64,000 bases of DNA from Sphagnum magellanicum (taxonomy: Eukaryota; Streptophyta; Sphagnopsida; Sphagnales; Sphagnaceae), in NCBI GenBank assembly GCA_021904315.1, contig CM038915.1:2480001-2544000 (forward strand), in the 5' to 3' direction. A model generated the notes under the pieces. The model had not been told where the DNA came from. It ran no database searches and saw nothing but the letters and a program-made list of their open reading frames with translations. Position 1 is the stretch's first letter; each line of letters starts with the position of its first letter. This document shows positions 1 through 64,000 of the stretch, piece by piece. The position numbers and the translations under genes were made by a program.

Positions 1-2030
1 GGTGATTGCACTGTTTTCGAGGAATGATTTATTCAAACCCAACAACTATTTTGCACCAATTTCTTTCATGAATTACACATTACACAAGCTTTCTTTGCAC
101 AATGTTTGTGAACAATCCTTTGTTCAATGAGTTCTAACATTCATAACAACCCCCTTCACTAATCATCCAAGCACAAAAAAAACCCTATTGCATACTTCAT
201 TGTTGGAAAGAATAGGAACCAAACATGAAATGGCAATAAAAATAATGTCTTGTTTGACTTGCAAAGCACTTGTAAGGAACTTTACATCAAGATGTTGATT
301 GGTTAGTCGAAAGAATGTAGACATTACAAAGTATAATTGGTGAAACCCACTTTGATTAAAAAATTAAATTTTAGAACAATACTTTGACTACCATTTCACC
401 AATAGGCTAACAAACATTGATGGCCACAGACACATTTTCCTTTGTTTCATGTCCTTGTTGTGCTCCATGCAAGACCCCCCTCCCTTTACCACATTTGTTT
501 ACAGAACAACCTTCAAAATCTAACAGCAATTCCACAAAACATTTGAGAAAGATAAAGGCCTATTAGTTGTTTGCAATTGGTCACAAGGTTCAAAATTTCT
601 ACCAACTAAGGCTACAAATGCACTACACAATGTCATCACATCATCAAAGCACCCCACACATTATTCCAATGAACATAATGATATGGAGTAATTTGGTAAA
701 AGTCTTGCAAAAGTCTCCTTAACAAGGTCAGATGAATAATCCATTAAATGCAACGTAATAAACTATATTTTGGCAAAGTCACCCAACAAGGCCAAGGCAT
801 TTTGGCAAACATTTAAAGTTTCATGAGTAGAAGAAGGTCAAAAAGATCAATCCTTGATACTTGCAAAAAAATGTGACATTAGTCTCCAAATAGCCATAAT
901 AGATTCTTGCAACATAATAAGGATTCAAGTACATGTTACTCTCTACACAAAGCAATGATGGCAAATGAGCGCATAAAAAATGAAGTTCATTTCTTCCTCC
1001 TTCCATCTTTCTCCAATCCCTTCTTTGAACGTGCATTATTTTTTTCTTTCTCTCTATCTTCAAGGCAAGGATTGCATTTGAACTCAATGCGAGTAAAATG
1101 AAAGAAGATGACAATAAAATAGATTGGCCAATGATTGAACAATTAAACGTTCAGGGCAGGCCGGATCCAAAGGGTGGGCTTCGTTGGTTCTAGTGTCCAA
1201 ACAAAACTTGAATCCTTCCTCTTGTCGCATCTAACACATAAACAATCATCAAAAACGGATTACCATTGAGAAAGTTATGGCCTCCAAAATGAAAGGGATC
1301 AAAAATTCCAAACCACAAAACACTACAAAGGTCAATTCCCAAACACTCAAAAAATTCTTTATATGTTGTTCTACTACTATTAGAGTTCCAACATGATTTG
1401 TAGAACTTCAGGTGGCATTCCTATAACATTTTAAATTGTTTAAAATGAATAAAAAATAAGAAAGTTATGAAATTTGAAAATAAAAAAGGTTCAAAAAAAA
1501 AAAAAAAGAACAAAAACAGAGCTTGTAAGTTGGAAAGCTATTTTTCTTCTTGTTATTTTTTCATTATTTTGTTTTCTTTGCACTTCAAAGATAATTTATA
1601 AAGCTTGAGATAATGCTCCTGTAAATTTTTAAATTGTTCAAAATGAAGCACATGTGATGAAGATATAAATAAGTGTTCAATTATAGTTAGGCAATTGTTG
1701 ATGGGCTTTCTACCCTACACGGACCAAATTTAAATCGTTCAAAATGAAGCACATATGATCAAGATATAAATAAGGGTTTGGTAATAGATAGGCAATTGTT
1801 GATGGGCTTTCTACCCTACACAGACCAATATCTCAAGGATAAATTTCAAAGCTGCCACCACTACCCTGCCACGCTTTTAAAAACTTTAAAATTTTCTGGT
1901 TTAATCCATTTATTGTGTTGACACTCTGAACATCAAAAAATTCATTTCAATTTAAACAATCTAAACATTTTCATCAAATAAACCTGTTCACTGGATGTGA
2001 AACCGGTTTTAATAAGAGAAAACTTACAAA
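1..2030. other. Intergenic DNA without a recognisable gene
   Basis: AT-rich sequence with only short, unconserved open frames on either strand. Apart from the 101-bp direct duplication listed separately, I see homopolymer A/T runs and no protein motif, RNA gene or clear promoter. Confidence 0.6.
1628..1829. repeat. 101-bp tandem duplication (two copies)
   Basis: The segment running from 'gttcaaaatgaagcacat' (1636) through 'gatgggctttctacccta' recurs at 1737 with few substitutions, giving a period of about 101 bp. There are only two copies, so this is a local duplication rather than a satellite. Confidence 0.85.
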
Positions 2031-2084
2031 AGTTGGATCCAATGCGATAGTTCCTGTCCCTGTGGGGGCAGGGCCCAACAACCA

Positions 2085-2530
2085 AGGCTGAATATCTCCT
2101 CCGCTTCCAATTCCTTGTAAAAGAAAGTGTAAGCACTGAGCTGTCCTTTCGCTAAGTGAAAGCTCGCTGACCTAATTATGAACGCGGAAACCGTGGGTAG
2201 GTTACCAGCTACAATCATCGGTACCACGACGAAACATCTGAGCCACTCAAACCATGTCCCCACAAATTATGCCGCTCCCATTAATGCTAAACAAAACAAA
2301 CTAGGCATAGAATTTCTTGGCAGCCATTGAGAACAGCCTGCTATGCAAGCAAGGGGTCCAGGTTTTTTCTCTTTGGCAGGGGGGGGTAGGGTGATGTTGG
2401 ATTTTTTTTGTTGTTCTCATAAGTTCTCAATATGTTCTCATCACATTCTTTTGAATTTTCACTTTTCCCCTGCCCTCAAAACATGTTCCCCAAGTGCCCA
2501 ATCTGTTCCCCAAAGGTGCGGCAAGGCATT
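2085..2530 (-). repeat. Dispersed repeat block R2, inverted copy
   Basis: The reverse complement of this stretch matches 5215-5660 and 12770-13245. Shared landmarks in order are a 'gggaacagattggga' block, 'ggaacatgtt', 'tttagcattaat', 'ggtttgartggctcagatg', 'ggtaccgacgatt', 'ggtttccgcgtt' and 'ggacagctcagtgctta'. The three copies differ by small indels and substitutions, so the family is old. Short open frames inside it are not kept intact across copies. Its nature (MITE, Helitron piece or duplicated promoter) is unknown. Confidence 0.8.
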
Positions 2531-2794
2531 GGATGATTGGATGCAAGAGTCATGAGACTGACAATAACACGTGGCCAAGAACCAATGTCAATGGGATATG
2601 ATGATTCAAGCTGGGATTGCAATCCAAGAACTAGATTTAGGGTACTGGTGAACCCTGGAGATGCTCTTAGAGGAGCAAATATTTTGGGTCAAGTAGGAGC
2701 CTAGTAGATTGACTAGAGAGATACAAGCAGCAACTAGGTACTTTTGAGATATTTTGCCTAGTCTCTCATTTGCTGGGTGAAGGAAGTCTGAACT

Positions 2795-3130
2795 ATGAAC
2801 GAATAAATACTAAAAATACTAACTTGAAACCAGAGTCCACAAACTATAATATAGAACAGGTACCGACTAAGATCCATAGTAAACCACAACTTAGTCAGTT
2901 TGCTATGGAACATGCAATGTTCTTTGTTGAATCTGGACACTATGGAACATGCAATGTACTTTGTTGAATCTGGACACCATTGGAAGTTCACTGACCCTTT
3001 CCCAACCATCCAGCAGTTATTAACTCTGGGCGGCGTCCATTTCATGGTCTGCTTGGCACTTGCAGCTCTGCTCCACTGTACAATCGTTACTCTCCCCAAG
3101 GAAATATCTCTCAGGTTTTTAAATATAGAA
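2795..3130 (+). repeat. Dispersed repeat block S, copy 1
   Basis: Contains 'ccaaccatccagcagttat', 'ggtctgcttggcacttgca' and 'ccactgtacaatcgttact'. The same block recurs at 3120-3365 immediately downstream and, more diverged, at 4430-4700. Copies 1 and 2 are tandem and close to identical over their last 150 bp. One forward frame stays open in copies 1 and 2 but is broken in copy 3, so coding function is unsupported. Confidence 0.85.
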
Positions 3131-3365
3131 CAGGTGCATAATAATAATATACACAACTTAGTTGGTTTACTATGGAACCTGCAATGTTCTTTGTTGAATC
3201 TAGAGACCATCTGAAGTTCACTGACCCTTTCCCAACCATCCAGCAGTTATTAACTCTGGCCGCCGTCCATTGCATGGTCTGCTTGGCACTTGCAGCTCTG
3301 CTCCACTGTACAATCGTTACTCCCCCCAAGGAAATATCTTTCAGGTTTTTTCAAGGTTTTTTTTT
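3120..3365 (+). repeat. Dispersed repeat block S, copy 2
   Basis: Second tandem copy of block S, starting again at 'atatagaacaggt' and ending at the shared 'aaggaaatatctttcaggtttt'. It lies directly upstream of R1 copy 1, giving the order S-R1 also seen at 4430-5135. Confidence 0.85.
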
Positions 3366-3429
3366 ATGGTAAGGTGGTGATTTTTATCAATTAGTTGAGT
3401 AAGATCTAAAAATTCTTTCTTTTTGGGGT

Positions 3430-3770
3430 TTTTTTTTTCGGTGATGGGCCTCTGTGACTGGTCCATCACAATATAATTATGGACTAGGTTACCTGTGCGT
3501 TATCACATAGAACTGAGGCTTGGGAGTGACAAGATTATGTACAGTAGGAAGCTGTGGCCTCAATGCAGTTACTGGACGTAACTTGTTCTTGAACACTCAT
3601 TTTGTGCTATTTATGCCCTGTGTGTACTGTACACAAGTTATGGCCCTGAACCAATCCCATCAAAGTGGAAGTAGTGGAGACAAGTTATGGTTGCTAACTG
3701 GCATGCAGCCATCCACTGGGGTGCTACCATGTTGCTCAAGCACCACTTACGAAACTTGAGAGACATTTTG
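3430..3770 (+). repeat. Dispersed repeat block R1, copy 1
   Basis: Shares with 4790-5135 and 12340-12700 the landmarks 'ttatcacatagaac', 'aacaagattatgtg', 'cttgttcttgaacactc', 'tatgccctgtg', 'acaagttatggccctgaa', 'ggagacaagttat' and 'cactggggtgct'. The copies have drifted by roughly one base in five to ten by eye. No frame is open in all three. Confidence 0.85.
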
Positions 3771-4429
3771 AAAAATGTTTAATACTTTTTTTTAAAATTT
3801 AGAAATGATATTATGACATATGATCAAATTTTTTCTGTTGAATCAATTTATTTTTGAAATTTTGGAAAATTTTCGTTTTAAAATGTAAATTAGCCAAAAG
3901 AATTGCTTGGGGTAAGAGGGGAGGGGGGGGGGAGAACCACCAAAACTTCAAAACAACACAACTGCGTTTTTTGGGGCATATGATGGAAAATACTACCAAT
4001 ATAAGATAATTTAATGCCATCAAATGTCTTTTTCAGTGCCCATTATTACACTATAATTGAGGTCATGGGAATGAATGGAATACCCTACCTTGGTGTCAGA
4101 TTTTGTGAGAATTAATTGAAAATTGGAGGAAGAGAATTCTTAGAAATTTCATGGGAGTTCTGATGAATTGTATAAAAATATGTAATCCACTGAGATGAAT
4201 ATTCTATTTAAGTTTCAATTTAGAGCAATGAAAATGTGAAAATTGGTCCATATTGTCTAATGTGAGTTATGGGTCACTTTTCCTAAGAGGAGAAAGGATT
4301 CTTTTGTAAATAAAAAGTAGTGGAGATAAAATCTAGTCCAAATTAAAGATTATAGCTTTATTCTTCAATGATAATCTCAACATATCTTGTGGAACAACTA
4401 TGATGATGAAAAAAATTAATTAATTTGAA
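3771..4429. other. Spacer between repeat copies, nothing recognised
   Basis: AT-rich spacer separating the two S-R1 units. It contains a poly-G run near 3921-3932 but no coding frame, RNA or motif that I recognise. Confidence 0.5.
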
Positions 4430-4700
4430 CCCACCCAGGTCCCAAAGTCCACAAACTACTATAATATACAAAAGGTACATAGTACTAATATACACCACTT
4501 AGTCGGTTTACTATGGAGCCTGCAATGTTCTTTGTTGAATCTGGAGACCGTGGGAAGTTCACTGACCTTTCCCCAACCATCCAGCAGTTATGCACTCTGG
4601 CCACCTTCCATTCATCTTCTGCTTGGCACTTGGTACTCTGTTCAACTGTACAATAGTTGCTCCCACCAAGAAAATATCTTAAAGATTTTATTTCTTGTTA
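4430..4700 (+). repeat. Dispersed repeat block S, copy 3
   Basis: Diverged third copy of block S ('ccatccagcagttatgcact', 'ctgcttggcacttggtact', 'caactgtacaatagttgct'). With the R1 block at 4790-5135 and the R2 block from 5215 it makes the longest composite S-R1-R2 unit in the window. Confidence 0.8.
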
Positions 4701-4789
4701 TGATAAGAGTGTTATATGGTGTGATTCATATCAATTAGTTGCGAGAACTCTCAAAACTCCCTTCTTATTTTTTTGCTTTTTTTTTGGGG

Positions 4790-5135
4790 GGGGGGATGGG
4801 CATCTTTGATTGGAGGATTACAAAATTTAAGGACAAGGTAACCTGCAGGTTATCACATAGAACCAAGCCACATGAGCGAACAAGATTATGTGTCATAACC
4901 TACAAGGAGATTATGTGCAATAACCTATGGCCTCAAGCCACTTACTAGACATAACTGGTTCTTGAACACCCTTTTCGTGCAATTTATGCCCTGTGACTGG
5001 ACATGAGTCATGGCCCTGACCCAATCCTGTGCAAGTGGAAATAATGGAGACAAGTTATGGGTTCTAACCAGCATGGAGCCACCCACTGGGGTGCTGCTAC
5101 ATTGCCCAAGAACCCCTTATGAAACTTGACAGACT
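4790..5135 (+). repeat. Dispersed repeat block R1, copy 2
   Basis: Same landmark series as R1 copy 1, ending with 'gaaacttgacagactccctcaatgt', which continues directly towards block R2 as it also does near 12700. The R1-R2 order is therefore ancestral rather than chance. Confidence 0.85.
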
Positions 5136-5214
5136 CCCTCAATGTACAAAATATTCATAAAAACATATAAGTCTCAAAATTGACTCACCTATATAGCTTC
5201 CAGGAAGACAACTG

Positions 5215-5830
5215 GGCAAAGCATATTGGACAAATGACAGTGCCGTTGGGAACAGATTGGGAACCGGGGGAACATGTTTAGGGGTCAAATTGAGAATGTG
5301 ATTGGAACATATGGAGAACTTAAGCAGAAAAAAAAAAAAAACCAAACACCAGCCTACCGCCCCCAAAAAGAAAAAAGCCTGGACCCCTGGATGCATAGCC
5401 GGCTGGTCTCATTGGCCGCCAAGAATTTCTATGCCTCGTTTGTTTTGTTTAGCATTAATGGGAGGGGGATAATTCGGAGGGACATGGTTTGAATGGCTCA
5501 GATGTTTTGTTGTGGTACCGACGATTGGGGCTGGTAGCCTACTGTTGGTTTCCGCGTTCATAATTAGGTCAGGGAGCTTCGACGCAGCGCAAGGACAGCT
5601 CAGTGCTGACACTTTCTTTGTAAAAGGACTAGGTCTGGGAGCTCAGATGCAGCGCAAGGGCTGCTCAGTCATGATGATATTGTCTTTGAAAAAGGACTAG
5701 GTCAGGGAGCTCAGATGCAGCGCAAGGGCTGCTCAGTCATGATGATATTGTCTGTGTAAAAGGACTAGGTCAGTAAGCTCAGATGCAGTGCAAGGACTGT
5801 TTAGTGCTCTTACTTTCTTAGTGCCGTGAA
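5215..5830 (+). repeat. Dispersed repeat block R2, copy 2, with 65-68-bp tandem repeats
   Basis: Same orientation as the copy at 12770. Its right part is expanded into four tandem units, each starting 'ggtc' followed by a 'gagct' and 'cagcgcaagg' core, at 5567, 5632, 5700 and 5768 (period 65-68 bp). The other two R2 copies have a single unit, so the expansion is specific to this copy. Confidence 0.85.
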
Positions 5831-5949
5831 TTATTTCTATCCGAAACATTGATGTCCTATCATCCAATCTAGCATTGGTGTTGTGTTTGCTATTATGAAA
5901 ATCAGGAGACACTTCAAAAGCTGAGTTGAAACATGAGTAAAAACTCACA

Positions 5950-6480
5950 TGAGGAGGATATATAACATGACAACTACACTAAAACATACTATGCAAACTG
6001 ATATAGAAAAAAATATTTTTATAAAACTTGTATTATTTGCCAAAATTTGCAAATGCAATTAATAAAAGACCCAACAAAACTCATCCAATCTAGTCAACCC
6101 TGGCCTGAACATAAAAACCATTATAGCCAATGTGTTCAATATAAGTTGTCCCAATATCCATTTTCACATAGGTTCCATGACTGTATAAGAACTTGATCAC
6201 AAACTAAAACTAGCTTGACACTAAACATTTATATGTTATTACAATAGAAAGGTTCTATCATGGGGCTGATGTAAGGATGGGAAACATGTTGCAATAGGGG
6301 GATGAATAGGCATGTATTCTCCAATGTATGGCTCCCTTTTTTATAATTTATCTCTAATGGAAAGTGGTGATTTGTAAGACATGTTGGTTTATCTCTAAGA
6401 AGTCTAAGTGTTTTTTAGGATGGGCTTTGGAACATGGGCAGATAAAGAAATTGGCAAAAATAAGTAAAAATTGCAAATTG
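5950..6480 (+). repeat. About 500-bp dispersed repeat, partner of an inverted copy at 22555-23060
   Basis: The reverse complement of 22555-23060 aligns along nearly the whole length. Shared pieces include 'gacaactacac', 'aaatgcaattaataaa', 'gtcccaatatccattttcac', 'gggctgatgtaaggatggga' and 'gcaaaaaataagtaaaaatt'. No terminal inverted repeats or protein motifs are evident, so the element class is unknown. Confidence 0.85.
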
Positions 6481-7954
6481 CATGAGAAGAGGGCTGAAAG
6501 TAGAATAGTGCCTCTTTGATGGACACTTATACACTAGATAACTTGCAAGCACCCATTGGGGTGCTGCCACATTGTCCAACCTGCCCCTTTGATTGGAAGG
6601 CAACAAATCAGATAGAGGATCCAGAAGGCAACAATGTTGTATTAATCATGTTAAATAAAATCATGAGCTTTCACTCATTTATATTTTGCATTTCTTTTGA
6701 AACATTTAGAAAATATTTCCAATGCTTGTATCTAGTTAATTGTCCTTAAGCAGTTAATCAAAAACATCAATGTGATGTTGTTTAGTTGTCTTTATTCGAG
6801 ATGGAAAGACCATGTTTAGTTCCATAGTTCTTGATGTTGCATGTGAAAGGCCAACATTTAGCCTCATTTGAAGCTTTTGTAAATTTTCTACCCTACAAAG
6901 CTTGAAGTATTCATAAGTTTTTTCAAAGGTTAATTGAGCATTAAGAATCATGAACAAAGTCATCATGCTTTGGTATTCAAGAATCAAAACGTTCTTCAAG
7001 GTGATGACAACCATGTCCATTCTTGCTTTCACTTGAACGTGAAAGGCATTTTCCTTTGTTTTGCCAATTCAATCTAATTTTGAACCAAGTGACCGAGTTG
7101 TTAGATTAGCATGCAAACGTGTCAAGGAGTTCTTTTTGAACATTTCCACCATTTCAATATTGGTTGTTTTAAATGTTGGCATTTGTTGGAATAAATTTGT
7201 GTGTGCTATTTAACATTTCACCCCAACAAGGAACTTGACGCAACAACAACTAACAATGTGAAATAATATAAGATTGTGTCATGGGTGCTTGGATTTATGA
7301 AGTTGAAGAGTTTTTTATATTGTGTCTTTAGTTGATGTTTCACATTTTTGCAAGGTTGGGACAACGTTATGATGACCAATAAATTTAACAACATGATGTT
7401 TGATAATACCTCATTTTGATTCCAATGACCTTGCAAGTTTTTTAACTAATCCAACTAAATGATTGTGATTGTAGTGTCCAACAATTCAATCCCAAAATGA
7501 TTTTTTTCTAACTGTTCCCAATGATTGGATCTTGTGAAATGTGCAAGAAAAAATGGCACAATTGTGCATCTTTGTCAAACACAAAAAATTCCCTCCTTGT
7601 GCATTTAATGGTATATTAGATTACATATGTGCAATGACTAATGACACCATCTAATGCCTTCATGAAGGTCCATGTGGTGTTTGATGTTCACAAATTCACT
7701 TGGCAAGTTTGTGCTTGCTCTTGATATCATGTGAAGAATTAATGTGCAAGAAAAGAAAGTATCTCGAAGCGTGTAAGCTTTTTAAAGCTTAAAGTTATAG
7801 GTAGGGGTTTGGAAAAAATACCAACAATATTCATGGTTAGTTGTCATTTAAGGGCAATTTACCAACAACAATGGAAATGTTCTAATTGAGCTTCACCTAT
7901 ATCATAAAGTCCTAAATGACTTGGAGAATCTTGGAGTTCGCCATAATCAAATGT

Positions 7955-8225
7955 ACATGCTTTGGATGTAATTCCATTGAATGAATAAAATGATATTTGA
8001 AAGATCTATTTATGATGTTCAAATTCTACTAATAACTTAACATTAATTAATGACAAACAATCAAATCTAGTTCAAATAATTTGAATTTAAATATACAACT
8101 AATTACTAACCAATAATGAATCAATAAATATATTATTAAACCAATTATTAAGTATAGGATTAATCACTAATTAGTACTAGTCCACATTGAATTTATAAGA
8201 GTATGGGTTAACATTTTATCCCCTC
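7955..8225 (+). repeat. Direct dispersed repeat, copy 1 (partner 10885-11155)
   Basis: 'gtaattccattgaatgaata', 'aatgatac/aatgatat', 'ctaattagtactagt/ctaattagcactgtt' and 'atgggttaacmtttta' occur in the same order at 10885-11155. The copies are diverged by eye about 20-25 percent, AT-rich and without open frames. Confidence 0.75.
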
Positions 8226-10884
8226 CTTGATTTGGATTATGCCCTTGTAAGCCATTTACTAGGGGTACAAATGAAAATCTGAAATGTTCATATATTTTAT
8301 TCAAAATAAAAATTTGAAAATGAATGAAAAGATGTATTTAAATTTTTTCTAAATCTATAAATATGTTATTATTGTTGATTTACATATTTGATACTATAGG
8401 TAAGTCAAAAAATAAAAGTACTGGTCTTCGGATCACCCCATAGGTTGTTTCATCATTTTCAAATTCAACTTAATGCATGTGTATAAGTAGATCTATATTG
8501 GAATGTTGTTGTAACAATAATCATGTAGGTGATTTTTTATGTCCAAATGTTATAATCCACTTATACCAAAAATCGATTCTAAAACTTGGCTTTGGCTAGT
8601 TATACCAAGGATATAATGAATTTAAATATTGATAATTTTTTTTAAAAATAAATTCTTCTGTAAATTTTTTTATAATTCCTAGCTAGAGTATTAAAAATAC
8701 ATAAATGGGCAATTTTCTTTTAAAAATTAGCAAACTATGGATTAGTAGTAATGATGAACTAAAATAGGTAACAAATATAATATTTGGGTTCTAAATGAAT
8801 TTCAAAGAACAAGGACAGTTGACACCAAGTAGTGGTCAAATCTATGGATTATTAGATATAAAGATGGATGAAATCAATGCTTAGTAATTAACTGTGGACC
8901 AAAATTGGTAGTAAGTTTAAGGTTTGATTTTAGGATTATTAGAACCTAAAGACAAAGTCCTAAAATTATTGAATGGAAATTGGTTTTATATGTAGAATTA
9001 AGCTTATATGTTGTTTAGTTTATGCTTGTTACAAAATTGCCATGTGGTTGATAAAATTTGTAAATACATAGTGGATCACATTCATCCAAATTAGTGACAA
9101 TGATTTGTTGTAACTAAGTAAACACCGAATGGTGAATGATATTTTGATCTCATTCAATGAATGTTCAATAGCAAACAACAACAAAATTGGTATCACTGAA
9201 TATTGTTCAATGATGAAAAATGTCTAAATTGGTGATGTTCATCAATGATAAGTAAGACTACGAAAGGTCATTCCTACTACAATTCTGGTATGAAAAAAAA
9301 AAAGTTTTATGAGAAAGGAAAATTCAGTAGTATTCACTATTCAACAAGCACCAAATAGTTGATGATGAACAACTATCAAATAACCTGTAATTAACAAATA
9401 GTAATAATTTGCAATTAACCAAATACCAAATAGTTGACAAGGAATGGATTTGGTGCATTGATCTTGCTATAAATTTCCATGTGACATTCGATTAATATGT
9501 AGTAAGTGAATAGGTGCACATGATTTATAATGAGGTGTTGATCATTGGTTAGTTGTTGGAGACTGAAATCTTGGTAATCACTAAGTTACAAGTAATGGAA
9601 GAATTGGAAGATCAACAGAATTATGTAGCATCACCAAATGGATCAAATGGAATTACAATGAATGGTATTCATCAAATCAATATCAATAAACGTCATGATT
9701 ATTGATTGGTTGCCATTTTAGTATAAATACTGAAAGAAAAATTGTAAAAAAATATTCTGATATATATATTCATATATATACATGTGCTCGCACATAGATA
9801 TATCAATGGTTTGAAAACACCACAAATGAAATAGTTGGCCGGATCGATTTGTACAGAAAGGTTTCTACGTTATAACCTCCACCCAAAACAAACATTGATA
9901 AATGTCAAATAAGGGTGACAACAAAATACTTGTTGTAAGTAACATTGGAAACACCTTGGTGATGGTTCCAAATGAAAAAATTGTTGCTGTAAACATGCTT
10001 GGAATACAAGAACTCATGGTAGCAAAAGAATTGTTGAAAGAAAATCGGTGTATGTTTAATAGATTGGAATAGGGAAACAAAAAAAATTAATCAAGAAGCT
10101 AGGGAAGCCCAAAATCATTTTGAATCTAATGCCCATGTTGAAGAAAACTTGTATTGGTATTCCAAATAATGTACTATGTAGATTTGTGGCAAAAAATAAT
10201 CTTAAGCAATGTGGCTACTAGGTATAATAACATTCTACATTGTTGTTATCAACAATAATTTGCTTTATTTAAATTGACTATTTCAAAATTTAAAAAAAAT
10301 AGAAACACAAACATAATACGACGCACACTATGAAAAAAAATACCAGGGTTTCTTTTAGCACAAAAAAGGAAATCTATGAAATACGTAAATAATGAAAAGA
10401 GTCTTTTTTCATTCATACCAAATATAGGTACAAAATAGTTTTTTATGTGAAAATGGAAATATAAATTTGATTTATTTAATTATAAAATTCAATTGGGATC
10501 TTTACATATAGATCCTCTTAGGACTGAGGTGAGATTATAGTCCAACTCATTTAAAATCTATAACGTAACAAGGAAAAGTTTGAAAAATACAGATTTAGAA
10601 CATATAAACTAAAAACATACAAAATGCCTATTATAACAAAAAGATGTATAAGATTGAACCCCAAAATGTACATTGGTTTTTATTGCACCTTTCATGCATG
10701 TCCAATGTGTAGGATTCATTATCTTACTCAAGTAAATTCAAAAAAAATATAGTGTATAAGACTAATCAATAAGAGAAAAATAAAATGCTCATAAAACTCT
10801 TGCTAAAGCTATTATAAAGAGATTCAAAAGTTGAATCCACAAGATGGTTGCCAAATGTTAGTGTGGTTTTTTAGACTAAAATTT

Positions 10885-11155
10885 AATGTCCATGTTTTTA
10901 TGTAATTCCATTGAATGAATAAAATGATACATAAAAAAATTATTTATAACATGTTCACATTTTGTTAATAATTAATCCTAGTAATTGAACACTAATCAAT
11001 GATAAGCAATCATGTCTTGTTAAACTAATTCAAATTTAAGTATATGACTACTAACTAACCAATAAATAACCAATAACTAATCAGTTAGTATAAGACTAAT
11101 AACTAATTAGCACTGTTCCTGGTCTTATTTATAAAAATATGGGTTAACCTTTAGT
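10885..11155 (+). repeat. Direct dispersed repeat, copy 2 (partner 7955-8225)
   Basis: Second copy of the AT-rich repeat, same orientation, 2.9 kb from the first. The right end in both is 'atatgggttaac' or 'tatgggttaac' followed by unrelated sequence. Confidence 0.75.
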
Positions 11156-12339
11156 ATGCTAAGTTTTAACCCTAAGAAACTAAAGTGTTTTGTTTTAGAA
11201 TATCCCTTTATGCCTACCTCATACCAACAAAAACTTTTATTCATGAATTTTACATTAATTTTAATGTTTTGGTACATAAACTACATTTATGTACATCCTT
11301 GCCTCATTACAACAAATAACAAGGTGTCATAAACACATAGAACGTACCATCATATTAATTGTATATGACTTTAAAAAAAATTAAAAAAAACTAATGGTTG
11401 GGAATTCATTTTTGATATAATTGAATTGCTTCAAAATTATTCAAAAAACTAAAATAGATGTGTGTTATTAAGTTATTGAAAAGTTAAAATCAAGATTAAA
11501 ATATTTAAACTTTTCAATAACTCAATAATTTGATATTCTATTCAAGATTAATAATTGTTAAATGAATTTTACAAACTATTTGGAAGGTGATTGTGAAGGT
11601 GATTGAGGTTCAATTTTTATTTCAATACAATATGTGATTGAAAACAATTTTTCAAAATGTTAATTCAGGTCCAATTTTGTCTTGAATGTTCATAGTTGTT
11701 TACTAAAAATGTTATATTCTATTCTATTCCATTTGAGAGAAAATGTAAATTATATATATATATAAGTCTTGTACATTTAGAACAACGTTTTTATGTTAGG
11801 TTTATCTTTTTTCCAATTAATGGGATGACATTAATAATTGTCCATTTTGAATTAGATTGTGAAATAGGAATTTTTTTTCTTTCAATATTATAACATTTTG
11901 AAAAAATGTGCTAAAACATTTTCATTTCTCTCCATACAAGTTATTTGCAACTTCTGAAATTTTCCCATTTAGATGGAAAATTTTGAAATGTAATTTAGAT
12001 TGTCATGCATTAACACGAATCCATATAAATGTTTACAAAGTAACACTAACACAATTTTTTTAAAGGTTATTTAGAATGCATTTATGTTACTTCTAAAGAA
12101 GAATTTATAAAATTCAACATTCTGATCAAATCTTTTGGTATTTTTTTTTCCTATTACATTTTTTCAAATTCCATACAGAAAATGTTTTAATGCTTCTTAT
12201 ATTGAATAATGTCTAAAGAATTTGAAATATAGTTAAATGTAGATCGACATGTTCAAAAAGATGTTTCCTTACACTAAGTTTAAATTGCAAACATTTTGTA
12301 TTCCTTCAACCTTAACCCTAGATAAGCATAAGCATTAAA

Positions 12340-12700
12340 CTCTTTGATTGGCCCATCACAATACAATTATGGACGAGGTAACCTGTGGGTTATCCCATAG
12401 AACCGAGTTGCCGGAGTGACAAGATTATGTGCGGTAACCTGTGGCCTCAAGGAAGTTACCGGACATAACTGGTTCTTGAACACTCAATTCGTACAATCGA
12501 TGCCCTGTGACTGGACACAAGTTATGGCCCTGAACCAATCCCATGCCAGTGGAAATAATGGAGACAAGTTATCGACTACGTAACTGGTGAGAGGGAACCA
12601 GTTATGGGTTCTAACCGGTGTGCAGCCACCGACTTGGGTGCTGCCACATTTGGCCAAGAACTGGTTATGAAACTTTGAGAGACTCCCCCCAATGTAGAAA
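12340..12700 (+). repeat. Dispersed repeat block R1, copy 3
   Basis: Contains 'gcccatcacaatacaattat', 'gggttatcccatagaacc', 'ggttcttgaacactca' and 'atggccctgaaccaatccca', matching the R1 copies at 3430 and 4790. It runs directly into R2 at 12770. Confidence 0.85.
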
Positions 12701-12769
12701 TATTCACTCCAAACATAAAAGCCTATAAGTCTTAACATTGAGTCACCAATATATAGGTTCCAAGAAGAC

Positions 12770-13260
12770 AACAAGCATGTTGCACAAAAGCTGGGGCTGT
12801 TGGGAACACATTGGGAACTTGGGGAACATGTTGAGAGAGGAGATTAATTTGACAATGTGATGGGAACGTATTGAGAACTTGGTGAGAGCAACAACGCAAA
12901 TCCAACACCACCCTAGCGCCCCCCAAAAGGAAAAAAAAAACCTGCAACCCTTAGCTGCATAGCCGGCTGATCTCATTGGCTGCCAAGAAATTCTAGGCCT
13001 AGTTTGTTTTATTTAGCATTAATAGCAGGGGCATAATTTGTGGGTACATGGTTTGAGTGGCTCAGATGTTTTGTTGCGGTACCGACGATTGCAGCTGGTC
13101 GCCTACCCATGGTTTCCGCGTTGCTGGCCAAAACACGTTAATGATCAGGTCAGGGAGCTTCGACGCAGCGCAAGGACTGCTCAGTGCTTACAGTTTCTTG
13201 TACCAGGAATCGGAAGGGGAGGAGACATTGAGCACAATTTGTTTCTGCTGAGAGGAGCTT
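12770..13260 (+). repeat. Dispersed repeat block R2, copy 3, abutting the SERAC1-like gene
   Basis: Matches 5215-5660 and the reverse complement of 2085-2530. Its right end lies about 470 bp before the proposed start codon of the SERAC1-like gene, so the repeat forms, or replaced, the distal upstream region of that gene. Confidence 0.8.
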
Positions 13261-13264
13261 TGTG

Positions 13265-13732
13265 TTTTCATCTTTTGAGACAGGGCTTATTGGAAACAAG
13301 TTTGTAGTGAGGGATATTTCTGTGGTAAGCACTACGAACTGCCCGCCTTGCCGTATTAGGACTCGGTACAGACCGGCGATAGAGACGTTGTGGTGTTTTT
13401 TCTAGCTGCTTTGGCATAATTTCTATCAGCAACTGATCTGCAGATGATCAAAGAATATTGTGGGATTTTTCGATCCGAGTCAAGGAATTGTTGAGTGTAA
13501 TCAGCTGAGTGATTTGAGGTTTGAGATCTCGTCGGCCCTGTTCCAATCGCGTTGCTCTCAAATCCAAACTCTGCTCTGATCGATACAGCCAGGAAAGCCG
13601 AGAAGTTTGGAACCTGGGCGAGAAATTGTGGAGTGAGGGCAGAGTGATTGAAGTTTGAAATCCCGGCGTCGTCGGGTCACACCGCACTCAAATTCGAACT
13701 CAGCAGCTCTCGTACTGCTTGCAAAACTGAAA
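13265..13732 (+). promoter_or_regulatory. Putative promoter and leader of the SERAC1-like gene, with an internal duplication
   Basis: Local base composition rises towards even GC against the AT-rich surroundings, as is common for plant gene starts. A stretch at 13484-13590 ('aattgttgagtg...gtttgagatc') recurs, diverged, at 13622-13710 ('aattgtggagtg...gtttgaaatc'), offset about 138 bp. I see no convincing TATA box. Confidence 0.45.
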
Positions 13733-16700
13733 ATGGCATTAGAGGTCGGGAGCGTGGAGGTAAGTATATTTCCCTGCTAACTCGTGGTTTGATCTGAATC
13801 ACAAGAGGCTCGGTCTGGTCTATTTAGGCTTCAGAGCGTAAGCTAGTAAATCTCTGCATCAGACGACTAACCCAATGATTAGGGCGATTCTCCTGGAGTT
13901 ATTTTGTGCCCAGACCACAACTAGTTGCTTCTTATAGCTGGCTCCGGATAGTAGTCAACCCACTCACCTTTGAGAGACCATGCTGTGTAAACTACAGTAA
14001 TGTAACTTGGAAGCTCACAGTTGTGATCTGTAGTAATTTAACTCGGAAACTCACAGATGGAATCCCGATCGAGCCAAAATAGGCCACAAATTTTTCCTCC
14101 GTCTAGAGACTTTTCTACCACCAAACATAATAAGAGGTTTGCTTACGGAACAGCATGGTCGGGTTGGGAACGCAGCAACTGCATCCGGATCCGCACCTTG
14201 GGCCTCTGAAGCATGACCACAAACTGACGCTGATCTTCTTCTCCCTACACGAACTCTATTTTGGAAACAAAAACCCATGGATGAAGCGCGGCGATCCGGC
14301 TGTGATCTGGCCGCGAGACTGGCTGCCCAAAGAAGAGGAGGGACTGGGTGACAACATTCTGGTGCTGTACGTCCGGTGCTGGATTAGCGGAGTGAAAGAA
14401 TCCTGGTTGGATATGGGAAATAAATTGGTGCAACTTCTGGTCATGAAGTACGTATGCTCCCACCTCAATGTCATCCTGGGTTCTTTCTTAGGTGTGTTTG
14501 CGTCTTGAGGGCCTACTTGTGATCTCATCATGCTCGCTGTTTGCTTTCCGGTGTATGTTTTACTCTACACTCTCTTCAGGCAGGGTCATTTTACAGACTT
14601 GTTATCTTCTTCAGTAAATGATTTGAATAATAGCCAACCTCTTAGACTCAATTCCTGAAGTGTCCAAAAGTCCCAATCTAGTTCAAATAAGTGTCTTGGA
14701 CTTCACAACAAGAAGTCCTGAGATCTCAACAAGAGTGCAAGCCTAACTCATTGCTCAAATGTGACTTAAGGGTAAATTCAAGTTCTTTGGTGTATGTACC
14801 AATAATTTCCATAGTCCTTATGTTGTGAAAATATGTATTGGAGCACAAGACAAACCGTTTCATTTGAGAGCAAAATTATGTTCTGGATTTTGGAACAATT
14901 GGCCCCAATGTAACATTTGAATACAAGTCTAGTGCAAAGCCCCATTTACTCCTTATTGAAGGTAAAAAATATTGAAATGAACTAACACAGGGCAGAACAA
15001 TTACTTTTCAAGAAATCATGTAATCTTTTTAATCATGAAACAAAAGGCTTCATAGGCTAGGAGGTTGTTAGCATGAGAATGTTAGGTTTGTGATGAAGTT
15101 GAGCTTGGTACAAAATGTCAACACCCAAAATTAAAAAATTACCAATGCAAAGATATTGATGGTAATTTGCTATTGAACAAACTTGTAATTTACACCTATC
15201 ATGTTCGGATTGTGAGATATTGTAGCACAAGGTGGCAACTCAATCGCCCACAAACAATAGTGCTGGTTGGCCATGGCCTTGGAGGTCTTATGCTCAAAGG
15301 ATTCACAGTGAAAGTTGACATATTTTCAAAAGTTGATTTGGCCAATGGAGAATTACAAAAGGCCAGATGCAAAGCCTTCCAGCAAAATATCAAAGGCATT
15401 GTGTTTTATAGTGTGCCACATACAACATCTAAACAGGAATGTGTTAAGTATTGGGAGGCTTACACTAGCAACATTTCTCAGCTACGCTCTCATTTTCCCA
15501 AGCATTTTAGTCAAGAGATGGTACCGTTCAATGTAGGATTTGAGAAATCAATTGAACAACAACACATCAATCTCTTTGCATTTGTGGAAGGCCAAAAGGT
15601 ACAATTCTATGGCTGTCTATCTTCATTTGGAGGGTTTTCAAGTCTTGGTCAAAGTTTAGTCTCCTAATCATTGTGAAGAGTTGGAACTTAAAAGATATGA
15701 TTTTGTAATAAGGGTCAAGTCTATTTGCCTTCAAAGAAAACTTGCAAGTATTATTTGTATATTTAATTGAACATATTTTAGTGGCTATAATTTTAGCAAT
15801 TAGGTTGAACCCCAAACTTGGAATTTGCATTTTGAAATTAGTTTTGTATTATGAAGAGCTTGATTGTGGTGGGTGATATCTAGTTGCATGCAATTCAAGG
15901 TGATCTAAATGCAATGACTAATTATGAACTTGTGGTAATGAACCCACCCATGGCTATGTTATTAGTTTGATGTGGTACAATGGTGACATTAATTACATAA
16001 ATGTTTTGCATTGTCCCTCTTTTAAAATAGTTTGATGGGAGAAAAGTTGATTGAATTTGCAATTTGTTGAAGTCAAGGATGAATTGTTAACAAATTTTGT
16101 ACATTGCATGATTTGATCATATTTCTCATGATGTTCATGCCTTATGCAAAGACAAGTTGTCAATTGGCATTTGTAAAAGTTGGCTCGATTGTGTGTAGGT
16201 TTCAATATCACAATCTTCAACTTATAAGTTGACATGGAATAATGTGTGCAAGATTAAGGATGTTGACTGTATTCAAGTGTGTCAACCTCTTGATCAACAA
16301 CATGATTCATACAAGCGATTCTTGCAATTCATCCAAGAAGCCTTGGATGATGATGAATTATGTTTGAAACAGTTTAACACCAAGTTCAATTTGAAGGACT
16401 CTCAAGGGTTGGACGACCAATCTACATCTATTGGTTTATCGAATGTTGTTCAAAAGCCCCATTTGACTAGGTATGTAAGTTGGAGGGGCTACCTTAAATA
16501 TTGGTCAATTGAGTGGTCTTAGGAAATCTTTAGTTTTTGTAGGTGGGGTGTAGGTGTTAAGGATTGAGTGAGTAATCTAAAGTTAGTCTAATGCAATTAG
16601 GTTGAAGGTTCAAAAAGTTTGAAAAACTCCTTTCCAATCCAAGAGATTCCATACTTGGAGGAACTAAATAGGAGGTCCCACTGGGATAGTGAAGAGAATA

Positions 16701-18066
16701 TACAATTGTTACATCATCATAGACATTAACTACATTGTGACGTATGTTTTGTCATACCCAACAATGTTTATCATAACATTATGTGTAGCTATATATTGGG
16801 GTTTTGGACTCTAAAGGAATTTAGTTGGTCATTAAGAAATATAGCAAAGAAGAATTTTCTTTCTTAGTAATGTGTTAAAATTTGCCAAAGTTATGCATTA
16901 AACAATAACTTCATTTAGTATCTTGTGTAAATGGCCAAGGTGTACATTTTACATTTTTTTATATTTGGATTGGATGCAGAAAAGAAAAACAGAAAGTTAA
17001 AACAAGCACCAGAACCAATGAGATCGAAGGTGTGCCTAGCCAACAACAAAAGTTGGATGTGATGATAAGAACCATTGATGGTCACATCCAGTCTCCAGAG
17101 AAGCTCAAAGATTTAGCCCCAAAAGAGGTTTTGGGAGAAACCTCAATTGTGTGTGTTGGGGGAAAGGCCATGGAAGGGGATTCAGGGGAGTTCCTTTTCA
17201 TGGATGGGGGAGACATGGTCAAGGTTGTAGGAGTGGGTCTCGATTGGGCGAAGGTGGTGGTCACTAAAGAGTTTGTTGTGAATGTGATGCAAGAGGATGA
17301 AGGTGCGTGGACAAAATTGTGGTGTTTGGAACATTTTGTCCCAAGGATCATCACTATTCCTAACCCCAAGCAAGAGCTAGTGACACACCCAAATTCGGCA
17401 AAAATAGATGGGGTTGAGTTGGAAGCAAACCTTGGTTGTGTGTATGTGGAAGATGACAAGGAAGAAAATGCGCATGCATGTTTTCCACTAGTTTTTGAGT
17501 TGGCGAAACATATTGGATTAGGAAGCAAAAATGCCATGAAAATGAAAAAGGTTTCAAGGGCAAGATCCAGTGGGTCTACAAAAGGTGGAGAAATTTCAAG
17601 GGCAGAATCCAGTGGGTCTACACAAGGTGGAGAAGTTTCAGGGGCAGAATCCAGTGGGTCTACAAAAGGTGGGGAAGTTTCAAGGGCAGAATCCAGTGGG
17701 TCTACAAAAGGTGGGGAAGCTTCAAGGACAAAATCTAGTGGGTCAACACAAGAAATAAGGAAAAATGAAGATGACAAAGGATTTGAGGATCCATCTAGAG
17801 GCCCTCCTAACCCTTTGGACCCTTCCCTTTCTATTGGCCGAGAAGATGTAGAAGAAAAGACTCTCACGGTGAATGTTCACCCAAAAGCAAGACAAGTTAC
17901 TATTTCACAGAAGGGCCAAAAAATAACTCCTAGTATTTGTCCTACATTGGTATTTAAGTTTCAAAAGAAGGGAGAATGTAGAACGATAGATGTTGACGCA
18001 GAAACACAATGCAATTTTGGAAAGATGCAAATTGGGGCTACTAAAAATGGGTTAGGCTTTTATTAG
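13733..18066 (+). CDS. SERAC1-like alpha/beta-hydrolase protein, probable pseudoenzyme, with long C-terminal extension
   Basis: Five exons fit GT-AG rules and one frame: 13733-13759, 14176-14447, 15232-15598, 16199-16470 and 16980-18066 (674 aa to the first stop). Exon 1 and the start of exon 2 are the least certain. Exons 2-4 resemble plant SERAC1/DUF676-type lipase-esterase domains: 'WPRDWLPKE' near residues 57-65, 'IVLVGHGLGGLMLK' at 109-122, 'GIVFYSVPHTT' about 153-163 and 'IKDVDCIQVCQP' at 241-252. In this family the nucleophile elbow is GHSxGG and the last motif DxDH. Here Ser is replaced by Gly (115) and His by Cys (246), and the early HG oxyanion motif reads 'FFSLH'. Catalysis is therefore unlikely. 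Exon 5 adds an unrecognised region and a Ser/Gly-rich repeat at residues 504-571. The family is known for lipid or esterase roles; the role here is unknown. Confidence 0.65.
17551..17752 (+). repeat. In-frame 42-bp tandem repeat in the SERAC1-like gene
   Basis: Four full copies plus a partial fifth start at 17551, 17593, 17635, 17677 and 17719. Each 14-residue unit reads about SRAESSGSTKGGEV. Substitutions are few, many change the amino acid (K/Q, I/V/A, R/G), and the frame is preserved. It would encode a flexible, hydrophilic linker. Confidence 0.9.
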
Positions 18067-18876
18067 GACAATATCACAATTTCTTTGGATTGCATTGATG
18101 AGGAGGAGGATGCTGCAACAGTGACAAAAATACATGTTCAAAATGTGGAAAATGTGAAGAAGACAATTGTAGATACATCCACAACAATACATTATTCAAC
18201 ACATCAAGTTGGAGGAGAACTTGAATTGGATGCTACTCCTTTTCCTCATAACCTTCCTCTTCATGCTCGAGGAAAATATAATTATGCATGGACATGAGGT
18301 GATAATCTTGTGCATGGAAATACTCAAGAGATGTATTTTTCCCAATTAGATTGTTTTTTTGTGGATGACCACTCTATTCAAAGTGAATTGAGGTATAACT
18401 TTCGATATCCTCAAGAAGTTTTGCAAGACATTGCATTGGGTGATTCTTCAAAAATCAAAACAGAAAAAACATTTCGACCAACTATTGTGAGCAATTGGGT
18501 GAATTTGAACATGAATGATCAAAGCCCATACATTTTTAGTGTGGAACGACACATTGTTTCCAAAGAACACTTGAAGAGGTCATTGAAGTGTGAAGGGAAT
18601 CCTCCTTTTGTACAAAAACATTATGAAGTAAGTTTCAATGAAACAGGGCAACTAGATAGATCTATGATCACACAATCTCCCACCGACATACATTTGACCA
18701 TCAATGAAGGAAACGAGGTTATAGTCATCAAACAAGGTTATAAAGTAAACTTGAAGGTCAATCATGCAATGACACATATGGTTCACAAAGCGAAAGTGAT
18801 ACCTCTTCGTCATAGTGACACCAATCCCATGATTGTAGAAGGTGTCATGGAAATGTCAAGTTCAACACCTTATTGA
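18067..18876 (+). pseudogene. In-frame continuation of the SERAC1-like gene beyond stop codons
   Basis: After TAG at 18064-18066 the same frame stays open for 76 codons to TGA at 18295-18297, and then for a further 192 codons to TGA at 18874-18876. The translated text keeps ordinary protein-like composition throughout, for example 'LHARGKYNYAWT' before and 'GDNLVHGNTQEMYFSQ' after the second stop. The simplest reading is one long ancestral exon of about 630 codons with two nonsense mutations. Alternatives are introns that remove the stops, stop-codon readthrough, or assembly error. I do not recognise the domain. Confidence 0.6.
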
Positions 18877-21800
18877 CATTTGGAACTACTTAAAAGGCTA
18901 TTTTTGTATATCATCCATGGTAAGTACTAGATTCTTGGATCTTGTAATATTGTGCCTTTTTAAACATTTACATTCACAAATGTGTACATGACAAATGTTT
19001 TGTGAGTTATGTGGGTTATTGTTTCCACATACCTTTTCAAGGGATCTTAAATTATAAAATGAACATGTTGCCTTGTTGTTTGCTAGGTTGTAATTTTTTT
19101 AATGTTTTATATGTGCGTTTTCATTTGAAGGTCTTTTGAAGGTATGCTTGTACTCAACATGTACCCTTAGGCATTTGGCATTTGTCCTTGAAGGTTGCTA
19201 GGCCAATGTGTGCAGTCAAGGTTCTTGGTTTTTGACTGGTTTCAAAATTGTGGCATTTAAGAGAATGCTAGTAGTTATTGATTCTATTTGCAATCTATGT
19301 TGGGATGTGCAGGGGGTTGGAAGTGTTATGTGTGAATTATGGCACTCTTGGCAACAAGTGCCCCTGCCAAGGTAAGCAACACAACTTCTCTTGAAAATCT
19401 CCATGCTATCTGTGAAGCTCTAGAGCCTAGACCAAGCAAACTTGCAAGCATTGGCTCATGTACAAATATCAAGGTAGTTTACCTATTGGTGCAAAGGGGC
19501 ACCTACTTTCAAGTTCAGATGCTACCAAATAATTTTTATTTCAAGGTTTGTTAAAGTTTTAGACCTTGTGATCCATGCCAAAGGGTAAATTTCAACTTGC
19601 TGATAGAATACAAGTTTATGTTGCATGGTTATTTCCTAAATTGATTTATAGTGATTTGTCAAAAATCTAGCACCCTCAATGGACAAGAGATGCACAAAGA
19701 TGTTTGTCAGTGCCTCATAGCCTAAAACCTGGAAATTCATATGGAGTGTGCTTGAGGTATGGACATAAGGCAAGGGCATGGTTACAATTCATTGCATGCA
19801 GGTTATGCCAATAATCATTTGTCCAAATGAGTAAACAATTTGTAGTGGTATCATAAGAAGATTCATCATTGATAGGCATAATTTGACTTCTACAGAATTG
19901 TGATTCAACATTTTGTACAAATTAGTAGGTGCCAGATGGTGTCCAACAATAAACAAGCACTAAATAATAGTTTTTGGGTTGTTGGTTTGCAGGCATTGTT
20001 AAAGCCATTTTTGGCAAAGATCTACCAGCAGTAGAACTAGAAAGTGGTCAGTGACATATGACTGGTTGAGGAGGAGGCTTATGACACCTGCAAGAAATTC
20101 TGGACATTGGTGAGGTCATGTCACTCCTACCAATTTGAGAACTTGAGACAAATTAGTTGCAACAACCTCCTGTGCCCCTTCACTTCCTTCACCAATCTAT
20201 TTGCTTCACATGCTTGTGGCAACTTGGAATTCTGATCTTGCCATGTGATTGCAGCAGAGACATGATAACTCAGATTTTTCCTTCATTGAATCTCTGACAA
20301 TGTTCATCATGCTCATCTGCTCAATTTGCTACAACAACTTAGAACTTTTCATTCTTGCCACGCGATCAATCATTTGTAGCAGCAAGATGGATGTGACATT
20401 CTACAGATGGTAATTTCACATGTGTAAAACCCAAGAATGGGATTTGTAGTTTTTTTTCTTTTCTGGTTTTGGTTTTCATGAATTTTGTAGTATTGAGAAC
20501 ACATTAGTGAAATACTACTACTTCCAACAATTTTCTTGGGTTGCAATTATCAAGAATTTTTAGGTTTGATGGGGATTTGTAGAAATTACAATTAGAGAGG
20601 AACATTTCTTGGCAGAGTTTCTCTAGATATATATACATATGTCTTCAAATCAATGTTGTAAGAAAGCTGGTGGTTTCTTTTCAATGTCAAGTAAGTGCAA
20701 CTTTATTCAGTAGTATAAAATTCTCCTTGTACATATGCAAATTAAATGAAATCAAGCTTTTACTCTTGCACCCATGTTGCAACTTGAATATAAGGATTAA
20801 CTATGTTCTCTTGAGGCTTACCAACATCATGATTGGTTGAGTCCTTCTTTATTGCAGATTTTTGGATTGATTTTTTGTCTAAGAGTTTGTGCAGATTTTG
20901 TTATAATTATACATTCAACCCACTTCCAGGAGCTAATGAAGTTGTGGGTAGTTGTGGGCTGGCAGCTAGCCATTCAATGTTACTCACGCATGTTGAAGAT
21001 GACTTTCACTTCACAACTTCCCAAGGCAAATACCTTTGACCCATTTCTCCCTCCTCACTTCTTCATTTCAATTTTCATATCCTGCTAGGGCTCTTAAGAT
21101 TTGGTTGAAATCTCCATTTTATGTTCCAAAGCTACCCTTCAAAGTTTCTCTGTCCATGTATTTGCTTTCTCCAGCTTCAAATCTTTTTTACTAAGTACAC
21201 AAAGCCCACATTCTGGATCTATGAGCTTCTTTAGATAAATGTTTGCTTTGTTGCAGCACATCTTTGAAGGTTTTTGAAATTATTTTCAACTTTGGGTAGT
21301 GGGCCAGAGGTCACAACATCAGTTGGTTTCTGCATTTTATAGTGCTTTCAGAGGGCCTGCATTGGAACTATTTTGTGGACTAAGTGTGCATACATACTAA
21401 GTCTGGACAGTTGAATGCTTTGGGCTTACTGAAAGCTTTGGTTCCTGTATGATCCATTGCAAACTGGAAAAACAAATTACAGCTGTGGATTTTCTACAGT
21501 TCCACATGCATCAAATATAGTAGATTCTAGTCAGTGTCATGTTGTGATTACTGGAGGCAACCATGGTGTGCACTTTAGAGCCTCATATGAATCATCCCAT
21601 CCAGGACATTCATTGTTGTCTCTTTCTCTCCCAGGCTTGATGAGTTCCAGCACCCATAGAATGAATCCTAAAAACCGATTTTGATGTTGCAAATGGCTTT
21701 CTCAATTGTCTTGTTGCAAATTGCATGTGGCAGGGATAAGGAAGGCCACAACCATGGAACTGGGGGGGGCATGGCTGTGAATATTGGCAAACATCATTTG

Positions 21801-24035
21801 GCTTTCTTCTAGCTTCATTGGTATGCTCCCATTTACAAGATACTGATGGTGGTACTAAATGCTTGAGAAACACATAGATTCTTTTTTAACATTGTCTGAT
21901 GATAGTCTGAAGGCTTTTGGTGAGTGATTCAATGAGGAGGAGCTGAAATGTATCAAAAACTGGTTTTGTGTGCATTGAAAACTCTTGGGTCTTTAGTGGA
22001 ACAATACTGGTATTGAGTCAAGATACTGGTATTGAGTCAATATACTAGTATTGAGTCATTGCTGTGGTTGATGCAGTTGGATATGAAAACAAAGAACTCC
22101 ATGAGGGGTTTGGGATTGGTGCAAAGAAGCATGCTTCTAATAAAGAAATAGGAGATGAAAGCAGCAGGATATTCTTGACATGTTCATAAGTAAAAAACTA
22201 GTAGTAATACACATTTACAAGCTCTCTCTCTCCCTCAACCACAGAAAGAGTAGTTCTACTTTTTATCCAAGCTCCCATGTACACAACAAAACAATTTCAG
22301 ATGTTGAATCATGTAGCTTTCCTTTGTTGTGATGCATTTTGCACACTTAAAGGCTACTGTTGCTGTTTCCAACTTGGCCATAAGCCTATGACTATTAATT
22401 CATAGGAGCAACCATCCACTGTTTGACATTGTCCCAGGCCATGGGCCCCTAGTGGCTTGTTGTTTCCATGTAGCGTAATTGTTTGTCATTAGTCGCCTTT
22501 GGAACTCAATCAATTCTAGTGCAGCACCATTCAGCTACTTTCAAACCTTCTTCTCAAGTAGTTAGCAATTTTTACTTATTTTTTGCCAATTGCTTTGCCC
22601 ATGTTCCAAATCCCATTCTAAAGAATACCTAGACCTCTTCGAGATAAACCAACGTGCCTTACAAATCACCACTTTCCTAGAATACATGCCTATTCATCCC
22701 CGCATTGCAACATGTTTCCCATCCTAACATCAGCCCTATGATAGGACCTTTCTGTTGTAATAACATATTTTGTTATATTATATTTAGGTTTCTCAAGCTA
22801 TTTTTATAGTTTGTGATAAGTTCTTATACAATCATGGAAACTATGTGAAAATGGATATTGGGACAACTTACATATTGGTCATATTGGTTATAATGGTTTT
22901 TATGGTCATGCCAGGGCTGATTGGACTGGATGGGTTTTGTTGGGGCTTTTATTAAATGCATTTGCAATTTTCGGCAAATAATACAAGTTTAATTTCTATA
23001 TCAATTTGCATAATAAGTTTTGGTGTAGTTGTCAAGTTATATATCCTATCAATGTGATTTTTTAAAAATGTTTCATCTTAGTTTTTGTAGTGTTTCAGAT
23101 TTTCATAATATCTCAAATTATTATCCCATGTGTCATGCACTCCTATGTTGGCACTTACATCCATCATTGTCAACACACATCCAACACATCCAAACCACTC
23201 CCTTATAGATAGGGCCTAGGTCCCCCCAAACCAAATAGCAATATATGAAATATATTATGGAAATTCACCACAAATGAACATTTTGGTTCTAAAGTGAAAG
23301 GACCAATAAGTTGGGTGTAAATATGAACCCATTGTTAGTCATTTGGCTGCAATCCTTTCATTTCTTAGCCAAATGTGAATCATCTTGAAAAACAACTTAC
23401 TTCCTACTATCTAACTACAAAAATAAGCACCTAGGACTATGATGTGCATTGAGGACAAAACCTTTTTCCTAATAACACTTCTTCCAATGGTGGTATGAGA
23501 TATCTCATATGTCAACCTTTAGAACTCCAATCACAAATATACATAGTAGCAATTCTTGTAGGTTGCCCACACAACATACAATGAAGTTTTATAGGGACAA
23601 CCACCAAGGATGAATCAATTTGGCAATTCACATCATGAAAATGACATGGCACACAATTACACATGTGGTCCTTCCATGTCTAATTATGTCGACCTTCCAA
23701 CAACACCACACCAAAAGGTAGCACCTTTCACACATGCAAAATGACATGTTTCATTTTACATCCAACATGTTGTTATTGGTTATAAATATGCTAATAGAAA
23801 TCATGTTGTTTGCAACCATTCCCTGTGTGACTAAATGTTGCTTACAAGTACAAATGGTTGCTTATGCGACTACTTTTCATATTTGGATGGATTTTGGTCT
23901 TTCAATTAGGTTGCAACTATGACCTATTTCACCTTTCCAATAGGTTGATTTTTCATGATGTCTTTGTATTTTTTTACAAAATCGTATATACATTTAATTG
24001 CACATGCAACCAAGATAATCACATTATAGTTGCAT
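18877..24035. other. Intergenic DNA without a recognisable gene
   Basis: Short open frames of 60-90 codons occur (for example 19339-19554 and 21457-21684), but none has a family motif, splice partners or codon bias that I can defend. The inverted partner of the 5950-6480 repeat lies at 22555-23060. A triplicate 'tactggtattgagtca' motif sits at 22010-22060. Confidence 0.5.
22555..23060 (-). repeat. Inverted partner of the 5950-6480 repeat
   Basis: Reverse-complement match to 5950-6480 across about 500 bp, from 'aatttttacttattttttgcc' on one side to 'gttgtcaagttatatatcct' on the other. Both ends break sharply. Confidence 0.85.
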
Positions 24036-24049
24036 AAAGTATGTATGTT

Positions 24050-24360
24050 ACCTACTAGGTACTAGGTATTAGACCATTTAATAGTACATATGTTCCAATA
24101 TGTATATACCTACCTACCTACTTACTTATTAAGTACATACTACCTACCTACCTATTATGTACATACATACCTACCCATTTACTTATTAGGTACATACACC
24201 CTACCTACTTAATTACTAGGTACCTATTTACCTACCTACTTACCTACCTATTTTAAAAGTATTTATCCTTTACTAATTACGTACCTATGTATTAAATACC
24301 TACCTCCCACATACCTACCTACATATTATGTGCCTCCTACCTACTTATTAGGTATCTACA
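24050..24360. repeat. Degenerate CCTA/TTAC tetranucleotide tract
   Basis: About 300 bp built of 'cctacctacttacttat'-type tetranucleotides with interspersed 'ggtacatac'. Related tracts lie at 27714-27935, 44679-44830 and 53587-53706, so this motif is a recurrent low-complexity theme in the region. Confidence 0.85.
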
Positions 24361-24869
24361 TACATATAGACTTTGATATGTCACTATTCAAGAAAGTGGT
24401 TATTAGCCTTAAATCCATAGATTCAAACCAAGGGATTATGTTTATCACTAATAGAAAAAAACATTTTCTATGACTAAATTTTAGTTGCAAATGACATTTG
24501 CAATTGAAATTCAACCTAGCAACAAACAACAAGTTGCCAATGATGTTAGTCACAAATGATAGATGAAATTATTTTTTTTGTCACCTTTTTGTATTCCTTT
24601 ACATAGTCTTATTTGACCATGTAAAGACACAAAATGGATGAGATTGATGGAATTTAAAATTGAAGTGGTCTAAAATATGGTACTTATAAATAATTTGACA
24701 CATTTTGATTCATTAGTATTGATGGGGATCAAAATATAAAACAAATAAAAATTCCATTAAAAACTAGGTTTTTTTTTTGTCTTTAAAGGTACACCTTAAT
24801 GAATTTGGACCCAACTAGATTATGCAACGTGGCAACTTAAGATAGCCTATAATCATCTAGGGTTAGCTT

Positions 24870-25060
24870 AAGGTTGGACCATTTATGATAGGCCATGTGG
24901 CACCTAGGTTAGGCCCAAGTTACACCCATGTTACACCACCTTGCTTAGCTGGGTGCTTAAGGTAAATAGTTTAGTTTTGGGTTAGGCCATTTATAATAGG
25001 CCATGTGGCACTTAAGCTACACCTAAACCACTTAGCCATAGGTCTAACCTAGGTAGGTAG
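24870..25060. repeat. Short local direct duplication in AT-rich DNA
   Basis: 'accatttatgataggccatg' near 24878 and 'gccatttataataggccatg' near 24987 are followed by similar 'tggcac' and 'taggtt'-type sequence. This is a diverged, roughly 110-bp-period duplication. Confidence 0.6.
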
Positions 25061-25879
25061 GTATTTAAGTCTAGGTCTAAAACTTTTACAACCAAAATTT
25101 AGCCTTTTGGGTGGAGCCTATGTGATTAGCTCTTCCTATATGCCAATTGAAAAAATTGAATGTGTTTATTATACCAAACCAACTTACTTATATAGTTTTT
25201 AAACTTGAAAAGGAAGACAAACAATATATGGGATAAATTTTTAGTTGTAGCTTAGTCGCATAGTTATAACCTAGTTGCAACTATTCCTTAGCACATACTA
25301 TTACATAACCTACCTACTAAGTAATATAAATTTTTACTAAGTACCTATTTGGATAGTATTTGTTTTAAGTACATATTAAATAACCTTTAGATACTTATTT
25401 ATTTAAAAAGCATATTTAGATAACCTCTAAATAATTATTTAAATAGTTTATTAAGTAGCTAATGGGTATGTAGGTATATACCTAGTAGAAATTAGCCAAA
25501 ATGTAACCACTTCATTTGCAATTACATGCGATTTATAATCATTTGCAACTAAATTTAAGAATATTTACAATTATAAGATTAAATTTCAACTATTTTGGTC
25601 ATTCTTATAACTATGATGCAATTATTGAAAACTTCATCGTATTAGTTGGATAGCTTTTAAGTTTATTTCATCCATGAATATATTGATATGTCCCATTAGT
25701 AACAATAGTCACCAAATTAGTCACATCCTAAAGGTATTATACAGTGACATAGGGGTGTATTTTTATGTATGTATTAAAATTATATTTACAATATATTACA
25801 TATATCATAAATATATAAATTTGTGTGGATATTAATTATGTGTATGCATGTATATTGTTCATATAATGAATTTAAAATT

Positions 25880-26650
25880 AATATTTGAATTTCAAGTTTT
25901 AAATATGATTTTTTTGATTTTTAAATTTTATTCAAAATATATATGTTTGACTATAAAATTATAATTCAAATTATGAAAATTATATTTAAACATTAAAATC
26001 GATGTTTCAATTATGAGAATTGCTACTAGAATTCATTATATATATATATATAATTTTAAAAAATTTGAATCTAAATTTTTTATTTTAATTCTAAAAATTA
26101 TTATTGGAATTCTTTGTTTAAATATTTGAATTTCAAAAAAACTATTTGAATTTGAAAATGTATATTTCAATTCTTTAAAGAATTAATTGAATTTGAAATT
26201 TCATATTTGAATCTGAAATTTGCTATTTCAATTCCTTAAAAAATTATTTGAATTTTTTAATTTATTTAAATTCAAAAAGCTTATTTGATCTAAATTTTGA
26301 TATTTGAATTCTAAATTAGTATTTTCGATTCTAGCAATTAATATTTAAATTTTGAGTTTTAAAATTTAATTTTAAAAACTTATTTGATTTGAAACTTGAA
26401 ATTGCAATTCCAAATTATTATTTTGGATTCTTAAAATTAATATTTCAATTCATAATTTTTTTAATTGAGTCTAAAACTGGAGATTTCAATTTTGAATCTG
26501 AAAATTGACATTTCAATTCTGAAAATTTTTATTTAAATTCAAAGACTTATTTCATCTAAAAAATGATATTTGAATTCTGAATTGTTTTTTTGGAATCTAA
26601 AATTAATATTTCAATTCCAGAAATTATTGATTGAGTTTTAAAGTTTTTTT
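25880..26650. repeat. AT-rich array built of a degenerate 'atttgaatt' theme
   Basis: Variants of 'tatttgaattctaaa' and 'atatttcaattctgaaa' recur every 20-35 bp over about 770 bp, in alternating 'ttgaatt' and 'ttcaatt' forms. It looks like an eroded minisatellite. There is no open frame. Confidence 0.6.
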
Positions 26651-26659
26651 CTACTAGTG

Positions 26660-29300
26660 TTATCCATAATGAATAAATTATTATATTTATTACTTATTAA
26701 ATAAAATAAACCATTATTTTTAAAACATATTTTTTACATTTTATATTTTATATTCTTACAATAAAAGAAATTAATTGCTCTAATTAATGTTACATTAGTT
26801 TAAAATCATTGTAATTATTTCAGATAAGAATTAATTATAGTATAAGCATAATAATTTTTTAATTGAACATAGTTATTCACAATTTTTAATTTATAACTTT
26901 AAATCTGAATTAAATTTTTTGAAAGATTATAATATAGTTAAAATAATTATTGTAATGATTTTAATTTTAGGAATTATTATAAAGTAATTTAATTTTTTAT
27001 TTTTAAGAATTATGTAAGTACTTATCTATGATAAAAAAATTTACAATAATAAATGTAATTATATAGTATTGAATGTAACTATTTTAATTATTTTTTTTGA
27101 AAATTGTGTACGAAATTTTCTTAGTAACAATTGTTCATTCATTATTTACAATTTGAAAAAAAATTAAAATACTTATTTATTAAAAAAATTAAATTTACAT
27201 TAATTTTGTTATCTATAATTCAACTAGATATATAAAAATAGTAAAATGTTTTAGTTTTTTATTTATCTTTGAGTTATGTATTAATGACTTGTGAAAATCT
27301 AGATAATTAGTTAGTTAAATATTAATAAATTATTATTTATTTGAATAGTTAATAATGAATACTTAATATTTGTAATGTATAATTTATATTTTAAATATAT
27401 ATTAAATTTAATCATTATTAATTAAATGGTTATCTAATTATGTAATACTTGAACTATTCATAAATCTAAAAACTAAGAACAAAAGGCATGAAGAAAATTT
27501 TGGAATTGCCATTTATTTTGTGAAGAAATTGCAACTTTAAAATTTATCCCATATTGTTTATTTTCCATTTTTATTTTGAACAATATATAAACAAGGGGTG
27601 TGGTCATCAAATTCCACAATAAAAAAGTTATGCACATGGGATGAACGAATCAAAAAGTTTAACCCAAAATAAAAAAATAAATTATGCATAATTTTAAACT
27701 ATTAACTTCCCCAACTTACTTATCTACTTAATTAGGTAGGTACATAGTATGACCTACCCACCTAGGTCAACCTATGTACCTACCTACTTAAATACCTACT
27801 TATATGAGTAGGTATTTAACCTAGGAAAGTAGACCTACCTACCTACCTTTCTACCTAAGAAGGTAGGTAGGTAGGTATGTAGCCTAGGTTTGTAGGCACC
27901 TATTTATGTACGTACCTAAACACCTACCAACCTAATATGAATATTTTGTATTAAATTCATCTTAAGGTGCCACATTGGGCATTTTGTCCTCATGTGTAGT
28001 TCGTCAACATTCTTATCTCACATGGACAATACTTCTTCCTCCTTCCTTTTAGTATCTTTTAGCGAGTTTTGGTGAGTTTTGACAAGAAAGTTATGCAAAT
28101 ATGTGGGGACATTATGGGTCTAGGATCATTGGAATTTTTTTAAGGCCCTTTAATGAAGTGTTAGGTTTAACTATTGGTATCCTTTGGTGATATAAGGCTT
28201 CTTTTTACGGAAGATTATGTCCAATTTGTTGTTTTAGGGAGTTGGGTTTTATGACACACTCCCAAATTCCTTAATAGGTTCAAATGTGAGTCCAAGGTGA
28301 ACACAACGAAAGAATGAGGAGTTGGGATATGCTCTTTAATTCGCAGCATTTTGCGAGTAGAAGGGCATGTTGAAGCTTCGGGATAGGGATCATGAAGAGT
28401 GACAAGTAAATCAATTACTCACACAGACCTGCACAAACCAAACAACAAGTTGGTTAATGCATAGTTGAAGCATTTTCGTTGCATGGATGAACCACAAACA
28501 AACATAGATTCATAAGACTCACCACGGCTTGAACTTGGGGGAAGCCACCACCTTCTCCCTTATAGTATTTTCTGTGCTTAATCATGGGGCTAGCACCCAA
28601 ATGTCATTTTGTCCCGAGACTCCCAAGTTGGAATCCCAAAATTCCCCATATTAAAACTCTCGTGATTTTGGAAGCCCATAACTTTATGTGCAGACCTTCG
28701 ATTGAAATGAAGTTTAAAGCAAAGTTTAACTTTCGCCAAGAGCTTTCCAACAGTATGTGACATGACACCCGCAAATAAAGGTTTATCCCAACTTTTAATG
28801 GTTGGGAATCAAACTGCCATTTTGACTCTCGACCTTTCTTTTGGCCATAACTTATGTTTTAAATACCCAAGTGAGTCATATGAGCCTAGTTTAAACATCT
28901 ACATTTCAAAAGCTTTCCAATGGTATAAGGAATTCTTCGATCCAATGAGTTTTGACCCCTACAATTGCCTTTTAAAAATTTGAAAGTCCATCCAAACTCT
29001 AACTCCCAAAGTGGGAGTTCACTTATGAGTGTGGGGGTTCATTCTTTCACATTCTCTTACACTCCTGAGAGCATGAAATGTGATTCTTGGGTTTCATTCT
29101 TGGCCCGCACCTTCACAAACCTTTGCTTTGGTCGTGAGCCCAAGGTTAGGGTTATGACACTGTGGTGGTTTTGTTTTTATGCGTTAAGTTTCGTATTTTT
29201 TATAAACCCGTTTTGGAAGAATATGTTTCTTAGGTTGATGGGGGCCCACACTTGTTTCAATCACGTTTATGTGTAATGCAAGATGACTTTCTTCTTACGG
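26660..29300. other. Very AT-rich, then repeat-like intergenic DNA without a recognisable gene
   Basis: 26660-27550 is extremely AT-rich with no coding potential. 27940-29300 is less AT-rich and has the patchy look of a decayed transposon, but I found no terminal repeats and no conserved protein motif. Open frames at 28762-28983 and 28965-29276 are unassigned. Confidence 0.45.
27714..27935. repeat. CCTA/TAGG tetranucleotide tract with a strong hairpin
   Basis: The tract switches strand in the middle. 27833-27852 (ACCT repeats ending CTTTCT) pairs with 27858-27876 (AGAAGG then TAGG repeats), giving a 19-bp stem with one bulged base and a five-base loop. Confidence 0.8.
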
Positions 29301-29439
29301 CTAGGAAGATGCACCTTTCTTTCAAAAATCTGACAATTATCGGCATCATAAGTTTATAGACATCTTTGATGAACATCCACCATGACATATCCTTTAAGTC
29401 TATTTTGGAAGATGATTTTATTTCCTTAGCACCCAAAAC

Positions 29440-29815
29440 CCACATTTGTTTTTGTTCGGGCAAGGGGGCAAGGCTATGGTTGTTAGGTCATTTATCTATT
29501 TGTTTTGCATTGCACATTCTACTTTCATCTCAGTGTTACGTTTTTGTTTTGGTTTGATTTTGCTTTCGACATCTAATTTTTTCACATGTGAGTGTGGACA
29601 TAGGTTGGACGCATTTGGCATGCATTTAATTCATTGCCTATTTAGAGGTCAACAAATAACCACACATGATACCATTTGAGATGTCATGTATGCCCTTGCT
29701 TGAAAAAGTGAGCACATTGTATGGAGAAAACGATGGCGCACCTTTATATTAAGAGTTTCATTACAAGCTGATCTTCACATGACCTGAGAGAATCAAGTCT
29801 TTGTTGTTGATGTGG
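29440..29815 (+). pseudogene. Degraded non-LTR retrotransposon (LINE) fragment, reverse transcriptase C-terminal region
   Basis: Read with one frameshift near 29500, the strand gives 'GKGARLWLLGHLSI', then 'STFISVLRFCFGL', then 'CECGHRLDAFGMHLIHC' and 'THDTI*DVMYALA*K'. A C-x-C-G-x3-D-x-FG-x-H-x3-C pattern followed by 'HD-x-IRD' is typical of the region after the reverse transcriptase in plant LINE-type ORFs. Three in-frame TGA codons (29677, 29701, 29785) sit where Arg would be expected in at least the first two. The LINE assignment rests on recalled motif shape, not a search. Confidence 0.55.
29457..29500 (+). repeat. Left arm of a short inverted duplication
   Basis: 'caagggggcaaggctatggt' with following 'tgttaggtcat' recurs in reverse complement at 30070-30115 with a 4-bp insertion. 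This suggests a second, oppositely oriented fragment of the same decayed element. Confidence 0.8.
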
Positions 29816-30069
29816 TGGTTACTAACTTGCTAGAACCATTACATTAACATCCTCCTTAATTTCCATTGAATCTTGTGTTGCAAATCCAACAAAAGTCCAC
29901 AAGCATGTATCAACTTTTGTCATGCACATGGGGGGTGTCATCCTCCATTTCCATTGAAATGCACTAGAGAGACAAAATTGGTTGCACCCACAAAAGCAAA
30001 ATATTCGAAACCATGACCATTTACACATGGATCCGAAACCTCTTTATCAAGCACATTCTCTTTAAGGAA

Positions 30070-30115
30070 TATATGGCCTAACAACCAACCATAGCCTTGC
30101 CCCCTTGCAATGTTC
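30070..30115 (-). repeat. Right arm of a short inverted duplication
   Basis: Reverse complement of the 29457-29500 arm. The minus-strand frame across 29938-30177 is open for 79 codons but is not recognised. Confidence 0.8.
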
Positions 30116-30755
30116 AAAGAGCCAATGTGCCAAGCTTTATGCGTACTAACAGCAAATGTTCCAAAAGGATGGTGCAATCAAGAAGCTCAATGTATCTAAA
30201 CAGTCCAACCTACTTTTTACACAAGTGAATCTCCCTCATGTTAGCACTTTTCAAGCTCCAAATGCAAGAAGGCAATCCTATGGCATTGTTGCTCAAGCTA
30301 TTATTGTTTGGGAGCTGTTCCAGTCCAACCAACCCATCATTCCTAGAATTTGTTGGCATTTTGAAAGGCATGAACTGAAATTGTCAGGCAAAACCCAAAG
30401 GAAATCTGAGACAAAGCCAAATGGTAACCACACTGCATGAGATTCCCAACCCACTGGTTGAAAATTGAGAAATTAGACAACGAGTATATGTTATGTAATG
30501 TACAAGTCAAAAAAAATGCAAGTCTGCAGACTGGCACTGGAAAAGCAGAAAAACCAAACACGATCCATCTACAAACAACACCCTTTGCAAAGTCCTCTAA
30601 ATACTATGAACAGACACTTACACACTCTTTCTAAACAGTGAAATTGAGCCAAGCTCAATTGAGTCTCAGAACATCTAAGAGTACATGAGGAAGTTACAAT
30701 GAAAGCTGCTCTGCAGTTTACATCCCAAGGATACTGAAGCTTCCTCCATGGCAGT

Positions 30756-30780
30756 GGGGTGGTTTCACAAGGAGCATTTT
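30756..30780 (-). other. Degenerate counterpart of the H1 3' hairpin, after H1 copy A
   Basis: Read on the minus strand, the sequence about 31-55 nt after the H1-A stop (AAAATG, CTCCTTGTGAAA, CCACCC) aligns almost without gaps with the hairpin of copy C (TAAATG, GTGTTTCTGAACA, CCACCC). Several left-arm changes and a one-base deletion in the right arm abolish the stem. Confidence 0.6.
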
Positions 30781-30811
30781 GGGTTTTCCAAACTTGGGGC
30801 ATGTGAATGCC

Positions 30812-32453
30812 TCACTTCTTTGCTTTTTTTGCTGGAGATGCAGCTGTTTTACTTGCTTTACCAGGCTTCTTTGCATTCACAGTCTTGGGCTTGGCTGTTT
30901 TGAGTGATTTTGGTGACTTCTTCACCACTGGTACTTTCTTTGGAGCAGTCTTTCTCACAGCAGCAGGTTTTCTTACAGGAGCAGTCTTCTCTTCATCTTT
31001 CTTGGTTGCAGCAGGCACCTTACTCTTAAAAGCAGCTTTTGGAGCAATAGCTGGCTTCTTCTTGAGAGATTTTGGAGCTTTCACTGGCTTAGCAGCTGCG
31101 GTTGTCTTCTTCACCCGACCTGCAGGCTTTTTGACCACTTTGGTAGGCTTGGGGGCTTTGGTCTGCTCCCCTTCCTTCACATCCTTGATCAATGCCACAG
31201 GCTTGGTTGCCTTAGTTGGTTTCTTGAGTTCATCAGAGAGCTTGAAGGAGTTCTTCACCTTGAAGACCTTTCCCTGCTTCGTCAAGTTCCGGAGTTGGAT
31301 GGACAAGGTCTTCTTGAAGTTTGGGGGCAAACCAGTCTTGTATGTGTCCTCAAGATACTTGGCAATCGCATATTGGCTTGACCCTGTCCTCTCCTTCAAG
31401 CTTCCAATCGCCTCCTTTACCATCTGGAGCAAACAACCCCAACATGAACCCTCTCCAACCAGTTATGCCCATTCATGGGTAGCCTATCATGGGTACCATC
31501 TAGCATGCAGTATGCATCTAGCCAAGCTCAAACAGCATGAAAGGCAGCAAAGAAGCACTACCAGCAACAAGATTGGCTTGATACGGAGAGTCACCTGCAC
31601 ACTTACTATAGACAAGCCTTAGCATTTCATTGTCAATTTTAGGAACCCATGTTGCAATGCAATTTTTTTCCCCACAAACTCACTCTTGCAAATTGGCAAA
31701 CCTTTTCTACATCAGAGATGAGAAAGCATGACTGCCAAGAACAACAGGATGGAAATGCACAACTTTGGCACAGTGAGGAAGCTCAAGCACCTAAAGCAGA
31801 CCCCATAGAAATAAAGTAAAAAAGGAAAAATGAAGAAATGGAAAGCCACTGATTGTGGACATATTCTTCACATGCAAGACAAAGATGTGGAAACACTCAA
31901 TTTGCCATGTCAAAACTGCTGCAAAGGCACATAGGAAAGAGAGACAGCCCTAGTGCAACAAAACAAACTCCAAGAAAACAAAATCATTCTGTTGAAGCAT
32001 AGTCCTCTTGAAGCAAATCATATTCAGAGGACAACAGAGGGCCGCACAATTGGGGACCCATCAACCCTTCAGTTCCAGAGTTCCACTTGTGCACACATGT
32101 CTTGACAAAACTGCTCATGGCAGAAAAAATGAGAACCAGATTGTGATGTGCAAATTAAGCTTGAGAAGGAAAAGCTTGAAAAATCTATGGAATTTAGAAA
32201 GTGGAGAGGGTTGAAGGGAGGGAGAGAGGGAGAGAAACATACATACCAGGAGATAAGGTGGGTGAGTGATGGAGACTTTGTCAGTTTTGGCAACCTTGGG
32301 TTTCTTGGGTTTCTTCTCCTTGGGAGCTTTCACCTTCTTCTCCTTGGCAACTTTCTCAGGTTTGTCCTCCGGCTTCACCTCTTCAACCACTGTCTCGGAG
32401 GCCACTACCACCTCCTCAACTACCAGTACGGTATCAGTTGTTGAAGTAGCCAT
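30812..32453 (-). CDS. Linker histone H1, copy A (272 aa, two exons)
   Basis: Exon 1 is 32453-32247 (69 codons) and exon 2 is 31423-30812, with an 823-bp intron (GTATGT...CAG) between codons, exactly before 'MVKEAIG'. The N-terminus is acidic and then Lys-rich ('KEKKVKAPKEKKPKKPK'). The globular winged-helix domain spans residues 64-131 ('HPPYLL', 'GSSQYAIAKYLE', 'LPPNFKKTLSIQLRNLTKQG'). The tail is rich in Lys, Ala and Pro with an SPK site. H1 binds linker DNA at the nucleosome dyad and compacts chromatin. The start is the first ATG in frame with the conserved N-terminal block. The protein is closest to copy C (shared 'KNSFKLSDELKKP') and has the shortest tail of the three. It stands alone, 18 kb from the other two and on the opposite strand. 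Confidence 0.96.
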
Positions 32454-33000
32454 TGCAAGCAAGCAAGAACCAACCCCAAACCAAAAACACCACGCACTTT
32501 TGCAAAATGCCAAACCGAACCTCTTACAAAACACCAACACACAGACAGCCAACCACAGAAAGCACAGCAGGGCAAAGATATCTCTGCAACTCAAGACCTT
32601 GGAATGCGGGACTGGAAGCAACAGCCTAGGGTATAGAAAAACAACAAAACACGGAAACAAGAGGGGAAGTATAGGGGGAGTCACACAAACCACGGTTTTA
32701 AACGACGTAAAAGCCACAAATTTGCAAATAAAAACAGAACCCAATGACGAGAAGGACCACGGCGACACACAATGAAGCTCAAGATGCACGAAAGATGAAG
32801 ACAAAACGCGAGACCAAGACGGAGAGAAGCAAGTGGGAGTTGCGCAACAATCCTCTCGTCCTCGCTTCCTCTCCCCTCACTCTCCTGCCTGTCCGCGTTC
32901 CCATCACTGTTCTCCCGATTGTTCCCATCTTCCGGTTCCCCGAGTTCCCTTCATGCATTGCCCATTATACTAATGGTGTATTCACACTTGATGTTAAGTC
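32454..33000 (-). promoter_or_regulatory. Upstream region of H1 copy A
   Basis: Composition is markedly richer in GC at 32560-32960 than in the flanks. A CCAAT pentamer on the plus strand at 32741-32745 (ATTGG in the gene's sense) lies about 290 bp before the start codon; B and C also have an ATTGG in sense. The CCGTCGGA/TCCAACG pair of copies B and C is not found here. No clear TATA box. Confidence 0.4.
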
Positions 33001-35700
33001 AGTGTTAAATGAAAATCTAGGTGGCATCCTAGGTGGCACCCAATGTTGAATGAGCGATAGCTTAATGTTAAGCAAAGGTTAGCTTAATATAAAATCTTCA
33101 AGAAAAATAAGTTAAGTCCTTAATGACTAGCATGGTGTTAGTGGACTCAAAACTAGAGTCCCTAACACCAAGTGTGAATGCACCTGAAGAATCGTCTAAT
33201 GTATGTACATATTAAAGGTTAACTCACACCTAGGGTTAGGTTATCCTCTTTATCAGTAGTATGCTAGTTTATAGATATTTGTTAGAGTCATGTTCATAAG
33301 GACAATGAAATAAAGTTATCTTACTTTACTCGTGACAATTAAATCAAGTAGACCTCAGTTTAGACATTGAGTTAGGTAAAGTCTACTTACCAAACACTTA
33401 CTATCATCGTTCATGATACTCATCTTCAATAATGAATTGTTGTCGATAATGAATTGACATGAGTTTTTTTTTGTCATTGCAAAGAGTGTTTTAACTTCAA
33501 TTTGTAACTTGATTTTTTTAAAAGCTTTGTAGGAATTTTTTACACTAACATAAGCTTTTGTTAATCGTTACAAGAAGCTTTATAGGTTCTTATCGAAACT
33601 TCCTTTGTTGAAGTCACTTTCCTCTTCTAATCTACTTTGTTGATTTGCATTTTCATTTGGAACATCTTTGAAATTTGTAGCAAGTTTGTTCCATTGGCAC
33701 ATGTCCTCAATGTCTTCTTTTACTCTTTGCAACACTTTTATCAACATTTCATACTCAGTGTTTGTTGGCATGTGTTTGTAATTTATAATGTGCATTAACA
33801 TGCATGTGTTTTACAATGTTTATACTCAAACTTCATCATGCATGTGTATTCTAAAGTGTTCATATTTAGAATTCATCAATGTGTGTGTGCTATAAAGTTT
33901 TGCAATGTATTTTTTCATCAAGGTTTTGTTTTGCTTCATTTGTTCTTTGAAGAACTTGCATTGGACCTCCTTGCATTTTGATTTTTATTTATAATGTTAA
34001 ATTTGATCTTTGTTCAATGTCACAAGGTCATTAAAGATCATTCTTCTTGCACAATTTTTTCAACTTGTAATTCAAACACATGACTTGTTGATCCTTGGTT
34101 ATGTGAATACAAAGTCTACATTCAAATTATTGGATTTTGTAAATGAGTTGAAATATTTTTCTTTGAATGATGACACATGCATGGATTGACTTTTTTTCAT
34201 AATTATATGATATTTTTATGTCATTAATTTTCTTTTGAGTCAAAATTTAAGTGAATGATTAAGTGAAAGCAAGGTTGACAACTTAGTTTTTTTAGTCTTT
34301 TATAACACAATACAACAACAAGAAGTGGATTGAACATTTTTAGGTTAGCAAGTCTTTGATGAGGTATTTAACAAAAAGATTGGAATTTCAAACGAGAAAG
34401 AAGGATATCATGTATATATCTATTGTTCTAATGAGAATCAAAGTAACATGTTCATTATACAATCTTGCACATGCATCTAAATACTTGCAATAAAGTGAAT
34501 TTTGCACAATTGGAAAGTCTTTGGTCTTACACAAATTTGTACATGTGATGAATGAAATTTTCAAAAACTAAATTCAATGGGCTAAAAGAGACAATTTGTC
34601 ACGTGATGCATGGGTTCAAGGAGTTATTAACCTTGCAAAGTATCCAAGGGGCCATTGACATTATTCAAATTCATATTCAAAAGTTGAATATTCCTTTTGC
34701 AAGTGATAAATACTCCTTCAAATGCAATGCATATAACATGTAGCTACAAACAATTGTTGATCAAAGGAAACAAATTTTTTGACATTTTTGTCAGGATGCC
34801 AAGGTTTATGAACAACCCAAGGATGTTGTGTTTATTTTTGAATTACTAGATGGTTATGTATTGGGAGATTTATTTTGTGAATGTAATTCACATGAAGGCA
34901 TCAAACTCAACATAATTAGGGGGAAAAACTATTCTTAAATGATAGTAATTACCATCATAAGGCAAAATAATCAAAATTAATTATGGAGTAAATTAAATGA
35001 AATTAAAAAATTACTCAAGTTAAAAGGTAAATATCTTAATCTAGTTAGCTTAATGGGCATCCTAGTAATTATTTAATTACTATTGATGGATATTTACTTA
35101 CCATTCTTTAGTTATTAGGGGATGAAATTATTTGGGTTTTAATCCTTATAAATAAATTTATTGGTGTGAGTTTGCCAATCAATTAGGAGATGTGATAGAA
35201 ATATGAATAGAGGCCTAAAATGGAGGAAGGGTTGAGGTGTGTGGTTTGTGCAATGGGACCTTGTGAGTTCTTTCTACTTGTTAACCTTTCCTCATATTCA
35301 TTTTTTGTTCATGTATGTTGTTTTTTGTGAGGTTTAGAAGGGAGATTTAGAAGGGAAACATAAGATATTAATGGAGGGGGAAGATTTTACTTATGTGAAG
35401 AAACAATGGAATGGAAGATGGAAGGTTATATCATAACTTTTTGGTTTTGTTTTGATTTCTTGAATGCAATGAGAGTAGTTGGTATTACTTTACTATGAAA
35501 TATTGTAGCTTTTAATTAAGTTTCTTTTCATCTTTCACTTCTTGGAATGTTTATTAGAAATTAGTCACTAGACGATAGTTACAATAGGATAGTAAATGTA
35601 GTAGAAGGCAACTAGTGAGAGGCAACAATTACACAAGTGAAAGCAACACATTAATAATGTATTTTCTATGACAAATGCATTATCCAAAGATTGGAAGGTA
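33001..35700. other. Intergenic AT-rich DNA, nothing recognised
   Basis: No open frame longer than about 75 codons, no RNA gene and no terminal repeats visible. Confidence 0.5.
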
Positions 35701-35703
35701 GAA

Positions 35704-35993
35704 TTACTTTCCAACCTTCCATTTCCAATTTAGATTTTCTCTAGGAAATGTATTTTCAAAAGTGTTCTTAATTTTTTTTCTAAAAATAGGACTACCTTCC
35801 AATGGGCAATCCCTTCCTAGATGTTTCTCCATGTTTTATTGTTTAATTACTTTCCAACCTTCCATTTCCAATTTAGATTTTCTCTAGGAAATGTATTTTC
35901 AAAAGTGTTTTTTAAATTTTTTCTAAAAATAGAACTACCTTCCAATGAGCAATCCCTTCCTAGATGTTTTTCCATGTTTTGTTGTTTACTTTT
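35704..35993. repeat. 143-bp tandem duplication (two copies)
   Basis: 'ttactttccaaccttccatt' begins at 35704 and again at 35847. The copies stay aligned through 'ctaccttccaatg' and 'atgtttttccatgttttgttg' and differ at few positions, so the duplication is recent compared with other repeats here. Confidence 0.9.
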
Positions 35994-35999
35994 TTACTC

Positions 36000-38900
36000 A
36001 GCAACCTTCCTTTGAAATGGGATTTTGGCTTGTGTGTTCACAGTCTTATAATTATCCATTGCTGCCATGGTTGATGGTATTTCACAAACATATTGGAATT
36101 CAACATTTTGTTCTAAAGGCATTATAGAACATGTAAATTATAGTTGAAAATATTGATATACTTAAAAAGACCTTTAAAGAATTATTGAATACATTGAACT
36201 TGAATGTTTTATTCCTTTTGGATGTGGTCATCTATTACCACATGTTACATAACATGATTTTGAATGCTGAAGATATTGACATTAATGAGTTGATGATCCA
36301 ACTAAAAGCAAAACATTTGGATCAGAAAACGTAGAGGGTGTGAAGAAAAACTTTGATCAAGGGGTATAAAGTGATAAGGTAAATGAACCTAATGTTGAAC
36401 CTACATTACAAGGGGGTGAAATATTTGGGGTCAATTAATGCATTGCAATAGAACAATATTAATTAGGAAATTGTAGAACCCAAAATTGTAAACATGTTGC
36501 ATTTTGGACTATTGTAATTTTGTGAGATTATTTTCAAAATTGTGAATACATGTTATGTATGTAATGCATCATAGCTAGAAATCAAATGCGATTTGAACAA
36601 ATATTAATTAAGTCAAATCAATGTGAAAGTGATTCAAATCAAATCAACACAAATTGAACTTGATCAAATCAAATGTTTTGAACCTTCATACGTTCTTATG
36701 AACTACTTATTGTAATACATATCATTTTCCTAGTCTAGTAAGTTTTTTCTTGAATCCCCTCAAAAATTAGGTAAATCAACTAGTGGCACCATTATGTGAA
36801 TCTTTGATCAATGCATGATTGCAACTTCAAGGAACAATTGCAATACCTAAATTCCAAAAAACAAAGTTACACATGATGACCAACACATGGTCAATGTGTT
36901 ATCGAGTTGCATTGTTATTATTTTTGTCCATTGTTTTAAACTATGTTTTGATGCTTTTGTTTATGGATTCAATTATTGAAGATAAGACATTACACTTCCT
37001 TTTAATTTTGATGTTCAGTTTATGCAAAGTATAGTGGTTCACATTTTTTGTCACAAGGTTAAATTATGCAAGGGAATTGTGATTACAAGCTTCCTTGATA
37101 TGCACATATTATTTTAGGGATTTGGGTTTAAACTGTGAATTTATTTACATAAATGAATATGAGTTTTTAAAAAAAAATCATTAGGGCTAAAAAGTTACAA
37201 ATATCTTTCATGTGTTAAGGGGTCCAACCACATTGTAAGGAGCCACACCCACCCCCTTAAACCGTTATTTTTTTGATTTTTTAAAAAGAATATTTATTTT
37301 TAAAATATTTTTAATACACCTTTCAAGAAAACATTAAAATTAAATTTTTTAATACTATTATGTTAAGGTGTATATTTAAGAATATCCCAAAATATGTTAT
37401 AAAAAATATTTTCAAATTATGCTTTTAGTATCAAAATTATTTTAAAACAATGATTATAAGTCCTTAAAAATGTAAATTGCATATTTTTACTCATTAAATT
37501 GATTCCCAATTTTTTATGATATGTGCATAATATATTCCAAATACTATTTTAAATTAGAAAATTGTAATTTTAAAAAAAATTTACAATCCAAGATTCAAAA
37601 AATTAAGCAACACATTTATAACTACTAATGGTACATTTTAGTATGATTGCACCCTAGGGCAATAGCCTTCTCCCCTTGAAATGCCTAAATCAAATTGTAA
37701 CAATGCATAATATAACTTGCATGTGAATTTATAATTCCTACTTGCAAATTAGGCTGCAAATTTGTGTCAAAATTTGAAGCCTTCATCATGGAGCTTTGCA
37801 TTGATATGATGAGTTGTTAAATTGCCACTTTAGTTTTAAAATTGTTAGTTTACCACCACTTATAAGATATTGAGAGAACAAGAATTTAAGATTTTTGTGT
37901 GTTTTTATCATTGTTCTATTCTTTTAACATATTTCTATCACATAATGTTAACTATTTTGTTAGCAAGCCACATTAGGCAAAACATGTCACCTTTCTACTC
38001 ATAAGCAACACCATATGTGAACAAAATGATCATAATTCTAATTTAACCGTATGAATACCCCTAAGTGTGAATGTACTTCAAGATAGGTGTTTGTTTTGTT
38101 TGTATGTGATTTTTGTTTAATAGTTATTTGAATTTATGAAGAATGATTGGTTTGATATTTAAATTATTTTAGAATTTTATTTTATTTTTATTTCAATCCT
38201 TTGGTAAAAGAAATTCAAAGAACCATATGTCTTGTCATTTCACAAACCTTAAGAATTGATGGTTATCATGAAATAATTGGAAATGAATTAATAATTTTAT
38301 GATTGGTTATCTATTTTTTTCAAAATTTTGAGAACAATGGTTATATACCAAAATTAGGTCTTTGAATTTTTTGAGAATCTTAATTATGAATCATAATAAC
38401 AACCGCCTTAATAACCAATGGGGGCATGTTTATGCTTTTAATAACCATTGAACATTGGAAGTGGCCAAGCTATAACCCTCCCAAACCATGGGAATTTTCA
38501 TGTTTGTATTCCTCATTATGATACAATCAATAATATATAAAAGTGATATATAATGGAATAATATTGGGATGGGTGGCATTTTGGGAGGTTTAATATACTT
38601 GGACCAATGGCACAAAACCCCATTATTCACAACTAAACCATTTGAAGTCATTAATTTGTGTTATGGGTAAACCTAAGAGTTAGGGCATTCCCAAAATAAA
38701 GGGCCTATGACAAGATGGTAATAGAGCTTAGCCCAATGTTTTAATAATGTCCTCATCAAAGGGTTTTTTTACCCATCATAAAGTGCAAGGCAAACACTAT
38801 TATTAACATAAACATATGTGGATAACAAGCATAGGAGGAGGGTTCTTACATCTATTTTTAAGAAAGGGACATATATTAGACCTACAATAAGTAGACATAA

Positions 38901-41900
38901 AATCCTTTCCACTATTACATAATAGACATAGGAACCTTCTTCTCTTTTATAAGAAGGACATTTGTGAATGATATAAGGTTACCTTCCAAATACACTAGGA
39001 TAATTCTCTCAAAACATCTCCATTGTGCATCATCAAATTTTTGCAACAAAGCCAAAGTTGCAAGTGAATTTGAAAAACTTATGATAGTCTAAAGCCACTG
39101 TGCCCCAACACAACCCCATGCCACGAAACTTGTTATAAACTTTTTCTCCCCCCTAATCTTCGATACTTGAGTCAAGACTTTTTTTTTCTCTCCTCTTTGT
39201 CCTCCCACAAGAAAGAATTGTCGAAATCGCACAAGTTCATCATCCCCTCTCCACCATCTTGTGACAAGGGACTTCAAGGTTTCAAAATTGGCACATGCAA
39301 CATCAGTGTGGAATTTAAAATAAGTTTCAAGTAGAAACAATATGTTTATATGGTTTTTTTTTTAGCTTTTTAAGAATTGTAGGCAGTAAAAACAATCCAA
39401 GAGGATTTAGACATTTTGAACAACCTTTTGGATTAGTTTTAGGGAATTGACCCATAAAAAGATAAAATTGTCAACCATGTTGATGTTACATAATGAAATC
39501 CCAAAAATTAGCTATAAATTCCCCCAAGTCCCATTAAAGGGAATGAAAATGCTATTGGGAACTTCAAGACACTATAACCTTTGTTTTAACAATTATACCC
39601 CAAAAAATGTAACAATTCCCTTGGATACTCCTTTTGTATATGAAGATTTTTAGAGTTTGGAAAAACTCCAAATTTGGGCACAATAGTAAGAAATGAAATT
39701 GATTACTAGAACCCAAATGTGGGCTTGCAAATAACATACACCTAGTCGTATGCGTATACAACAATCACTACCTTGCAACACAATGACAAAAAAAATTAAA
39801 ATAAAAAAATTAAAGAAATGATGAAAACAAATGAAAGCAAGATTAAATGACTATGTGTGAAGAAATCTCATAGTCTTCAGACGCCACCATGATGGATAAA
39901 AGAACTCTCATCATGACAAGCTTGCTTCTAAATTGTCACGACTAAAGTTCCATCCATCTCCAAAATGATGCAACAACACCACACAAACCAAATCCCTAGA
40001 GCAAATCCTTCAAGAACACAAACGCAAAACAATAAACAAAATGTCAAATAATGAAAACAAGCACAAAAGCAATAACACAAACACACACACACACAAAATG
40101 GCTTTCTTGCACAAAATAGATAGGCTATTGATGATGATGGCACATAACACCTCATTTCTAAAGCAAGGAATGTTAAAGGGCAAGACCCACGATAAGAGTG
40201 CCTCATTTTTCAAGTAGGGAATCTAAAATGGCAAGATTGGGTAATATTTAGTGATGGTAAAGGTTGTGATGGGGGCCTCATCAACATTTTTTTCGTCAAG
40301 TTGTTGTTGTAAGCCTTGATGGTCTATTGTGGTGGAGGCGTTCTAAATGTTTTGCATGGACAAGCAAACATGCTAGTGGTTTAATTGTATCAAAATAAAA
40401 TAGATTGAGCACTTTACAAGAATGTGCCATCTTTTTGTTTCTTTGACAATATGGTAGATGGGAAGTTATATGCTTTTGGTTTTGAAACAAAAACTTGTGT
40501 AATTTTTCAATTCTTTCAAGAAGGATGCTCAGGAGAACTATTTGGTTCAAAATAGACATTTGAATGTGAGGTAATTTTTTTAAAATATCAATATGTAACC
40601 TTAACATAGTGGACATCAAAGATCTAGGACTAGGGTTTTGTTTTCTCAGATTTTTGTTGTTGCACATCAATGGCAAACTTTTTACAAATCATTGTTGAAA
40701 ACAACAAATAGTCAAAATGTGGTGATTAATTACCCCAACTAAATTAAAAATTGTATGAAAATATGATTTTAAATTTTTTTTAAAAGAGAAAAAAAGAATA
40801 TTTTCATTTTTAAAAAAAAGCCAAGATGCAAAAGTTCGTTTGAAAAAAAACCCCATCTATGACAAGTATTTTAATGCAAAGGATTTTTTTTTCAAATATC
40901 AATGTGGATATCTTTTCAACATCCTTGTGAACAAAAAAGGTATAGTGCAAAAACTTAAATGTGAAAGGTTTTAATGAGAATTGAGTGCGAATCTTGTTAA
41001 ACATTTTGGATTTCAAACGTTCTTTGAATGTGAAGGAGTTTTGCAGGAATGAAACTGACCACATTCAAGTAGGATTGGTATTTAAATGAAAAAGAATTCA
41101 CAAGTGTGTGAGTTAGCTTAGTTTATGTTGATGATTTACATTAAATATTTGAAATTGAAGGCCGTCATATTTAGGAAAGTCAAATCATAAATTGTAAATG
41201 TCAAATCTGTGGTTGAATACTTGAAATGTGAATGATTTATATAATTATGAATATCAACTTTACATATTGGACATCAAACATCATAATATCTAATTGGATT
41301 TGATAAAAGGGTGCCAAATAATTAGTTAATTCATTAAAAATGCATTGTAACATATAATATAATATTTTAAAATATTTTCAAGTTGCATTATGAACATATT
41401 TAATATTTTCATCATGGACAAAAATGTCATCTATCTAATACATAATATCCATCTATGATGTTTCATGATTCTCATTATCATGTTGTTCTAATTCACCTCT
41501 CCAAATTTTAAAAGGTAATGGGTTGAAGCAAGCCTTTGGTTTAAAGATTCTAAAACAACCTTGTGTGAGATTTTGATAGCCACACATGATATCCACCAAA
41601 CGTTTGCACTCATAAAAGTTATATGTAAAATAAACCAAAGTCTATTATCGACAAGCAATTTGGGTGAAAGGATAATTAAGATCTATAATTTGAAACCAAA
41701 AAAATACATAAACATACAAATTAGATTTTGCAATAAATTTGGTGATACAACTAGTTTAGTGTTATGTTCTAGATTTATTCATTATTGATGTGCCTTCATT
41801 CCTATGTGGTTTTGCCGTTGTTTTTAATTATTCAAATCTATGCAATAAATATGTAGTCATGGTACATTAAATTAGGCTATTTGATACTCGATTCAATAAT

Positions 41901-44060
41901 TTTAGTAAGTTTCATTGACTTTGCAAATAATTGAAAAACAAGGGAGTAATGAAAGACCAATCCCAAGTTCCTTTATGAATAATTTTATAATGTCCCATTT
42001 TCCCATCAAAGTTCAAAGCCATATTATGAGACATGTAGAGAGTGCACAAGTGCCATGACAAAGAAGAAAAGAGGAAGAACATGTCAATGGTAAGGGCTTA
42101 TGACCATTGATTTTTTTTGGCCAAAAATTGTCAAAACAATTATTTGAAAGTGGAATATTCTATTATAAATTCCCTAATTTTGGTAAAAAATAAATCTAAA
42201 AGAGGTGAATTAAATTTTTATTTTTGAGAGGGTGTCACCACATTTATGTCTACTAACTACAATTTTAAGAGATCCTTGAAATAATGTTGCTAGTTAAGTC
42301 AAAATTTGCGTAAGGATGGTTGCCATGCTAGCTCCATCAAGAAATTGAAAACAAAAACATTGCTTATGACTCTTAGGTTTGCCATTAGGTTTTCAATCCT
42401 TTCAAATTCCAAAATTTTGGCAATTCTGACAATGAAATTCTCAAAAAATAAAATAAAAGTAATAATATAGTAAATGTTGAATCTGATTAGGTACTAATTG
42501 ATATAATTAAGGTCAAAAGTTTGAATATGAAGGATGTTTTACAAGTACCATTGTGTATTAAAACTCCAAGAATCAAAAGGAAATAATTAAAAATAAAAAT
42601 TTTGAACTACTTTAAACCATCACTGAACAATCCCAAGTGGGTGGGTGGATCACAAATTTTTTATTAGCAATAGATCAGATGGGTTGGTGGAGAATCCATA
42701 TTCAAGTTTAGTAAAGAATAAAGTTGTTTTTTTCTATTTGATTTTCAAGAAGTGGATTGCAAGAAGTATTTCATGTTTGAAGTTTCTCATATATCTATTA
42801 TGTAACCAAAGGTCAAACAAAGCTTTTAACCAAGTAACAATTGAATTTTTCAACATAAAAAGTAATTAAAATATTTCAATGAAAATATTGATAAGTTCTT
42901 GAAGGAAGCTTCTTGAGTTGTATGTGTTGAACAATCTTTCAAAACCAACTCATAGGACTCTCATGGCCATCATGCGGGTGCTTGGAGGGTCAAACCTTTG
43001 GGCCCATATTAGGCAATCATGTTGCCATATTGTGACATTTAGAAAGTGACCACCTTTGAAATAAAGCTATTAACCTTATGGCATATTGGGTTGGAACATT
43101 TAGCCATTTCTAATAAGCAAATTAAGAATTCCTATAAAAAAATCACAGTCACCCTAGCTTCATTTAGATGTAAATCACAATTTCTATGCATGAAAATTTC
43201 TATGGGTGTTATCCTTTCATTGGGTAATCTATTATTATCCATGTTTTGTAGGTTAAAAAAATGTTTAATTGACCTTAGATTCTAATTTTTTTGGGGGAAA
43301 ATTTTGCACCTTTGCAACAATAAAAAAGCTAGTATGACTTGTACAAAATATTTTTTAAAAAAAAATGGCACAAAGTAGCCATATTTTGAGGATTTATTAA
43401 AAAATCACCAAATTTAAACAATAGGTTCAAGCATGTCACAAAAATATGGTAGGGTTCTTAAATTTTTATACTTTCCTCTTTGACTGGTAGCCAAATTTGG
43501 CTAAGTCCTCTTGTGGATGATCATGAGACCATTACAAAATTGGGAAAAAAAAAACAACCATGGCATTAACCTATTGTTAGTAGCTCATATTTCAATTTAT
43601 GTATAACCAAATTTGTCTACAATTATCATCCAAGAGAATTTGAACCAAATGCTACAATAATTATTTATTGAGCCATAAAAAAAAAAAACCCATACTTGGA
43701 TCAAATAGTTAAAGCAAAGCTGAAATTCCACAAATAAAATGCATGGATAGATAATGTGTAACAAATACACATGTAAGTGTCCAGCATAAGAAGGGCCCAA
43801 AGTATGATCAAACTTCCATTTGATGACTTAAAAACCAAAACTTGTTCTTAAACATAACATCTATTGAATCAGATTTGGGATCAGATTTCTATCATGGCAA
43901 CACTCTTTTCTATTTTGTAACTTTCTGAGTTGCTAAAAAAGCTTATGAGATATAAAGGGTAACTGAAAATTATTTGGTTTTGTAGGTGCATACAAATAGG
44001 GTGAGAATTTAGGTGTAGCACCAAGGAAATTTCTTTCAAAACAAGACATCAAAAAGGTAA
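36000..44060. other. Long AT-rich intergenic stretch without a recognisable gene
   Basis: Frames up to 126 codons (40296-40676, minus) carry no recognisable motif and fit chance expectation in AT-rich DNA. A short (CA)n run is at 40078-40096. I see no transposon termini except the element starting at 44065. Confidence 0.5.
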
Positions 44061-44064
44061 TATT

Positions 44065-44383
44065 GTAGTACCTTTACCATTTCGGCATAAATTAATTTAT
44101 TTTTTATTTTTTATCGTCAAATTTTTAAAAAAAAATTCAAATCTTAATAGTTGAACTTTTTAATTTATTAAAATTTTGACACAATAATTTTTACAAGTGA
44201 CTTCAAATTGAAACAATCTAAACACACTAGACTACTCCATAGCATTGACAATACCCTGTTTATTATTATTTTATAATAATTATTTGTCGAAAATTTCAGA
44301 ATTAAAAAACCAAGTGCTAAAATTAAGATTTCAAATTTAAATAATTATTCGACAGTTTGTTGTTGAAATGGTAAAGGTACTAC
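44065..44383. mobile_element. MITE-like element with 19-bp perfect terminal inverted repeats
   Basis: 44065-44083 (GTAGTACCTTTACCATTTC) is the exact reverse complement of 44365-44383. Subterminal sequence is also partly complementary ('tcaaattttt...caaatcttaat' against 'atttgaaatcttaat'), so the 319-bp element could fold over much of its length. It is AT-rich and has no open frame. A target-site duplication is not obvious, so the superfamily is not assigned. Confidence 0.75.
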
Positions 44384-44678
44384 GGTGCATGAATTGAATA
44401 TTAGAGGGATTTGATTGTAAAGTTCATTGGATGTGATCAATAATAAGACATTCTCCTTCTGTTAGAATTGTCAGTTTTGGTTTCACTTAGTAAAAACCCA
44501 ATTGGAACTTGGGTCTTTTTTTGGAACTGGAATTGGAATCTGGTTTAAAATTTGAACTGGACCCAGGTTCTGGATCACGAATGAGAACAAGAATTTTTGA
44601 AAATAATTTTTTTTTTGAGATTTGTTTTTGGAACCCAGGGTTAATTGGCAGTTAACCATCGATTAAAAATAAATAAAA

Positions 44679-44956
44679 TAGGTAGATAGGTAGGAAAATA
44701 GGTCTCATATATAGGTAGATAGGTAAGAAAATAGGTAACTAGAAGGTAAGTAGATGGTTTATATATAGGTAAAGGTTTTTTTACTACCTAGCTACTAACA
44801 ACCTGCGTAGGTAGGTACGTAGGAAAAAAAAAAAAAAAGGAAAAAAAGCAACTGAACTAACCACCATGGTTAGCTAGGGAACCCAACAGAAAACTGTTTC
44901 CCGACCACTTACCATTCATCCTTCATGGTGGGCTGGTGGGTGCTGGTTCATTGTGG
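44679..44956 (+). repeat. Dispersed repeat block with TAGG tract, copy 1 (partner 53587-53823)
   Basis: From 'ataggtctcatatatag' through the TAGG-rich part, 'gtagatggttta', 'ccaccatggttagctaggga', 'aacagaaaactg' and 'catccttcatggtg' it matches 53587-53823. A stretch of (ACTT)n follows at 44990-45013. On the minus strand the block reads 'ggttagttcagttg', close to a tRNA-type box A. Confidence 0.85.
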
Positions 44957-45014
44957 CCCCTTAATTCTGAATATTGTTTTTATGGGACATACTTACTTAC
45001 TTACTTACTTACTC

Positions 45015-48000
45015 TCCATCCAGGCAATTGGGATTCCATGTGCACTGTGGATCAAACTTGTGCATTGCATGTTGATTTTACTTAGCTAGCCTACTTCCTA
45101 TATTGATGTTGCAGATCTTTTGTAATAGGTGAACGTGTTTAATTCCGTGTACAAGAAAGAATGGTACATAAACTATATGCAATTTATTCAACTAGCATCT
45201 GTCTACAAGTTTTGTTTGCATGGGAAGAAAAAGGGTGGGTTGAGTGGCCAAGAAACCCAACTTGAGAGAGTGGGAAACTTAGTTACTTTTCTTAGGGTAG
45301 AACTGACTCATTTTCCATCCTATTAAAAGCTACGTGGAGATTGCTTCATGCTGTTTCTCCGGAGAGCAAGCTTATCTAGTTACAGTTTGCTATTTAAGCG
45401 AGGACAAGAAGTTCCTGAGTTTCTGCAGAGAGATATGATGAGAGCGTGTGATCATCAAATTGGCAGTACCTACTGGGAGTCAGATCAAATTAGCTTTTGG
45501 TTCCCCCGCATCGACATTTGATTTTGCTTTTTTGCCAGGTAGTGAATTCGGTGATCTCATGACCATACAAACAAACTGTAAGACCAAGCTGTACTCCTTA
45601 TTGCGAGCTCTTGATTTGTCAATTGATTTTCATGAGCACCCATGAAAATGCAACAATAATTTCCCTACTTAAAAAACCAACCAACTATGGCATCTGATGC
45701 TATACTTTGTCATATGCACGTTTGTGAGTCACTTTTGAAATCTCTATCCATTGCAACTAATAGTCGTTTGGTTGAAGAAACAGAATAGTGAGAAAAAATA
45801 ATAATAGTAATAATCCCATTTTGGTAGTTGACAAGCAATCTTCATCAACATGAGTCTTTTTGTATTTTGTGAATTGTATTCTAGAATAAGTAGTATGAAG
45901 AAGTTAGGATCACATTTTTTGCATCAAAACTAGGATCACAATATATGCCCAGAACCTTCTGGAGGTAAACTCACATTAGACTTTATGAAACTGTGAATTT
46001 TCTTAAAACGTCCTTACTAACCCATGAGATTGCAAAATCAACGAATTGCAGGTCAATTGGTCATAATATGTGTTGTGCACCTGCCCCTTCCAAGTATAAT
46101 AACTATAAACCCATACTACACCATCCTTCACTTGATTGGATGCTGCTTGTGTTTGTTTGGGGAGCCCTGCTCCTCCTCCTAGAGGCATGCCTAGAGGCCA
46201 TTGCATGTGTTATTTTCATTAAACCCTCCTAAGTTGACATCATCTTCCCTGGTCAGTATGCCATTTTCGGTTTATCAAGCATTTAGGGGTTAAGCAAGTA
46301 CTTATAACTGGGTTATGTAATTTGCTCAAGGATGTTGCAGCCTGTTGCTACATACACATTATACTCGTACTATGATCACATCTAGTATGATACTCAGCGA
46401 GTCAGCTCTAAACCGTTTTGCTAAATGCACGTATAACTCATGCATACTTACTCAATTCTTCTCACTAAACATTGATTTCAGCACAGTATGATAATCTGAT
46501 TACAGGTGATGATCAACAGTATGGTGTGGATTACAAATTTTCTATCCTGGCCAGTTTGAGAGGTTTTGATGGGAACCACAACAACAACTATTGCTTGTCA
46601 CTGCGCCAAAATCACATGTCTTTTGCACTAGAATGAAGATGTCAGATGTGAGACATCTCACAAGAGTATATATGCAGTTTGTAGCTTCCTTCCCAGAGCT
46701 CAAATCTGATGTGCACACACACACCACCATCTCCCCTTAACTTTGTTGGCCTTGCCTACCAAGGCAAAGGGTATTGTGTTTAGATTCATTATAGAGTATA
46801 ATAGTAGCTTAAGGGATTTTGGCCCCCTAGGTAATAATAATAGGTCTATTTTCATATGAGGATTTTTGAAAGATGATATTTTCAGCGCTTGTGTTGAAAC
46901 TTGAGATTAGTTATAGAGTAGATGATATCTTGAAGGATTTCGGTTTCTTTTAGAGGATTTTTTTTTTTTGAAGATTATATTTCTGCATGGTGAAATATTT
47001 GAATTTCCATAATTTTTCTTTTTGCCTTAAGATTGGAGTAGCTTGAAATTTTGGACTAGTTTTAGTTGGTTCTAGAATCGGACAACTATCTGCACCCAAC
47101 TAAAACCCCCCAAAAAAGTTGTAGTATTAGTTTTGACTAACCAACTAATGGTTGTTGCCTTTTAAAAATATGTATATTTATATAATTAGAGAACTTTGAC
47201 TCTTACCCCCATTTAGAAAGGAATATCATCTTAGTTTCAATTTCACCAAGTGGTCAATTTGTGCATCTTAGATCCAAGTCCCATTCTACCAAAATCTAAA
47301 CCTCCACCCTTAATACCCATGAATTTGATTGAGAGCTAGCCTATAATCTTGAACCCACCAACATTGGCATGTAGCAAGAAATGGATGGAAAAACAAATTT
47401 TTTTGAGAAGGTAGGTGATTAAAACATATATGTTTAACATGAGCTACGCTGCGAGAGGATAGAGCCTTTTTTTTTTTCTTGTTCTTCAAAGCAATTGTTT
47501 CTTGAGAAGGCATGCAATCACCAATAAGGTTCTAAATATCTTGAAATAGTTTATATATAATATTTTGGAAACTATGATTGGTACTAAAAGATGAAACTTA
47601 GGGAAAAGGAAACAAGGAAACCTTAATTATCTCAAACCCATTTAGAAATAAAAAGAAATAAATAAATTGTTATTAAATATGCCAACTTTTCTTTTGTTTT
47701 TAAAAAAAAAAAAACCTCGAGTTTGTTATTAGGTATATTAGTTCTTCACAGAAATTTTTTTGAAGTGAAAATCACCTTTGAGTTTGTTATTAAATAATTT
47801 GGCCCCAACTCAAGAAACAACCCTCTTGGAATTGGGAAAAAAAAACACTTTCCCAACCCATAGCACGCCACCTCAAGTTGCTCAACTCAACCCAAGTTAA
47901 CTTTGGCAGGTCACAAACCTACACTTACACATGTAACATTATCCATTCATGCTACCTATGATTCTCTACCCCTAAAAGGAGTTCCCCCCACCCCGCCCCA

Positions 48001-49250
48001 CCCAAATGCCTCTCTTGGGAGAGAGGGACAAAGCCAATAATGTATACTAATCCATGGGAACCTCCCTTCAACTTAAATGGTGACATGTTTCCAAAGAACT
48101 CTTAGCCAATACATATGAATGTGGTAATACCCTCTCCCCAAAAAAAGTGTTTTCTATCACAACTTGACATTTAAACAAAAGAAGATAATTTATGATAAAA
48201 TATTCTCTTTTCAAAATATTGTGTCTCCTAGTTAATTTTTTTTTTTCGAAATAAAATTTATTGCAAATCTCATGGATCCAAGTTCAAAGCTCAAACAAAA
48301 TACAAAACAAAACCTGAAATCAAATCGACAACCTCTTAATCCTTTGGTGTGATTTGGAATCTCATAATGCAAAAAAAAAGAAAAAAGTTAGACTCCAAAA
48401 CCACACCTTGAGAATAAACCCTTCAAAACTCACAACATAATTAAAACCCATTCACACTAAATTAAATTCCCAACTAACAAAACAAACAAAAACAAAAACC
48501 TAATTCACACTGAACTAGATTCCAATCACTAAATCCTACAATTTGACTTGGTAATTGAAGTAGTAAATGCATGGCAACCTAAACTTAGGTCAATCACCTA
48601 GGAGTCAGATTGAGTAACATGTGATTAGTGCTAATCACCCACTATAATTAGTGCTAATTAATGGTCAGAGATTAGTATTAAGAAGTGACTTGTAGTAGTC
48701 AAATTAGTCCTAGCTATGGTCAGAAATTAATATTAAGTGACTTGGAGTCAAAACTAAGTTCCGAAAGTGAAGTTGGTGATGGCCAATCCCACTTTTATAC
48801 ACATACATTTTTCCCCATATAAAATTTTGCTCAAAGATTTTACCCCAAAAAAATCAATTTTTTTTTTCCTCAAGCACAAATGCAAATGGTGTATTATCAT
48901 CAAATAAGCAGCTAAAGAAACTCAAATTGGCCACTAAATTTGCCTAAGTGAAAAATTGTATTCTATAGAGTATTCCAATAGAATGGATGATTTTTTATTT
49001 TATTTTATTTTATTTATTTATTTAGGATTTTTTTCAAAGGACCAAAACCGATGGTTCTCTGAATCTGAAACAATGAAAAAAAAAAAAACTTGAGCCCGAT
49101 GGTTCCTTAAAAATTCAAATAACCACACAACACTGGTAGGTGGGTAAGTTACCATTTTTTTATTTTTTAAAAAGGGGAAAAAAGAACAACACTGATTTGA
49201 ATTTTGAACCTGGGTTTGAACCTTGGTAACCACAGTCAAAGGACGGGAAT
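45015..49250. other. Intergenic DNA without a recognisable gene
   Basis: Open frames of about 65-80 codons at 45129, 45448 and 45993 (+) are unconserved as far as I can judge and have no splice-joined continuation. Poly-A/T runs and AT-rich sequence dominate. Confidence 0.5.
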
Positions 49251-49255
49251 AATAT

Positions 49256-49360
49256 AAATGAATGAATGAATGAATGAATTCAACGCTACCTGAAGAAAAT
49301 GTGAAACTATTCATTCATTCATTCCTTCATTTATTCATGTGATTCATTCATTCATTCATT
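49256..49360. repeat. Inverted (TGAA)n / (TTCA)n microsatellite pair
   Basis: (AATG/TGAA)n at 49256-49280 and (TTCA)n at 49310-49360 are complementary and separated by about 30 bp, so the strand can fold into a stem. It lies 0.9-1.0 kb before the H1-B start codon. Confidence 0.85.
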
Positions 49361-49482
49361 AAAGTCAGCTGTTTTTCAAAAATGGGATCATGATGAATCA
49401 ATTGGACCTTTTGACCCGACGATTACAGTTCTTGGAATCGACCCCCCTGGAACCTGGAATCACCCTCATGCACACACACGGA

Positions 49483-49568
49483 AATAATAATAATAATAAC
49501 GATAATAGTAATAATAATAATAAGTAATAATAGTAGTAATAATAATAATTATTACTATAATAATAACA
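49483..49568. repeat. (AAT)n-type microsatellite
   Basis: Imperfect AAT/ATA trinucleotides with 'gtaa' and 'gata' interruptions, upstream of the H1-B promoter block. Confidence 0.85.
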
Positions 49569-49616
49569 GGTAGGTACCTACTTCCCATCAAACTGGAATT
49601 TAGGGGGGTACCAAGT

Positions 49617-49714
49617 GCCAAATCATGTTGGGCCGTCGGACGTGGGCATCCAACGGCGGTGGTTATTCCTACTAGAATAGATCCCCGTGAACAGGAATCC
49701 CGGCTTTCCATTGG
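49617..49714 (+). promoter_or_regulatory. H1-B promoter block: CCGTCGGA-N8-TCCAACGG and inverted CCAAT box
   Basis: CCGTCGGA (49633-49640) and TCCAACGG (49649-49656) form an imperfect inverted pair 8 bp apart. H1-C has the same pair with identical spacing, and both are preceded by 'ccaaatcat'. TCCAACGG contains the AACGG core of the mitosis-specific activator element bound by MYB3R proteins. A TGGGCC site II motif overlaps at 49629-49634. ATTGG at 49710-49714 is an inverted CCAAT box. Cell-cycle control is an inference. Confidence 0.55.
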
Positions 49715-49931
49715 CCAGTGATAGTAGCGGTAGTTTTAATTTTTTAAAAAAAATTTAAATTTTTTATAATTTTTTTAAACCTTTACTTTTTTCCCGACCT
49801 TTAATACGTAAGTCTAGTCAGCGCCTAGGTACCTACTTATTCATAGGTTCCCTAGACCCAGACATTCTAGACTGCCCTCAAAATAGGTCACAGGTTCGAT
49901 CCCTGCCACCTGCCATGCGACAGCCGCTGCA

Positions 49932-49990
49932 GCAGAAGCAGAAGAAGACGAAGAAGAAGAAGAAGAAGAAGAAGAGGACGACGACGACGG
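49932..49990 (+). repeat. (GAA)n/(GAC)n trinucleotide tract in the H1-B upstream region
   Basis: Almost pure GAA triplets followed by GAC triplets, probably within or just before the 5' leader of H1-B. Purine-rich on the gene's sense strand. Confidence 0.85.
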
Positions 49991-50292
49991 TGGCGACGAG
50001 AGTAGAGGGAGGAATTTGTGTGTGTTTTCAGATTGATTTTGCATTCCTGGGTTGTTGGATGTGTTGGTGAGAGCTCATTGAATCAAAGGAAGGATTTTGG
50101 TGGAGTTTTGGAAGTGTTTGAAGGCAGCTGGGTGAGTTTGGTTTTGAGGGATTCGGCAGTCAGAAGAAGGAGAAGAGGGAGGAGGAGGAAGGAGTTTGTG
50201 AGTTTTTGTTTGTTGTTATTTCACGAGGGATTTTTTATTTTTTATTTTAATTTTTTTCCTCCTCCTTGTTTATCCGTGAACTTGCGAAAATC

Positions 50293-51521
50293 ATGGCTGC
50301 AGCAACTGATGATGTGCCTGACGTTGCTGCTGCTGTTACTGCTGTGGTAGTTGAAGAGCGAGTGACCACGGTTTTGGCTGCTTCAGGAACGGAGTCTGAG
50401 AAGGAGACCGTGGAAGTGGAGAGTACTAGTATCATTCAGGTGGAAAAAAAAATTTCCAAGGAGAAGAAGAGAGTGAATCCTCCCAGGGAGAAGAAGGCCA
50501 AGTCGTCGTTGCCTAACCAGGAGGACCGGGAGAAGAAGCAGCTGAAGAAGCTGGCTCCCAAGGAGAAGAAGCCTAAGAAGATGCCTAAAGCTGCCAATGG
50601 CCCTGCTGCAGCACACCCATCTTACCTCCTGGTACTGTCACTTTGCAGACCTCTCTCTCTCTCTCTCTCTGGCTACTACCCTTCGACGGCTGCTTGTTGA
50701 ATTTGTAGCTTTTGGCAGCAGTGCTGGAATGTTTCTTATTGGTTTGTGCTTGCGGTGGGGTGGGGTTTTCCATTTGGATTTGTTTGCTTCCTTCTTGGCA
50801 GATGGTGAAGGAGGCGATTGGGAGCTTGAAGGAGCGCACGGGATCAAGCCAATATGCAATTGCCAAGTATCTGGAACAAGTGTACAAGGCCGGCTTGCCT
50901 CCCAACTTCAAGAAGATTTTGTCCAACCAGCTGCGCAACATGACGAAGCAGGGCAAGGTGTACAAGATCAAAAACTCCTTTAAGCTACAGAATGATGTCG
51001 AATCTAAGGCTCCCAACAAGCCCGTTGTTGTAGCAGCGACGGACAAGTCCAGGGTCAAGGATATTAAAGCGCCCTTGAAGCCCACAAAAGTCGCAGCGAA
51101 AAAACCACCACCTGCCACCCGCTTGAAGAAGACCAAGTCTGCAGCCAAAGCCCCAAGGGCCCCTCCCAAGGCACCCAAGTTGTCGAAAGCTGCTGTGAAG
51201 CCACCACCACCACGCAAGAAGGCACCAGCTGTAGCTACAAGAACGACGAAGAAAGCCGAAGAAGAGTTCAAGGCTGCTGCAGCTCCTGCCAATAACAAGG
51301 CTGCAGCATCTCACGTAAAAAAAGCTGCTGCTGCTCCAGTGAGGAAGAAGTCTTCTTCTACAGCTAAGAAAGTGGTAACCCCTGGCAAGAAACTTGTCTC
51401 CAAATCAGTGAAGACAGCAGCAAAACCCAAGGTCAGTACTAGAGCTGCTGCTGCAACAGCGAGTAGAACAAGCAGAACAGGTGTTGCGCCTCCTCCTCCA
51501 TCGAAGAAAGCCAGGAAGTAA
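50293..51521 (+). CDS. Linker histone H1, copy B (352 aa, two exons)
   Basis: Exon 1 is 50293-50631 (113 codons) and exon 2 is 50802-51521. The 170-bp intron has GTACTG...CAG borders and a CT-repeat at 50648-50672. The intron sits at the same codon boundary as in copies A and C, after 'HPSYLL' and before 'MVKEAIG'. The N-terminal domain is longer than in the others, with an acidic Ala/Val-rich start and three Lys blocks. The globular domain covers residues 108-175. The tail, from about 176, is Ala/Lys/Pro-rich with several poly-Pro and poly-Ala runs ('KPPPPRKKAP'). The protein would bind linker DNA in the nucleus. I start at the ATG in 'atcATGGCTGCAGC'; the frame is open a little further upstream but has no other ATG. 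B lies 3.6 kb before copy C in the same orientation and is the most diverged just after the globular domain. Confidence 0.96.
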
Positions 51522-51552
51522 GCCCTGGCACCACAACTATCCCTTGCATCAC

Positions 51553-51570
51553 TGGTGTTTCTGAACACCA
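51553..51570 (+). promoter_or_regulatory. 3' hairpin of H1-B mRNA, histone stem-loop-like
   Basis: TGGTGTT-TCTG-AACACCA forms a 7-bp stem with a 4-nt loop, starting 32 nt after the stop codon, and is followed by CCACCA. The 20-nt string TGGTGTTTCTGAACACCACC is identical after copy C although the surrounding 3' sequences differ. Confidence 0.6.
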
Positions 51571-51599
51571 CCACCACTTCAAGGAAAAATGTTTTTCTT

Positions 51600-53580
51600 C
51601 AAAACCCCTCAGTGCATCTCAGGGAGAAGAGCTTGCCAGGCTCCAGACAGAGAAGGCACATGTATCTCTACTGCTCTTGCAACTGTCTACCTTCCTCCAG
51701 CAACAACACAGGTACACAGATGTAATTTTGATGCAGATCCTGATGCACTTTGGATGCAGATGCTAATGAAAAATTTGGTACTTCTGATGCAATTGTGATG
51801 TTTTGCATGGTTCTCTTCATCAGCTCTGACATGATTTCAAACTCTTGGCAGAGGGTTTGGTTTCTTGAGTGCACTGGTGTTTTTGAAGATGAGAGGTGTG
51901 AGCTCTTCTCAGTTCTAGGGTTACTGTTAAAAGTGCAGTGGCTTCAGATGTGAGAGCAATGCTCTAATCCTCTTATGTCCTGGTTGGTGAAGGACTGGGT
52001 GATAGTTAGTAAATTTGCTAATACAGGAGGTTGGGTCCCTCAAATCTTCTTCTCAGATGATGGGTTGCAGCTCAAATGTCTCCTGCTGGTTCTGGTGCTT
52101 CATCTCATAGATACTGGGCATAAATGGGTTTCTCATTCTTATTAGCATCTTGATGTTTTGAGTTGTTTTTGGTATTCATCTGCCAACAGGCTTGATCTGC
52201 CAAAGTATGAGAAGTGTATGGAGGATCAGGTGTTGAGTGCAGGATCAGACATTGGAGAGTCCCAGGGTAAACATTTGTCTGTGTTGTTGGTGTTGATGAA
52301 GGTCAATGGAATCTTGAGGTGCTTGAGAACATATCATATCCATGTCCTGCATGAACAGTTGCCACAATTGGAAGGGCTTCATGGGTCTTTCCAGTTCCAA
52401 TTTGTGGGGTCAGAGTAGAGGGACTCATCAACTACATCTGGATCATCTTCACATTTTGCAGCAAGCAGCACATGGTTACAAATGCTGAGCTTTACATGTG
52501 CACAGGCTACAAAATTATTTGCTCTGTGACTGATAACTCAGCAATTCATGTTTCCATTCTGAATTTCCTTCTATGTGAAGGAAGGAAGCCCCTTCAGATT
52601 CTTGAAAATTTTATGAGATTCATTTATTTGGAGGAAGCAATGAAGCTACTGTCAAACACTTTTGAGCTTTATGTGACTGATATGAGCATTTTCAACATCT
52701 CTGTTTTGCTGGTCTGTGAATTGCACACTCAACAAATTTCTCTGTCTCTTTCACTTGCAATCTTTGTTGTATAGGTGAAGAAGCTCTTCATCGATTTTCT
52801 GCAAAGAAATCATCAAGTCTTTGTCTTTGCATGGGCCTTTGAAAAAAAAGAACTTTGCTTCCTTACCACCAAATGGAATCCAATTATATAACACTAAAAC
52901 TTTTTGTTTGCAATCTAGTCTCTTTCATTGTTTGAGCAAATTCTTATTTTAAGATGTAAATGTGAACAAGTGTAACCAATGCTTGATTTTTCATGTTTTA
53001 ATACATCCCAAAAATATTGTATTCATATTATTAGTGTTCAATGTGTTTTTAGTCTTGTTTGCACATTTCAACCTTTTGAATTTGAAGTTTTCTTATGTGA
53101 TTCGGTTATGTACAATGATCAAGCAAATCTTTTTTTGTATGAAGGAATTTGTAAAGAAGGATGAATCTCAAACCCTAAAAGAATAATCGCAAATCATAAT
53201 CATCACTTGAATATTTACAAATTGAAATATGTTTAGCACATTACAAAGTCAAGAAGCATGGAAATGTGTTTTTTCAAAAAATAAATAAATAAATAAATAA
53301 TTCCAACACCATATTCATAGTAAATTTTCAATACCTTTTTCATCAATTTGCATTCCATTTTTCTTCAATTAAAAAATGTGAATTGAATTGAATTGAATTT
53401 CAATTCAATTTAATTCAGATTCAATTTGCGTGTAATGTCATTCAATATTTCATTCAAATTCCACATGGCATAATGAACTAACACTCACCAATGCACCATC
53501 CACGGGATGCCTCTTCTTTACTCAATTGTGGATGAACCTCAATTGAGTTAATATTTGGGTTTCACCTTGGTAATCAATTT
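51600..53580. other. Region downstream of H1-B, no recognised gene
   Basis: The first part is likely 3' untranslated or flanking DNA. The 51.6-52.8 kb stretch is less AT-rich than the flanks and has open frames of 70-100 codons (for example 52472-52774), none with a recognisable motif. (AAAT)n-like repeats occur at 53278-53300 and 'gaattgaatt' repeats near 53380. Confidence 0.5.
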
Positions 53581-53586
53581 TGTAAG

Positions 53587-53823
53587 AATAGGTCTCATAT
53601 ATAGATAGGTAGTACATAGGTAGAAAAATAGGTAACTACTAACTAAGTAGATGGTTTACACATAAGTAAAGGCTGTTTTTTTATTACTTACTTACTAACA
53701 ACCTACCAACTGAGCTAACCACCATGGTTTAGCTAGGGAACTGAAACCCAACAGAAAACTGCTTCCTCATCACTTACCATCCATCCTTCATGGTGTGTCC
53801 TGATGGGTGCTGCTGGTTCATTG
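53587..53823 (+). repeat. Dispersed repeat block with TAGG tract, copy 2 (partner 44679-44956)
   Basis: Same landmark order as copy 1. The minus strand reads 'ggttagctcagttggtagg', a full match to a tRNA box A pattern, but no box B follows at tRNA spacing. One copy lies upstream of each of the tandem H1 genes (5.3 kb from B, 1.3 kb from C). Confidence 0.85.
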
Positions 53824-54374
53824 CCACCATTTCAACATCAAAATCAATTCATTTTTTCATTAATTGATCAGTGTTTTTTTTTTTTTTTTCCTGGCGAAAT
53901 TTGGTCATTTTTCAACAAGAAATTGGGGATTTTTTAAATTTTTTTTCTAGTGTAATAAGCTTAACTAATTTTTCTATTTTTTTTATAAAAAAAGGTCAAA
54001 TTCTCGACATAATTTTTTTTAAAAAAAAAACTGCTGCCCAGCAGATCAAACCCTATGATCTTCCAAATTCCACAGTGAAGCTTGGTTTCTTCTAAGCTCA
54101 TTTTAGAGCTTATCTAACAAATACAATATATAGTACAGGGGCAGCTTCAGCACATGAGGACTGCCCAATGAAAAAAATAATTTTAAGTTTGAAAGATTCC
54201 ATTTCAAAAATAGAATATTCCAAAAGATTTCAAAAGATTTCTCATTTTCCTTCCCAAAAAAAAAAAAAAAAAATTGCTCTTTCACAAAAGAAATTTTTAA
54301 AAAAATTCAACATTTATTTATAAAAATAATATAGTTTGTGGCCAAAGGCACCATGGTACTATATGATATTAGGA

Positions 54375-54385
54375 TCCAACGGTCA
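54375..54385 (+). promoter_or_regulatory. MSA-type element (TCCAACGGTCA) upstream of H1-C
   Basis: Exact match to the plant mitosis-specific activator consensus, YCYAACGGYYA, about 750 bp before the H1-C start codon. An inverted site II motif (GGCCCA) follows at 54454-54459. The distance is long for this element class, so function is uncertain. Confidence 0.4.
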
Positions 54386-54603
54386 ATATGGACCGGTTCC
54401 ATCATGACAAAGCCAGATTTTTGCACCTATATAATAATGAAGGGCAAAAAATTGGCCCACAAAAATCTCATTTTTAACGGGGTTGGGGGTGGGTGGGGGG
54501 CAGGAATTCGAAAACTTTGGGATTTTTTTTCCTTGCCCGAAAAAAATTCAAATTTGGACTCAGCGGTTGGTTCTTTGGGAATTCAAAAATCCCATACACG
54601 TTC

Positions 54604-54876
54604 CCAAATCATACTGGACCGTCGGATGCGAAGATCCAACGACAATAAGTAGGTGCTAAGTGGGTGTGGACTCCGGCGGCTGGGCGCATCGATCCTCGTG
54701 AGCGCCATCGCTGCACTCCCATTGGTGCAGAGAGGAAGCTTTACGTGCACTCATGGCGCTTTTCAAGGACCGCTGCTCTTGTTCTCTTCTCGTCCGGTCA
54801 GAGCAGCTCGATCCCCGCCGCCTGCAGCAACCCCCAAACCCCGCGCTCAGTCCCAAGTATAAGAACACGGATCCGC
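54604..54876 (+). promoter_or_regulatory. H1-C promoter: shared motif pair, inverted CCAAT box, TATA-like box
   Basis: 'cccaaatcat' is followed by CCGTCGGA (54619-54626), 8 bp, then TCCAACG (54635-54641), the same layout as in H1-B. ATTGG at 54721-54725 is an inverted CCAAT box at a similar distance from the pair. TATAAGA at 54858-54864 is a possible TATA box. Just after it, 'cacggatccgcac' contains near matches (7 of 8) to the plant histone octamer CGCGGATC in both orientations. The transcription start is inferred to be near 54890. Confidence 0.5.
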
Positions 54877-55137
54877 ACACGCGCATCTCTTGTTTGCATT
54901 TTGTGATTATCGAATTTCTGCGAGAATTGTGCAAGTCTGTTGTGTGTATTTTGTTGTAGAAGAATTTGCCGCAATTGGGTCATCTTGTTTTTGAAGAATT
55001 TGCTCGTCGGGGAGGAGAAGTAGAAGGAGAACAAGGGTGTGTGTGTGTGTTTTGTGTGGCGAGGTTCTCTTGTGGGTGGTGAGGAGAAGGAGTCTCAGAG
55101 AGATAGTGCGGGTGGTAGTTTTGTTTTTTCTTTTGCA

Positions 55138-56392
55138 ATGGCTGGAAGTGATGTTGGGCCTGCAGTAGTTGAGGGGGAGGATGGAGGAGATGAGGCTGTT
55201 TTGGCAGTTTCTGGTGTGGAGAAGGTGGTTGCAGTGGAGAATAGTAGCAAGGGTGGGGAGTCTAAAGCTGTTTCAGTGAAGGAGAAGAAAGTGAAGATCC
55301 CTAAGGAGAAGAAGCCCAAGAGCGTCAAGGGTGCTCATGCCTCTTCCACTGCTGCTCACCCTTCTTACCTTCTGGTAACATGTCGCTCCTGTGGGATTCT
55401 GTAGAATGCAAGTCATCATGGTTCTTTGTTTGGTTTTCTCTATGATGCATACCCATCTTTCTGTTGCAGAGAATGCGCAGATGTTTTTTGAAAAAAAACA
55501 TGAACCCTAGTTGGACAAGCATTGGTGGAGGCTTTTGATTCAGGAGACTGTTTTTGTGGTTTTCTTTCCTTGGGTTGTTTAGAGATGCATGCTTGCGACG
55601 GGGATTTTTCTTTTTCTCCTTTTGGGTTTTGTTTTGGGTTGTTGGCTGGTATCTGATAATGTTCTGATCGTTGTTTCCTTGGGGTTTCTTGCTGCCTGGC
55701 AGATGGTGAAGGAGGCCATTGGTACGTTGAAGGAGCGAACAGGGTCAAGCCAGTATGCAATTGCAAAGTATCTAGAGGACATGTACAAGACTGGGTTGCC
55801 TCCCAACTTCAAGAAGATTTTGTCCATCCAGCTGCGCAACATGACGAAGCAGGGCAAGGTCTACAAGGTCAAGAACTCCTTCAAGCTTTCGGATGAGCTC
55901 AAGAAGCCAGTCAAGGCGCCCAAGGCCGCGATGGCCATCAAGGACATCAGCAAGGAGATCAAAGCCCACAAGCCTACCAAAGTGGCGAAAAAAGCTTCGA
56001 GTCGCGTGAAGAGCAAGACAGCCAACGGTGCTCTATCCAAAGCTGTCAAGCTCGGAGGGGGTGCAGTTGTTGCCAAGCCGACCAAAGTTCCCAAGGCACC
56101 GAAATCAGTGAAACCTGTTGCCGTGAAGCCGCCACGCAAGGCACCTGTTGCAGCGAGCAAGTCTAAAGATGAAGAGAAGGTGACAGCTCCTTCTGCAGCA
56201 AGAAAGCCTGCAGCGTCTCTGACAAACAAACCCACTGCTGTGAAGAAGACTGCATCGAAAAAGAAAGTTGGTACCCCGAGGAAGGCCCCCAAATCCGTCA
56301 AGTCTGCAAAGTCCAAATCCTCCAAGTCTGCTGTAATACCTGGCAAAATAAGCAAGACGGTTGCATCTCCAGCCAAGAGAGCCAAGAAGTGA
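55138..56392 (+). CDS. Linker histone H1, copy C (308 aa, two exons)
   Basis: Exon 1 is 55138-55374 (79 codons) and exon 2 is 55703-56392, with a 328-bp intron (GTAACA...CAG) at the position shared by all three H1 genes. The N-terminus is acidic, then 'KEKKVKIPKEKKPK', nearly the same as copy A. The globular domain runs from residue 74 to 141 ('HPSYLL', 'ERTGSSQYAIAKYLE', 'QLRNMTKQGKVYKV'). The tail is Lys/Ala/Pro-rich with a TPRK site, a kind of motif phosphorylated by cyclin-dependent kinases in H1 proteins. The start ATG follows an in-frame stop-free leader; it is the first ATG that gives the conserved H1 N-terminus. The gene converges on the Argonaute gene downstream, 1.6 kb from its stop codon. 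Role: linker DNA binding and chromatin compaction in the nucleus. Confidence 0.96.
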
Positions 56393-56430
56393 GGGGACTC
56401 TCTGGAGACCCACAGTGCAAAAGCCCTAAA

Positions 56431-56448
56431 TGGTGTTTCTGAACACCA
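56431..56448 (+). promoter_or_regulatory. 3' hairpin of H1-C mRNA, histone stem-loop-like
   Basis: TGGTGTT-TCTG-AACACCA, starting 39 nt after the stop, with 5' flank CTAAA and 3' flank CCCA. Counting a 6-bp stem and a 4-nt loop, it has the same 16-nt geometry and ACCCA 3' flank as the animal replication-dependent histone stem-loop, though the loop differs (UCUG, not UUUC). A purine-rich 'gaagaaac' follows after about 10 nt. Confidence 0.6.
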
Positions 56449-56499
56449 CCCATCTCTGAAGAAACGTTTTCATGTCCTCTCTCACATGTGTAAAGAAGC

Positions 56500-58007
56500 C
56501 AAACTTTTATTTTTGCACAGAAGGTGCTTTCTTGCTTCTGTAGATCAAATGCAACACAAGCTCTGCTGAAATGATTATGCAGCAAGAGTTTCTCAACGTG
56601 ATCTTCTCACCCAGGTACACGTACATTGCTGTTCACAAGGAGATGCTGTGAAGCAGGTTTTGTTGATTTGGCAGCTTGAATTGGGCTCTGCAGTGAGGAC
56701 ATCTTACAGTTGAAGCTTGGTTTTTTTTGTGTACCTGCAGTGTCACTGGACAGGGGATGGGAGTATTAGCTGCTGGGAATTCTTTTTCAAGGTATTCTGG
56801 CATGTGGGGTTTGTAGCAAGGTCTTCTTCTCATGATGCATTTATGTGTTGCAAGGCAACAGTCAAAGCAAAAGTGATATGGGAAGAACCAGATTTGTATC
56901 TTGGTGCTCTGCTAATCTTCAATCAATGCCTGCTTGGATATATGTGCATTTGAACAAAGATTAGGCAGAGCAACAAGATCTTTGATTGAAGATGCACGTT
57001 GCAGTATTGGTGTTGGGAGATTTGATCTTCAACTTTTGTGTGAAACGTGAAAGTCTTAGTCCTCGGTCAAGTTGTGGAAGTAGTTTTATACTTGTTGAAT
57101 TTTTGTATGAAATTTGTATCTAAATTTTGTTCATCCTGAAGGGCTTTGTTCCAAGTCCTTGTATACTTCAACTTTGGTGTGAAATTTGTAATTAAGGTTT
57201 TGTTCATTTTCAAGTCTTTGTTTTCGTCCTCATTTTCAGAAATGGCACTTGTACAATGGATCAAAGGGGAAATCTTTCGATTAGTTGAAAAGAAATCAGA
57301 AGCTCTGGCAACTACCAGGCTCAAACCCACAAAAACAACTTTGGGAAAATCAATTCCTATGAACAAATAGTGTATTTCATTCTCTAGTTAACTAATGACA
57401 AGCAGAGCTTTCTTTTTAATTTTGTAAGGGAAAATCTCATATATTTTTGCAATATGATGGAACCTATGGTCAAAATCTCATGATTTCAAAAAAATCTGCC
57501 AACAAAAAATCATTAACATGAGTTGTGTAGGCTCTTATTTTGTTGCTAGGATGCAATATTTTGCCCAAAAAAAGACATTGACAAAAATTTGTGCTGCTCA
57601 GAGAAGAAAATTCATAATTTTGTACTGCAACAAAGTTTAAATTGCATTTCTTAAGAGGATATGGGTAAACTAGGAAAAGATATGACAAGATTTTATACCT
57701 TGAAAGAAAACCTTACGATCAATCCACTAACAGAACAAAGAGGCCATACATAAATATAAACTAGCAACACCAATACTAGAACAGAAAACATGTGGGCCGA
57801 TTGCACATTGCCACACCCATCTTAATATCACAAGCAGTTAACTTCAGAAGAGGGCTCTCAGTAGCTTTGCTTTGCTGCCTACATAAAACAGACTCAGGAA
57901 AGCTTTGAAGAGGCAGGCCCAGTCCACCTGCATTGTCACTGGACACCAGAGTGTTTTTTACCTTCACATAGATGGTGTTAGTTACACCAGGTCTTCCCCA
58001 ACAAGCC
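56500..58007. other. Intergenic region between convergent H1-C and AGO1 genes
   Basis: Likely holds the 3' untranslated regions of both genes. A diverged direct repeat ('tgaaatttgtatctaaattt' near 57108 and 'tgaaatttgtaattaaggtt' near 57179) is present. Open frames (57067-57366 minus, 57146-57370 plus) overlap one another and show no motif. Confidence 0.5.
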
Positions 58008-61000
58008 TCAACAATAGAACATAACCTTCTTCACATTTTCCTTCAAAGGAGGAAGTGGCCGCACCGATCCACTCACTGCAACCCGGTTTGTCCGAGTGGA
58101 CATGCTAGTGCCTGTGCTTCTGCCAGCAGCAGGCACTGGTCCACTGGTCAATGATCCACTGTCTGATGCCTCTGGCTCCATGTAGAACCTTGCTCGGAAG
58201 GCTGCCAGATGTGCATAGTAAGCAGGTGGAACTGCACAAACATAAAGAAAGGAGTATTGAGCTCAAAAGTATTGTATAGCCTCTTTGTTCTAAACAAAAC
58301 TCACAGCATTTTGAGCTCAAAAGTAAACAACAAGAATCCCAGGCTCCACAGATTGGGAGGTGCTCACCAATAGAGACTGATCGAGTGCACCTCGCATACC
58401 TGTTACAAACAAGAAAGTATTATTAGAACCCATCAGTATATCTACACTGGAATTTGATAACCATACAGCTTGAGTACTTTTTAATTAGGGGACAAACAAA
58501 CATACGTGTAGCAGAGGTTGTTTGTCAAGGACTGCAAACTGTCTGCTGAGAACTTGTTCTCATCCCACAGCACATGATAGTGTGCAGGTCGGCTGGTCCC
58601 CTGCTCACAAACCCAACAAACACCAGAGTCACAACTACATATCATTGCATTGCATCAACCTCATCAGACAACTAGGGAGCCCACTCCTCTACCTTGGCAA
58701 GAAGACAAGGAACACAGAAGAAAAGACCCTTCTCATAAGAATCAAAAACTCACATCGGAATAACCTGAATAGCAATTGAGAAATGAACTGTTTCTAAGTT
58801 GAAATAAACTTTCAGAATGAACAGCATGTGATCTTGACAGCAAACTGAGAGAAGAGCAGAAATAATCACAAAGACAACTTGAAAGAGCATAGAATAAAAA
58901 TGCGGTGTAACCCAAGACCAAACAACAATATCTCTCAAAAAGAGCTCATGAGACCCAACCTGAATCCCTGCATGGCTGCAAAGATAGAAATCAAATTCCG
59001 TAGGGTGGCAGATTTTTGAGTCCACGACCGTGCCTGGACAGTACCAAACAAGTCCAAAACATGAGAGGATTGCTAGACAAAAACACAGTATTGGCAGAAC
59101 CCACGTGGCTTCAGGTTGGTATCTTTTCACCAACTGCTCCAAATAAGTGTTCAGTCGTATATGTATCCCACCAACAACATAGTTACCAAAAACTATGGAG
59201 GCAAGTAGCTAGGCTCTATGTACTTAGCAATCAAACTATGAGATGTTCTTGTAAAATCACAAAAGTGTGACATATTCTGGACAGATCCATTGCATATCTT
59301 TCTAGCAAGAAAAGACAACAGAGCCTGGACAGACTCCAATCTTGCAACCTAGCACAACCTGGGATGACAGTTCAATCAAGAAACAAAATGCTGCTAGAGA
59401 GCTAGCTACCAGGCATGATAATCGCATGGCACATGAAAAGGGACTAACCTGGGAGAATGTTCCCACTACGATCCACACTGCGGTTGTCATTGTGATTGCT
59501 GGCAAAGAGGCGTGTATGGTGACGTTTCTGTACCACCACAAATGTGACAGGTGGCTGGTAATCTGGCTCAAGCGATGCACAAGCCTTTCGGATGGCATCA
59601 AGCTCGTAAAGGAGGACCTGATAGAACTGCCCTTCACTTACACCATCCCTGCAATCCATGGACATACTGATAATGAGCTATTTTGAAACACTAAACTTGG
59701 CAGAAGAATGCTGATTTTCACTGGTAGGTGTACATAGAAGTACACCAGCTCCAAATACAGCAGAGGATTCAGGTTGCACCTTCTTGAGCTTCTTAGACAC
59801 AAGCCCTAAGTATACATTACTAATATAAACTAGACACCAGTCAATCACTACAAAAACTACATGACTAAGCACACCCACAAGCACACAAAAATTCTGGAGA
59901 ATATGATCCAATCAGACGAACCTGTAAAAGATGATGCGCAGAGGCTTTTGACCTGTTGCTTTCCGAAAAGATATCAAGAGTTCCCTATCACGAACAGGGA
60001 CATAATTACTACAGTTAAAAAAAGCTGCAAGAATTTTTTCTCCAAAAAAGAAAATGGTGAACCTGGTTTCCACCTAATCATTTAAGTGAGAAAACAAATG
60101 CTCAAAGTGAGGGTGTGTACTTGATCATGCCTCCTGTGCACTGGCCTCTTTGGGGATCTACCCAAGTTTTGAAGAGGTCTTGAATCAACTCCTGCCGGTG
60201 TGCTTGAGCACATACTAGGCCTGCATATTTGGTGACTTCGGGCCAGTCCTGTGAAGCTACCACCTAATTCCAAAACAGACTACAAGAAATCAACCACAGC
60301 GCTGGCACAGTGGTCAAGCAACACATGAGCTAAATCCAAGTCTTGGATGCAATTGACTTGTGAGGCAAAGCAGGAAGCTAAAAATCATGTCAGATAGAAA
60401 GAATCTGGTTAAGAGGGAACTCACTGCAGCAATGGAAGGGCTAGAATCCTCTCCAGGATGTGGATGTGTGACATCTGCACCAAATATGATGGTGGGAATG
60501 TCACTTACTAATGGGATTCTTCGTGTAAGTGCATCAACCAAGACAGTGTTCCGACCCCCAACCTGTCCTCCCCCAGCAAACCACAAATCATCCAAATGCT
60601 CATGAGTGACAAACCATTTGGGTGGAACCCCAAAAGGGGCCAGTGCACAGGCATTTATCCTCTCAACAGGACAAAGCAATGACAGTGTGCTCTTACAAGA
60701 TGTGTACCTTAACATTGATCTTCAGAGCAACATTGGCCATATACTGTTTGCTCATCTTATAAACATGCTTGGTCAGGCAGCATTGTGACACCACTCCAAG
60801 CACAGTCTCGCAATGCTTCTTCAAGTCACCTACATCCACAACTACAATGTAAGACAGCAGCAGTCTCCAGTAAATGTGAGCAGAATGTGGAGATTCTGTA
60901 ACCTAAATATCACATACAAACTGTCACCTTACATACCATAAAGTGATCCATTGCTGTCAGGCAGAATGGCCACAAGAAGATCTAAGCCTTTGTCCTTTGT

Positions 61001-63246
61001 CCTTTTCTTAACATCTTCACAGAGGTGTGACAGAGCACGCTCAGCATGCTCTGGGCGCACACTCTGAACTGGGACAATGGGTTCACCCCGAAAAGCCTGC
61101 AGTGTACAGCAACATGCCAGCTTTAGAATGTTTGATGAAAGGAGCAGCAATACAAACCCAATGCAGAAACTGAGAACAGAAAATTCAGCACAATACCATT
61201 CCAGATGTTTGGCACATGTGAGCCAACTCAGCGCAAAATGCAGAAGCAACATTCTCTTGCACAGATCTTGAGAAATTGAGACAAGCCCAGTGGTTGACAA
61301 CTCCACCATTCACCATTTTCTGCAAATTAGAGAAGATGGTCATTACCAGTACAAGGCAAGGCAGCACCATTTTAGAACAATGGCTTCAGAACATCTTTCC
61401 ATCCAGCAACTCCACTCCAACCAGCACAGTTCAGTAGTTGTCAAGACCCAAATAAAGCAAATTTGGCTACCTTATTCATCATATTCCACTGTCCAACTTG
61501 AGGAAGACATTCTTTTTCTCTCCCGGTATCATGATACTTGAGCTACAAAAGGCACCCAACTCGCAGTTAGAATCAGTGACAACAGGTTGGACCTAGCAAA
61601 TAGGTACTCATCAGAGAGACAGGCATGTAGTGAGAAGAGAGAAACCCGAGGAGCTGGTAGGATCCGAGCCTCGACTTGGGCAAGCTGAGCACTGATGTGA
61701 ATCCCAAACTCCTGTGCATATGGATCCTCATGGTATGCATTATGATTTACAGTCTGCAACCAACCACCCAAAAAAGCAACACAAATGCTCTCCAGCTTCA
61801 GACATCTCTTGCTGTGTGCTTACACAGAAGCATAGCTATTGCACATGAAAGGACTCTGGCAAGTCAGCAGCACAAAGTAATGAAGTGTTTGCTGATTGCT
61901 CAAGACAACCAGTACAGCCATAGGTAGGAGTCTAGCTGAAACACACCTGCAAAATATCATTCTCACGTTCACGAGGTCGTTGGCATGTGACTTTCAGGAG
62001 AGCTGTAATCTGCCGCTCATTCAAGCGTTTTGAGTATCGCTGACCTTCCACAATTTTGCACACCTCCATAGGAAGATAGTTGGGTCGCTGGTCATTGCCA
62101 ACTTGGAGGCATGGCAGGAATGGGTGACGAATGACATATCCATATGTCTCTTTGAAGTATTCAGTGACCGACTTCATCGTGCCAATCTCATCAACAGGAA
62201 ATCTGCACAAGCAACTCAATTTAAACCTACTGACTGCTACCATCCATAAAAATGAATGACTATTTTGATCACTTCCAGAGTGCATGTAATTTTGCCAATC
62301 AAACAGATGAGCAATACAACATTACAGTTGCATGCAAGTCAAGATGCTGCCATACACAAGTTCATTTGTGGCCTTAGTTGTGAGCCCTGAAACTCGGTAC
62401 TTCCGTCGCATACTTCCACGGTGTGTGACCTCCACCTTCACACCACGCAAGGCTTTTTTGATCTGCAAAATTAAGTCACCCCCTTTAGTGCAGCACAGAA
62501 TTTGGTTCCCATCTCTACAGACTGCTTGATCATGAAACAGACAAACAGTAATATAAAAAAGTTAGCTACAGAGATGTTTGATCAGAGGCTAACACAGGTT
62601 TAGGGTTTAGGGTTTAGGCTAACCCTATTTTGAACTCATCCCAATTCGGAATGACCTAAGTGCTAACCAGTTTCCCACTTGTATGGAAGATTGAGGACAG
62701 ACCTTAATTCGATCCGCATCAGACAAGCCCCTTGACATATCCCTGTTCAGAAGATCTCGAATGAACTCCATCACAGTTTTTGGCTCAATGAAGGCAGTTG
62801 ATGACATGTCTGATGGAACACACAACCCATGAGATGCAGAAACTGCACTTCATACTTTGAAAGTCCCACAACATTCAGGGCAGCATAATCCCAAATACCA
62901 CTTGCCATCACAGGATACAATAATGTTCACCAAACTTTCTGAACAAGATATCATTGGAGGTGACGATGGAAAGTAGCCACCCCAAATCTTACTGCTTCCA
63001 TGACTTCCCAACAGCCAATGACAATATGGGTTTGCAGATTAAAATGGCTCATCTGCAAATGAAATGACAAAGACCCATTACAAGGTCCTCTTGATAGTTG
63101 CTCCTCTCTTACCAATGTTTAGGGACAGGCCCATCTGAGTTGGGCGTATACTTTGATAGAAGCCTCGCCAGCTCTCCAGTCCATCTCCCAGTGACTGTCG
63201 GGTACCAAGGTTTGGTGAGTAGAAAGAGCGGCCAACAGGTGAGTAT
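58008..63246 (-). CDS. AGO1: Argonaute protein, AGO1/AGO10 clade, partial (C-terminal 718 aa, 17 exons)
   Basis: Exons from the 5' side: 63246-63113, 62809-62703, 62462-62356, 62202-61947, 61753-61646, 61542-61471, 61319-61197, 61096-60937, 60829-60708, 60562-60425, 60263-60121, 59984-59922, 59648-59449, 59033-58960, 58600-58506, 58399-58368, 58231-58008. All junctions are GT-AG and the joined frame is open. The protein begins inside the linker 1 region ('[14 protein letters not shown]'), then PAZ ('[12 protein letters not shown]', '[15 protein letters not shown]'), MID (from about residue 290) and PIWI. The slicer tetrad is intact: D426 (FGADVTH), E467 (AHRQEL), D512 (FYRDGVSEG) and a His in 'RPAHYHVLW' (609 or 611). 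It ends in the usual plant '[12 protein letters not shown]'. AGO1-type proteins load miRNA or siRNA and cleave or repress target RNA. The N domain and any miR168-type site lie beyond the right edge. AGO10 cannot be excluded without the N-terminus. Confidence 0.97.
62597..62618. repeat. Telomere-like repeat patch (TTTAGGG)n in an AGO1 intron
   Basis: Three consecutive TTTAGG(G) units inside the intron between exons 62809-62703 and 62462-62356. Read in the gene's sense it is AAACCCTAAACCC, the telo-box motif, followed by an 'aaccctattt' fragment in the opposite sense on the plus strand. Confidence 0.9.
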
Positions 63247-64000
63247 CTGCACACAAGTGAAGGACAACACAAGCCAGCACAGAAGGACCACTAACAAACA
63301 TGTTATTATCCCAAGACAAATGTGATTGGAAAAAAAAGGAAACCACCTGCCCCATGCAATGATATATATCTATGAGATTGCTGAGAAAAATCCACAATCA
63401 CATGTTCGAAGATAGGTAACCATTTGTGTCAAAACCAGAGAAACCAAAAAACTAAGACAAGAATGACTGCTGTTATAACCTTATGAGTGTCACTCACAAA
63501 GTATCAGAGCATCACCTTCACCATGAATAGCTGTGACTAGCTGCTATTAACTCCCCATTGACTTCATCAGCTCCCTGACAGTGGGTGTAGATCAGTACAC
63601 ATAATAATCTGCCCAAAATTTCATGCAGGCAAGTATACAAGAAACAACAATTCCTGAGTTTTGGTTGCATTTCTGGAAGCAATGGGATTAGATTCAGTCA
63701 TGATGTTGGCTGGCTAGCACTCATGAGACATGGCTACATCAAAAAGTCAATAGGTGTCCTCATTCAAGCTGCAACGAGCTTGTGACAGAAAGCTTCATTT
63801 CAATTTTAGCTTGCCCTTTTAATGCTAGAGCAAATGTGTGACCCACACCAGTTCACTTCTCACATTACTGTTTACGGTCCACACCTAATCCTCATGGAGA
63901 AACTACAATTGACATCAGGCACACGCCATGCCAGCATATCCTTGTCAGTATTGAGAACTTTTCTTACTTACAATTTTAAGTCCCTCAATAGAGTTGAGAG
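63247..64000 (-). other. AGO1 intron and possible upstream exon at the window edge
   Basis: No exon with the expected end of the N domain is obvious. A strong donor (GTAAGTAAG) at 63971 follows 29 bases that, joined in phase to the next exon, would read 'LSTLLRDLKL', weakly like the expected '..VLREL..'. I do not include it in the model. Confidence 0.35.

Follow-up and report, generated by a model that had tools for sequence, protein, structure and literature searches.

Does a land plant provide its histone mRNAs with the kind of 3′ stem-loop known from animals and green algae? The question is raised by a short hairpin just past the stop codon of a linker histone (H1) gene in Sphagnum magellanicum. 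Excerpts from two papers describe land or higher plants as having neither histone 3′ hairpins nor SLBP, and give hairpin-type histone processing as believed to be restricted to animals and green algae (PMC6827988, PMC5429643). An initial annotation of the locus had set a histone stem-loop of algal type beside an independent 3′ regulatory hairpin. We analyzed the 64,000-nucleotide stretch that contains the gene (hereafter the window; positions 2480001–2544000 of contig C9) and searched the 439-Mb genome, in 31 contigs. Four LFY genes and four RALF matches are present in this genome, genes that mark streptophytes and land plants; a LFY residue taken as diagnostic did not read as expected for mosses, and LFY counts here by its presence. 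Our results support the first alternative: the element recurs after H1, H2A, H2B, H3 and H4 genes, and the genome encodes an SLBP domain. We place at roughly 0.9 the probability that the hairpin belongs to the histone 3′ stem-loops of the animal and green-algal kind and works with SLBP in a land plant.

A hairpin with an ACC flank follows two H1 genes of the window

The gene at issue, H1 copy C, is an intron-bearing linker histone gene on the forward strand. Its coding exon 1 (55138–55374) and its exon 2 (55703–56392), which carries the linker-histone domain (PF00538, E = 1.2e-13) and the TGA stop at 56390–56392, are joined through splice sites read from the sequence (55374/55703) that keep the frame open. 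The hairpin TGGTGTT-TCTG-AACACCA occupies 56431–56448 of the same strand and begins at the 39th nucleotide past the stop, leaving 38 nt between. It is flanked by CTAAA on the 5′ side and CCCA on the 3′ side, and its coordinates are exactly those first annotated. An ACC flank lies at 56448–56450 (+), its A doubling as the partner of the outer pair, and a purine block, GAAGAAA, lies at 56458–56464 (+), the position of the animal histone downstream element that binds U7, of which it may be a functional counterpart.

Folded, the hairpin has 7 bp in its stem and 4 nt in its loop, with an energy of −7.5 kcal/mol (z = −2.1). Because 8 of 200 shuffled sequences are equally stable, the folding energy alone is modest evidence, and sequence specificity is the stronger kind. 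When both strands of the window were searched for a perfect 6-bp GG..CC stem, a 4-nt loop and ACC, two such elements were found, both on the sense strand directly past an H1 stop; none of 30 dinucleotide shuffles contains one. A scan of the window against 4,227 Rfam families placed the histone 3′ stem-loop family RF00032 at both hairpins, with 29.4 bits (E = 2.5e-4) and 26.1 bits (E = 4.3e-3), both scores under the curated cut-off of 34 bits; all remaining matches had E ≥ 0.06. The corresponding genome-wide search returned 15 matches (best 30.8 bits, none above the cut-off, none with a histone open reading frame directly upstream) from 75 of 107,891 candidates scored, and is uninformative either way because so few were scored and the two window hairpins are not among its matches. 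The stem-loop pattern also occurs in at least 120 stretches of IMG/VR, which are prokaryotic-virus DNA and have no bearing on the question.

The second element belongs to H1 copy B, 4.9 kb upstream, whose exon 2 (50802–51521, +; assigned by domain match and splice sites) ends in a TAA stop at 51519–51521. Thirty-one nucleotides past that stop lies the identical 18-mer (51553–51570, +), followed by a purine block, AAGGAAAAA, at 51581–51589 (+). Both copies have a 6-bp stem with two basal G–C pairs, the GG..CC part being a term of selection, and a 4-nt loop. Copies B and C are paralogs, and the window holds 64 plain 6-bp/4-nt hairpins where about 30 are expected; a chance palindrome, or one recently duplicated along with the two genes, would fit both facts. 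The hairpins, however, agree at 18 of 18 bases, whereas the 5′ and 3′ flanks agree at 10/30 and 11/30, which is chance level. The two genes share a 20-base run, TGGTGTTTCTGAACACCACC, inside otherwise unrelated 3′ UTRs, and their 3′ flanks read ACCCA in copy C and ACCAC in copy B. Given this divergence, and the recurrence of the element in the non-homologous UTRs of other histone families described below, we reject chance and duplication, to which we assign a negligible probability.

H1 copy A lies on the reverse strand (exon 2, 30812–31423, −; domain match and splice sites). At the matching place, 30761–30776 (−), the sequence reads TGCTCC-TTGT-GAAACC: the stem is broken, with 3 of 6 pairs left, and an ACCCC flank is retained. 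In a tree of the nine H1 genes of the genome, a weakly supported branch (69/82) sets apart the three hairpin-less genes (copy A, which is L140, with L141 and L142). These three appear to be a sub-lineage that abandoned the stem-loop system, and they are possibly polyadenylated, replacement-type H1 genes.

The window has other contents. Exons of an Argonaute gene lie at 60314–62285 (−; PAZ E = 2.4e-19, Piwi E = 2.4e-5). Tandem units of 42 nt at 17509–17760 fall within a 344-codon open frame (17032–18066) with no Pfam match. At 27725–27891, TAGGTAGG-like units form strong inverted repeats that resemble microRNA precursors by fold only and score far under the Rfam cut-offs. Dispersed direct and inverted repeats of 70–290 nt, 80–94% alike, at 2087–6142 and 12340–23012 are perhaps remains of mobile elements.

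The element recurs across histone families

Our survey took in 56 histone genes, whose 3′ ends we inspected; they were found through PF00538, PF00125, an H4 query and an H2A query, and gene counts are lower bounds. We counted an element when a perfect 6-bp GG..CC stem enclosed a loop of 4 or 5 nt and NCC came next. The survey excludes a CENH3-like locus whose last exon was unread (L191), a weak match with an internal stop (L216), a non-histone (L196), NF-Y-like loci (L169–171 and L192–194) and 12 weaker PF00538 matches (L148–L159), the last judged non-H1 from their C-terminal ends with no family check. One gene with no stop located in the piece examined (L215) was scored as hairpin-less.

The hairpin is present after 34 of the 56 genes, 16–58 nt past the stop and so inside the roughly 100 nt expected of a histone stem-loop. 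With H2A.Z, H2A.X and H3.3 labels that we presume from tail and core residues, it follows all eight H4 genes, 6/7 intronless H3 genes, both intron-bearing H3.3-like genes, 7/11 H2B, 6/9 H1 and 5/11 H2A genes (0/3 of those with an SQEF tail), and none of the eight H2A.Z-like genes. The 22 genes without it include the three H1 genes named above and four H2B genes (L181–L183 and L185), which makes H1 and H2B the two weak spots of the recurrence. The initial annotation had held that homologs in related species unable to pair at this place would count against the hairpin; within this genome, six of nine H1 genes pair there and three do not. Three of the H2A.Z-like genes (L172, L173 and L174) have another inverted repeat in common, GAGGCAG ... 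CTGCCTC, about 70–105 nt past the stop, with a common AAGGAAGTACTTTCCT-like interior.

The pattern TGGTGTN6ACACCACC has 30 matches in the genome, 26 of which are histone hairpins (H4 7, H3 6, H2B 6, H1 4, H2A 3). The other four represent three sites, at which the sixth pair is A-A/T-T, C-C or G-T. Written backwards as a control, the pattern has 16 genome-wide matches.

Stem pairs change in a compensatory manner between families

Animal histone stem-loops have a GGYYYY 5′ arm and a UUUC-type loop. The moss hairpins depart from this consensus: their 5′ arms are GGTGTT, GGTGTA (in H3) or GGGTTC (in H3.3), and loops are TTTT, CTTG, TCTG, TTCA, TTTC and others, with UUUC in 2 of 34. Loop length is 4 nt in 29 of 34 and 5 nt in the other 5. 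The stem is followed by A in 33 of 34 hairpins and by CC in all 34, the CC being required by selection. The initial annotation had questioned whether an SLBP-type protein would bind the UCUG loop of copy C. This loop does differ from UUUC; it also lies within the range of this genome, since loops vary among its histone hairpins.

Among 30 aligned hairpins, three of seven pairs have changed on both sides (12 cells), and 99.5% of cells are paired, a figure inflated by the choice of rows with intact stems. The covariation score is 0.206, against 0.037 for shuffled alignments, and it disappears when the pairing partners are slid out of register. Selection for intact stems alone does not explain the changes of pair type between histone families. 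Compensatory changes, which the initial annotation had proposed to look for, are present across the H1, H2A, H2B, H3 and H4 hairpins.

We then held out H1 and H2A and built a covariance model (R2) from 22 H3, H4 and H2B hairpins. On the window, R2 finds copy B (51544–51594, E = 5.6e-8) and copy C (56422–56472, E = 2.2e-6); the next best match has E = 0.19. Applied to 44 loci that it was not trained on, the model recovers the six H1, the five H2A and the remaining H2B hairpins, with one additional weak match, far from the stop, at the H2B gene L183 (E = 0.034), and nothing at E ≤ 1 at L162 or the three hairpin-less H1 genes, copy A included. A further model, R1, contains the window's own hairpins, and its window scores are for that reason no evidence.

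An H1-specific 3′ hairpin, unrelated to SLBP and merely resembling the histone stem-loop, would account for the UCUG loop and the GGUGUU stem, both off the animal consensus, and for RF00032 scores under the cut-off. The same element, with its compensatory changes, nevertheless stands after H2A, H2B, H3 and H4 genes, and the genome has an SLBP gene. We therefore reject the H1-only reading, which we regard as highly improbable.

A purine block lies downstream of the stem

Between +12 and +16 from the stem end, 133 of 170 letters (78%) are purines, in pyrimidine-rich surroundings. None of 20,000 within-row permutations reaches such a peak in any 5-letter window; the permutation ignores kinship inside families, and the families are mutually independent. 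The purine share of these positions is 0.90 in H1, 0.86 in H2B, 0.85 in H4, 0.77 in H3 and 0.68 in H2A; in the two H3.3 genes it is 0.20, so these are without the block. The animal histone downstream element bound by U7 sits at about the same place.

A scan of histone 3′ regions for AATAAA and TGTAA was uninformative save for AATAAA just before the H3.3 hairpins. In these two genes (L167 and L168, on contigs C5 and C8), the hairpin GGGTTC-TTTT-GAACCC lies shortly past AATAAA, with no purine block. Their messages may be polyadenylated yet still bear the hairpin.

The genome encodes an SLBP domain

As the initial annotation had suggested, we searched for an SLBP RNA-binding domain, and one is encoded. 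PF15247 matches two neighboring exons on the minus strand of contig C2 (16119151–16119050 and 16118799–16118692; E = 3.5e-9 and 8.6e-13). The scores over the two exons are 56.9 and 45.3 bits, both above the cut-off of 27, and none of 14 prokaryotic controls matches. Compared with known structures, the joined domain matches Drosophila SLBP (4tv0/4tux, 4.7e-20) and human SLBP (4l8r, 1e-17). The likeness to SLBP (PF15247; PDB 4tv0, 4tux, 4tuw, 4l8r) is that of the RNA-binding domain, which here spans two exons: its RQKQIDYGKNT and S(K/R)R(S/A)(W/F)D regions align with Drosophila SLBP, and the aligned Arg is retained. In this comparison of RNA-binding domains, the regulatory TPNK motif reads TPDI in the moss.

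A genome search for U7 RNA with RF00066 gave at best 25.2 bits (E = 0.48; cut-off 34) among 65 of 126,862 candidates scored. A pattern joining guide and Sm site has 57 matches in the genome, compared with 9 for a control pattern. Each of the 57 was checked for a 3′ stem and for the consensus plant snRNA promoter box, which none matched with fewer than 3 mismatches; no convincing U7 gene was found among them.

A proposed stem-loop system in a land plant

The moss elements resemble the metazoan system of stem-loop (RF00032), SLBP, histone downstream element and U7 snRNP in lying at most 60 nt past the stop, in their 6-bp GG..CC-based stem, mostly 4-nt loop and ACC flank, in the purine block downstream and in the presence of an SLBP gene. 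They differ in that the stem is GGTGTN or GGGTTC instead of the GGCUCU-type consensus, the loop is often other than UUUC and sometimes 5 nt long, and the score is under the RF00032 cut-off; moreover, the moss H1, H2A and H2B genes bear introns, and U7 was not found.

The histone 3′ palindromes of Chlamydomonas and Volvox belong, like the moss, to the green lineage. Excerpts of the literature give Chlamydomonas replication histone mRNAs as non-polyadenylated (PMC8226298) and name Volvox and Chlamydomonas as exceptions among plants (PMC6827988). Histone genes of green algae are arranged in divergent pairs, unlike those of Marchantia and Physcomitrium, according to an excerpt of PMC8226298. Among the titles and abstract openings retrieved from an open-access library, none reports a moss SLBP or histone stem-loop.

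By analogy with animals, we predict that SLBP binds the hairpin, that the RNA is cleaved with the help of a U7-like guide and left without poly(A), and that S phase controls the message. The H1 pre-mRNA bears the hairpin 16–58 nt past the stop, like the other replication-type histones here, and a nuclear-encoded SLBP would bind it. Cleavage would fall a few nucleotides beyond the ACC flank, with the purine block 12–16 nt downstream as its guide. The product would be a histone mRNA with the hairpin at its end, whose synthesis and destruction could keep pace with DNA replication. We lean slightly towards the fuller account in which SLBP and a plant U7-like guide acting on the purine block would yield poly(A)-free replication histone mRNAs, H1 included, from intron-bearing and intronless genes alike, the system having been carried ashore from a green-algal ancestor and later lost towards flowering plants.

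Weighing against a working system are the RF00032 scores, the 22 of 56 genes without a hairpin, the failure to find U7 and the AATAAA of the H3.3 genes. Alternatively, the SLBP-bound hairpin might regulate translation, export or decay of messages polyadenylated downstream, algal-type cleavage having been lost. The H3.3 genes, with hairpin and AATAAA and without purine block, accord with that account, as do the outcome of the RF00066 and pattern searches for U7 and the statement, in an excerpt of PMC6827988, that plant histone mRNAs are polyadenylated. The U7 searches were lossy, however, and a purine block in H1, H2A, H2B, H3 and H4 genes (68–90%) would have little evident cause to be kept if cleavage were gone; we consider polyadenylation downstream of the hairpin rather unlikely.

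The seemingly complete set of hairpins together with SLBP in a moss would date the loss of the histone stem-loop system to within land-plant evolution. With SLBP deleted, the moss could be used to study how the supply of histones is tied to DNA replication in plants. If the proposed system is real, histone mRNAs of such plants would be under-counted in data from poly(A)-selected RNA.
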